Of a stretch of DNA of 45,453 bases, positions 1-45,453 are shown piece by piece. Below the pieces are notes generated by a model, which saw only the letters and a list, made by a program, of their open reading frames with translations, was not told the DNA's origin and searched no databases. Both the position numbers and the translations under genes were made by a program. This stretch comes from Deltaproteobacteria bacterium (GTDB taxonomy: Bacteria; Desulfobacterota; Binatia; UBA9968), in assembly GCA_016193465.1 (NCBI GenBank), contig JACPSE010000062.1:1-45453 (forward strand), in the 5' to 3' direction. How positions within the stretch are numbered: position 1 is the first letter of the stretch; each line of letters starts with the position of its first letter.

Positions 1-1
1 C

Positions 2-244
2 ATTTTCAACGCCCGCACGCCCCAATGGCAACCTCTCTACAATCCCCTCTCCAATCTGGTCTATAGCGCAACCGGCGCCAGCGTCGACACGGTTATCTGC
101 GACGGCAGGGTCCTGATGGAGGGGCGTGAACTCAAGACTGTCGACGAGGGGGGGGTTTTCGATGAGGTCGGCCGCCTCATGCCCGGCATTCTAAAAAAGA
201 CCGGCCTTGCGGAGAAGGTCAGACCTAAGTGGCCGATTCTTTAG
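2..244 (+). CDS. Amidohydrolase (chlorohydrolase/SsnA-type), C-terminal fragment
   Basis: The open frame enters from the left edge and ends at TAG 242-244, so only about 80 C-terminal residues are present. They read NPLSNLVYSATGASVDTVICDG followed by RVLMEGREL, the usual tail of metal-dependent deaminases and chlorohydrolases of the amidohydrolase superfamily, where the chain returns from the TIM barrel to the small beta domain. The metal ligands lie outside the window, so the substrate (guanine, S-adenosylhomocysteine, triazine-like or other) cannot be named. The molybdenum hydroxylase genes start 8 bp downstream on the same strand, which suggests a joint role in N-heterocycle or purine-like catabolism (inference). 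Confidence 0.72.
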   Translation: MFNARTPQWQPLYNPLSNLVYSATGASVDTVICDGRVLMEGRELKTVDEGGVFDEVGRLMPGILKKTGLAEKVRPKWPIL

Positions 245-252
245 GCTAAGCT

Positions 253-729
253 ATGCATCGGATCAAGCTCAAGATAAACGGGAAAGGCTTCGAGCACGAG
301 GTAGATTCCAGGCTCCTGCTGATTCATTACCTGCGCGAAAAGGCCCGGCTCACCGGGACGCATGTAGGCTGCGACACGGGAAACTGCGGGGCGTGCACGA
401 TCATCTTTAATGGTAAAGCCGTCAAATCCTGCATGATCCTGGCTGTCCAGGCCAATGGGGCGGAACTCACGACCATCGAGGGCATAGCCCAGAACGGCTT
501 CCACCCGATTCAAGAGTCCTTCATGGACAAATTTGCCGTTCAGTGCGGCTACTGCACTCCCGGCATGATCATGAGCGCCCACGCTTTACTTCTGGAGAAC
601 CCGGATCCCAACGAGACAGAGATCCGCGAGGCGATCGAGGGGAACCTGTGCATGTGCACGGGCTATCAGCAGATCGTCGAGGCCATAAGCCACGCGGCTA
701 AAAAGATCGGGAGATCGGAAAAAAAGTAA
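253..729 (+). CDS. Molybdenum hydroxylase small subunit, 2x[2Fe-2S] (CoxS/XdhC-like)
   Basis: This is the electron-transfer subunit of a xanthine dehydrogenase/CO dehydrogenase family enzyme, 158 aa, the normal length. The plant-type ferredoxin domain carries Cys40, Cys45, Cys48 and Cys60 (CDTGNCGAC...C). The helical domain carries Cys98 and Cys101 ([13 protein letters not shown]) and Cys133 and Cys135 ([16 protein letters not shown]), so all eight cluster ligands are present. It would pass electrons from the Mo site to FAD in the cytoplasm. The next gene starts 3 bp after its stop, so the S-L-M order is a tight operon. It follows an amidohydrolase by 8 bp. Confidence 0.95.
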
Positions 730-732
730 ACC

Positions 733-3138
733 ATGCTGAAGTTGGACGAAATTCTAGTGACGAGGAACTGGGTGGGCAAGCCAGTTCGACGCAAGGAGGA
801 TATTCGTCTCGTTAAGGGCGAGGCCGCCTACGTTGATGATTTGAACATGGATTGCTACCAGGCGGCGATCTTGCGCAGCCCATATGCTCACGCGCGCATA
901 AGCAGAATCGACCTCACGAAGGCCGGAGCGTTAAAAGGCGTCGTTGCCGTGCTCACGGGCCAAGAGGTGGCGCGCGAAACGAAACCGATCTCCGCCAGAG
1001 CCATCACCCGTCCCGCGACGCAATATGTCATGGCCGCGGACAAAGTCAGGTATGTGGGCGAGCCTGTGGCTGCCGTGGTCGCCGAGGATCGGTATATCGC
1101 AGAGGATGCCCTCGACCTGATCGAGGTCGAGTACGAACCGCTCAAACCCGTCGTTACTATCGAGGACGCGCTCAAGCCCGATGCCCCGTTAGTCTTTGAG
1201 GAGGCGGGGAGCAACGTGCTGATGCACGACAAGATGCAGCACGGTGACATCGAGCAGGCGTACCGGGAAGCGGATTTGACCCTGAAAGAGAAGTTTAAGG
1301 TCCATAGATACAGCTCCACTCCCCTGGAGCCCTGGGCGATCATCGCAAATTATGAAAGGGCGAGCGACTCCTTCGTTGTCTGGTCCAACGACCAGCAGCA
1401 TGGAAGAAGCCTGACCAATGTCTGCAACACCCTCGGCATACCGATTCACAAGCTGCGCCTCATAGTCCCCGATATCGGCGGCGGATTCGGCATCAAGCTG
1501 GCCTTGTGGCCCTACATCGTCATCTTGTCTCTCTTAGCCAAAAAGGTGAGTAAGCCCGTCAAGTGGATACAGACGAGACGCGAACATCTCCTGGCCGGCA
1601 GTCACGCTCCTGATGCGAATGTTGAGATCGAGTTGGCGTTAAAAAAGGACGGCAGGATTTTAGGGCTCAGGATAACGGACATACAGAACGACGGCTCCTT
1701 TGTCCACACTGCGGGCATCTACGGCCTCATCAAGTTCGCAACGATGGTTGGATGCTATGGCATTAAGGCTACCAGGGCAGAGCTACTCAGCATCGTGACC
1801 AACAAGGCGCCGACAGTTCAGAACAGAGGCGTTGGCAAGCCCACGATGATCTTTGCCCTGGAGCGGATGGTGGACATCGCGGCGAAGAGACTGGGTTTGG
1901 ATCCGTCGGAGATCCGCTTGAGAAACTTTGTAAAGCCGGATCAGATGCCTCACACGACGCCGTCGGGCGAAATCTACGAGAGCGGCGACTACCCGGAGTG
2001 TCTCCGGAAAGCCCTGAGACTTGTTGGATATGAAGAGTCGAAGAAAAAAAGGGACGACGGAAGAAAAACGGGTAAATACATAGGGATCGGCATAAGTTCC
2101 GGCGTCGAGCCTGGCACCTCGAACTTGGGCTATTACTACACCGCCCGAGGCCTGCCGGAATACACCGGCAACGCTGAAGGGGCCATCGTCGGCATCGACT
2201 ATGACGGGAACGTTAACGTCATTTTGGGATCCGTGGACTCCGGACAGGGTCACGCTACGACCACAGCTCAAGTGGTCGCAGATATGCTGGGCATCAGTCC
2301 CGAAAGAGTCTCCACGGCCAACACGATGGATTCGCTGATCTCGCCATTCCTGGGCCACTCTGGGGTTTATTCGAATAAGTTCAACGACGTGGACCTCGGC
2401 GCCGTCATTATGGCCACAAAAAAGGTCCGGGATAAGATGCTCAAGATCGCCTCCCACATGCTGGGGGCGAGCGTGGCAGAACTCAAGTTGAAAGATGGGA
2501 AGGTCTGTCTGGCAAAAAATGAAGAAAAGTCCGTTTCGTTCCGGGAGATCGCCTCTCTGGCCTACAAGAGGATACTCCTGCTCCCCGAAGGAGTGGAGCC
2601 TGGGTTGAAAGAGATCGCCTACTACAAAAACCCTATTGCAAAGCTGCCAAACCGCGAAGACTTCAACATCCAACTTACGCATTCCAATTCCGTCCACGTG
2701 GTGGTAGTGGAAGTCGATGTCGAAACGGGAACAGTGAACTTCCTCAGGTACGTGATCGTCCACGACTGCGGGAACCAAATAAACCCAGGCATCGTCGAAG
2801 GGATGGTCATAGGCTCGACGGTGCATGGGATAGGCGCCTCGCTCCTGGAAGAGTTCGTTTACAATGAAGAAGGGCAGCTTTTATCGACGACTTTCATGGA
2901 CTATCTGAAGCCCACAGCTATCGGCGTGCCAAAATTTGAGCTTGGACACATGGAATCGGCCTGCCCCTATACCCTGCTCGGAACGAAGGCAGTGGGTGAA
3001 GGGGGCTCTTTGCCCTCCTTGGCGGCCATTGCAAACGCGGTTGAGGACGCCCTTTCGCCCTTCGGAGTCAAGGTTACCTCACTTCCTATAACCCCTGAGA
3101 AGGTCTTAAGGGCAGTGCGGGAGACGAAGGAGATTTAA
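733..3138 (+). CDS. Molybdenum hydroxylase large (Mo-pterin) subunit
   Basis: The 801 aa catalytic subunit has the length of CoxL-type proteins. It would hydroxylate an unknown carbon substrate with water as oxygen donor. The molybdopterin-binding GGGFG motif is at residues 249-253, and the C-terminal GTKAVGEGG motif gives the likely catalytic Glu756. The active-site loop near residue 364 reads NRGVGKPTMIFALER and lacks the VAYRCSFR signature of true CO dehydrogenase, so CO is not the expected substrate. Purines, nicotinate-like heterocycles or aldehydes are family alternatives. It lies between the 2Fe-2S and FAD subunits, with 11 bp to the latter. Confidence 0.94.
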   Translation: MLKLDEILVTRNWVGKPVRRKEDIRLVKGEAAYVDDLNMDCYQAAILRSPYAHARISRIDLTKAGALKGVVAVLTGQEVARETKPISARAITRPATQYVMAADKVRYVGEPVAAVVAEDRYIAEDALDLIEVEYEPLKPVVTIEDALKPDAPLVFEEAGSNVLMHDKMQHGDIEQAYREADLTLKEKFKVHRYSSTPLEPWAIIANYERASDSFVVWSNDQQHGRSLTNVCNTLGIPIHKLRLIVPDIGGGFGIKLALWPYIVILSLLAKKVSKPVKWIQTRREHLLAGSHAPDANVEIELALKKDGRILGLRITDIQNDGSFVHTAGIYGLIKFATMVGCYGIKATRAELLSIVTNKAPTVQNRGVGKPTMIFALERMVDIAAKRLGLDPSEIRLRNFVKPDQMPHTTPSGEIYESGDYPECLRKALRLVGYEESKKKRDDGRKTGKYIGIGISSGVEPGTSNLGYYYTARGLPEYTGNAEGAIVGIDYDGNVNVILGSVDSGQGHATTTAQVVADMLGISPERVSTANTMDSLISPFLGHSGVYSNKFNDVDLGAVIMATKKVRDKMLKIASHMLGASVAELKLKDGKVCLAKNEEKSVSFREIASLAYKRILLLPEGVEPGLKEIAYYKNPIAKLPNREDFNIQLTHSNSVHVVVVEVDVETGTVNFLRYVIVHDCGNQINPGIVEGMVIGSTVHGIGASLLEEFVYNEEGQLLSTTFMDYLKPTAIGVPKFELGHMESACPYTLLGTKAVGEGGSLPSLAAIANAVEDALSPFGVKVTSLPITPEKVLRAVRETKEI

Positions 3139-3149
3139 GAGAGGGCCCT

Positions 3150-4007
3150 ATGTATCCCAACAGATTCGAATACTTCGCACCGACCTCTTTACAGGAAGCC
3201 CTCTCGCTACTCTCCATCTACCAGGATGAGGCCAAACTCCTCGCTGGCGGGCAGAGCCTCCTATCTCTCATGAAGCTCCGCCTGGCCAATCCCAAGTATC
3301 TCATCGATCTCGGCCACATCGCAGACCTCAATTACATTCGCCAGAACGGTGACAAGATCGCCATCGGCGCTATGACCACTTACGCTCAGATCAAAGACTC
3401 AGAGCTGTTACGGAAAGATTGTCCTCTTTTGGTCAAGACCGCCTCCGTAGTCGGCGACGTTCAGGTACGCAATCGAGGCACGATTGGCGGTAGCCTGTCC
3501 CATGCCGATCCTGCCGCTGACATGCCTGCCGCTGTCTTGGCATCGGGAGCCGAATTGAAAGCAGTACATCTCAATGGAGAACGATGGATCAAAGCAGAGG
3601 AGTTCTTCGTCACAACGTTTACAACCGCGTTAGCTCCTAATGAGATTCTTACCGAAATCCGCGCGCCCACTTTGGCCGGCCACAAAACCATCTATCTAAA
3701 AGCCGCGCCCAGGCCCACGGATTTTGCCATAGTCGGCATCGCCGCGTGCCTCCGCCTAGGACCCAACAATCGTTGTGAAGGGATCGCCATGGGAGTGACT
3801 GGGGCGAGCGATAAGGCCTACAGACCGCAAGCCTTAGAGAAAGCGCTCCAGGGGGAAAAACTTGACTTTTACACTATCCGCGAAGCCGCCGCCAGAGTCA
3901 CCGAAGGGATAGAAGTGAACGAGAATATCCACGCCTCATCGGGCTTTCGCTCCCACCTCGCCCAGGTCTACACAGCCCGCGCCATCCAAACGGCGATGAA
4001 CTCCTAA
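3150..4007 (+). CDS. Molybdenum hydroxylase FAD-binding subunit (CoxM-like)
   Basis: This is the 285 aa medium subunit, which takes electrons from the 2Fe-2S subunit to FAD and then to an external acceptor. The first FAD-binding stretch is AGGQSLLSLMKLRLANP (about residues 31-47) and the second is RNRGTIGGSLSHADPAADMP (about 107-126). Both are standard for this family. It is the last gene of the S-L-M cluster. The following 120 bp hold the promoter of the next transporter gene, so transcription probably ends or restarts there. Confidence 0.94.
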   Translation: MYPNRFEYFAPTSLQEALSLLSIYQDEAKLLAGGQSLLSLMKLRLANPKYLIDLGHIADLNYIRQNGDKIAIGAMTTYAQIKDSELLRKDCPLLVKTASVVGDVQVRNRGTIGGSLSHADPAADMPAAVLASGAELKAVHLNGERWIKAEEFFVTTFTTALAPNEILTEIRAPTLAGHKTIYLKAAPRPTDFAIVGIAACLRLGPNNRCEGIAMGVTGASDKAYRPQALEKALQGEKLDFYTIREAAARVTEGIEVNENIHASSGFRSHLAQVYTARAIQTAMNS

Positions 4008-4034
4008 GAAATAAACTCTAGCCCGCAAAAGACA

Positions 4035-4100
4035 TTAAAGTTTCCTTAACCCTAATCCTTGAGAGATTTAAGTTGACAGAGAGCGAGAACGGTATATATG
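4035..4100 (+). promoter_or_regulatory. Promoter 1 with shared 44-nt regulatory module
   Basis: The -35 element is TTGACA at 4073-4078 and the likely -10 is TATATG at 4095-4100, spacer 16. Upstream lies an AT-rich element TTAAAGTTTCCTTAA at 4035-4049 and ATTTAA at 4066-4071. The same elements at the same distances occur at 17577-17620 (+), 17492-17535 (-) and 36443-36486 (-). It serves the binding-protein gene starting at 4128. Confidence 0.75.
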
Positions 4101-4127
4101 CTCAGCCACAAAAGGAGGAAACAAGCA

Positions 4128-5747
4128 ATGAAAACGCGATTAAGCTTTCTGGCGTTGGCTTTGGCTGTCGTTGCAGCCGTCTTCCTTACGACTACGGTGC
4201 AGCCGTGGGCGGCACCAATCAGTCCTAAGGGGGAGTTGAAAATCGGGACCTCCTCTCTGGGTACGGAGGCACTGGACCCCTCTCTCAACTCCGTAACCGA
4301 CGTTAAGTTGTCGCTGTTTCCTATGTTTGATTCTATTGTGGGGGCAGCGCCCAATGGCCAGCTATCCAAAAATCATGGCCTGGCCCGAGACTGGAACGTT
4401 AAGCATCATAATGACCGCTCTACTTACACCTTATTCCTGCGCAAGGGAGTGACGTTCCACGACGGGGTCGAGGCTACGGCTGAGGATGTAAAGTTCAGCC
4501 TGGAATATATGATGCGGCCCGGCAGCAGAGCCTCCGGCGCCAGCGACCTCCGGTCTGCGGTCAAGCAGATAGAGGTCCCCGATCGATACAAGGTGGTGAT
4601 CCATACCTCAAGCCCTTACGGCCTCCTCCTTGAGACTGTGCTGTCTCCATTAACGGGGGGGCTAGGGCTGGTGCTGCCCAAGCACTACATCGAAAAGAAC
4701 GGGGAGGCCCACTTCAACCGCAATCCTATCGGGACCGGCGCATACAAATTCAAGGAGCGGGTGGTGGGTTCGCATATGGCATTGGAGGCCTGGGACAAAC
4801 CTCACTGGCTCTACGGGCTGCCGAAGTATAAATACATAACCTTCTTAATCGTAGCGGAAGAGGCCACGCGCATCGCTATGCTCAAGCGTGGGGAGCTTGA
4901 TGTAGCCGATGTAAGCCGCGAGAAACTCAAAGAACTAAATGACTTCAATGTTTTCCGTAAAAAAGACGAGGTGATGGTCCAGCTTCGGTTTTTCCAATTC
5001 GGTCCAGACGACATCTATACGCGTGAGCGACGGGTCAGGGAGGCGTTGAGCTTGGCCACCAACAGGGAAGCGATATTGAAACACATTTTTATGGGTACGG
5101 GGAGAATGACGGGGGACGCTATCAGGTACGGCACTCGGGCACTGGGCTACCGGCCCCTGCCCATTCCCAAGTACGATCCGAAGAAGGCAAGGAGTCTAAT
5201 GGAAGAGGTGATGCGGGAGAAGGGCTGGGACAAGGTGCGGATAACCTACGCCGCCATAGCCCGCCCAGGAACGCCCGAGTTGCCACTGATGGGAGAGGCC
5301 CTGGTCGGGATGTGGAAGGAGGCGTTCGGGGAACTCCTAGACATCAAGTATTGGCCTACGGACTATGGCACCGTGCGAAAACATCGCAGCAAGAAGGACC
5401 TCGCCAACGCGATGTGGGCGCATACGACGACCAACCGCTACGTGGGCGGCTGGAGAGGCGCCTTTGACCCGAAAGACGCGGACGGAGTTTTCTATGAAAA
5501 CGGAGGCTCACCGTACGTAGACCGGAAAGTGTTGACCATGCTTGATAAGTGGGAACGAATACTGGATATGCGGGAGTTTGGGAAAGTTCAATATGAGATT
5601 GCCCAGTATGTAGCCGGCAACTACTACTTCATCTCAATTGCGAATTTGGATCGCATGGTGGTCGCTAATCCGGCAAAAATAAAGAAATGGGATATGGGTG
5701 CTCACGAGTTTGATATTAATCTTCCTGACCTGTTTAAGGGAAAATAA
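4128..5747 (+). CDS. Oligopeptide/dipeptide-type ABC transporter substrate-binding protein (SBP family 5)
   Basis: This periplasmic binding protein of the DppA/OppA class delivers ligand to the permeases encoded downstream. I start it at ATG 4128 because AGGAGG lies 8-9 bp upstream and the product then begins MKTRLSFLALALAVVAAVF, a clear signal peptide. The in-frame ATG at 4098 overlaps the promoter and is unlikely. The product is about 539 aa, normal for the family. The family-typical segment RDWNVKHHNDRSTYTLFLRKGVTFHDG with TAEDVKFSLEYM follows the first 80 residues. Ligands of this family include peptides, opines, heme and glycosides, so the substrate is open. Confidence 0.9.
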   Translation: MKTRLSFLALALAVVAAVFLTTTVQPWAAPISPKGELKIGTSSLGTEALDPSLNSVTDVKLSLFPMFDSIVGAAPNGQLSKNHGLARDWNVKHHNDRSTYTLFLRKGVTFHDGVEATAEDVKFSLEYMMRPGSRASGASDLRSAVKQIEVPDRYKVVIHTSSPYGLLLETVLSPLTGGLGLVLPKHYIEKNGEAHFNRNPIGTGAYKFKERVVGSHMALEAWDKPHWLYGLPKYKYITFLIVAEEATRIAMLKRGELDVADVSREKLKELNDFNVFRKKDEVMVQLRFFQFGPDDIYTRERRVREALSLATNREAILKHIFMGTGRMTGDAIRYGTRALGYRPLPIPKYDPKKARSLMEEVMREKGWDKVRITYAAIARPGTPELPLMGEALVGMWKEAFGELLDIKYWPTDYGTVRKHRSKKDLANAMWAHTTTNRYVGGWRGAFDPKDADGVFYENGGSPYVDRKVLTMLDKWERILDMREFGKVQYEIAQYVAGNYYFISIANLDRMVVANPAKIKKWDMGAHEFDINLPDLFKGK

Positions 5748-5836
5748 GAGGGTTAGGCGATGATTAAGCACACCTGGAGTTGTCGGCCCACGGCGTATTC
5801 TAGGATATAAGCACCTCGGCGCATGAGGACCGTTAA

Positions 5837-6760
5837 GTGCAGCGCTACATTCTTTTTCGCCTTCTCCACGGAGTTCTCACCCTCTTTGTCGTAAGCTTAG
5901 TAGTCTTCCTTATTAGCCGAGCCACCGGCGACCCCACCTATCTCTTGCTTCCAGACGAAGGGTCTCTAACTAAGGAGGACTATGATATGCAGCGCCGCAG
6001 ACTGGGGTTGGATCAGCCCCTTCCTATTCAATACGTTACTTGGCTCGGCAAGATGGCCCAGGGGGATTTCGGCACATCTTATCGAGCGGGGCTCCCCATC
6101 GGGGAACTGATCGGGCAGCGCTTGCCCAACACACTGAAACTCGGCGTGGCCGCCCTCGGCTTCGCTACACTGCTGGCATTGCCTTTGGGGATTATCGCTG
6201 CCCTTAAAAAAGATAGCAGCATAGATACGGCCGCTAAAATAGTTGCCTTCTTTGGGATGGCAATGCCTCACTTTTGGCTGGGCATTATGCTCATTCTCAT
6301 CTTCTCCGTCCGGCTTGGCTGGTTGCCCACGTCAGGGATGGGCGGTCCGGTTCATTATTTGATGCCCGCATTTACCCTAGGTTACTCTTTTGTTGCCGCC
6401 GGGATGATGAGGCTAACTCGCTCCAGCATGCTGGAAGTGCTGGACGCCGAATATATGAAGCTTGTACGGATCAAAGGGGTCTCGGAGCGTCGGGCCATCT
6501 TGCTTCACGCGCTGCGTAATGCCTTGATCCCCGTGGTTACGTATGCAGGACTCTACTTCGCCCTCTTCATGTCGGGTTCAATAGTGGTCGAGACAGTGTT
6601 CCGTTGGCCAGGAATAGGCAGATTGGCTTACGAGGCGACGATGTGGCGAGATTTCCCTCTTCTTCAGGGAATCGTAGTTGTCGTAGCCGGTATAACGGTA
6701 ATGGTCCACCTAATGGTAGATATCGTTTACGCATACATTGACCCTAGGATAAGGTATTGA
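5837..6760 (+). CDS. ABC transporter permease, DppB/OppB type
   Basis: This is a 307 aa inner-membrane permease. The start is GTG 5837, supported by GAGGA at 5825-5829. An N-terminal membrane segment (FRLLHGVLTLFVVSLVVFLI) is followed by the DppB-specific periplasmic loop. The EAA coupling motif sits in EYMKLVRIKGVSERRAILLHALRNALIPV (about residues 206-234), with further membrane helices around it. It ends 1 bp before the DppC-type permease, so the two are translationally linked. The 89 bp between the binding protein and this gene hold no other gene. Confidence 0.93.
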   Translation: MQRYILFRLLHGVLTLFVVSLVVFLISRATGDPTYLLLPDEGSLTKEDYDMQRRRLGLDQPLPIQYVTWLGKMAQGDFGTSYRAGLPIGELIGQRLPNTLKLGVAALGFATLLALPLGIIAALKKDSSIDTAAKIVAFFGMAMPHFWLGIMLILIFSVRLGWLPTSGMGGPVHYLMPAFTLGYSFVAAGMMRLTRSSMLEVLDAEYMKLVRIKGVSERRAILLHALRNALIPVVTYAGLYFALFMSGSIVVETVFRWPGIGRLAYEATMWRDFPLLQGIVVVVAGITVMVHLMVDIVYAYIDPRIRY

Positions 6761-6761
6761 G

Positions 6762-7619
6762 ATGGCAATCCATGCTTTTACTCTAGAAAGAATGGGTCGC
6801 CCCATCTTCGTTATCTCTGCCGCGATCATTGGGGTATTGGTCCTTACGGCGGTTGCGGCAGATTGGATAATTCCCCACGACCCCAATGTAGGCAAGCTGG
6901 AAGATAAATTTTTGCCTCCGTTCTGGCTAGACGGGGGTAGGATGACCTATCCTCTGGGCACCGATTCCCTGGGCAGGGATTTACTGAGCCGTATCATAAT
7001 GGGGGCTCGGGTCTCCCTCATGGTCGCTGCAGCAGCTATCATTGCGGCAGGAGGCACAGGCACGGTTTTAGGGCTTTTGGCCGGATATTGCGGGAAGATA
7101 GGGGACGAGATCATTATGCGAACGGTCGATGGCTTACTGGCTATTCCCACAATCCTCCTCGCCATGCTCCTGGCGATTACCTTGGGACCTGGCATTGGAA
7201 ACCTTATCCTGGTAATTACGTTCCTCGTCTGGGCCCGATTTGCGCGAGTAGTACGGGGAGACGTGCTCTCTCTGAAGACGCGAGACTACATCGCCCTGGC
7301 CAAAGTTGCCGGCGCCTCTTCCTTTAGGATCATGCTCTACCATCTTTTTCCCAACGTGCTGAATACGGTGATCGTGATGGCCACGCTTCAAGTTGGCTAT
7401 GTCATCATACTGGAAGCGTCTCTGAGCTTCCTAGGCGTTGGGATTCCTCCGCCTCACCCGACCTGGGGCTACATGATTTCCACGGGTCGGTCACACCTCG
7501 CTACCGCCTGGTGGATTTCAGCCTTCCCGGGCCTCGCCATTTTGCTCACCGTCCTTGCTTTAAACCTTTTAGGAGATTGGCTCCGCGATACCCTTGACCC
7601 CAAGCTGCGGCAGATCTGA
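6762..7619 (+). CDS. ABC transporter permease, DppC/OppC type
   Basis: This 285 aa partner permease has an N-terminal membrane helix, the motif YPLGTDSLGRDLLSRIIMGARVSL (about residues 65-88) typical of DppC, and the EAA loop TRDYIALAKVAGASSFRIMLYHLFPN. The tail GDWLRDTLDPKLRQI is also standard. The + strand transporter run ends here without ATPase genes. The two matching ATPases are encoded convergently, starting 11 bp away on the other strand, which is an unusual split for this transporter class. Confidence 0.94.
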   Translation: MAIHAFTLERMGRPIFVISAAIIGVLVLTAVAADWIIPHDPNVGKLEDKFLPPFWLDGGRMTYPLGTDSLGRDLLSRIIMGARVSLMVAAAAIIAAGGTGTVLGLLAGYCGKIGDEIIMRTVDGLLAIPTILLAMLLAITLGPGIGNLILVITFLVWARFARVVRGDVLSLKTRDYIALAKVAGASSFRIMLYHLFPNVLNTVIVMATLQVGYVIILEASLSFLGVGIPPPHPTWGYMISTGRSHLATAWWISAFPGLAILLTVLALNLLGDWLRDTLDPKLRQI

Positions 7620-7630
7620 GCCAGGTTCCC

Positions 7631-8599
7631 CTAGTAAAGGTGGCAGGCCACGGTATGCCCTGGCGCTTCTTCTCTTAGGAGAGGTTCCTCAGCTCGGCAG
7701 ACGGGCTTCGCGTAGACACAGCGAGGGTGAAACAGACATCCTGGAGGGGGATTGAGGGGATTGGGCACCTCCCCGATCAAAGGACTTTCCTCCCTCCTAT
7801 GCCTTGGATGGGAGGGAAGGGCTGCGTAAAACAATGCCTGGGTATAGGGATGAAGGGGATGCGTAAAGATCTCATCGCTCTCTCCCATCTCCACGATCTT
7901 CCCCGTGTACATTATGGCGACCTGTTTGCTCATATACCGGACTGTCGCGAGGTTATGGGCGATCAGCAGGAAGGTAAGTCCCAATTTCTGCTGCAGATCC
8001 TGAAGAAGGTTCATGATTTGCGCCCGGATGGATACATCCAGCGCGGAGACCGGCTCATCGAGAACAATCAGACGGGAATAGGGAGCCAGGCTGCGGGCGA
8101 TCGCGATCCTCTGCCGCTGTCCGCCGCTAAACTCGTGAGGATAGCGGGCGATTGCTTCCGGGAGAAGTCCAACCTGAGTCAGCACCTCTTCCACCCGCTC
8201 CTTTAAAGCACTAGCAGAGAGGACGTTATTGATCCGAAGAGGCTCGCCGACAATATCTCCCACTCGCATCCTCGGATTAAGGGAGCTATAGGGATCCTGG
8301 AACACCGCCTGAACCGATGCCCGATAACGCTTGAGGGCCGTTGAGTTGAAACCATGAATGTCGGCCCCGTCGAAGCGCAACGTGCCTGCCGTCTTAGTCT
8401 CCAGGAGGAGAATGAGCTTCGACGTCGTGGTCTTGCCGCAGCCCGATTCCCCCACCAGTCCGAAGGTCTCCCCATGTTTGACGGTGAAGTCTATGCCATC
8501 CACCGCCTTTATCCATCCCACCACCCGCTGGTAGACTAACCCCTCGGTAACCGGAAAGTGCTTCTTCAACCCTACGGCTTCAAGCAGCAACGGAAGCAT
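7631..8599 (-). CDS. Oligopeptide-type ABC transporter ATPase, DppF/OppF type
   Basis: This 322 aa cytoplasmic ATPase has Walker A GESGCGKTTTSK, signature FSGGQRQRIAIARS, Walker B RLIVLDEPVSALDVS and the C-terminal oligopeptide-ATPase cysteine region PPGCLFHPRCVYAKPVC, which carries an Fe-S cluster in some relatives. The start ATG 8599 has GGAGG 8-9 bp upstream. It follows the DppD-type gene by 1 bp and is the last gene of the long - strand run. It most likely energises the permeases encoded at 5837-7619. Confidence 0.94.
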   Translation of the reverse strand: MLPLLLEAVGLKKHFPVTEGLVYQRVVGWIKAVDGIDFTVKHGETFGLVGESGCGKTTTSKLILLLETKTAGTLRFDGADIHGFNSTALKRYRASVQAVFQDPYSSLNPRMRVGDIVGEPLRINNVLSASALKERVEEVLTQVGLLPEAIARYPHEFSGGQRQRIAIARSLAPYSRLIVLDEPVSALDVSIRAQIMNLLQDLQQKLGLTFLLIAHNLATVRYMSKQVAIMYTGKIVEMGESDEIFTHPLHPYTQALFYAALPSHPRHRREESPLIGEVPNPLNPPPGCLFHPRCVYAKPVCRAEEPLLREEAPGHTVACHLY

Positions 8600-8600
8600 C

Positions 8601-9584
8601 TTAAACAGCCTCCCAGCAGTTTACGGAGTGGCCCGGGGAGACTTCCACTTCGGCGGGGTAATTCTCGCGACATCTGTCTCTGCGTCGGATACAGCGTTCG
8701 TAAAAGGGACAGCCTGGGGGAAGGTCGTGGAGGCTAGGGGGCTGCCCCTCAATAGAAAAAAGTCTCTTTGGCCTTCCCTCCACAGGGAGCACCGCTGCCA
8801 ACAGCGCCTGGGTATAGGGGTGAGTCGGGCAGTCAAAGATCTCGAGGACGGAACCCCTTTCCACTATTTTTCCTGCATACATCACGGCGACTCGATCGCA
8901 CATCTGAGCGACAATTCCAAAATCGTGCGTGATAAAAATGAGGGACATCGAAGATTCCCGCTGGATATCCCTGAGGAGTTTAAGATATTGAGCCTGAATC
9001 GTCACATCCAGCGAAGTCGTGGGCTCGTCTGCGATGAGCACCGCCGGCTGACAGGAGAGGGCGATAGCCCCTACCACCCTTTGTCTCATCCCACCGCTCA
9101 TCTCGTGGGGGTAACTCCTTAGCCGCGCCTCGGGAGCAGGAATATTCACCAGCCGCAATACCTCCTTAGCCTTGTCCCACAAGCTCTTTCCCCGAAGCCC
9201 CTGGTGCATTTGAATAGCTTCTCCTACCTGAAAGCCGATGCGAAATACCGGGTTGAGCGACGTCATAGGATCCTGAAGGATCATGGAGATAAGCCTTCCG
9301 CGCACTTTGCGCATCTCCCTTTCGCTTTTTGAGAGCAACTCCTCACCCAGCAGACGGATTTTTCCACCCACGATTCTCCCCGCCGGCTGAGGCACCAAGC
9401 GGAGCAAGGAAAGGGCAGTGACGCTCTTCCCACAGCCCGACTCCCCAACCAGTCCGAGGCTCTCCTTCTGGCGGAGAGAAAAGCTTACCCCGTCCACCGC
9501 TTTCACCACTCCCCACCGGGTAAAGAAGTAAGTCTTAAGGTCGTCGACCTCAAGGACAAGCCGATCATCAGCCATCTGTTTCAT
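8601..9584 (-). CDS. Oligopeptide-type ABC transporter ATPase, DppD/OppD type
   Basis: This 327 aa ATPase has Walker A GESGCGKSVTALS, signature MSGGMRQRVVGAIALS, Walker B VLIADEPTTSLDVT and the C-terminal motif LPPGCPFYERCIRRRDRC. Its start ATG overlaps the TGA of the GlmE-like gene (ATGA at 9581-9584), so the ATPases are translated together with the mutase genes. An alternative in-frame ATG lies 9 bp inside. The coupling implies that the imported compound and the mutase are needed at the same time. Confidence 0.94.
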   Translation of the reverse strand: MKQMADDRLVLEVDDLKTYFFTRWGVVKAVDGVSFSLRQKESLGLVGESGCGKSVTALSLLRLVPQPAGRIVGGKIRLLGEELLSKSEREMRKVRGRLISMILQDPMTSLNPVFRIGFQVGEAIQMHQGLRGKSLWDKAKEVLRLVNIPAPEARLRSYPHEMSGGMRQRVVGAIALSCQPAVLIADEPTTSLDVTIQAQYLKLLRDIQRESSMSLIFITHDFGIVAQMCDRVAVMYAGKIVERGSVLEIFDCPTHPYTQALLAAVLPVEGRPKRLFSIEGQPPSLHDLPPGCPFYERCIRRRDRCRENYPAEVEVSPGHSVNCWEAV

Positions 9585-11014
9585 TTAATAACTCTTAGCG
9601 CTCCTATGTTACAGATACTGGTGAGCGTTAACCGCAACTCATCCCTGCCCTGCTCAGACAGCCTGAGCTTCTCTCTATGGAAACGAACTGATTTGTCTGG
9701 GAGAGGAAGGTTGCCGATGCTCAAAAAACGCCCTGCACCGCTGGCATCACGGGCGATCATAACCTCGCCCTTATTATATTTGCTCGGACTAAAAGGAAAC
9801 TCCATTGTTCCAGCCTTTATCGCATTTACAAAACCGACCAGGATATCGCCCTTTCCCAGCTCCAGCATATTCTCCATCAAGGCATCAACCTCAATATTAA
9901 TCATCTCACACTCTTCCTCTAAAGGTCCGTCGGGAAACCGGAAATCTCCGACAATATCCATAATCGAGCGCATCGCTTTACAGGATTGAACATGCGCATC
10001 AACCGATGGCAGTTGAGCCCCCTGATCCGCTGTCTTCGTGTGAAAAAGAGGAGCGCCGCTAAGACGGCTCACCAGCGCCTGATAGCAAAGGACCGCCATG
10101 GCCTCGCTAGAATCCATCGGGAAGACACCTTGGGAATGGCTTCCGCAGAGGTAAAACACACAAGGCTCATGTTTAATTTTGTAAAGGTATCTTTCGGCAA
10201 TCGGAATCGCCGCGCGAAGAGTGGCCAGATCCTGTAGAAGGGAACCGTTCATGTAGTAGGTGATCTTGAATCGTCGGCATCCCTGTTTCACTGCGGCAAG
10301 GAGCTCTACGAGCATCATAGCCATACCCAATGAAGATGGGTGGGCTGCCCCGCCGTTGCTGATGCGTATCCCCGCTACCAACGGCACCCCACGCTCCTGA
10401 TACCATCCAATCAGACGGTCGGTGTACAGCCCGTCCCATAAGACCTGCTCTAGCGAGACCTTGTTATTGGTGAAAGTAAATGCAGGGGGCACGATGGAGG
10501 CCGTGCTATGCGTGACCCCGGCGGCGATCATCAATTCGTCCAGCACACGCGTGTCTTGACTTCCTGTTACGCTTGATACCGGCATGTTCGCAGCCTCAAG
10601 CATCTCGCGGGTCACTTGCACCCCGTGGTACACCACGGGATAGCCGTTGAGACGGTTCCGCTTCGTCTTACGCCCTTCCTCCACCAAGCGCGCCGCGTCG
10701 TCATAACGGTGCCATCGTGTATAGGAATCTATATGAATACTGGCCGCCAGGGCTCCGCCCTCCTCACGAACCCGGCGGAAGGCAAGGTTCATTTCATCAA
10801 TATCTGCGTAACCCAAACGGGGGATGACTACCGAGGTCCCCTGCCGCTCGGCCTCTTCGAGGGCACTGTCCCAAAAGCGCGTCCGAGGGAGCGACCGAAA
10901 GTAGCGAACCACCTCGTTGATGTCTACTTCAAGACGCTTTGGCACTGTAGCGAACAGTTTTTCTCTCTCACGAAAAAGGTCTTCCTCAGCCCATCGAGCC
11001 GCGCTTAATTCCAT
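9581..11014 (-). CDS. glmE: Glutamate (methylaspartate) mutase E subunit-like protein
   Basis: This is the large subunit of a coenzyme-B12 carbon-skeleton mutase, about 477 aa, close to the 480-485 aa usual for GlmE/MutE. Recognisable segments are SLPRTRFWDSALEEA, YPVVYHGVQVTREMLEAA, the substrate-site stretch QVLWDGLYTDRLIGWY and the tail TMEFPFSPSKYNKGEV...RDASGAGRF, which matches the C-terminal PFAPSKYN...ARD region of the family. I prefer ATG 11014 with GGGGGTG just upstream over the TTG at 11044. The known reaction is L-glutamate to threo-3-methylaspartate, but no methylaspartate ammonia-lyase or mesaconase is nearby, so the substrate may differ. GlmS and GlmL lie directly upstream. Confidence 0.85.
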   Translation of the reverse strand: MELSAARWAEEDLFREREKLFATVPKRLEVDINEVVRYFRSLPRTRFWDSALEEAERQGTSVVIPRLGYADIDEMNLAFRRVREEGGALAASIHIDSYTRWHRYDDAARLVEEGRKTKRNRLNGYPVVYHGVQVTREMLEAANMPVSSVTGSQDTRVLDELMIAAGVTHSTASIVPPAFTFTNNKVSLEQVLWDGLYTDRLIGWYQERGVPLVAGIRISNGGAAHPSSLGMAMMLVELLAAVKQGCRRFKITYYMNGSLLQDLATLRAAIPIAERYLYKIKHEPCVFYLCGSHSQGVFPMDSSEAMAVLCYQALVSRLSGAPLFHTKTADQGAQLPSVDAHVQSCKAMRSIMDIVGDFRFPDGPLEEECEMINIEVDALMENMLELGKGDILVGFVNAIKAGTMEFPFSPSKYNKGEVMIARDASGAGRFLSIGNLPLPDKSVRFHREKLRLSEQGRDELRLTLTSICNIGALRVIK

Positions 11015-11044
11015 TTTCGCACCCCCGTTCGAGAAGTCTTTCAA

Positions 11045-11482
11045 TTATTTGAGATGCCCTAAATGGCGCTGTTCCAAGTCTTCTTCAATCGCATTTAGAA
11101 TCTCCTCAATCGCAGTATTCCGAGAAAACGCGCATATGCCCCTCCGGCTCAATCGTTTCTGCATTTCGGGCCAATCATCAACCTGCAACGTCAGCATACC
11201 CCCTGCGTATACGGGTAAATTCGCAAAACCGGATTCCTGACATATGTCGGCCAGCTTGAGCAACTCTGTTTCCCCCATGCCACTTGAGTTGGCAACCAAC
11301 AGGGCATCTGCAGCAGTTTCTCGTGCCGCGGCAGCAAAGTCCTCGGGCGGAACCATCGTACCCAGATTCGCTACCTCGTGCCCACGACGTCGCAGGGCTT
11401 GCATCACTATAACCAATCCGTGTGAATGAATGTCATTCAAAACTCCGCCAACAAATATCCACTTCCGGTGCTGTGGGCTCAT
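11045..11482 (-). CDS. glmS: Glutamate mutase S subunit-like, cobalamin-binding
   Basis: This 145 aa B12-binding subunit has a Rossmann-like fold. The cobalamin motif DxHxxG appears as NDIHSHGLVIVMQALRRRGHEV near the N-terminus, where the His would replace dimethylbenzimidazole as the lower ligand. The second motif, VANSSGMGE, holds the nucleotide tail. I place the start at ATG 11482, which has GGGAG 7-8 bp upstream and begins 1 bp after the GlmL stop. A start at 11506 would overlap GlmL. The gap to GlmE is 30 bp. Symbol as used for glutamate mutase, not glucosamine-6-phosphate synthase. Confidence 0.85.
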   Translation of the reverse strand: MSPQHRKWIFVGGVLNDIHSHGLVIVMQALRRRGHEVANLGTMVPPEDFAAAARETAADALLVANSSGMGETELLKLADICQESGFANLPVYAGGMLTLQVDDWPEMQKRLSRRGICAFSRNTAIEEILNAIEEDLEQRHLGHLK

Positions 11483-11483
11483 T

Positions 11484-12911
11484 TTAAGCTCCCCCGTCCG
11501 TTTCAATCCCTGAAGGCGCAGCCAGACAATTCAGCGCCAATCGAAATGCCGCTTGTTCGTCAACCTCCCTCATAAGTCCAGCCGCAAACAGCGCATAGGG
11601 GGCATCGTATCGGAGCTCCGGGTCCGCTGGCCTCAAGGTCTGGGGGTCCCCGCGAAACTGAAGGACTCCGCTCAAAATCTTCCCAGGCAAGCCGCTATAA
11701 TTAAAGACTCCTCCCGTGCCTATCAGTAGTGTCGTCTGCGACAGGTCTTTGCCGATTTGCACCTCGACCAGGCCTTGCGCCGTGGGAACCTCCTCCAGCC
11801 GACCCGCATGACGCTCCAGCGCGAGTGCGCCCGCGACTGTTCCCATAAGCACGTCCAACTCTCTCTCGCGAGAACTCTTGGGAATGTAATCTTTTTGCCT
11901 CGAAACGAAGCCGGCGTAGCGCTCTAGCTCTTCGGATGAATCCCGAAAACTCGGTTTTGGAAAACGGTCCTGCAGCCGACCCTCGGAGATGAATGTTGCC
12001 AGGGTCATAGCATTGCAGCGGATCCCAAGATCGCCTTCCACGGTCCTTTTGACGAAAAGCTCCGGTAGCCCTCGAAACAACCGGCCTGCAGGTACTGGTT
12101 CGCCCACGGAGTGAACATCGGTGGTGGCCCCTCCCACATCGATAACCACAACATTTCCGAGTCCAGCCTGATCGCCCGCTCCCTTGGCAAGCAGCTCCGC
12201 AGCGCGCATTACCGCGACCGGTGTCGGCATGATCATCTTTCCACGAGGTAGCGCGCGGGTAATTTCGGCAACCCCTTTGGACTTGACGATTCGTTCGAGG
12301 AAAATGGATCGAATGGCCTCCCGTGCTGGCTCAATGTTGAGACGATTCAGCTCAGGCATGATGTTCTCGGTAACGTACACCTTGAGCGCTCGCCCCTTTC
12401 GTCTCAAAACCTCTAGCGCTTTTGCTGTACACACCTTATTTCCGCCGACAAGCACTGCCGTACCCTCGGGCAGCTTGCCGGCTAGCACTACGGCATTGTG
12501 CAGGAGCACCCTCTGGTCCCCGCCGTCGGTACCTCCAGCTAGCAGAACTATATCAGGGGCTAACGTTTCAATCTCGCAGGCCTCGCGGTTCGTCAGTTCA
12601 TACGAATAGGTAGCCAACACCTTTGCTCCCGCACCGAGAGCGGCCCTACGAGCCGCTTCGACGGTAAACACCGGAACAAGCCCAACCACCACCATCTTTA
12701 GTCCCCCCGCCGCACTACTGCTCAGCGAGGCTTTTTCGTAGTGCAAGGACTGTCCCGCTTGACGCTCTGCCTCGTCCCTGACGGCTTTGAGTCCCTCGTT
12801 AACATCGGTTTCGACTGTGGTAGGCGACCGCGCTGCGGCGATAATGTCGCCGCTCGTGTTTACGCAAACAAGTTTGGTGTACGTGCTCCCTATATCAATG
12901 AGCAGGTGCAT
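11484..12911 (-). CDS. glmL: GlmL/MutL-like reactivating ATPase for the B12 mutase
   Basis: This is a 475 aa ASKHA-fold ATPase of the MutL/GlmL family, which exchanges damaged cobalamin in glutamate mutase. The N-terminal phosphate-1 motif is LLIDIGSTYTKLVCV (residues 3-17). A second DxG motif lies in VVVIDVGGATTDVHSVGEPVPAG, which is diagnostic for this family. It is 1 bp upstream of GlmS and completes an L-S-E set. A 133-bp stretch without features separates it from the binding protein gene upstream, which is on the same strand. Confidence 0.88.
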   Translation of the reverse strand: MHLLIDIGSTYTKLVCVNTSGDIIAAARSPTTVETDVNEGLKAVRDEAERQAGQSLHYEKASLSSSAAGGLKMVVVGLVPVFTVEAARRAALGAGAKVLATYSYELTNREACEIETLAPDIVLLAGGTDGGDQRVLLHNAVVLAGKLPEGTAVLVGGNKVCTAKALEVLRRKGRALKVYVTENIMPELNRLNIEPAREAIRSIFLERIVKSKGVAEITRALPRGKMIMPTPVAVMRAAELLAKGAGDQAGLGNVVVIDVGGATTDVHSVGEPVPAGRLFRGLPELFVKRTVEGDLGIRCNAMTLATFISEGRLQDRFPKPSFRDSSEELERYAGFVSRQKDYIPKSSRERELDVLMGTVAGALALERHAGRLEEVPTAQGLVEVQIGKDLSQTTLLIGTGGVFNYSGLPGKILSGVLQFRGDPQTLRPADPELRYDAPYALFAAGLMREVDEQAAFRLALNCLAAPSGIETDGGA

Positions 12912-13044
12912 AGGGTCCTATACTGAAACGATCATGCGGAGTCTCCATGCAGGTGACAGACGTCGTTGGATTCTATATCCGTAGACTCGCTCTTTCCCTC
13001 ATCTTGGTTTTCTCCGCCTCAACGATGCCATAGCCTTATCTGCC

Positions 13045-14169
13045 CTATTTTTCTGCCCGGGGAAATCCATAGGCCTCGACTATCTTTTTTGTCCACTGTT
13101 CTATATCTTGCTGCTGCTCCCAGCCCACAACGGAGAGCTTCTTCCCTCGGAGTGCCTGCTCCACCATGCCGCCAGGCACGTGGGCAGAAGAGGAGAAGGG
13201 TTCATGTTCGTCGTTTAGCCTCTGAGCCTCGGGGCTTGCCAACCATTCCAGCCAGAGAAGGGCAGCATGGGGATGCTGCGAGGTCGCCAAAATCGCCTGT
13301 AAATGGCCAAGTCTTACGGGCACAGGCTCGAGGATGACATACTGCAACACGCCAGTGCGGTCCTTTTTCTGGATCTCCCTGACGCTGGCGATATTAGGAC
13401 CCATGATCATTGGGATCTCCCCCGTCATAACGGGCACCAAGGTTCTAAGCGAACCGCGTACCCAGATCGGTTGCTGGGCGGCTATCTTTCGGGCAAAGTT
13501 CAGAGTCTTCTCCAAACCCCACGCCGGAACCAAGCCGGCAATATCCTTCGGTCGAATATCGACAGCAAACTTTCTCCCCTTAAATTCTGGCCTGAGGAGG
13601 TCTTCCCAAGTCTTTGGCAACAGGTCAGCCGGAACGAGTCCCGCGTTGTAGGCTGTGACTTGCATTTGGGTGGAAACCGCGAGGACGTTTCCATTTCTTG
13701 CATCGATCATAGCAGGTGGTATCTGTAGCGCTCCATGCTTGGCCATTCCAAGAAGATCGACCTTCCAAAGATACGGGGTATATTCGCCGTAAAAGTCAGC
13801 GAGGACATGGATGACGTCCCACTCCTTGGCCGCTCCGCTCTTAATCTCGAGCAGTAGTCGCTGGACTCCCTCCGTCCCTTTGCTCTCCTGGACATCGATG
13901 TCCATGAACGGGTATTTCTTTCTGAGGGCAGCAGTAGTGGCTCTGGCGGTGGAGGGCTCTATGCTTGCGGTAACGCGGAGTTTTCCCTCCTTTTTGGCTT
14001 TGGCAACAATTTCATCGCGGCTCGTCTCGAAGATAAAACCCTTGGCCTCCGCCTCCTTCTTGGCCTTTACCAAGGCCGGGCTTGGTGAGGCGGCAAGAGC
14101 GCTAGAACCAAACAGCCAGGACCATAAGACGACAATTACGGTGACCGTTCTGAAAAAATTTGACTTCAT
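13045..14169 (-). CDS. Iron-type ABC transporter substrate-binding protein (SBP family 1), paralogue A
   Basis: This 374 aa exported binding protein has a signal peptide MKSNFFRTVTVIVVLWSWLFGSSALA and AAGGAGGG as ribosome site. The mature N-terminus (LVKAKKEAEAKGFIFETSRDEIVAKAKKEGKLRV) is shared with the paralogues at 17667 and 22845, and the tail KKIVEAYGFPRA with three other paralogues here. The fold is that of Fe3+/polyamine/thiamine-type proteins (AfuA/PotD-like), where ligands range from iron to small organic acids. No permease gene of this class is adjacent, so it may feed the permeases at 27972 or 32380. Confidence 0.86.
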   Translation of the reverse strand: MKSNFFRTVTVIVVLWSWLFGSSALAASPSPALVKAKKEAEAKGFIFETSRDEIVAKAKKEGKLRVTASIEPSTARATTAALRKKYPFMDIDVQESKGTEGVQRLLLEIKSGAAKEWDVIHVLADFYGEYTPYLWKVDLLGMAKHGALQIPPAMIDARNGNVLAVSTQMQVTAYNAGLVPADLLPKTWEDLLRPEFKGRKFAVDIRPKDIAGLVPAWGLEKTLNFARKIAAQQPIWVRGSLRTLVPVMTGEIPMIMGPNIASVREIQKKDRTGVLQYVILEPVPVRLGHLQAILATSQHPHAALLWLEWLASPEAQRLNDEHEPFSSSAHVPGGMVEQALRGKKLSVVGWEQQQDIEQWTKKIVEAYGFPRAEK

Positions 14170-14364
14170 TTTTTCCCTCCTTGTTTTTTCGCTGGTCCAC
14201 CACAGGCTCGTAGGATACTGGAATCACATCCTAACTCTTCCTGCCGAACATCTTACGCGGCAGGAGACAATGATCTTTCCTTGAATGAGTTGAGAGCTCT
14301 GTTTTACCGAGCTGACGGAGCATGATAAGGACGCTCCTGCTCGCGGTCAGCACCTCGGTGCACG

Positions 14365-15537
14365 CTACGCATAGATCGAATCGGGCATCTCGAACTTGAC
14401 ACCCTCCCGCTTCAACGCCTCCTGATAGGCCTTTCGGATGTGAGGATCCTCGTCCCGATAGCTGAGCGCGTAGCCGCCTTCGTGAATCTCCTCCGAAACG
14501 CCTGCGATGTCATCATCGAGGTTACTCCACTCGACCCTTAGAACCCCCGAACGGGAGCCTCCCGTTATGTTGACCTGCCGCAGAGGGTCCTTGCCTACGC
14601 TGAAGTGCTGGTGGAACCAGTCACCCCCGCCCGGGGCCGCCCCTATCATACCCCCCGGGACGTACTCCTGCATCTTGACGAACTCTTCCTTGCCAGCCTC
14701 CCAAGGGCGAGCACCGAGTTCTTTCGGCCATGTATAGCTGTAACCCTTTCCACGCACGCAGACGAGCACTGCCCCAGAGGGGTGATAGTGGGCTTTAGAA
14801 TAGCGCCCGCTGGGGTACTCGGCAACGAATCCCTCGAAGTTAGTGTTGCCCGCCATGCGAAACCTGAAAAGTCGGAATCCCGGCCCTCGAGTGTTGTCCA
14901 ACGGGAGGTAACAGTGGACTACATCCGGTATGAGGTTGGTGCGCAGAAAAGCGTGACCTTTCTCCGGGTGGGGCTCGAAGTCTTCCCGGGGCTTGAAGTA
15001 ATCCTCGCGCTCGTAGTAAGGGTCGGTCCACTCGAACGGATTATCGAAGACAAAGCGCTCGTTCGGAAATAGGTTCAGGGTGATCGGTGCCGTGGTTACC
15101 CCCAGGACCAGGGCGGGGCTCGACGTGGCATTCACGAGCCGATGCCAGGTGTTCACCGGGATGGAAAACAAACTCCCTGGCTGCCACTCGAAGGCCTGCT
15201 TCCTGGCGCTGCCTTCCCTCCACACCTCGGTGGTGCCACGCCCCTCGACGATTAGAAAATTCTCCTCGTAGATGTGCCGCTCCGCATTCAGCGCCCCCCC
15301 GGCCGGCACTTCAACGACGTACATCCCCGTGCGCGCTCCAACACGATCGAGATGAATGAAACAGCCCTGTCCGCCCATGCGCTTCCAGGGCGCCAGTCCT
15401 AATTCCCTCACGTCGCGCACGCCGATGCCTCGCACAATTGGAATATTCTGCTCCTGCATGAATCTCTCGTAGCCACTGGGCTGGCGCCTGTAACGCCGAT
15501 GACCTGCGGTGGCATAACCTACCGGCTCCTCATACAT
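14365..15537 (-). CDS. Bicupin protein A (gentisate-dioxygenase-like fold)
   Basis: This 390 aa protein has two cupin domains. Domain 1 holds GGALNAERHIYEENFLIVEGRGTTEVW with GSLFSIPVNTWHRLVN. Domain 2 holds AHYHPSGAVLVCVRGKGYSYTW and the late GGDWFHQHFSVG. His and Glu residues fit a metal site in each domain. Family members include ring-cleaving dioxygenases and metal-dependent isomerases, so the reaction is open. It differs from the two bicupins at 18876-21133. It lies in the - strand run between partner 1 and binding protein A, with 195 bp of empty sequence downstream. Confidence 0.75.
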   Translation of the reverse strand: MYEEPVGYATAGHRRYRRQPSGYERFMQEQNIPIVRGIGVRDVRELGLAPWKRMGGQGCFIHLDRVGARTGMYVVEVPAGGALNAERHIYEENFLIVEGRGTTEVWREGSARKQAFEWQPGSLFSIPVNTWHRLVNATSSPALVLGVTTAPITLNLFPNERFVFDNPFEWTDPYYEREDYFKPREDFEPHPEKGHAFLRTNLIPDVVHCYLPLDNTRGPGFRLFRFRMAGNTNFEGFVAEYPSGRYSKAHYHPSGAVLVCVRGKGYSYTWPKELGARPWEAGKEEFVKMQEYVPGGMIGAAPGGGDWFHQHFSVGKDPLRQVNITGGSRSGVLRVEWSNLDDDIAGVSEEIHEGGYALSYRDEDPHIRKAYQEALKREGVKFEMPDSIYA

Positions 15538-15602
15538 GGCTCCTCCTGTTCTGATCAGTCACAAATGCCGTCCCGCTCCTCATTCGCGAGCTCAGGTGGC
15601 TG

Positions 15603-15791
15603 TTACACTGGCTGGTCCATAACTCTTCGTGTCTGCTCGCGGCGCAGATTGACACCGGCGTTCGCCAAAGCAACCTCCCCCCGATTATACTTACTGGGAC
15701 TAAAGGGAAACTCCATTGTTTCAGTCTTAGCTGGCAGACTTAGATTGGATTGGGCAAGGAGACTCCAGACTCGCACAAAACTGGGATACAC
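15603..15791 (-). pseudogene. Short remnant resembling the GlmE C-terminus
   Basis: A 62-residue frame without a ribosome site contains ETMEFPFSPSKYNRGEV (DNA 15673-15723), nearly identical to TMEFPFSPSKYNKGEV in the intact GlmE-like gene (DNA about 9762-9812). The DNA of this 50-bp stretch is also closely similar. The flanks do not match: the intact gene continues with IARDASGAG, this copy with LANAG. Either a broken mutase gene once stood here or the segment is a dispersed short repeat. It fills the gap between partner 1 and bicupin A. Confidence 0.5.
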
Positions 15792-15810
15792 TCAGATCCC
15801 ACTAGAAGAC

Positions 15811-16830
15811 TCACCCCATCATGATCTGTCGAGTCTGGTACCCACCGACCGCAATATAGACATCCTGCGGGCCAGGCCCACCCGCTACCGCCACATAAAT
15901 ATCGTCGGGCCTGGCGGTACGATGTATCACCTCCAGTCCGGCCTTGCCTGCACGTTGTTCCATCTCCACAAAGTCCCTGGCAAAGTAATCCACCGGCAGC
16001 GCTGCGCGCTCCCAAAGCCTCTCTTGAACATCACGTTTGGTCAAGCCAGCATTATGGAGCGCTTGGGCGTGATTGACCCCCAGGAGAACCAAGGCAGCAT
16101 CTCTGCCACCGCCATCCATCGGCGGCATCTGCGTGGCAATCTGCCTCAGAATGTCGTCGGGACCGACACCCATGCCACCTGAGATGTTAACGTAGTTGGT
16201 GGCCCGGAAGACCGTTACCGCGCTGTCACTCTTGCCAAAGCCCTTGTCAACATGGAAGGGAGTCCATGGATTTTCTTCCTCGTTTTCTCCACAGACATAG
16301 GTATAACGCAGCGGAGATCCAAAGCTAGCCATGGAGTACACGCCGGGAATAGCACCTCCGACATTCTGCATGATGAGACGGATAGCGCGGCCGATAGTCG
16401 CATTGGCGCGCCATCCCGGTCCCAAACAACCAGTGGCGCAGTTTATGTCGAGCTGCTTCCTGACCGGCCCATTTATCAAAAGGAAGGGGGTACTCGGGGC
16501 CGTGGTCACCTGCATCACGTTCAAACGAAAGGCCGGATCGGCAATCCCATCGAGTGCAGCGATAACCACCGGCATGTATTCAGGGCGACAGCCGGCCATC
16601 ACCGCGTTTATGGCTACTACCTCTACGGTGGCTCGGCCACTGCGCGGGGGAAGAATGGCTATGCTGTCGTTGGCCTTACGGCCAGACGCCTGGACAAACT
16701 GCTCCACCATCTCTTTTGTCGGAGGCACAACAGGAAGGCCGTCCGTCCAACCCTGGTCGTAGAAATACTCATATGTTTTAAGCAGGGCTTGCGCCACTGA
16801 CCCCGCCTCAATTTGTACACCGGCCGCCAT
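15811..16830 (-). CDS. UGSC partner protein 1 (unknown function)
   Basis: This 339 aa protein is one of three paralogues in the window, each next to a UGSC selenoprotein gene. Shared motifs are GWTDGLPVVPPT (residues 27-38), INAVMAGC (74-81), GWRANATIGRA (139-149), NVGG (156-159) and a Cys followed by GENEEENPW (180-189). Cys81 and Cys180 occur in all three copies and are candidates for catalysis or for a link to selenocysteine. There is no signal peptide or membrane segment, so it is cytoplasmic. Its ATG overlaps the TGA of selenoprotein 1 (TGATG at 16828-16832), which implies coupled translation and probably one complex. I do not know a function for the family. Confidence 0.85.
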   Translation of the reverse strand: MAAGVQIEAGSVAQALLKTYEYFYDQGWTDGLPVVPPTKEMVEQFVQASGRKANDSIAILPPRSGRATVEVVAINAVMAGCRPEYMPVVIAALDGIADPAFRLNVMQVTTAPSTPFLLINGPVRKQLDINCATGCLGPGWRANATIGRAIRLIMQNVGGAIPGVYSMASFGSPLRYTYVCGENEEENPWTPFHVDKGFGKSDSAVTVFRATNYVNISGGMGVGPDDILRQIATQMPPMDGGGRDAALVLLGVNHAQALHNAGLTKRDVQERLWERAALPVDYFARDFVEMEQRAGKAGLEVIHRTARPDDIYVAVAGGPGPQDVYIAVGGYQTRQIMMG

Positions 16831-17414
16831 CAGCTACGCCTCCGCACGATTTCCTCGGGTGAGGCTGTCAGACCCCAGACGATGGTCTCCAGCATCTGTT
16901 CGGCCCGCTGCCGGAGCGAAGCTCTGTCCAAATTGCGGATGGGGTTGGGCGTCTCTGCCGTAGCTATATGCGGGCAGCCTTTGATCCTTGCCTGGAGGCG
17001 GCCAAAGCCATTGAAGGCATCAGTGGTGATCATCACTGTTGGCACCCCCCTCTTCTCCAGTTCAACTGTCACGTGGCTACACCACGTGGTGCACGACCCT
17101 CAGTCGCCTGTTCCGGTGATGACTACGTCTGCTCGTTGTGCCATCTCATCAGCAAACGACTCAACGAACTCCTCCCATTTCCTGCGCTCCCCGTGAAGTG
17201 CCTGCTTCTGCACCAACTCCTTGAGTCCATACCTATTCTGGAGCAGCTCCCCCACCGTGTCCAATAGCTCCGCCGCCGATGGACGCCAATTAGCTACTAA
17301 TCCCACGGTCAAATTCTCCAGCGACTGCGGTCTCGGCGCCAGAAGCGTCACCTCCTTCTCCACATATTCCGGTACCGGGGTTAGCACCAAAAATCCTAGT
17401 CTATCTTCTGCCAT
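16830..17414 (-). CDS. UGSC-family selenoprotein 1 (in-frame TGA = selenocysteine)
   Basis: Two - strand frames join through TGA 17100-17102 into one 194 aa protein that reads VVITGTGD-U-GSCTTWCSH. Sec is residue 105. The downstream part (VELEKRGVPTVMITTDAF) keeps the family pattern seen in the other two copies, so the TGA is not a decayed end. A perfect hairpin starts 11 nt after it. I recall this as the UGSC (seleno)protein family; its reaction is not established. The Sec-Gly-Ser-Cys motif could form a selenenylsulfide. The start is ATG 17414, with GGAGG at 17424-17428. Ordinary gene calling would stop at the TGA or start after it. Confidence 0.88.
17070..17088 (-). promoter_or_regulatory. 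Putative SECIS hairpin for UGSC selenoprotein 1
   Basis: Read on the - strand, an 11-nt spacer after the TGA leads into CACGUGG, loop UGUAG, CCACGUG: seven perfect pairs, with G at the second loop position. This matches the known bacterial rule of a stem about 11 nt after UGA with a G among the first two loop bases. It would bind SelB. Confidence 0.8.
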
Positions 17415-17423
17415 CGACGCTGC

Positions 17424-17428
17424 CTCCT
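17424..17428 (-). promoter_or_regulatory. Ribosome binding site that sets the UGSC1 start
   Basis: GGAGG on the - strand lies 9 bases from ATG 17414. The upstream in-frame ATG at 17432 would place this site inside the gene, so 17414 is preferred. Confidence 0.7.
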
Positions 17429-17469
17429 TCATTATTCGCTCGACCGCACCTACAAACCGTAATGGTAGC

Positions 17470-17535
17470 GTATCATGAAAGTCCTGCCGGCTGTCAAGTT
17501 AAATCCTCCCTGACAGAAGTTTTAAACTAATTTAA
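17470..17535 (-). promoter_or_regulatory. Promoter 4 with shared 44-nt regulatory module
   Basis: On the - strand TTGACA is at 17497-17492 and a -10-like TGATAC at 17475-17470, spacer 16. The TTAAATTAGTTTAA element starts at 17535, and ATTTAAC runs directly into the -35. The spacing from TTAAA to TTGACA is the same as in promoters 1-3. It drives the UGSC1-partner run and is divergent from promoter 2. Confidence 0.68.
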
Positions 17536-17576
17536 CCCTTTCGGTGCAAGCAGTCCGGCGAGTTGAAGCCATGAGA

Positions 17577-17642
17577 TTAAAGTTTGCTTAACCGAATTTG
17601 ACGCGAGATTTAAGTTGACAGAGAGCGAGAACGGTATATGCT
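17577..17642 (+). promoter_or_regulatory. Promoter 2 with shared 44-nt regulatory module
   Basis: TTGACA is at 17615-17620, with -10 TATGCT at 17637-17642 (spacer 16) or TATATG two bases earlier. TTAAAGTTTGCTTAA is at 17577-17591. From GAGATTTAAG through the -10 it is almost identical to promoter 1, differing by a two-base indel, so one is a copy of the other. It serves binding protein B and probably both bicupins. Confidence 0.75.
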
Positions 17643-17666
17643 CGGCCATTTAGAGGGAGGTGCACC

Positions 17667-18794
17667 ATGAAAATGCATTTTTTCAAGTCTCTTGGTTTAG
17701 CGTTTTTAATGGCGATTTGGGCAGTGGATGAAGCTTCTACTGCGGCGTCGAGCCCTAACCTGCTCAAGGCGAAGCAGGAGGCTGAGGCGAAAGGCTACAC
17801 CTTCATCACGAGCCACGATGAAGTGGTCGCCAAGGCCAAAAAGGAGGGAAGACTCCGCGTTACCACAACTCTTGAACCCACTACGGTAAAGGAGTTGACA
17901 AAAGCCTTCAAGGCAGAGTATCCGTTCCTGGACATTAACGTTGAGGAGATCACAGGCCCCGAGGCCCAACAACGCTTTATCCTTGAGATAAAAGCAGGTG
18001 CAGGGAAGCAGTGGGATGCTACTGTGTTGCACGACGATTTCTATAACGAATATTTACCGCTCTTAAAAAAGATCGACACTCTAGGGATGGCAACGCATGG
18101 AGTAGTGCAGATCCCAACGCAGGTTGTGGACTCCGAGAGCAGGGCGGTAGTGTCTGCGGGAACCAGTCTACAAGTCATAGCATACAATGAGAAGCTGGTT
18201 GCGGCCGACAGGGTGCCCAATGCTTGGGAGGATTTCCTGAAGCCCCAGTTCAAGGGAAAGAAGTTTTTAGTTGATGTTCGCCCGCAGGAGGTGGCTGCCT
18301 TGGTGCCCGCCTGGGGCTTGGAAAAAACCCTGGATTTCGCACGGAGAATAGGTGCCCAACAACCCGTGTGGATTCGGGGGGCGACACGGATGCTTACAGC
18401 AATGGTTGCCGGGGAGTACGGGCTATTCATTGGTCCTAACCTTCACACTGTCTTGGAGGCTATAAGGAAACACCCCACTGGAAACCTTGCATATAAATTT
18501 TTGGAGCCTATACCAACGCGGTCGCGAGAAAATGTTGGAATCCTTAATACGGCTGAGCATCCCTATGCTGCCCTCCTATGGCTGGAATTCGAGAGCTCTC
18601 CAAGGGGCCAAAAGATACTGGATGAGTTTGAGCCCTATGGGGCATCCGTGCTTATCCCTGGCTCTAAGCAGGAAGGGCTGGCAAGGGGCAGAAAGCTGTC
18701 TGTGGTTAGGGGTTCCGACCTACATAGGATGACGGAGTGGGTGGCAAAGGTCGTGGAAGCCTATGGCTTCCCTAAGGCGGAGAGGACAAAATAA
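17667..18794 (+). CDS. Iron-type ABC transporter substrate-binding protein (SBP family 1), paralogue B
   Basis: This 375 aa exported protein has a signal peptide MKMHFFKSLGLAFLMAIWAVDEASTAA and GGGAGG upstream of the ATG. The mature N-terminus LLKAKQEAEAKGYTFITSHDEVVAKAKKEGRLRV and the tail VVEAYGFPKAE are shared with paralogues A and C, so all three descend from recent duplications. The signal peptide is almost that of paralogue C (22845). It is followed on the same strand by two bicupin genes, with an 81-bp gap that holds the GGAGG of the next gene. Ligand unknown. Confidence 0.86.
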   Translation: MKMHFFKSLGLAFLMAIWAVDEASTAASSPNLLKAKQEAEAKGYTFITSHDEVVAKAKKEGRLRVTTTLEPTTVKELTKAFKAEYPFLDINVEEITGPEAQQRFILEIKAGAGKQWDATVLHDDFYNEYLPLLKKIDTLGMATHGVVQIPTQVVDSESRAVVSAGTSLQVIAYNEKLVAADRVPNAWEDFLKPQFKGKKFLVDVRPQEVAALVPAWGLEKTLDFARRIGAQQPVWIRGATRMLTAMVAGEYGLFIGPNLHTVLEAIRKHPTGNLAYKFLEPIPTRSRENVGILNTAEHPYAALLWLEFESSPRGQKILDEFEPYGASVLIPGSKQEGLARGRKLSVVRGSDLHRMTEWVAKVVEAYGFPKAERTK

Positions 18795-18875
18795 AGCCTT
18801 TATTCCAAAGGGCATGATATCGGTTCTATAAAACTTGTCCCTGAATTTTGAAGGCGAGGAAGGAGGCCTTTTAGG

Positions 18876-20009
18876 ATGTTGGAGCCCTGGAGAGAAGTTC
18901 AAGAGGTTTCGGACCGTTTGAAGCGGTTTGTGTATCAGGATCAGGAGGATTTTTTAGCACGGTCCTTACCGCACGTCGTCAAGCAGTTGCCGATGAAGCC
19001 GACGGTGATGGGCATGGACAGCCCGCACCAGACCGGGCATCATGTCTGTTACGACATGCTGACGCGGGGACCGCTCTATGGCATGACGAGCCATTTTACC
19101 CGGGTCGCGCCCAATGCGCCTGTTCGAGGCGTGCACCGCCATATCAGGGCGCCTGCGCTTTTCTGTATCAACGGGAAGGGTTGGGAATGGAACGACGGGG
19201 AAACCTACCTTTTTGAAACCTACGACCTCCTCATCATACCACCCTATACCATGCACCAGCATGGGTCAGACAAGGAAATAGGATGCACGATCTATGTTCC
19301 GGAAACAGGCCGGATGGGCCATCTTTTGGGGTTGATGTACCGCGAGCAGCACAAGCTGAGCGAGAAGCCAACCTTTCCTGAGGGAACAGAGCCGATCTAT
19401 GGCGATGAGGGAAAGCTGCTGGGCTACCGGATCAAGAAAGGAGTGCTTGGGATCACCAAGGATATTGAGGTGATCCTCGGCACAGAGCCGAATCGGGAGG
19501 CTACTTTTCAGGCGCGTCGCTCGGCACGCGGATGGAAAGCCCCTGTGGAGGACACTAATGACCGGTACTTGAAACTCATGCATGACGAGGCGGAATTTTG
19601 TCGTAAGGTGGACCACGTTGCCCGCGACGCTGAAGAGCCTTGGGAGTGGACCCGCCAGGGGAAACTGAAGTGGATGGTGCACCCGGATACAGAGACCGCC
19701 ACCAATGGTGTGTGGATTTATTTTCACGAGATTCCAACGGGGAGCCGCTCGGGAAAGCACCGCCATGTGTCTGAAGAGCTAATTTTAGTCCTGGAGGGGC
19801 ACGGGTATGACCTTCACGACGGCGAGCGGTGGGACTGGGAGCAGGGTGATCTCATCTGTGTCCCGTCGATGACGGTCCATCAGCATTTCAATTTGGGAGA
19901 GGATCGAGCGCTGTTGCTCAGCTCGATGCCGAGTTTCTACATGAATCTGGGGTTGGGCGGGATTGAACAACTTGAGGACGCACCTGAATTTATGCAGGAA
20001 GGGAGGTAA
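18876..20009 (+). CDS. Bicupin protein B (gentisate-dioxygenase-like)
   Basis: This 377 aa protein has two cupin domains with good metal motifs. Domain 1 is GVHRHIRAPALFCINGKGWEWNDGE with IIPPYTMHQH. Domain 2 is GKHRHVSEELILVLEGHGYDLHDGE with CVPSMTVHQHFN. The HxH...E...H pattern fits Fe(II) or Mn(II). Gentisate, salicylate and 1-hydroxy-2-naphthoate dioxygenases share this layout, but no aromatic pathway genes are near. It is 5 bp upstream of its paralogue bicupin C, so the two may form a heteromer. Confidence 0.8.
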   Translation: MLEPWREVQEVSDRLKRFVYQDQEDFLARSLPHVVKQLPMKPTVMGMDSPHQTGHHVCYDMLTRGPLYGMTSHFTRVAPNAPVRGVHRHIRAPALFCINGKGWEWNDGETYLFETYDLLIIPPYTMHQHGSDKEIGCTIYVPETGRMGHLLGLMYREQHKLSEKPTFPEGTEPIYGDEGKLLGYRIKKGVLGITKDIEVILGTEPNREATFQARRSARGWKAPVEDTNDRYLKLMHDEAEFCRKVDHVARDAEEPWEWTRQGKLKWMVHPDTETATNGVWIYFHEIPTGSRSGKHRHVSEELILVLEGHGYDLHDGERWDWEQGDLICVPSMTVHQHFNLGEDRALLLSSMPSFYMNLGLGGIEQLEDAPEFMQEGR

Positions 20010-20014
20010 GGATC

Positions 20015-21133
20015 ATGGCGGAACAAGAACGCGTGAAGGAACGCTTGCGCCAGGACGAAATAGATCCGAAGCTTTACTATGATTATGAGACTCCCTTCAT
20101 CAAGCAGAAGCTCGAGCGCGAGCGGATGGACATGCTGCCCCGCGTCGTCAAGCCCGCCATGTTTGCGAAGGGTGGACATGCGCTGGGAGACTTGCGGGTC
20201 TTTGAGCGTTATACGGTTGCCCCGATCAGCTCAATGACTTGTAACTTTCTAGAGGTGGCGGCTGGGGACCGGACCGAGAAGCAGCGGATGATCCCCTCGA
20301 CGATCGCTTATATTCTTGAGGGAAGCGGGGAGTGCGTGCAGGATGGGACCAGCTATTCTTTTACCGCGGAAGACGTGGTTGTGATTCCACCGTATACCAC
20401 CCATCAATTTGTGGCAGATGCTCGACGTGGGTTTCGCGCCTGGGTGCCCCAGGCACGGTTCTGGCACGTGCTGGGGCTGTTGTGGCAGGAGAATTTTGAG
20501 TTCAAGAGCATACCCGAAGGGACGGAGCCGATCCGTGATAGCCACGGCCAGCTTGTTGGGTTTCGCGTACCCCGGGGGACTCTTGGGTTGGAGCGGGACC
20601 TCGATGTACGCGTTGGTGCCGATACAAAGCGGGAGGGGGTTTTTCAGGCGCGTCGGGCGGTGCGCCAGAAACCTGAAGGCAAGACTAAATACGACTGCTT
20701 TTTACGTCGCCTTGCCGAGGATAACGAGCTTGAGGAGAAAGGACCGAGGGTGATTCGGAGAACAGAACGGCTCTGGGAAAATACCAGGCAAGGGCGGCTG
20801 AAGTTTTATATCCACTTTTGGACCGAGGTGGCGGCCCGCGCACTAGATCTGATGGCTGTCGAGATAGAGCCCGGGGGCCATGCGGGCAAGCACCGGCACA
20901 TTTTCGAGGAGTTGATTCTGGTCGCGGCAGGCAAGGGGTACGATACGCATGAAGAAACGCGCTACCCATGGGAGGCCGGGGATCTGATCTGTATCCCGCC
21001 TATGACGGCGCATCAGCATTTCAACGACGGCAATGGGATGGCGCGTCTCATCTCGGTCTGGCCACGCCAGTTAGCTCATGATTTCCTCGGCGGGGTCGAA
21101 CAGATCAGCGATGCCTCAAGCTGGAAGAGGTAG
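20015..21133 (+). CDS. Bicupin protein C
   Basis: This 372 aa paralogue of bicupin B has the same order of domains and the same C-terminal metal motif (GKHRHIFEELILVAAGKGYDTHEE, CIPPMTAHQHFN). In the N-terminal cupin the HRH of bicupin B is replaced (RTEKQRMIPSTIAYILEGSGE), leaving only the late THQF histidine. That half is probably non-catalytic. A catalytic/structural pairing with bicupin B is therefore plausible. The 73 bp after its stop are empty and separate it from the convergent UGSC selenoprotein 2. Confidence 0.8.
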   Translation: MAEQERVKERLRQDEIDPKLYYDYETPFIKQKLERERMDMLPRVVKPAMFAKGGHALGDLRVFERYTVAPISSMTCNFLEVAAGDRTEKQRMIPSTIAYILEGSGECVQDGTSYSFTAEDVVVIPPYTTHQFVADARRGFRAWVPQARFWHVLGLLWQENFEFKSIPEGTEPIRDSHGQLVGFRVPRGTLGLERDLDVRVGADTKREGVFQARRAVRQKPEGKTKYDCFLRRLAEDNELEEKGPRVIRRTERLWENTRQGRLKFYIHFWTEVAARALDLMAVEIEPGGHAGKHRHIFEELILVAAGKGYDTHEETRYPWEAGDLICIPPMTAHQHFNDGNGMARLISVWPRQLAHDFLGGVEQISDASSWKR

Positions 21134-21206
21134 TCGCAGGGTTTGTAGAATTTTCGTTGCTATCCAAACTAGCTCGCTTTTAGGTGTTGGTTGGACGGGT
21201 TTTTCA

Positions 21207-21755
21207 TCACCTTGAGAGGCCAAGGATCCGTCGTACCTGGGCAGCGGCGACCTCGACCCTCTGGCGAAGCTCTTCGTCGGAGAGGCTGATCATGGGATGC
21301 GCCACTACGGCAAAGGGATAGTCGGGAATACCCGCCGACCGGGCCATAGTCTTGGCTGCGTGAACGAAGGGTTCGGTCACCACAACGGCTGAGGGCTTAC
21401 CTCGTCTCTCTAGCTCCAGGGAATCGTGCACACTGCACGAACTGCAAGACCCTCAGTCGCCTATGGCGTTGATTACCACGTCGGATTCCGCCGCCAGTTC
21501 GTCCAGCATCTCTTTTGTGGCTATCCGCCACGCCGTCGGTTTTCTTCTGACCACAACCCCCGCAATCTTATGGTCCTTCTTCAACTCCAGCACAATCCCG
21601 TCCAGGAGGGCCCTGGCTAGAACCTTGCTGCTGTCTAGCAGACCTACAACCTTGCCGTCTAGCGTGCCTGGCCGCGCCGCCAAGGTCAGGCCGCGCGCCA
21701 CCGGCCCGGCAGTGGGGTCTAGCACCCGAAGGGATGTTTTAACGAATGTAGCCAT
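21207..21755 (-). CDS. UGSC-family selenoprotein 2 (in-frame TGA = selenocysteine)
   Basis: The frames on either side of TGA 21453-21455 join into a 182 aa protein with VVINAIGD-U-GSCSSCSVHDSLELERRGKPSAVVVTEPF. Sec is residue 101. The N-terminal half has the family pattern LDGKVVGLLDSSK...VLARALL. ATG 21755 has AGGAG about 8 bp upstream. A perfect 7-bp hairpin follows 12 nt after the TGA. It comes 24 bp after partner 2, so here the order is partner then selenoprotein, the reverse of the other two cassettes. It is the last gene of the run that contains EtfBA and the thioredoxin-reductase-like protein. Confidence 0.88.
21424..21440 (-). promoter_or_regulatory. Putative SECIS hairpin for UGSC selenoprotein 2
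   Basis: On the - strand, 12 nt after the TGA, UCGUGCA pairs perfectly with UGCACGA around a GUG loop (7 bp, 17 nt in total). The first loop base is G. The hairpin centre is 21 nt from the TGA, the same distance as in selenoproteins 1 and 3. Confidence 0.8.
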
Positions 21756-21779
21756 GTCCTGTCTCCTTTCTCCTTGTCT

Positions 21780-22826
21780 TTACAGCCTTTTGATCTCTCG
21801 CGTTACCGACCTGGAGGCTACGCCGGCGCGCCACGGAGGGATGAAGACAGACGTTGGACCGGCGGCTCCTCCTCCGGCAAGAACGAATAGGTCTTCAACT
21901 CGGTCAAGAAGCTGCCACACTGCCTCAGGGTCGTGGGCACCAGCGGTGTGCGGACTAGCCCCCAGACCACCCAAGCGCATGAACTCTGCGGCCTTCCGCC
22001 TAGCCTTTTCGTAGATGAAATGTCTGATTCTGTCCTTGGTCCAGCCTCCACGCGCCAGGATGTTCATGTGCTGCTGGCCTATGATGAGCACCCATTCACA
22101 ATGCCAGTGGAATACTCCCGGCGAACTCATGATATAAGCAAAGGCGTTAAGGATATCCTCCGGATTAGAGGACCCGCTGCTCGCATGGTGCGGGCCTTCG
22201 GCAGCGAAGACCGTTACTGTGCTAGCCTGTTTCGGGTACCCCATTTCCACGTGCAATGGTATCCAGGGGCTGTTCTCTTCGTTTTCCGCAATGCAATAAG
22301 TGTACTTCCCTGGGTGACCGAAGGTAGCGTTGTCCAGCACCACAGGGATACAGCCCCCCACGTTTGTCAGCAGCAGACGGATAGCCCGCCCTATCGTAGC
22401 GTTGGAGCGGTAGCCTGGTCCAAAGAGACTGACACCCCAGTTCATGCCCAACTCCTTCGCTATGGGGCCGTTAACCACCAGGAGCGGTGTAGTGTTGCCA
22501 GTGGTGGCGGTGCTGCCATGCAAATTGAATTTCGGCTCCGTCATGGCTTCCACTGCTGCCACCAAGACTGGCATGTACTCTGGTAAACATCCCGCCATCA
22601 CCGCGTTGATGGCCAGTTTCTCCAAGCTGAACTCCCGATGACGCTCTGGAATGGTACCCAGGATCTCCTTGGGAGAGCGGCCCGAGGCTTCGACAAATTC
22701 AGCCACCCGCGCGGGTGTCGGAGGAACTACCGGCAGCCCGTCCGTCCAACCCTTTTCATAGTACAACTCGATAGCCGCAAAGGCATCATCCACTTCGAGT
22801 TCAGGAGACGATAGAATCGTGGCCAT
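21780..22826 (-). CDS. UGSC partner protein 2 (unknown function)
   Basis: This 348 aa paralogue of partners 1 and 3 shares GWTDGLPVVPPT, INAVMAGC, GPGYRSNATIGRA, NVGG and KYTYC...ENEE, and ends in REIKRL. It keeps the two universal cysteines (in AVMAGC and KYTYC) but lacks the extra pair present in the other copies (NWGVSLFGPG instead of NCxxxCFG), so those two are dispensable. There is no signal peptide. ATG 22826 has AGGAGG upstream. It stands directly between binding protein C and selenoprotein 2. Confidence 0.85.
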   Translation of the reverse strand: MATILSSPELEVDDAFAAIELYYEKGWTDGLPVVPPTPARVAEFVEASGRSPKEILGTIPERHREFSLEKLAINAVMAGCLPEYMPVLVAAVEAMTEPKFNLHGSTATTGNTTPLLVVNGPIAKELGMNWGVSLFGPGYRSNATIGRAIRLLLTNVGGCIPVVLDNATFGHPGKYTYCIAENEENSPWIPLHVEMGYPKQASTVTVFAAEGPHHASSGSSNPEDILNAFAYIMSSPGVFHWHCEWVLIIGQQHMNILARGGWTKDRIRHFIYEKARRKAAEFMRLGGLGASPHTAGAHDPEAVWQLLDRVEDLFVLAGGGAAGPTSVFIPPWRAGVASRSVTREIKRL

Positions 22827-22844
22827 CGCTTTACCCTCCTCCGC

Positions 22845-23957
22845 TCACTTTGCCTTTGGAAAACCATAGGCCTCTACTACCTTCCCTCGCCACTGTTCCT
22901 CCAAATGATAGTGCTCCCAACCCACAACGGAGAGCTTCCTTCCTCGCGTCTCTTGCTCCACGGCGCTCCCGCGCACGTAAACAGAAGAGGTAAACGGCTC
23001 GGTTTCATCCGTTATCTTCTGAGCCTCCGGGCCTGCCATCCATTCCAGCCAGAGAAGCGCAGCATGGGGATGCTGTGACGTCGCCAAAATCGCCTGCGCA
23101 TTTGCAAGCCTTACAGGCGCAGGCTCAAGGATCACATACTGCACCGCGCCAATAGGGTCCTTGCGCTGGGCTCCCTTGACATTCCCAAAGTTAGCACCCA
23201 TCATCATCGGAATCTCACCTGCCATAATGGAAGCCAGGGTTCTAACTATACCGCGCACCCAGATAGGTTGCTGGGCGGCGATCTTGCGGGCAAAGTCCAG
23301 AGTTTTCTCCAATCCCCAGGCAGGAACCAAGGCAGCAATATCTTGCGGTCGAACATCGACAGCAAATTTTCTTCCCCTCAATTCCGGCCTGAGCAGCTCT
23401 TCCCAACTCTTCGGCACCAGGTTGGCGGGAACCAGTTTGGTATTGTAGGCTGTGACGTGGAGTTGGGTGTCGAACGCAATGATGTTTCTATCTTTTTGGT
23501 CGATCATAGGAAGAGGTATCTGGAGCACTCCGTGCCCGGCCATCCCAAGAAGATCGACCTTTGAAAGATAGGGGGTATATTCGCTGTAGTACTCCGGGAT
23601 CATACGGACGACATCCCACTCCTTGCTCTTGCCGCTCTGAACCTCGAGCAGTACCCGGCGGGCAGCATCCGTCCCGCTGCTCTCTTGGCCATCAATGTCG
23701 ATGAAAGGGTATTTCTTTCTGAAGGCAGCAATAGTGGCTTTGATGTTGGCGGGATCCATGCTTGCGAGGAAGCGGATTTTTCCCTCCTTTTTGGCCTTGG
23801 CAACGACTTCATCGTGGCTCGTGATGAACGTGAAGCCTTTCGCCTCAGCCTCCTGCTTCGCCTTGAGCAGGTTAGGGCTCGGTGCCGCCGTGGAAGCTTC
23901 ATCCACGGCCCAAACCGCCAGCAAGAACGCTAATCCGACAGCTTTAAAAAAATACAT
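22845..23957 (-). CDS. Iron-type ABC transporter substrate-binding protein (SBP family 1), paralogue C
   Basis: This 370 aa protein has a signal peptide MYFFKAVGLAFLLAVWAVDEASTAA, close to that of paralogue B. Over most of its mature length it is closest to paralogue A (for example KKYPFIDIDGQESSGTDAARRVLLEV against KKYPFMDIDVQESKGTEGVQRLLLEI), so it looks like a mosaic of the two. It carries the tail VVEAYGFPKA. It sits between the thioredoxin-reductase-like gene and partner 2 in one run. The ligand is unknown. The context suggests it binds the substrate of the UGSC system (inference). Confidence 0.86.
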   Translation of the reverse strand: MYFFKAVGLAFLLAVWAVDEASTAAPSPNLLKAKQEAEAKGFTFITSHDEVVAKAKKEGKIRFLASMDPANIKATIAAFRKKYPFIDIDGQESSGTDAARRVLLEVQSGKSKEWDVVRMIPEYYSEYTPYLSKVDLLGMAGHGVLQIPLPMIDQKDRNIIAFDTQLHVTAYNTKLVPANLVPKSWEELLRPELRGRKFAVDVRPQDIAALVPAWGLEKTLDFARKIAAQQPIWVRGIVRTLASIMAGEIPMMMGANFGNVKGAQRKDPIGAVQYVILEPAPVRLANAQAILATSQHPHAALLWLEWMAGPEAQKITDETEPFTSSVYVRGSAVEQETRGRKLSVVGWEHYHLEEQWRGKVVEAYGFPKAK

Positions 23958-23995
23958 CTTCAGTGTATCCTCCCTTAAAGTGTCATCGTCCTATC

Positions 23996-24931
23996 TCAAG
24001 ATTTCAGCCCACTGAGATACCGGTGGGCCGCAACCGCGGCAGTGACACCGTCGCCCGCGGCCGAAGCCAACTGGCCTACTGAAGACTTGCGTGCGTACCC
24101 CACCGCATAGATACCAGGAACAGACGTCTGCATATTGAGATCGACCGGAACATGCCCCATGGCGTCTAGCTCCACCAGCCCTTTCAAAAAAGCCGTGCTG
24201 GGCTCAAAGCCTACACAGGTAAATACCCCCGCTACAGCTACGAGAGAAGAGCTTTGGGCCTTAAGATCGTGCACACGGATTGCCTCCACACAACCCTTCC
24301 CAGTAATCTCCTCAAGGACCGAATCCAAAAGCAAGTCGATTTTAGGATTTCCTCTGGCCCGCTCTTGAAGAGTCTCGCTCGCTCTGAGACGGCCCCTGCG
24401 GTGAATAATCGTAACTTTTGACGCAAACTGAGTTAAGAAAAGTCCCTCATCGAGAGCAGTGTCACCGCCACCAACAACAGCCACCGGTTTTTCGACAAAG
24501 AAGGCCCCATCGCAAGTGGCACAATGGGAAACCCCCTTCCCTTCAAACTCCGCCTCTCCCTTTGCACCGAGAGCGCGATGCGCTCCGCCAGCGGCGACAA
24601 TAACTGCTTTCGCTTCGTAAGCCTCCTCGTTTGTTTGCACCAGCCTATTCTCACCCGACACTCTTATTGCCCTTGCCTCCTGATAAGTAGACTCCATGCC
24701 AAACTTCATAGCCTGAAGCTCGGTCTGGGCAACCAAATCAGCGCCCTGAATCCCATCGGGAAAGCCCGGAAAATTCTCGATCTTGTCCGCATTGATGATC
24801 TCTCCTCCAATCACCTCACGCTCAAGCAAGAGAACACGATGTCCCAACCAACTTCCATAGAGCGCTGCGCTCAAGCCTGCCATACCGCCGCCCACGATGA
24901 CGATATCGTACCGTTTCACCGTTCCACCCAC
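23996..24931 (-). CDS. Thioredoxin-reductase-like FAD/NAD(P) flavoprotein
   Basis: This 311 aa protein of the TrxB class would transfer electrons from NAD(P)H through FAD to a redox-active disulfide. Visible are the FAD motif VGGGMAGLSAALYG, the active-site CATC in SHCATCDGAFF, the NADPH motif GGGDTALDEGLFL and the tail GQLASAAGDGVTAAVAAHRYL. In the FAD-binding motif near residue 280, usually AAGD, it reads AVGY, so the aspartate that contacts FAD is a tyrosine. The start is GTG 24931, or GTG 24919 with GGTGG upstream. Placed between EtfA and the UGSC2 genes, it is a candidate electron donor for the selenoprotein. Confidence 0.88.
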   Translation of the reverse strand: MGGTVKRYDIVIVGGGMAGLSAALYGSWLGHRVLLLEREVIGGEIINADKIENFPGFPDGIQGADLVAQTELQAMKFGMESTYQEARAIRVSGENRLVQTNEEAYEAKAVIVAAGGAHRALGAKGEAEFEGKGVSHCATCDGAFFVEKPVAVVGGGDTALDEGLFLTQFASKVTIIHRRGRLRASETLQERARGNPKIDLLLDSVLEEITGKGCVEAIRVHDLKAQSSSLVAVAGVFTCVGFEPSTAFLKGLVELDAMGHVPVDLNMQTSVPGIYAVGYARKSSVGQLASAAGDGVTAAVAAHRYLSGLKS

Positions 24932-24965
24932 ACTCTAGCTACCCTTAGAGATTGTCTCCGTCCGG

Positions 24966-25955
24966 CTATTTCTCTCGCAGCTCTTTAATCCTCTGGATCA
25001 AACCAGGTAGTACTTCCTTCCAATCGCCAACTACGCCGTAGCGCGCATATTTGAAGATGTTCGCGTCAGGATCGCAGTTGATAGCTATAATGGTCCGGGC
25101 GCCTGACATCCCGGCAATGTGTTGCGGCGCCCCAGAAATACCGACCGCAATATAAAGCTCGGGGCTAACGATAGTTCCCGTTAACCCGATCTGCAACGAT
25201 GCCGGAACCCAACCAGCATCCACCACTGCACGTGTCGCGCCAATTGCAGCGCCAAGCGCCTCAGCTAACTCCTCAACATAGTGCCAATTCTCAGCACCCC
25301 CCAGCCCACGGCCACCTGACACGATCACCTCGGCATTTTTCAGTTGCTTGCCTTTGCCGCTATCCTCTCGTATCGTACCGACAAGGCGGGTTTTGGTTTG
25401 GCCACCCTCTAGATTCACCTCCATGTCCAGAACTTCCCCTGTGGACCTACTTGGGCCGGTTTGAGCGAACGCATGAGGTCGGAGAGAGACAATTTGAGGC
25501 GAGCCGGCGATGATATACTCAGCCATGACGTTGCCCCCATGTAATGGCTTCGTCATAACGACGCGATCACCCGCAGGCTCCAATCGGATGCAGTCGGTAG
25601 TAATCGCAGTGCCCAGTCTAAAGGCCAGCCGCGGCCCAAGCTCCTGTCCGGTAAATGTATGACCTAGAAAGATAGCGGCAGGCTCCTCGCGCTTGATGAT
25701 CTCAACGAGGACAGGCAAATGAGTTTCGGCCCGGTACGGCTCCAGCAATTCATGGTCAACCACAAGGACGCGGTTGGCCCCGCGTTCAGCGAGGGCCCCA
25801 GCATGTTCGCAGACCCGGCAGCCCGCCAGGACGGCAACGACCCGCCCGCCCATCTGTCCCACGAGTGTCTGCGCCGCCCCTAGAAGCTCGAAACTGATCT
25901 CGCTCAGACCCTCACTCCCGGTCTCGGCTATTACCATGATGTTATCGGTTGGCAT
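24966..25955 (-). CDS. etfA: Electron transfer flavoprotein alpha subunit
   Basis: This 329 aa EtfA has an N-terminal nucleotide-fold domain and the C-terminal FAD domain with VVDAGWVPASLQIGLTG, SPELYIAVGISGAPQHIAGM and INCDPDANIFKYARYGVVGDWKEVLP, all standard. It forms an FAD-binding heterodimer with EtfB, encoded 24 bp upstream. No acyl-CoA dehydrogenase or ETF-quinone oxidoreductase is in the window, so its partner is not the usual one. The thioredoxin-reductase-like gene follows after 34 bp. Confidence 0.93.
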   Translation of the reverse strand: MPTDNIMVIAETGSEGLSEISFELLGAAQTLVGQMGGRVVAVLAGCRVCEHAGALAERGANRVLVVDHELLEPYRAETHLPVLVEIIKREEPAAIFLGHTFTGQELGPRLAFRLGTAITTDCIRLEPAGDRVVMTKPLHGGNVMAEYIIAGSPQIVSLRPHAFAQTGPSRSTGEVLDMEVNLEGGQTKTRLVGTIREDSGKGKQLKNAEVIVSGGRGLGGAENWHYVEELAEALGAAIGATRAVVDAGWVPASLQIGLTGTIVSPELYIAVGISGAPQHIAGMSGARTIIAINCDPDANIFKYARYGVVGDWKEVLPGLIQRIKELREK

Positions 25956-25979
25956 AAATGTTGCCTTCGGTCTTGTCCC

Positions 25980-26780
25980 CTAAATCAGTTTTTCGTCATG
26001 CAACCTTTCAGCTAGCTTAATACCGGCTCCAGCAGAGGGATCTGATTCGATGAGTTCGACGCACGACTCGCGGGCCTCAATGAAGAGACGCCGGAGCTGG
26101 CACCTGGCGCCCGATTTACCGACCTGACTGGCTGTGAGTCCCAAGTCCGCCAAGCCTAAAATCTGGATCTGGCTCCTGCCCGCCGTCACCAAATTCCTGA
26201 CCGAAGGATTGCGTGGTTCATAGAACTCGCTAGATATACCAAGCGCTGCCGGAGGCTGAACTTCGAGAACCTGAAGGCCTCCTTCGACCAGCCTTTCGAC
26301 CTGAAGAGTGTCTCCGGTCTTCTCAACCTTCAGCACGGGCACGATCCCTGGAATACCGAGAAGTTCGGCAATGCCCAGGTGAACCTGACCGGCATCTGTG
26401 TCTGAAGCTTGGCGCCCCGATAGAATCAAGTCAAAGGAACCATTTTTTTTAATTACCTCGGCGAGGACAAGCGCCGTGGTGTAGCTGTCACCATCGGCAA
26501 ACGCCGGATCGTCAAGCAGAATGGCTTGATCGGCCCCCATTGCTAGAGCCCGTTTAAGCGTATCTCGCACCTTGTAATCACCAAGTGAGATAACCGTCAA
26601 TTTTCCGCCATGCAGCTCCTTGAGACGAAGCCCCGCTTCCAATGCGTTGGCATCGTATCCGTTCATGACCCACGACATGCCTGGCGGTAACAAGACCTGC
26701 CTGGCCGCCTCATCGACTTTAAAAAAAGCAGGCGGGATCTCTGGGTCAGAAACCTGTTTGACCGTGACAATAATATCCAT
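25980..26780 (-). CDS. etfB: Electron transfer flavoprotein beta subunit
   Basis: The 266 aa EtfB starts at ATG 26780 with GGAGG 4-5 bp upstream, giving MDIIVTVKQVSDPEIPP, the usual EtfB beginning. The longer frame up to 26918 is not supported. The AMP/FAD region includes GADQAILLDDPAFADGDSYTTALVLAEVIK and SGRQASDTDAGQVHLGIAELLGIPGI, with a tail of the IxxAxxK type. It lies 103 bp after the ABC ATPase gene in the same direction and is probably co-transcribed. Confidence 0.92.
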   Translation of the reverse strand: MDIIVTVKQVSDPEIPPAFFKVDEAARQVLLPPGMSWVMNGYDANALEAGLRLKELHGGKLTVISLGDYKVRDTLKRALAMGADQAILLDDPAFADGDSYTTALVLAEVIKKNGSFDLILSGRQASDTDAGQVHLGIAELLGIPGIVPVLKVEKTGDTLQVERLVEGGLQVLEVQPPAALGISSEFYEPRNPSVRNLVTAGRSQIQILGLADLGLTASQVGKSGARCQLRRLFIEARESCVELIESDPSAGAGIKLAERLHDEKLI

Positions 26781-26883
26781 CTGTCCTCCGAACCAATGCG
26801 CAAGCAGTTCAGCCGAGGATGGAGACGGCGACTTTCGGGCTTGAATGCCCAGCCTTCGGCCGTATTCTACTCCCGGCGACCTC

Positions 26884-27975
26884 CTAATGCCGAAAGATAG
26901 CACAGGATTGAGCCGCAAAACTCAGCTCAATCTGATCCCCTTCCCTGACCGCACTCCCCGACTCGAAGACCGCCTGCAACGCCTTGCTCCCGACCTCAAC
27001 GAGACACTCTAAGGAAGCTCCGCGGAAAACAATCCTGCGGATCACCCCCTTCAGTGTGTTCATGAGCGGGTCTGTCTCCTCCCTGCCGATCCTAAGTTTC
27101 TCAGGCCTTATAACCACCACGACATGATCGCCTTTTCCATATACCTCATTCGAATGGCAACTCAGATTCCCATAGGGGGTGGCTACGCAAGCTATCCCGT
27201 CCGCAGGGGGATCCAAGACCTCACCCTCCAAAAAGTTCGCAAAGCCGACAAACTGGGCTACAAATAATGAATTTGGCTCCTCATACACTTCTCTGGGGAC
27301 TCCCTCCTGCACGATGTGCCCTTCAAACATCACCGCGACCCGGTCCGACATGCTCAGCGCCTCGACTTGATCGTGGGTCACATAGAGCCCTGTAATACCC
27401 AGCCCCTTAACCAGCTCCTTTATTTCTAATCGCATCTCGTCGCGCAGCTTTGCATCCAGGTTGCTCAAGGGTTCGTCGAGCAACAGCACCTTGGGCCTTA
27501 CTACCAGAGCCCGCGCCAACGCCACCCGCTGCTGCTGTCCTCCACTCAAATAAGGCACGTACCTGGCTGCCAAGGAATCCATCTTGACGAGTCTAAGACT
27601 CTCCAACACCCGGTCATTGATTTCCGCTCTCCTGAGATTTCCCACCCTGCCGTGCTTTAAAGGAAGAGCCACGTTGTCAAAAACCGTCAAATGCGGCCAG
27701 ACTGCATATGACTGGAACACCATGCCGATTTCCCTTTCGTAAGCGGGGACAAATATCCCATCCCCGGATACGGTCCGTTCACCGATCGCAATTTTTCCCG
27801 CGTCAGGCGTTTCCAATCCCGCTATACAGCGAAGCGTGGTAGTCTTGCCGCATCCGCTAGGGCCAAGCAAGGTATAAAATTCGCCCGGTTGAACTTCGAA
27901 CGTGACATCGGACACAGCAGAAACAACATCCTTTCCAGTTGCAAAAGACTTACTTAATCCGACTATCTGGATCAC
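26884..27975 (-). CDS. ABC transporter ATPase, FbpC/PotA type (first set)
   Basis: This 363 aa ATPase has Walker A GPSGCGKTTTLRC, signature LSGGQQQRVALARAL, Walker B VLLLDEPLSNLDAKLR and a C-terminal TOBE-type regulatory domain (about residues 280-360). It overlaps the permease gene by 4 bp (27972-27975), giving tight coupling. With the permease at 27972 and the binding protein at 29798 it forms a complete iron/organic-anion type importer. Confidence 0.93.
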   Translation of the reverse strand: MIQIVGLSKSFATGKDVVSAVSDVTFEVQPGEFYTLLGPSGCGKTTTLRCIAGLETPDAGKIAIGERTVSGDGIFVPAYEREIGMVFQSYAVWPHLTVFDNVALPLKHGRVGNLRRAEINDRVLESLRLVKMDSLAARYVPYLSGGQQQRVALARALVVRPKVLLLDEPLSNLDAKLRDEMRLEIKELVKGLGITGLYVTHDQVEALSMSDRVAVMFEGHIVQEGVPREVYEEPNSLFVAQFVGFANFLEGEVLDPPADGIACVATPYGNLSCHSNEVYGKGDHVVVVIRPEKLRIGREETDPLMNTLKGVIRRIVFRGASLECLVEVGSKALQAVFESGSAVREGDQIELSFAAQSCAIFRH

Positions 27976-29756
27976 GACCGTTGCCCCTTTATACTGGCAG
28001 TGCCCGCCTCAAAAGCTCTGGGAATGATCCTACGACCCCCGAACGTAATGAAAGCCAAAGTCACAATCAAGATCATTCCCAGCGCCGCCGTCAGCCCGAC
28101 ATCTCCATTGTCCCAATAGTTCCACATCGTCACTGCGAGCACCTCATTACGACGGCTCGCCAACATCAGCGGAATTGAAAAGGCGCGGGAGGCATGGGTA
28201 AAGACCCATAGCGATCCGGCGACCATTGCCGGTGCTATCAGGGGAACAGTGACCCACAACAACGTCCCCCCAGGCCTAATTCCGGACGTATGAGCCGCTT
28301 CTTCCAGCTCCCTATGCACCTGTATGACCGCCGAATTAGTGAGTCGAGTAGCGAAGGCCAAATAGTGCACTACGAGCCCCACCACGATAATCCAGACGGT
28401 CCCATAGACGGGCACATACTTGAATGGCACCTGCAAATACATCATGGCCAGAGCTAAGGCTATGACGATCGTTGGCACGGCGTATGAGACATACATCAAG
28501 CCGTCCAAGGCGAAGCGAAAACGAAGACGCGTGCGCACCACAACCCAGGAAACCAGGAGCGCGCAAATCATGGTAATCCCGCTGGTCGCGATGCTCACTA
28601 CCACCGTATTCCAAACCACAGGCCAAAAGCGGGCTCCCGTCACGAGAGCGTGGTAATTGGCAACAGTAAGCCGACCCAAAGCCTCTAAAGAGGGGACCTT
28701 GTAAATAGGCAGCAGGGAGGCCCAGAGCAGAACAAGAGTTGGGGCCAAAACCGTGAGAATCAGATAGATTACAAAAATGCCGAATATTGGATACCGCCAC
28801 CTCCCCAGACCATGAATTCGCGGCCGAAAACCACGGCCGGTGATGACAGCGAACATTTCCTTCCTGCGAAGAATTTTCAGGTACCACCACACGAACCCCA
28901 GCATAACAAGCACGAATATCACGCCGTAAGCAGCGGTGGCGCCGTAGTCGGTAGGCGCTATCATGCGCGCCTGAAAATAAATAAGCGTGCTCAGCATAAA
29001 GATATTGGCGGGCAAGCCGATCGCCAAAGCCCCTTCGAAGCTTTCCAAGGATGAGATGAAGCTATACAACGCCGCACCAAACACGGCCGGCCAGAGAAGC
29101 GGGGCCGTCACAAGGAAAAAGGTCTTAGATTTCGAAAGCCCTGATGCCTCGGCGGCCTCCTCCAGAGCAGGATCCATCATTCTCATCGACCCGACGATGA
29201 GCAGGAAGGCGGTGGGCACGCCCCGCAGCCCATCCAGAAAGATCAGACCTCCCACGGTATAAATATTCAGAGGTCCGTCAGACAATTCGATGCCGAAAAG
29301 CGAAGCGGCGTGCCGCAAAACGATGTTGGCCAGGCCGATCTTCGGCGACAAGAGCAAGATCCACGACATGGCAAAGAGGATGCCAGGAATGGCCATAGGC
29401 AAAACAATCAGAGTCCATAGCATCTCCCGCCAGGGCAGGTCGGTTCGTTCCACAAGATAGGCAAAAAATGCCGCGCACCCGATGGAAATGAGCGTGCCGC
29501 AACCCGCGATGATACCTGTGTTGAGAAGCGCATTCCACAGGACCGCGGAGGAAAATATGCCGATGTACTTCGCCAAGGTCCACGGGCCCGGGGATGTCGG
29601 GTGCCCCATCCGAAAGCTGAAGACAATAAGGTTCAGCAGGGGAATTATCACCAACCATGTGACAACGATCACAACAAAGGCAAAATGGAGATGGTTGTGG
29701 AGTTTTCCCCAGGCGTCGCGTAACAATTTCGGGGCAAGAATCCTGCCTGTCATCAT
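27972..29756 (-). CDS. ABC transporter permease, FbpB type, two fused domains (first set)
   Basis: This 594 aa permease is the fused form in which two six-helix halves form the full channel. Two EAA loops are visible: EEAAEASGLSKSKTFFLVTAPLLWP in the first half and EEAAHTSGIRPGGTLLWVTVPLIAP in the second. ATG 29756 is the start. It shares layout with the permease at 32380 but the sequences differ clearly, so this is an older duplication. The gap to the binding protein gene is 41 bp. Confidence 0.93.
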   Translation of the reverse strand: MMTGRILAPKLLRDAWGKLHNHLHFAFVVIVVTWLVIIPLLNLIVFSFRMGHPTSPGPWTLAKYIGIFSSAVLWNALLNTGIIAGCGTLISIGCAAFFAYLVERTDLPWREMLWTLIVLPMAIPGILFAMSWILLLSPKIGLANIVLRHAASLFGIELSDGPLNIYTVGGLIFLDGLRGVPTAFLLIVGSMRMMDPALEEAAEASGLSKSKTFFLVTAPLLWPAVFGAALYSFISSLESFEGALAIGLPANIFMLSTLIYFQARMIAPTDYGATAAYGVIFVLVMLGFVWWYLKILRRKEMFAVITGRGFRPRIHGLGRWRYPIFGIFVIYLILTVLAPTLVLLWASLLPIYKVPSLEALGRLTVANYHALVTGARFWPVVWNTVVVSIATSGITMICALLVSWVVVRTRLRFRFALDGLMYVSYAVPTIVIALALAMMYLQVPFKYVPVYGTVWIIVVGLVVHYLAFATRLTNSAVIQVHRELEEAAHTSGIRPGGTLLWVTVPLIAPAMVAGSLWVFTHASRAFSIPLMLASRRNEVLAVTMWNYWDNGDVGLTAALGMILIVTLAFITFGGRRIIPRAFEAGTASIKGQRS

Positions 29757-29797
29757 GGTGCAAAGCTATGGAAACCCTCTACGACTCTGCTGCGCGA

Positions 29798-30853
29798 TCA
29801 TTTTGCGATGGCCTTGGGAAAACCATAGGCCTCGACAATCTTCTTCACAATCATTGGCTCAGTACCGAACAATTCCCACTCAGCCACCTTTCCTTCTTTA
29901 CCCTGGACCAACTTATAGAGCTCGCTCCCAGGAAATAACGGGCTGCCGCGGTGACCAGCATCCATGAGCTTCTGGCCCTCCGTAGCCAGGAAACTTGCCA
30001 GAAGAAGAGCCGAATTCGGATGTTTTGCCCCCTTGAAGACATAGATGGTCGCCCATGTCCGAGCAGAAACGGGCGCCGCAAACACAAACTCAACATCTCC
30101 ACCCTTCTCCTTTAATGTCATTGCGTTGTTATAATAGACGCCGCAGAAAATCGCGAATTCTCCCGCTCCCAAACGAGTGAGAGGACCTTGCCCCCGGGTC
30201 CAGACAGGCCCGTTAGCCGCAAGTTTACGCGCATAATCCAGTGCACGCTTTTCTCCCCAATATAAGTAAAGCGGGGCAAATGGCCGAGGACGCACATCGA
30301 CCAGCATCTTGCCCTTCCAGTAGGGATCGAGACAATCCTCCCATTTTTTAGGCACACGCGCCGCGGGGACCAGTTTGGGATTATAGGCTATCCCGTAGGC
30401 GGCCCCGCCAACAACGACACTGAACCCATCCGGAGCAACGAATTTCTTGTCAATGCCGAGTTCCGACCACCTCACCGAGCCCATCAGCACACCGGCTTCC
30501 TTGAATCGGGGGACAATCTCGGGATTGATATAAAGAGCATCCCATTCGTAAACGCCGGCCTTTGTTTCGGCAAGGATCCGCTCACGCTCCTCAAGTCCGC
30601 TAACGCTCCGATAGTCCAGTTTGAGAAAAGGATACCTCTTCAGGAACGGGGCAAAGAGAGCATCGGCCTCTCTATCCTCAAGAGCGAACCCAAAGATCAC
30701 CTGCTTTTCCCGTTTCGCTCCCTCGATAACTTGCTGAAGATATTTTCCCGCGGCCGCTGTCGCAGCTTCAGGCCCCCGCTCCAGCACCGGGAAACAGAGT
30801 CCGCCAAAGACAAGAAAAAAGAATAAAGCAACCAAAAATAATTTGCCCTTCAT
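29798..30853 (-). CDS. Iron-type ABC transporter substrate-binding protein (SBP family 1), paralogue D
   Basis: This 351 aa protein has a signal peptide MKGKLFLVALFFFLVFGGLCFPV. It lacks the EAEAKGF extension of paralogues A-C and begins its mature part at AAGKYLQQVIEGAKREKQVIFGFALE. It still ends KKIVEAYGFPKAIAK, the tail shared with A-C. It is adjacent to its own permease and ATPase, which makes this the only complete set carrying that tail. Paralogues A-C may dock on the same permease. Confidence 0.86.
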   Translation of the reverse strand: MKGKLFLVALFFFLVFGGLCFPVLERGPEAATAAAGKYLQQVIEGAKREKQVIFGFALEDREADALFAPFLKRYPFLKLDYRSVSGLEERERILAETKAGVYEWDALYINPEIVPRFKEAGVLMGSVRWSELGIDKKFVAPDGFSVVVGGAAYGIAYNPKLVPAARVPKKWEDCLDPYWKGKMLVDVRPRPFAPLYLYWGEKRALDYARKLAANGPVWTRGQGPLTRLGAGEFAIFCGVYYNNAMTLKEKGGDVEFVFAAPVSARTWATIYVFKGAKHPNSALLLASFLATEGQKLMDAGHRGSPLFPGSELYKLVQGKEGKVAEWELFGTEPMIVKKIVEAYGFPKAIAK

Positions 30854-30963
30854 TTTATCCCCCTTTCAATTCTTCGTTCCTTATCGCGGCCGGTCAACGA
30901 GCCAAAAATTCCAGGCTCAATCAATGTTGCTCCAGGCCCCATCTTGATCCTCAACTCGTCCGC

Positions 30964-32346
30964 TCAACCCACCTCCACCACGCCCACCCCTCCGGAAAAC
31001 CGCACTTTGACGCCATAACGCGCCGAGAGATTCGCAATCCGCTCAATGATCTTAGGCGCAAGCGTTTCATCGGCCAGAAGAGGCCGCCCGTGTTGCGACC
31101 GCGGCTTGGCAAAGCCTTGATCCAGAGGGACCAGAGAAACTGTTTTGAGTTTCCAATTCTCGAACTCACAGTGGCCAATGATGTTCTGAAGGGCCAGCGG
31201 GTTGCCCGGATTGCCTTTGGCGTTGTCCTTTCCCCACCGGGCATCAGCAAAATCCGACGCCGTTGCCTCGAGGCCCAGCCCGAAGCGTTTGTAGGCAAAG
31301 GCAGGCAGGCGCCGCAACGAACCGCTCTGATAGATAAAGTTGCCGAGGCTGTAAAAGATCGGCTTGCCCTTGTACAATTCCATCCCCAACGAGAAGTGAG
31401 GCCCGTGTCCAACAAAGACATCAGCCCCTTCGTCTATACATCGCCGCGCAAAAGATTTGACGAAATCAGCCGGCTCCTCGAGTTCCCGCCGCTGCTTTGC
31501 CGTAAGCAGGGCAGCGCCACCCAGCTCATGATTATGCAGACTGAAAATAACCCAATCGGCCTGTCTCCTTGCCTCCCTGATCGACTTCAAGTTTTGCAAT
31601 GCATCCTGCTCGTCGCAGACAGTGCGGACACCGGGGCTTTCCCCCAGGACAAACTTCTGCCCAAGAAAATCAATCTGCTCTTCGGTATCTCCGGGAATGA
31701 TGCCGTGGGCGCCGAAATTTCTCCTCCGCTCCTTCTCCACGTCCAGACCGAGCACCTGCCCCACCCGCCGCAATGCCTGAAGCGAGGATTTGTCGAGCAC
31801 AAAGCTTTTCTCGAATCCGAAGGGATTGATTCCAGCCCGCCCTGCCATGTCGACACGCTGATCCTCAGCGGCCTCCCACTCGTTAAAAAACGCGGTTGCG
31901 GCTATCAATGCAACTCTACCGCCGGGCGTGTCTAAATAGGCGGGCTCTCTCGCCTCCGCCAGGTTCCCCCCCGATCCGGCATGAGCGATCTTTGCCTCAT
32001 CCAAGTGCCTAATCGTCGCCTGAATACCCGTCTCGCCATAGTTAAAGGCGTGGTTGTTTGCACATGAGACAAGGTTGACGCCGAGCCACTTGATTTCATC
32101 CAATAGAGCAGGTTCGGTTGTCATATAGGTGCCATAGCTTACGTTGCCGACCCCCTCATTGTATGAGTGCACAACCGTTTCCATATTTGCGAACACGACA
32201 TCCGCACCCCTCAACCGCTCCGCGAGGGATAGGAAGCGCTCCTCGCGGAATACCGACATCCGACGTGTAATCATGCAGTCGCCCGCAAGCGCGATCGTAA
32301 TATTGCCACGTTCAGCATCGTATAAGACCTCTTTTTGTTGAACCAC
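30964..32346 (-). CDS. CapA-family metallophosphatase-like protein
   Basis: This protein of about 460 aa is related to the poly-gamma-glutamate synthesis protein CapA. Seen are the N-terminal GDCMITRR, FANMETVVH, ANNHAFNYGETGIQATIRHLDEAKIAHAG and GHGPHFSLGMELYKGKPIFYSLGNFIYQS, which supply the metal-binding Asp, Asn and His residues of the calcineurin-like fold. I start it at GTG 32346 with AGGAGG 6 bp upstream instead of the TTG at 32370. There is no signal peptide, unlike membrane-anchored CapA. It stands between two transporter sets, so an amidase- or phosphodiesterase-like step on the imported compound is possible (inference). Confidence 0.82.
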   Translation of the reverse strand: MVQQKEVLYDAERGNITIALAGDCMITRRMSVFREERFLSLAERLRGADVVFANMETVVHSYNEGVGNVSYGTYMTTEPALLDEIKWLGVNLVSCANNHAFNYGETGIQATIRHLDEAKIAHAGSGGNLAEAREPAYLDTPGGRVALIAATAFFNEWEAAEDQRVDMAGRAGINPFGFEKSFVLDKSSLQALRRVGQVLGLDVEKERRRNFGAHGIIPGDTEEQIDFLGQKFVLGESPGVRTVCDEQDALQNLKSIREARRQADWVIFSLHNHELGGAALLTAKQRRELEEPADFVKSFARRCIDEGADVFVGHGPHFSLGMELYKGKPIFYSLGNFIYQSGSLRRLPAFAYKRFGLGLEATASDFADARWGKDNAKGNPGNPLALQNIIGHCEFENWKLKTVSLVPLDQGFAKPRSQHGRPLLADETLAPKIIERIANLSARYGVKVRFSGGVGVVEVG

Positions 32347-32379
32347 GGATCTCCTCCTTTCGCTCCGCAAGCAATAGCC

Positions 32380-34056
32380 TCAGACCCTATGCCGCCTCAT
32401 GAAGTAGTAATGGGGAATCACAAACAGAAACAACATACCCATCAGCATAACCGTGATGGCCGCGGCTCGCTCCATTTGAACGATGATCCATGTCTGCCAC
32501 AGAAGGTTTGCAATAACCATGTTCTGCATGGTTCCGAGCATCAAAGGATATGTGAAATCTCGGATGCTGTGGGCGGCCACCCACAGCCACGCGTTCAATA
32601 TCGCAGGCCTAAGCAGAGGCAGGACTATCCATCTGAGTACGCCGGCCCTTCTGACGCCGCTAAGCCGCGCGGCCTCCTCTAATTCCGGATGAATCTGAAT
32701 GACGCTGGAGATGAAAACCCTGCTGGTATAGGCGAGATAATTAAAGATATGGGCAATAACAATGACCCATATTGTCCCATAGAGCGGCGTCCGCAGAAGA
32801 AGAACCAGTACGGCAAGCGCCATCACGATGTTGGGCAGAGACCGTGGCAGGAAAGCTAGCCAATCCAACAACCAGCGCGCGCGGGCTGACGGGTCCCGAA
32901 CCGCCGCCCAGGCTATCAGGCCCGCCAGCAACACATTGCCCGTGGACGCCGTCACCACGAGTATGACCGTATTCGCAAAAGCTCGACCCCAACGTGGATC
33001 TTGGAGCACGTACGCATAATTTTTTAGGGAGACCTGGCCCAATGCCTCCAGCGAGGGAGGCCTCCATATTTCAAACAGGCTCATCCACAGGAGAGCGATA
33101 AAGGGCAGCACGACTTTAACAGCCAGATATAAGCAAACAAATCCCACGGCCGCGACCTTCCATCTCCCCAGCCTCACGGGGTGCGGCGCCGAGCGTTGTC
33201 CACGGATGGTGATGTATTTGTATGAGGCCCTGGTTAAACGCATATAAAAATAGGTTAATCCAAGACCCCCAATTGTAAGAAAGGTTGCAAATACCGCCGC
33301 GACCCCGTATTGCGGCTCGTCCAAATCCGGCCTGGCGAGAAAAAAGATGTGAGTGCTGAAGACGCGGAAATTGGCGTTTAAGCCAAGTACAAGGGGTATT
33401 TCGAACGTCTCGATAAGTTGGATCAGAAAGTAGATCCCTGACGCGGCAAGAGCCGGCGTCATCATCGGCAGGGTAATATACCGAGCCACCGAGTGAACGG
33501 GGGCCCCGCAGACCGAGCCCGCCTCCTCAAGCGCCGAGTCCATGTTTCTCAGTTGTGAGTTCAACATGAAGAACATACTTGGGACTAGATTCAAGCTCGT
33601 TAAAAGGACCATTCCCCAATACGTATAGATGTCTAACGGCCCTGTCCCTGACATTCCCAATAGACCCCGCAACCACAAATTGAGAAGTCCAGTCCTGGGC
33701 GATGCCAATAACACCCAGCCAAAGGCGATGAATGCCCCGGGGATGGCCAAGGGGATGATCATTATTGAAGGGATTAGATGCCTATAAGGCAGATCGCTTC
33801 TTTGCACAAGCCAAGTAAAGGTGACGGTCAGGATTGAGCCAACCGTCAGAGACGCTGCAACGTATAAGAACGTGTTGACGGCCAGTCCGAGCGTGTATTC
33901 ATCGGTAGCGACGCTCAGATAGTGATCAAATGTTATGGCGCTCCAGTCAAAAAGCAAGGCGCCAACCGGCCTTACGGTGTAAAGCAAGACGGCCCCCAGA
34001 AAAGAGAATATCGGGATTCCGGCTACCAGCATTATAACGACACGAAAAATCCACAC
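32380..34056 (-). CDS. ABC transporter permease, FbpB type, two fused domains (second set)
   Basis: This 558 aa inner-membrane permease has two halves and two EAA loops: LEEAGSVCGAPVHSVARYITLPMMTP and LEEAARLSGVRRAGVLRWIVLPLLRP. The start is GTG 34056 with AGGAG upstream. It works with the ATPase at 34102 and the binding protein at 35245 as a second complete importer, the first in the 15-kb run. Confidence 0.92.
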   Translation of the reverse strand: MWIFRVVIMLVAGIPIFSFLGAVLLYTVRPVGALLFDWSAITFDHYLSVATDEYTLGLAVNTFLYVAASLTVGSILTVTFTWLVQRSDLPYRHLIPSIMIIPLAIPGAFIAFGWVLLASPRTGLLNLWLRGLLGMSGTGPLDIYTYWGMVLLTSLNLVPSMFFMLNSQLRNMDSALEEAGSVCGAPVHSVARYITLPMMTPALAASGIYFLIQLIETFEIPLVLGLNANFRVFSTHIFFLARPDLDEPQYGVAAVFATFLTIGGLGLTYFYMRLTRASYKYITIRGQRSAPHPVRLGRWKVAAVGFVCLYLAVKVVLPFIALLWMSLFEIWRPPSLEALGQVSLKNYAYVLQDPRWGRAFANTVILVVTASTGNVLLAGLIAWAAVRDPSARARWLLDWLAFLPRSLPNIVMALAVLVLLLRTPLYGTIWVIVIAHIFNYLAYTSRVFISSVIQIHPELEEAARLSGVRRAGVLRWIVLPLLRPAILNAWLWVAAHSIRDFTYPLMLGTMQNMVIANLLWQTWIIVQMERAAAITVMLMGMLFLFVIPHYYFMRRHRV

Positions 34057-34101
34057 CGGAGCCTTCTCCTCATCGTCCTTTTTTCCAAAGCCCAGACCCT
34101 T

Positions 34102-35229
34102 TCATGAAGCACCAACGACGTTGACGTGCTCTCGAGGTATGCAGACGTACACCTTCTGCCCGGCGGAGGGCAATAAAGTAGAGTTATAAACATCACAAAA
34201 CACGCGCAGTGTGGCGTCATTGATGCGAAGCAGAATATTGAAAACGCTGCCTTGAAAGGTTACTCGTTGGATCGTGCCCAAAAATATATTTTCTGCCGAC
34301 CCTGGCTTCTCGGCAGCGCATATAATGGCTTCCGGCCGCACAAGCGCCGCTACCTTGCCTTGTGCGCTCCATGCGGCCGCAGGCGAATCCGAGCTGAAAT
34401 GGAGGGTCCCGACCCCTGTTTGCATTACCCCCTCGCCGTTAGGTTCTACCTTCAGGATTTTACCCTCCAAAACGTTGGCGGCCCCGAGAAAGTCAGCCAC
34501 CCTTTTGTCTCTAGGATGCAGGTAGAGCTCAAATGGCAACCCCTCCGCGACCAGCGCGCCTTCCATGAGCACGGCAATCCGATCGGACAACGCCAGGGCT
34601 TCCACCTGGTCGTGGGTCACATAGACACTGGTAATGTTCAGGGATTTGGTAAGCTCGCGCAGCTCTTCCCGCATTTCCTCGCGCAGCTTCGCATCCAGGT
34701 TGCTCAGCGGCTCATCCAGGAGCAACACGGCGGGCCTGTGCGCTAGGGCGCGGGCGAGAGCCACCCTTTGCTGCTGGCCCCCGCTGAGCTGTGTGGCAGG
34801 GCGGTATTCCATGCCAGCAAGGTTCACCTTCTTAAGCGCTTCTGCCACCGCCTCCGCAATCTGTCCCTCGGATAACCTCTTCTGACCGTGTTTCGTGCCA
34901 CGCTTCAAGGGAAATGCGACATTCTCAAAAACATTCATGTGCGGCCAGATGGCGTAGGATTGAAAGACCATTCCGATAGGGCGCTCTTCGGGAGGAACCG
35001 TATGCTTTGTCCGGGACGAAAACACATGTTGGCTCCCTATGATGATTTCTCCCTGGTCCGGATGCTCCAGGCCAGCCAGACACCGAAGGATGGTGCTTTT
35101 GCCCGACCCGCTAGGACCTAAAAGAGTGAAAAATTCCCCTTCATTAACTGTGAAGCCTACACCCTGGACGGCCCGAACTCCGCCCTTGTCCAACTGGAAG
35201 GTTTTGTGGAGCTGTTCTACGCGGATCAT
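34102..35229 (-). CDS. ABC transporter ATPase, FbpC/PotA type (second set)
   Basis: This 375 aa ATPase has Walker A GPSGSGKSTILRC, signature LSGGQQQRVALARAL, Walker B VLLLDEPLSNLDAKLREEMREEL and a C-terminal TOBE-like domain with GTIQRVTFQGSVFNILLRI. ATG 35229 is preceded by AGGA. It lies 15 bp after the binding protein gene and 45 bp before the permease. Confidence 0.93.
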   Translation of the reverse strand: MIRVEQLHKTFQLDKGGVRAVQGVGFTVNEGEFFTLLGPSGSGKSTILRCLAGLEHPDQGEIIIGSQHVFSSRTKHTVPPEERPIGMVFQSYAIWPHMNVFENVAFPLKRGTKHGQKRLSEGQIAEAVAEALKKVNLAGMEYRPATQLSGGQQQRVALARALAHRPAVLLLDEPLSNLDAKLREEMREELRELTKSLNITSVYVTHDQVEALALSDRIAVLMEGALVAEGLPFELYLHPRDKRVADFLGAANVLEGKILKVEPNGEGVMQTGVGTLHFSSDSPAAAWSAQGKVAALVRPEAIICAAEKPGSAENIFLGTIQRVTFQGSVFNILLRINDATLRVFCDVYNSTLLPSAGQKVYVCIPREHVNVVGAS

Positions 35230-35244
35230 CCATCCTTCCTTACT

Positions 35245-36300
35245 TCACTTGGCAAGGATCTTTCGGACCAGACTGCGCATCTCAGCGAGGCTTTCGATAT
35301 CCTCCTCTGTCAGCCCTTCGTCCTTGTATTTCACCCCCCGTTTTTGCGCAAAGCGGGCCTGTTCGTAATCCCCCTCGATCAACCCGTCATAGATGCCGAA
35401 CTCTTTGTTCATAATCCTTACGCCTTCCACGGCATACCAAGCAGCCCACAGCCTGGCGGCGTTGAGATGAGGAGAACCGTGGATAGGCATGATATTACGA
35501 GCGGCCGAAAACAGCGGGATCTCGGCTGCTATGTCGATATCCACTTCCTCCAGCACGTGCTTTATCCCTACTCCCGCCCCGAGCAGCGCCTCACCCCGAC
35601 TGACGGCCTTCGCAACTGCTGGCGTGCCGTTAACAAAGAGGGGGTTTTGCGCTTTCAATTTGCGGTTGAAATCCAGCGCCCATTCCTTGCCGTAGAAGAG
35701 CGCCAATCCATACGTGGAGCTGCCCCTGGGATCGACGGCTATTTTTCTTCCTCGCCACTTGGGATCGAGCAGCTCCTCCCATTTTCTCGGAACCTCATTT
35801 TTAGCCACCAACTTCTTATTGTAGATAACTCCCTTGGTCAGATCGTCGTACAACACGATTCGATTTTCCAGATTCTTTGGCACCCGAGGAGCCCCGACCA
35901 ATTTCCCAATTCCAGGGAAAATTTTCCCGAACGTATCAACCCAATCGAATGGCTCGGCAAGCAGGCCCGCCTTCAAAACCATATAGGTATAAGACCCAGA
36001 GCCGCGATAGAGATCCATGCTTATCCTGCCCACGGCGGCTTCCTCGCGCAGGCGAGTAACTGCCTCCGCTGCCTGAATAGGAAGCTGGTTGATCTTTATC
36101 TTGGTACCGAAGCGATTGTTGAAACGTTTCTCAAGCTCCGCCCACACTTCTGCAGCTCGTGTCTCTGTGTGGTTGACTATCCCTTCCCGCTGCGCCGCCT
36201 GGACCAGTTTCTCCAACGGCATTGGCTCCGCCTCCGGCGCGAACACACCAATAAAGGCTACGGCAACAAAGCTCGACAGCAAGCTGAATCCTTTTTTCAT
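35245..36300 (-). CDS. Iron-type ABC transporter substrate-binding protein (SBP family 1), paralogue E
   Basis: This 351 aa protein has a signal peptide MKKGFSLLSSFVAVAFIGVFAPEAEA-like, reading ...FAPEAEPMPLEKLVQAAQREGIVNH. It is the most divergent of the five binding proteins here: it lacks both the EAEAKGF start and the VEAYGFPKA tail. It is the first gene of the 15-kb run, about 120 bp downstream of promoter 3. Confidence 0.86.
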   Translation of the reverse strand: MKKGFSLLSSFVAVAFIGVFAPEAEPMPLEKLVQAAQREGIVNHTETRAAEVWAELEKRFNNRFGTKIKINQLPIQAAEAVTRLREEAAVGRISMDLYRGSGSYTYMVLKAGLLAEPFDWVDTFGKIFPGIGKLVGAPRVPKNLENRIVLYDDLTKGVIYNKKLVAKNEVPRKWEELLDPKWRGRKIAVDPRGSSTYGLALFYGKEWALDFNRKLKAQNPLFVNGTPAVAKAVSRGEALLGAGVGIKHVLEEVDIDIAAEIPLFSAARNIMPIHGSPHLNAARLWAAWYAVEGVRIMNKEFGIYDGLIEGDYEQARFAQKRGVKYKDEGLTEEDIESLAEMRSLVRKILAK

Positions 36301-36420
36301 TTCTGCCTCCTTGTATGCAGTTCACTCCCCTGGTTTCCGCGAGTCATCTCACAACTAGCCGCGGACGCCGTGCCCCTCAATTCAACAAAGGACGTCTCGG
36401 GCCGTACGCTCAAGAAGCAC

Positions 36421-36486
36421 CTTATAGCAGGTCGGGGAACCGTGTCAATTTAAATGACTCCAGCAATAAGATTAAACGAAATTTAA
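36421..36486 (-). promoter_or_regulatory. Promoter 3 with shared 44-nt regulatory module
   Basis: On the - strand TTGACA is at 36448-36443 and TATAAG at 36426-36421 with a 16-bp spacer, a near-consensus sigma-70-type promoter. The TTAAATTTCGTTTAA element starts at 36486 and ATTTAAA abuts the -35, with the same spacing as in promoters 1, 2 and 4. It heads the run from paralogue E to UGSC selenoprotein 2. Confidence 0.78.
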
Positions 36487-36711
36487 GCCGGCCAAACGGG
36501 AGATAGGAAAGCTGCTTTCGGTGCTAGCGGCGCCGGGTAGGCAAGGAGCAGCGCCTAATATGCGCGCAACCCGGTGCCTGGATGCCGGAGCTATCAGGCC
36601 TTGTCTTCAGTTTCCAGAGGGGGCTCAGATGCTTCTCGGGATCGCCTACGAGCTGGTAATTCAGGAAACCCCAAAGGAAGGAAAAAGCCTAGAAATCCGG
36701 CGAGTTAAAGA
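36487..36711. other. Intergenic stretch without recognised gene
   Basis: Between promoter 3 and the tRNA gene there is no frame with a ribosome site or recognisable protein. The short + strand frame at 36521-36733 runs into the tRNA and is not credible. I see no clear hairpin terminator. Confidence 0.5.
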
Positions 36712-36788
36712 TGGTGGTCGCAGCAGGACTTGAACCTGCGACCTCTCGCATGTGAGGCGAGCGCTCTAACCAACTGAGCTATGCGACC
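36712..36788 (-). tRNA. tRNA-Val (anticodon CAC)
   Basis: Read on the - strand, a full cloverleaf is present. The acceptor GGTCGCA pairs with TGCGACC, discriminator A is followed by encoded CCA (36714-36712), the D arm is GCTC...GAGC, the anticodon stem CTCGC/GCGAG holds loop CTCACAT, and the T arm GCAGG/CCTGC holds TTCAAGT. The anticodon CAC reads valine GTG codons. The gene is 77 nt with CCA. Confidence 0.96.
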
Positions 36789-36910
36789 ACCCGAGATCTT
36801 CATTAACACCTTAGCGGGTGAGCTTCAAGAGAAACAGGTCTATTGAGTAAGTGGCCGGCCAGGAGTAACGAATTTAGGCCTTTTTCGTTCTCATCTCCGC
36901 AATCGAAACC

Positions 36911-37354
36911 TTAGCCTAACTTCCACCATGGCATGTATATATTGCCTGTGGAGTGGGCCGCGCCCACGCGGCTGTACGCGCAGAAGACGGTTTTCCCTGA
37001 GGCCATCGCGTAGCCGCTCGCCATCGCCACGACATGAGCCTCATGGGTAGCAAGGACCACCTTGAGCTTGGGCCGCTCAATTACCGCATCGCACAGAGCC
37101 CCCAAACCGGAGCCGTTTCCGACGAAGAGGTATTCGGTTCCTGTGGCCAGGAGCTGCTTGGCCAGCAGGCCCCCGCCGTTTCCTTCAAAAGGCTTCATAT
37201 AGGTTTTGCCAACGGTCTGGGCGTGGGCGATGGGAGCAAGGGATTTGAGCACCGACTCTGCTGCCGCCACGGTAAATCCTGCCGCGGCCATAGCCTTCAA
37301 AAAACCTCGGCGGGAAAGATCCTGCCTTAAGTAGTCCGTGACCAGGTTACGCAT
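36911..37354 (-). pseudogene. Truncated TPP-binding enzyme with Tat signal
   Basis: The frame starts with a twin-arginine signal (DLSRRGFLKAMAAAGFTVAAAESVLKSLAPIAHAQ) and continues into the N-terminal pyrimidine-binding domain of thiamine-diphosphate enzymes (GTEYLFVGNGSGLGALCDAV, VVLATHEAHVVAMASGYAMASGKTVFCAYSRVGAAHSTGNIY). It then stops after 147 aa, where family members run to roughly 550-600. No continuation is found in any frame in the 120 bp before the tRNA. The break beside a tRNA gene suggests a deletion or recombination junction. Confidence 0.72.
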
Positions 37355-37469
37355 AGGACACCTCCTGCTAACGGAGATAGAAGGGAAGCGAGGCGGGATT
37401 CTAGTGAGAACAGAGGGGGTTAGCCAAGGAAAATCTTAGCCAGGGACAAATATTAGATCGGATGGGGCT

Positions 37470-38618
37470 TCAAAATCTCTTCTTTTCCTTCTCTCCCGGA
37501 ATGTACTGTTTGTCCTGCCCCAGAGTTGGGGGCGGGAGACGTATGGAGCCAGGATTCTTGGAAAGCTTAAAAGGCGTCCCTATCATTGTGACGGATCCCG
37601 TTGTTGGATGATCGACAGTTTGCAACATGCCACGTGCCCGAGTTTGAGGATGCATCAAGGCCTCCGCGAGGTTCAATACCGGCGCAGACGGTACCCCATG
37701 CTCTGAAAGTCGCTTAACCCAAAACTCAGCGGGTTGAGCAATAAAAATCTCCGTTAGTTTCCCCACTAACTGCTCGCGAAACTCTATTCGCGCCTCTTTG
37801 GACGGATAGCTCCCTGCCAGTTCCGGGTGATCTATCGCCGCACAAAAACGAGTCCACATCACCTCCGAAGTAACCCCCGTGACAAAATAGCGTGAGTCGG
37901 CTCCTTTAAACGCTTGCATGGGTACAAGTAAGGAATGGCCTGATCCCCAGCGACCTGGCGAAGAGCCGGTTCCCAAATAGTATGGCAGGTAGGCCAAAGC
38001 CAAGCTGTATAGGGTCGCATCGAAGAGGGACATTTCCACGTAATCCCCGGTTCCAGTGCTCATCCGTTTGAAAAGGCACGACACTATGGCAAACGCTGCA
38101 CACATCGCCCCTGCGATATCCGGGACTGCAGGCGCAACCTTCAACGGAGGATCACTCTCTTCACCCCCCAGCAACATCAACCCAGTATAAGCCTGTATAA
38201 TCAGGTCGTAAGCCCCCTCCTTGCGCAACGGACCTGAGTCTCCGTACCCAGATATTGAACAGTAGACGATCGCGGGGTTTTGTGCGCACAACGATGCGTA
38301 ATCCACTTTTAGAGCACGGTCAACATCGGGACGTAAATTGTGGACGACTACATCAGTGCCGCGCAAAAGTGTTAGGAACGACTGATAATCTTCTGGTGTT
38401 TTGAGGTCTAAACACACGCTTCGCTTGTTCCTATTAATGCTCATAAAGTAGAGGGATTCGTCCTTCACGAAAGGGGGGTTTTCTCTATATGGATCACCTG
38501 TGGGTGACTCCACTTTAACTACCTCTGCACCTAGATCCCCTAGCATCATGGTGCAAAACGGGGCAGCTCCATAGCCCCCGAGTTCGACAACTTTTACACC
38601 TTCAAGAAGTCCTGCCAT
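37470..38618 (-). CDS. Family III CoA-transferase (CaiB/BaiF type)
   Basis: This 382 aa protein has the N-terminal MAGLLEGVKVVELGGYGAAPFCTMMLGDLGAEVVKVE, NRNKRSVCLDLKTPEDYQSF, VVVHNLRPDVDRAL and the catalytic Asp in GDYVEMSLFDATLYSLA, all typical of formyl-CoA/carnitine-CoA transferases. It moves CoA from a donor acyl-CoA to a carboxylic acid. It lies downstream of TctB, with 147 bp between them, and is the last gene of the TTT run. A role in activating the imported carboxylate is a reasonable inference. Confidence 0.92.
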   Translation of the reverse strand: MAGLLEGVKVVELGGYGAAPFCTMMLGDLGAEVVKVESPTGDPYRENPPFVKDESLYFMSINRNKRSVCLDLKTPEDYQSFLTLLRGTDVVVHNLRPDVDRALKVDYASLCAQNPAIVYCSISGYGDSGPLRKEGAYDLIIQAYTGLMLLGGEESDPPLKVAPAVPDIAGAMCAAFAIVSCLFKRMSTGTGDYVEMSLFDATLYSLALAYLPYYLGTGSSPGRWGSGHSLLVPMQAFKGADSRYFVTGVTSEVMWTRFCAAIDHPELAGSYPSKEARIEFREQLVGKLTEIFIAQPAEFWVKRLSEHGVPSAPVLNLAEALMHPQTRARGMLQTVDHPTTGSVTMIGTPFKLSKNPGSIRLPPPTLGQDKQYIPGEKEKKRF

Positions 38619-38765
38619 ATCTTTCTCGCTTCCCTAATCTTTCATGCATTTAGAAACCATTACCTTGCTCGCTCGATAGAAGATTATTCCTAGCACGCTG
38701 CACAGTAAGAATCCTCTTTATGGCTCTTATTTGCTTTCCGTTCTGAAATGTCTTGGATCTGGCTC

Positions 38766-39242
38766 CTAAACGCCGAGGATTCCACCCGGCAAGGATACGC
38801 CTAAAAGAACCCTAAAAATAAGAGCGAAAGTCGCTGGTAGGAATACTGAGGTCATCAAAATTGCTCGAAGGGATAGGTGATCACGCTCCAGCACATATGT
38901 TACGCTGAAGACTAACAAACCATAGGAGAGAAGGAAGCCCAGGATATCGAAGAGAAAAACACTCCCTGTTAGCATTAGTAATACTGTAAGGACCCGTCCG
39001 CCGCCTTGAAGATCTACTGCTCGGCGAACATCAGGCATGTCTTCGCGGTTTCGTCCAATAAAGGTTTGAGTCAAAAGAGCAAAAGACACCAAAAGCATGC
39101 ATATGCCGAGCCATGTTGGTAAAAATCCCGGCCCAGGACCATACTCCATTGTATATGGGAACCGAACATGGGACTCAACAAGAACGTAAGCACCAATCAA
39201 GATGAAAATAATAGCAACTACCCTGTTAACACGTCTTGTCAT
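38766..39242 (-). CDS. tctB: Tripartite tricarboxylate transporter small membrane subunit
   Basis: This 158 aa TctB-type protein has four membrane segments: RVVAIIFILIGAYVLVES near the start, LGICMLLVSFALLTQTF, VLTVLLMLTGSVFLFDILGFLLSYGLLVF and ILMTSVFLPATFALIFRVLLGV. The YGPGPGFLPTWLG motif after helix 1 is characteristic. It is separated from TctA by the UGSC3 cassette, although TctB normally directly adjoins TctA. Confidence 0.9.
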   Translation of the reverse strand: MTRRVNRVVAIIFILIGAYVLVESHVRFPYTMEYGPGPGFLPTWLGICMLLVSFALLTQTFIGRNREDMPDVRRAVDLQGGGRVLTVLLMLTGSVFLFDILGFLLSYGLLVFSVTYVLERDHLSLRAILMTSVFLPATFALIFRVLLGVSLPGGILGV

Positions 39243-39286
39243 GCTGCTTCTTCTTGTGAGTTGTGGATAGTTTTCTTTAAATGGCC

Positions 39287-40351
39287 TCAGCGCTTAATTT
39301 CGCGGGTTACTGAACGAGACATCCCATATGGCGGAATAACCAGACAATGAACACCCGGCCCTCCTGCAACTAAAATGATAAAGTCCTCCGGTCTCTCCGC
39401 AGCTGGCACCAAACAGCTGTCATCTGTTATGTCGATCCATTTGGGCCACTGAGGAGTTGGCCAACCACCGCCACGTTTGAGTTTACCAACTGGCTGGCGG
39501 GCGCGGTCAAATAAATAACCACGAATATCCTTCTTCGTCCAACCTGAGTTGTAAAGCAAAGCTGCCGGCTCTGGGCTAATGACAATCATTGTTTCCGTAG
39601 TGAAGATCATCGAATGGCTACCTTTCGGCACAATGCTATCCACTACAGTTTCTAACAATAGTTCTGGAGTACTCGGCGTGCGACACATCGCGTTATGGGG
39701 CGCTTCAGCGGCAAAGACCGTCACGGTGCTTGCGTCCTTAGAAAAACCTCGCTCAACGTGTAGAGACTCCCAGGGGTTTTCTTCCTCATTTTCTCCCACG
39801 CAATACGTGTATTTGGCCGGAGTTCCGAATGTCGACAAGTCCCCCATGTTTGTTGGAGACGCTCCTCCTACATTGACCATAATCAAGCGCACCGCACGTC
39901 CTATGGTGGCATTGGCCCGCCAACCTTGGCCGAAACAATTAGCCCCACAGTTAATCTCGATCTCATGCCGAATAGGTCCGTTTAGCACAATAAGGGGGGC
40001 AGAACTGTGCGTCGTGACCTGAACAGCATTCAAATTAAAAGAACCGTCTAGCATGCCCTCTACTGCCGCCACCACAACCGGCATATACTCCGGTTTACAA
40101 CCGGCCATAACTGCGTTAATAGCTATTTTTTCCAGAGTTAGTCGACCGTACTTAGGCGGCATTAGCCCAATTTCTTCCTGCGGATCACGGCTTATATAAT
40201 CCAGCATTGCCGCGACCTTGTCTTCGGTCGGTGGAATAATGGGAAGGCCGTCAGTCCATTGATGCTGAAGGTAGTACTCGTAGATAGCGTCCAGTGACCG
40301 TAAGGAGTCGTCAAACTCTGCAGCCACTGAAGAAAAACTTTTAGATCTCAT
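39287..40351 (-). CDS. UGSC partner protein 3 (unknown function)
   Basis: This 354 aa paralogue of partners 1 and 2 has HQWTDGLPIIPPT, INAVMAGCKPEYMPVVVAA, NCGANCFGQGWRANATIGRA, NVGG, KYTYCVGENEEENPW and a terminal REIKR. Its ATG overlaps the TGA stop of selenoprotein 3 (ATGA at 40348-40351), giving coupled translation as in cassette 1. It retains the NCxxxC pair found in partner 1 but missing in partner 2. TctB follows after 44 bp. Confidence 0.85.
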   Translation of the reverse strand: MRSKSFSSVAAEFDDSLRSLDAIYEYYLQHQWTDGLPIIPPTEDKVAAMLDYISRDPQEEIGLMPPKYGRLTLEKIAINAVMAGCKPEYMPVVVAAVEGMLDGSFNLNAVQVTTHSSAPLIVLNGPIRHEIEINCGANCFGQGWRANATIGRAVRLIMVNVGGASPTNMGDLSTFGTPAKYTYCVGENEEENPWESLHVERGFSKDASTVTVFAAEAPHNAMCRTPSTPELLLETVVDSIVPKGSHSMIFTTETMIVISPEPAALLYNSGWTKKDIRGYLFDRARQPVGKLKRGGGWPTPQWPKWIDITDDSCLVPAAERPEDFIILVAGGPGVHCLVIPPYGMSRSVTREIKR

Positions 40352-40926
40352 GTTCCACCCCTCACCGCTGTAGATCGGGATTCCCCTGTCTGCATCGTAA
40401 TACCAGCGATGATGTCTTTTAGTGACTCATCGGCTAAGCTCTTTATCTGCTCCACTGACTTTGTGTAAATAGGGTGAGGTATGACGACGATGGGCAAATC
40501 TGTTAGCCCGAACTCGCGCGCTAATCTCCTTCCAGCTTCAACAAAGCACGTCGTGGTAATCGTGATTGTCGGAACGCCGGACTTCTCAAGAGCAATACTA
40601 TCGTGGAAACTCCACGAGGTGTTACCAGCTCAATCGGCTATGCCATTTATAACCGCGTCGCATTTTACCAGATCACCCATGGTATCCCCAGGCACTCCTC
40701 GAGCGGGCGTCTGTTTGCGGAACTTAAAGAATCTGGCAATTCTGAATTGCTCTGCAAGCAACTCCTGAACCCTAGCCAAAAAAACGTCAGAGTTAGCTTT
40801 AGAATTATCGAGTAGTCCGATAGCTTTACCGTCCAGGGCGCTCAGACGGTTTGCTAAGACAGCCTTCTGGATGTTTCTTGGCGAAGTAGGATCAAGAACG
40901 CGAATCTTCCTTTTTAGAGATTCCAT
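40348..40926 (-). CDS. UGSC-type selenoprotein 3, variant motif U-A-G-N
   Basis: Frames on both sides of TGA 40630-40632 join into a 192 aa protein: CDAVINGIAD-U-AGNTSWSFHDSIALEKSGVPTITITTTCF. Sec is residue 99. The N-terminal half has LDGKAIGLLDNSKANSDVFLARV, close to selenoprotein 2. The residues after Sec are AGN instead of GSC, so the presumed resolving cysteine is lost and chemistry or reducing partner may differ. ATG 40926 has AGGAGG upstream. A hairpin at the same distance as in the other copies supports recoding. It lies 61 bp after TctA. Confidence 0.85.
40601..40617 (-). promoter_or_regulatory. Putative SECIS hairpin for UGSC selenoprotein 3
   Basis: On the - strand, 12 nt after the TGA, UCGUGG pairs with CCACGA. 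The flanking A-U may close a seventh pair, leaving loop GUU. The first or second loop base is G. The hairpin centre is 21 nt from the TGA, as in selenoproteins 1 and 2. Confidence 0.78.
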
Positions 40927-40987
40927 TGCTAGCCCTCCTTTTTAAATGATTGTAGTCGTTCAATGCGGAAGTTTCAAACTAATGAAT

Positions 40988-42496
40988 CTATCCCTGTAGG
41001 TACGATACTCGGTTTCCGGTTAAGTGCTTGACGACGCACAAGGCAAGAGCCGACAGACATGCAGTTATCAGAAGAGCTATAGATATGGGCCGCTCGACAA
41101 AAATGGCAATGCTACCGTGTGACATAATCATACTCTGACGTAGGGATACCTCCATTAGAGGGCCCAAGACTAATCCGAGAACCATAGGAGCAGCAGCCAT
41201 CCCAATCTTTCGCATCAGGTAACCTAAGACGCTGAAACCAACTAGCAGCCAGAGATCGAACAAAGACCCCTTGAAGCTGTAGACACCGACCACCGAAAGC
41301 CCCATCACTGCTGTATACAAGACATAATATGGCACTCGTAATATGCTCGCAAATAAAGGAACTAATGGGAGGTTCAGTATAACCAGCATCACGTTGCCTA
41401 TGTACATACTAGCAATTAGAGGCCAAACAAATTCAGGGTGCTCTTGAAAAAGCATGGGACCCGGTTTCAGCCCCCACATCAAGAACGCTCCAAGCATTAT
41501 GGCAGCAGCTCCAGATCCAGGTATTCCCAAGGTAAGCAAGGGTACCATTGCGCCACCGCACTCCGAATTGTTTGCCCCTTCAGGAGCCGCTACTCCCTCT
41601 ATGGCTCCATTCCCAAACTTCTCCGGATGGCGAGATACGGCACGTTCCAAGCCGTAGGATAAAATCGAAGCGACGGTCGATCCTGCACCGGGTAGAACGC
41701 CAACGATGAAGCCGACAATAGACCCGTTGAGAAATGCAAATCGACATGCTTTTAAATCCTCCCAGGAAGGAAATAACTCACGAAGCCGATTAGGAACCGT
41801 AAAGACCTGAACGCCGGACTCCTCCTCCAAATTGGCGAGGACTTCCGCAACCGCAAAAAGACCGATGCTAGCCACGACAAAGTCAATGCCGTCCGCTAAA
41901 TATACTTGGCCATAAGTAAAACGCGGTAGAGCTGTAAAAAGGTCAATACCGATTGTTGCAAAAAACAATCCTGTCAACCCACTTAAAAGCCCTTTCCATA
42001 TAGATTCACCCGTCAAAAAAACCATTAATAACAATCCCAGAAGCATGAGTATAAAATACTCGGGGGGGCCAAAACGGACGGAGAAAACGGCTATGGGGGG
42101 GGCGATAAGGGTAAGTAGAAGGACCCCGAATGTTCCCGCTATGAAAGAAGAAATAGCAGCGATGCCCAATGCCGGCCCAGCACGCCCTTCGCGAGCCATA
42201 GCATAGCCATCTAAGCAAGTTATAACTGAAGCGGACTCCCCTGGCGTGTTCAACAAAATGGATGTAGTTGAGCCGCCATATTTCGCTCCATAATAGATGC
42301 CGGCCAACATGATAATTCCAGTCGTTGGGTTCATGCTGTATGTCAGGGGAAGGAGCATAGCTAGTGCGCCAGAGGGACCGATGCCAGGCAAGATTCCCAC
42401 TACTGTTCCCAATACGACACCAACAAAGCACCAGAAAAAATTTACTGGAGACATTGCTATAATAAAGCCAGATATTAGGTTCTCGAATAAAGTCAT
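40988..42496 (-). CDS. tctA: Tripartite tricarboxylate transporter large membrane subunit
   Basis: This 502 aa TctA-type permease has about 12 membrane segments. The signature stretch GTVVGILPGIGPSGALAMLLPLTYSMNPTTGIIMLAGIYYGAKYGGSTTSILLNTPGE (residues about 30-86) is intact, and a second GVLPGAGSTVASILSYGLERAVS repeats the pattern in the middle. It imports carboxylates with an ion gradient, using TctC as the binding protein. The start ATG 42496 has only a weak ribosome site. The 175 bp upstream hold no gene. Confidence 0.94.
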   Translation of the reverse strand: MTLFENLISGFIIAMSPVNFFWCFVGVVLGTVVGILPGIGPSGALAMLLPLTYSMNPTTGIIMLAGIYYGAKYGGSTTSILLNTPGESASVITCLDGYAMAREGRAGPALGIAAISSFIAGTFGVLLLTLIAPPIAVFSVRFGPPEYFILMLLGLLLMVFLTGESIWKGLLSGLTGLFFATIGIDLFTALPRFTYGQVYLADGIDFVVASIGLFAVAEVLANLEEESGVQVFTVPNRLRELFPSWEDLKACRFAFLNGSIVGFIVGVLPGAGSTVASILSYGLERAVSRHPEKFGNGAIEGVAAPEGANNSECGGAMVPLLTLGIPGSGAAAIMLGAFLMWGLKPGPMLFQEHPEFVWPLIASMYIGNVMLVILNLPLVPLFASILRVPYYVLYTAVMGLSVVGVYSFKGSLFDLWLLVGFSVLGYLMRKIGMAAAPMVLGLVLGPLMEVSLRQSMIMSHGSIAIFVERPISIALLITACLSALALCVVKHLTGNRVSYLQG

Positions 42497-42671
42497 TTAT
42501 TTAACATCCGCTCGGCGCAGCCTGTGAATTAAAGTCTTTCTCAGGCATCCGGGGAACAGTGGATTTCTTGGTATTGACCACGACGTGAGAATTCTGGCAG
42601 AAGTGTCTTCACTGACATACCTCTGGTTAGTTGTTGCTCACTCAAAATCGCTGAGGGCTCAGGGGAGAGAC

Positions 42672-43088
42672 CTAAGGTTTTTTGCTTTTGAGCGCGGCTA
42701 AGGTTTCAGGGTCGTGGTCTTGAGCCAGTCCTAATCCGTTTGCTGCCGCGCTACATCCGGAAAAATATGCCAACACGCCCAAAGCTTCTACAATCGCCCC
42801 GTCGCTTATACCCTTTTTCTTTAGCCTAGCGGTATGGGCATAGATAGAAAACTGATTGTTAGTTAATACCAAGGCAGCGAACACCAGCCATTGTTTTGTC
42901 ATATCGTCTAGATGACCAGGCGCCATTAACCGTTTTCTTGCAGACCAGAGGGCATCAAGCACCTCCGGATTATTTGACAGAGCTACATAAAAGTTTGGCA
43001 CAAAGCCAAGCGTTTTCCGAAGCTCTGAGAAGATCATCCTAACACGCTTATCATTCGGCTCATCCCTTCTCAGCTGAACCGTTGCCAT
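42672..43088 (-). CDS. Carboxymuconolactone decarboxylase/AhpD-like protein lacking CxxC
   Basis: This 138 aa all-helical protein of the CMD/AhpD family has VRMIFSELRKTLGFVPNFYVALSNNPEVLDALW, the active-site region LVLTNNQFSIYAHTARLKKKGISDGAIVEALGVLAYF and a short tail. In redox-active members the region reads NCxxCxxxH. Here it is NNQFSIYAH, so both cysteines are missing while the His remains. It is therefore not a disulfide peroxidase and may act as a decarboxylase- or hydrolase-type member. ATG 43088 has GGAGG 8 bp upstream. It lies between TctC and TctA. Confidence 0.82.
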   Translation of the reverse strand: MATVQLRRDEPNDKRVRMIFSELRKTLGFVPNFYVALSNNPEVLDALWSARKRLMAPGHLDDMTKQWLVFAALVLTNNQFSIYAHTARLKKKGISDGAIVEALGVLAYFSGCSAAANGLGLAQDHDPETLAALKSKKP

Positions 43089-43192
43089 TATAGGACCTCC
43101 TTGAGCAGAATAATTTCACCGGCAAATCCAAATGCCTCTGACGGTGCCTAGGCTAGTCGCGTGACATATCTAGTTCAAGATATCCAAGCTCA

Positions 43193-44206
43193 CTAGCCAG
43201 GTTTTTTAATCATGCCGCTTTCAGTCATTATTTTATGCATTGTTTCAAACTGTTCGTCCAAGAACTTCCTCAGCTCGCCCCCTTGCAGAAAGCCTTCTGT
43301 GAGCCCATTATCCTTCAAAAATTTACGCCATCTCGCTGCCTTAGAAAGTCTACTCATCGCGTCCACCCAGTAGTTCAGTACCTGATTTGATATCCCAGGC
43401 GGCGCAACTATACCACGCGACGTAACCAGCAAGGGTATGTTGATTCCTGCTTCTTTAATCGTTGGCACTTCAGGGATCTCATCCTGCCGTTCATCAGTCA
43501 AAGAGCAGATGATCCGCATCTTCCCCGCGCGCACATATTCACTTACTTCATTTGTCTGCGCCAGATAAAGATCAGCATTACCACCAAGAATGGCCGCGAT
43601 GCGTTCACCTCCTCCCGCGGCCGGAATATAGTCCCACTTGGCTCCTGTCGCGTTCATGATTAAGAATCGAAAGATATTGTCCACGGAAGTTACCGACCCA
43701 CCAATCTGTCTCAATTTATTTGGTTGGGCTTTAGCGGTCTCGACTAAATCTTTTATGGTTTTAAATGGGGAGGCACTATTCACCGCAATGACAGCGGGCT
43801 CGGTAATAAGGCGGGCGATGGGGGTAAGGTCCTTGAGACTAACTTTCAGGTCTGGACTGGACACAGCGGCCCCAATCCATGTCGTTGTCCATTGTGCCAA
43901 AAAATGGTCATTTCCCTTCTGCGTCGTCATATAGGTCTGTAAAACAGCACTGCTCCCCCCCGGTTTGTAGAGCTGTTGAATATTCAGTTCGGCCGGGGTA
44001 ATTTTCTCCTGCTTAAGGATCTCAATCATATTTCTTAGTAGGTGGTCAGCACTCGTGCCCGGATTTCCATGATTGCCAAGCTGCACCACCTTGGACGGTT
44101 TCCACGATGATTGAGCCAAAACATTTCCATGAAACGTTAATAGGCTTAGTCCAAACAGCAATGCGGCTAACCGTATAGCTCCCATTGAATTCCCCGACCT
44201 TTGCAT
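43193..44206 (-). CDS. tctC: Tripartite tricarboxylate transporter binding protein (Bug/TctC)
   Basis: This 337 aa exported binding protein has signal peptide MGAIRLAALLFGLSLLTFHGNVLAQ with an N-terminal extension, and AGGAGG upstream of ATG 44206. Family segments include KVVQLGNHGNPGTSADHLLRNMIEI, the YKPGGSSAVLQTY loop, DLTPIARLITEPAVIAVNSASPFKTIKDLVE and PEVPTIKEAGINIPLLVTSRGIVAPPGI. Ligands of this family are mostly carboxylates. It is the upstream TTT gene, followed by an AhpD-like gene and TctA. Confidence 0.92.
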   Translation of the reverse strand: MQRSGNSMGAIRLAALLFGLSLLTFHGNVLAQSSWKPSKVVQLGNHGNPGTSADHLLRNMIEILKQEKITPAELNIQQLYKPGGSSAVLQTYMTTQKGNDHFLAQWTTTWIGAAVSSPDLKVSLKDLTPIARLITEPAVIAVNSASPFKTIKDLVETAKAQPNKLRQIGGSVTSVDNIFRFLIMNATGAKWDYIPAAGGGERIAAILGGNADLYLAQTNEVSEYVRAGKMRIICSLTDERQDEIPEVPTIKEAGINIPLLVTSRGIVAPPGISNQVLNYWVDAMSRLSKAARWRKFLKDNGLTEGFLQGGELRKFLDEQFETMHKIMTESGMIKKPG

Positions 44207-44378
44207 AAGTCTCCTCCTTTAGCGCGCAAATCTCCGCGAATGCTTGCGAACCTGAATCTACTCCTTCAATCTTCGGTGTGTCAAGAACCAGCAGCCGGCG
44301 TTACCTCTGCTAATCATCACCAAAAGCCGTTTGACCGATAATTTATCTTCTTCCTTCTAACGGTTTCATTTTTAAGGA

Positions 44379-45110
44379 TTATTTTTGTCTTCCGAGCAGC
44401 GCATCTAGCTCTTTAATCATTTCGTCGGTCGTAATGACTTTTCCGAACAGGAGCCCAAAATTCCTCATTGTGCTGTCGTGCAGGTCTTGATTTTTCGTCG
44501 CACAAGCGTCGTCCACGAGATAACAATTATAACCTCGATCGGCCGCGTCTCTCGCGGTGGTTTCTACGCATCCATTGGTCGCAGCGCCGGTGAAAACTAG
44601 GTTCTCTATATTCATATTGCGTAAGATCTGATCAATGCCAGTGGACGTGAAGGCGCTGGTCGAGTTTTTATTGATGACGAGTTCGCCCGAATTCGGTCTT
44701 AATTCATCTAGGATTTCATGCTCTGGCGTGCCAACATGAAAAAAATGGTTTATGCCGGTCTTGCTTAGCCGCTCTAAGTCTCTGCTCCGTCGTCGGGGAG
44801 TCATATCACTGCCATCGCGGAGCAGAGGACCTACACATAAAAAAATCACTCTGAGGTTACTCGCCCTAAAAAAACTTAGTAAACGGCGAATGTTTGGGAC
44901 CACAATGTTTTCTAATCTCGAAAATAGATAGTGGAATACTTCAGGTGCTTCCCTTTGAAGGAGCTTGCCAAGAGCATAATCCGGATGGTACCCATACTTT
45001 TGCATATCAACAACCAAAAGAGCTGTCCTGACAGCCTCAATTTCAAACTCAACTGGATATATTCCCACAGGATCGTCCTTTGCCTTGAGCGAAAACCACG
45101 TTTGGGTCAT
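44379..45110 (-). CDS. Isochorismatase-family cysteine hydrolase
   Basis: This 243 aa protein has the catalytic Asp in TALLVVDMQKYGYHPD, Lys in ELVINKNSTSAF and Cys in TGAATNGCVETTARDAADRGYNCYLVDDACAT, the complete Asp-Lys-Cys triad. Relatives hydrolyse isochorismate, nicotinamide, N-carbamoylsarcosine or ureidoacrylate. The choice of start at ATG 45110 rests on GGAGG 8 bp upstream; the ATG at 45131 would include that site. An amide or carbamoyl C-N hydrolysis step fits the neighbourhood (inference). The 172 bp before TctC hold a weak TTGACA (44284-44279) and no gene. Confidence 0.9.
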   Translation of the reverse strand: MTQTWFSLKAKDDPVGIYPVEFEIEAVRTALLVVDMQKYGYHPDYALGKLLQREAPEVFHYLFSRLENIVVPNIRRLLSFFRASNLRVIFLCVGPLLRDGSDMTPRRRSRDLERLSKTGINHFFHVGTPEHEILDELRPNSGELVINKNSTSAFTSTGIDQILRNMNIENLVFTGAATNGCVETTARDAADRGYNCYLVDDACATKNQDLHDSTMRNFGLLFGKVITTDEMIKELDALLGRQK

Positions 45111-45174
45111 ACAAAGTCCTCCATTGAGCAATGTTTCACACCAAACTCAAAAAGACCATCTCGTTGCGCTCTTT

Positions 45175-45432
45175 TTACTTCTGGCGCTGCTTGATCCGCT
45201 GGTTCAGCGATTTCATGATGCCCGCATTGACGGCGGCAATGATGTCCACGGCGGCGTCAAGCTCTTGTTCCGTCATCCCTGCCTTCCTTGCGTCCGCAAG
45301 GCGCCTTTCCGTTCAGGGCTCGCAGTTACGCGTCACCGCGACGGCCAACCCTAAGAGCATTTTCTCTCGCTCGCTGAGGCAGGCAACGCTGTGCGCCTCA
45401 CGGTAAAACGTGCGAAAATCGGCTCTCTCCAC
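45175..45432 (-). CDS. Small AhpD-like selenoprotein with CxxU motif (in-frame TGA)
   Basis: A GTG start at 45432 with AGGAGAGGA upstream opens a frame that, reading TGA 45313-45315 as selenocysteine, gives 85 aa: LLGLAVAVTRNCEP-U-TERRLADARKAGMTEQELDAAVDIIAAVNAGIMKSL. This is the CMD/AhpD core, with the second cysteine of the CxxC motif replaced by Sec at residue 40. The sequence after the TGA matches the family, so the stop is not a true end. A perfect 6-bp hairpin follows after 11 nt. A thiol-selenol peroxidase or reductase role follows from the motif. The isochorismatase-like gene begins 64 bp downstream. It is too short for standard calls because the TGA splits it. Confidence 0.83.
45286..45301 (-). 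promoter_or_regulatory. Putative SECIS hairpin for the AhpD-like selenoprotein
   Basis: On the - strand, 11 nt after the TGA, CCUUGC pairs perfectly with GCAAGG around a GGAC loop that starts with two G residues. Position and loop agree with the bacterial SECIS pattern and with the three UGSC hairpins. Confidence 0.78.
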
Positions 45433-45453
45433 AATAGTCCTCTCCTTTCTACC

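Follow-up and report, generated by a model that had tools for sequence, protein, structure and literature searches.

The window analyzed here (the whole stretch of 45,453 nucleotides, contig JACPSE010000062.1 of assembly GCA_016193465.1, Deltaproteobacteria bacterium) carries three genes of the UGSC family, each with an in-frame TGA and each beside a gene for a partner protein. UGSC copy 1 (16830..17414) lies on the minus strand, which the preliminary description of the locus had left unstated, and its frame from 17414 to 16830 yields 194 residues provided that selenocysteine (Sec, U) is inserted at the TGA at 17102-17100. Counted from the start at 17414, this is residue 105; the translation reads ...MAEDRLGF...ITGTGD-U-GSCTTW...RRRS, with family matches on both flanks of the codon (17100..17102, minus strand) and a TGA at the same place in relatives. 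A Shine-Dalgarno-like AAGGAGG (17423..17429, minus strand) sits 8 nt before the ATG at 17414, and the A that closes the stop codon is also the first base of the ATG of the partner gene (TGATG), which occupies 15811..16830 on the minus strand and encodes 339 residues. This ∼340-residue partner matched no Pfam or NCBIfam family over cut-off.

Copy 1 scored 156.5 bits against the Pfam UGSC family PF24696 (gathering cut-off 25). When the halves before and after the TGA were searched apart they scored 58.9 and 76.4 bits, respectively, covering profile positions 2-92 and 94-171 and thus adjoining at 92/94; separate matches of this kind indicate that the frame on either side of the TGA is more than chance. 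The earlier claim that family-conserved sequence continues across the TGA (ITGTGD-U-GSCTTW) is borne out by these matches, and UGSC is, as also stated there, a recognized but functionally uncharacterized family. Against the NCBIfam equivalog NF041046, copy 1 reached 109.2 bits, 15.8 under the curated cut-off of 125, and for this reason it is assigned to the Pfam family alone (copy 2: 127.6 bits; copy 3: 118.3 bits). With an in-frame UGA and family sequence on either side of it, copy 1 almost certainly encodes a selenoprotein, and is very probably a gene of a known, uncharacterized selenoprotein family, new in detail and not in kind.

UGSC copy 2 (21207..21755, minus strand; motif UGSCSSC, Sec codon 21453-21455) has its partner gene upstream (21780..22826, minus strand), and its PF24696 halves also adjoin at 92/94. 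Copy 3 (40348..40926, minus strand; Sec codon 40630-40632, halves adjoining at 92/97) has the motif UAGN, in which Sec is kept and Cys lost, and overlaps the start of its adjoining partner gene (39287..40351, minus strand) by ATGA. Around copy 3 (38766..44206, all minus strand) lie tripartite tricarboxylate transporter genes for TctB (38766-39242), TctA (40988-42496) and TctC (43193-44206), with a carboxymuconolactone decarboxylase-family gene among them (42672-43088). Near copy 2 are electron-transfer flavoprotein genes and a thioredoxin-reductase-like gene (23996..24931, minus strand; TIGR01292, 326.9 bits against a cut-off of 343.45).

Elsewhere in the window, three similar solute-binding proteins (13045-14169, 17667-18794 and 22845-23957) are interleaved with the UGSC pairs, which suggests repeated duplication of one transport-enzyme module. 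Three cupin proteins also lie between the pairs (14365-15537, 18876-20009 and 20015-21133), two of them weakly similar to aminosalicylate or gentisate dioxygenases. Three methylaspartate (glutamate) mutase-like genes (MutE-like, B12-binding small subunit and MutL) occupy 9581-12911, and an open reading frame at 30964-32370 gave a strong but sub-threshold match (284 of 700 bits) to the lasso peptide Trp epimerase MslH model.

Hairpin and selenocysteine machinery

The perfect 7-bp hairpin reported 11 nt past the TGA of copy 1 was located exactly there (17070..17088, minus strand), as CACGTGG (17088-17082), loop TGTAG and CCACGTG (17076-17070), with a further U-G pair. A small apical loop with a G, as here, is a feature of bacterial SECIS elements (PMC1088965). 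By itself this hairpin is not significant and is unremarkable given the protein: all seven pairs occurred in 13.7% of 1000 synonymous recodings, 25.6% of 1000 were equally stable in folding, and 9.4% of 2000 had a stem of equal length. It is jointly over the 11 TGA paralogues of the source genome, and by covariation, that a SECIS signal is found: the summed minimum free energy was -187.7 against -138.4 ± 10.1 in recodings (reached by 0/1000) and the summed longest stem was 83 against 49.7 ± 4.9 (0/2000), with one paralogue (C35:11487) having a stem of only 3 by the latter measure.

Covariation was assessed in 32 distinct sequences out of 40 read, with 500 shuffles and slid versions of the hairpin as controls. 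Paired cells amounted to 90.2% (78.4% in shuffled alignments) and double changes to 22 (8.1 in shuffled alignments), neither value being equaled in any of the 500 shuffles, bearing in mind that kinship among sequences can push covariation above shuffles without any structure; slid versions paired at most 46.9% of cells. Two weaker measures, pairs with a double change and pair types, were as high in 22 and 17 of 500 shuffles, so that the hairpin exceeds the controls on three of five measures and is less clear on two.

The preliminary description had named a genome without selenocysteine machinery as grounds for rejecting the selenoprotein, and within the source assembly this objection has not been cleared: profile searches of the assembly, rated 100% complete, found no selA, selB, selD or tRNA-Sec. 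The best SelA score was 18.7 bits. The best match to SelD proved to be ThiL, and the best two of seven SelB matches EF-Tu and IF-2 (the other five scored ≤64.5 bits). Of ten tRNA-Sec candidates, nine were identified as tRNAs for Ser, Leu, Cys, Gly or Tyr, and one scored 32.2 bits. No tRNA with a UCA anticodon was found either, ARAGORN recovering only one Asp and one Leu tRNA among 43 pattern hits. As a separate observation, thiL in the source genome (G000 C162, locus L080) is directly followed by a gene encoding LarB, a nickel-pincer cofactor protein.

Among 58 genomes (the source and its relatives), selA was over cut-off in 51 and tRNA-Sec over the gathering score in 45, 41 of the latter at ≥66 bits (matches of lower score can be Ser tRNAs). 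Genomes of the same genus had selA over cut-off in three of three cases and tRNA-Sec in two of three. One of them (G003) carries selA, selB, selD and selC within positions 5764-10528 of a single 12.7-kb contig, another (G002) carries selA-selB-selD on a contig of 5.2 kb that stops short of selC, and in the third (G001) the set is split across contigs of 5.2 and 6.4 kb. Because the sel genes lie within ∼5 kb in these relatives, one gap could remove all four, and a single assembly or binning gap is the likely, if not proven, reason that they are missing. Searched against the source genome, the 12.7-kb stretch gave a single long match, to a ParE/Phd-YefM toxin-antitoxin cassette close to the end of a contig, and otherwise matches of ≤77 bits, a result compatible with either loss or non-assembly of the cluster. 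That cassette (G000 C197:19766-20376) is 80% identical to positions 10545-11159 of locus L064, beside the relative's selC.

Paralogues, relatives and the partner protein

The source genome contains 12 matches to NF041046, of which 11 have one in-frame TGA and the remaining one is truncated where its contig ends. Summed over the per-genome table, the 58 genomes gave 114 UGSC matches in 45 genomes, 111 of them with exactly one TGA. The three without comprise two fragments at contig ends, which do not include the site, and a Cys form in a genome rated 100% complete (G041), where TGC takes the place of the Sec codon. This genome has no selA match, its best tRNA-Sec match is a tRNA-Ser, and the stem of its UGSC gene, at 5, is not clearly longer than the mean of 4.4 in recodings.

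All 40 copies read through in the source and related genomes have TGA at the Sec site. Named genomes were also scanned with the Sec column blanked and the best 80 of at least 541 relatives were kept; TGA stood at the site in 80/80 of these loci, whose record titles include Candidatus Binatia, Deltaproteobacteria, Chloroflexi, Dehalococcoidia, SAR202, Betaproteobacteria, SAR324 and Nitrospinota. Homologues that truly end at this position, which would have spoken against the gene as first described, were found neither among the 40 copies nor among the 80 named loci, the frame continuing in each. In 25 genomes of its family, copy 1 had no close orthologue; the best matches were paralogues from the same genome (35-36% identity), and all listed matches carried a TGA except one contig-end fragment. 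Two UGSC ends in the source genome (G000 C211:3954-4166 and C35:11487-11879) are near-identical, from either recent duplication or strain variants split by the assembly.

The Cys three residues after Sec is present in 38/40 copies read in the source and related genomes, and is gone from two of the 11 TGA copies of the source genome (UAGN in copy 3 and UGTS elsewhere), in both of which the UGA is kept. The scan of named genomes is uninformative on the frequency of this loss as its pattern included the Cys. Loss of the Cys with the UGA retained suggests that the essential residue is Sec and not a Sec-Cys pair, and it weakens the earlier proposal that Sec105 and the next Cys form a joint site.

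Among the best 80 of at least 541 named loci, the partner was fused to UGSC in 23 and started within 473 bases downstream in 53 (76/80 together). One further locus had it 2 kb downstream, and in three it was not found. In two of these three a contig end falls within some 420 bases of the site, leaving one real miss (L132). In the source genome, the partner was adjacent or fused in 10 of 11 TGA copies, the remaining copy (C35:11487) having none within the 6 kb examined. A natural UGSC-partner fusion was modeled with high scores (pLDDT 94.4, pTM 0.93). The known UGSC family (PF24696, NF041046 and the Global Ocean Sampling survey of 2008) agrees with what is seen here in sequence family, Sec motif, SECIS and the occurrence of partner fusions, and the survey's Unknown_1 fusion is probably to the same partner as here (PMC2398784). 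Compared with that family as known, the source genome is distinguished by its 11 TGA copies, two with lost Cys.

Probable relation to GrdB and predicted fold

Profile comparison (hhalign) of 17 UGSC sequences with five GrdB-like proteins of relatives gave a probability of 95.7 (E = 9 × 10−9, 86 columns), aligning Sec on Sec and continuing to the end, and involving the second half of UGSC only. The five were those of 24 fetched loci in which a motif search found a Sec site. A second UGSC set, headed by the copy 1 protein, gave a probability of 94.8; with the Sec column blanked and six closer UGSC rows, it dropped to 57.9 (E = 1 × 10−4). As controls, UGSC against a GrdE-like profile had a probability of 4.4, yet an E of 0.009, and the comparison with the partner 0.1. 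In a single-sequence scan against TIGR01917, 8/17 UGSC members matched at E ≤0.1, the best being copy 1 (7 × 10−4). UGSC appears from these profiles to be related to GrdB through a homologous Sec-bearing end, the similarity weakening when the Sec column is blanked and the number of rows reduced.

Like UGSC, GrdB (PF07355, TIGR01917) has UG(S/T)C on the same columns with similar sequence to the end, a steady second protein, and many paralogues in some relatives. UGSC differs in having no counterpart of the N-terminal part of GrdB and in falling far below the family cut-off (TIGR01917: 18.6 of 602.2 bits), and PF07355 had no match in the source genome. The pairing of GrdB with GrdE is not copied either, given that the partner profile bore no resemblance to four GrdE-like proteins (probability 0.2; one confirmed as PF09338-type). 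D-proline reductase PrdB (TIGR04483) likewise shares the Sec motif and gave a weak profile match (E = 0.0045), whereas UGSC lies far under its cut-off (16.4 of 300 bits). GrdB-like proteins are numerous in some relatives (e.g., G010/L084, L096, L105 and L106), with up to 20 matches to PF07355 in one. In five GrdB-like loci of relatives the frame continues beyond an internal TGA that forms part of a UG(S/T)C motif, and several such loci include GrdE-like proteins, with one confirmed PF09338 beside PF07355.

In the copy 1 model (pLDDT 92.6) a strand followed by a helix recurs five times before a final helix, and Sec105 falls between the strand at 97-103 and the helix at 106-121. The predicted fold appears flavodoxin-like rather than thioredoxin-like as suggested in 2008, when the survey described UGSC as a UxxC protein of no domain and likely thioredoxin-like fold (PMC2398784). 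Structure searches with the UGSC domain (Foldseek, VIA-align) returned only common alpha/beta folds, and absence of a fold from such lists excludes none; PDB sequence searches with the UGSC and partner profiles gave best E values of 0.095 and 0.13.

Proposed working and alternatives

Under the working we propose, UGA105 would be decoded as Sec by SelA-SelB-SelC-SelD, guided by the hairpin just downstream, and a small flavodoxin-like domain would present the Sec at the turn between its third strand and the next helix. UGSC would act together with the ∼340-residue product of the gene that follows, to which it is fused in other copies; the partner may bind the substrate, each paralogue pair serving its own. 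By kinship with the Sec end of GrdB and PrdB, the selenolate would attack a polarized carbon of a small substrate, from which a leaving group would be displaced; thiols would then reset the Se-bound product or the oxidized Sec, perhaps via the thioredoxin-reductase-like protein near copy 2, a possible electron donor. The substrate would probably be a carboxylate imported by a neighboring transporter, and the Tct operon around copy 3 is counted in support of this. TctC receptors were also the commonest of 100 families among near neighbors of UGSC loci (24 of 148 open reading frames, the two nearest per locus, drawn from 539 with the last few loci left out). Such receptors occur in very large numbers in Betaproteobacteria, a group that makes up much of the sample, and their count is therefore weak support.

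The attack of Sec on a carbon of a small acid bound to the partner is proposed by analogy with the glycine, D-proline and fluoroacetate reductases. In the first two, a bond between the Se of Sec and a substrate carbon is thought to be formed and then broken by thiols (PMC10298544). For fluoroacetate, a GrdB-type pair (farB/farE of Synergistota, with a transporter in the operon) has been proposed to cleave the C-F bond, its Sec protein attacking the substrate carbon (PMC10838667); farB/farE belongs to GrdB/GrdE proper, unlike UGSC, and the parallel is one of mechanism only. We put GrdB-like chemistry at about even chances, and the reading as a whole, in which the UGSC selenoprotein and its partner form a two-part, substrate-specific reductase with Sec attacking the substrate, could equally prove right or wrong. 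Computed support for it comes from the family, the conserved UGA, the hairpin, the partner linkage, the predicted fold and the GrdB profile similarity; Sec decoding in the source species, the chemistry, the substrate class, the electron donor and the role of the partner are what we infer.

That UGSC is instead an ordinary thiol/selenol oxidoreductase, with Sec and the Cys three residues on as a UxxC redox pair, was the assumption of the 2008 survey, which classes it as UxxC and likely Trx-like (PMC2398784). The near-constant Cys (38/40 copies) and the nearby thioredoxin-reductase-like gene fit this view, but it sits poorly with the two of 11 source-genome copies that lose the Cys and keep the UGA, with the flavodoxin-like strand-helix order of the model, and with the tight linkage to one partner and a carboxylate transporter operon, which favor a substrate-specific enzyme; we consider it unlikely, at perhaps one chance in a few.

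Much less probable are explanations in which selenium plays no part. Read-through of the UGA by another tRNA or with another amino acid in the source organism would accord with the failure to find selA, selB, selD, tRNA-Sec or a UCA-anticodon tRNA in the assembly, but relatives equipped with the Sec machinery have TGA at these same sites, the hairpin is retained over 11 paralogues, and one ∼5-kb gap would take out all four sel genes; such read-through is very improbable. The idea that the TGA is a true stop, leaving a short protein and a remnant, has in its favor that a plain open reading frame listing ends the frame there (17432..17100). It is scarcely credible given that the TGA is common to many relatives, and a true stop or pseudogene was ruled out by the strong family match of the post-TGA half by itself and by a frame that ends exactly on the start of the next gene.

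Returning to the two-part reductase, we tentatively suggest, at somewhat less than even chances, that UGSC and its partner represent a new branch of reductive C-X lyases that depend on Sec, in which a smaller relative of the GrdB Sec domain is combined with another kind of substrate subunit. Such enzymes would form in Binatia, SAR202/Chloroflexota and Betaproteobacteria a substrate-specific set (11 genes here) for carboxylates delivered via Tct or ABC transporters. In the 2008 ocean survey UGSC ranked fifth by number among selenoprotein families (PMC2398784), and the published passages on UGSC examined here, that survey's among them, assign it no function. In the open-access literature we found nothing pairing UGSC with SAR202, Binatota with a selenoprotein, or a UGSC selenoprotein with Burkholderiales. 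What is new here, relative to that literature, is the profile link between UGSC and GrdB (which may be published elsewhere), the flavodoxin-like predicted fold and the steady partner. Plain gene calling would halve such genes, eleven of them in the source genome. Together with the paralogue set, the GrdB link, fold and partner make the function of the UGSC family testable, and with the link and the steady partner what was an unnamed redox protein can be tested as an enzyme of two components.
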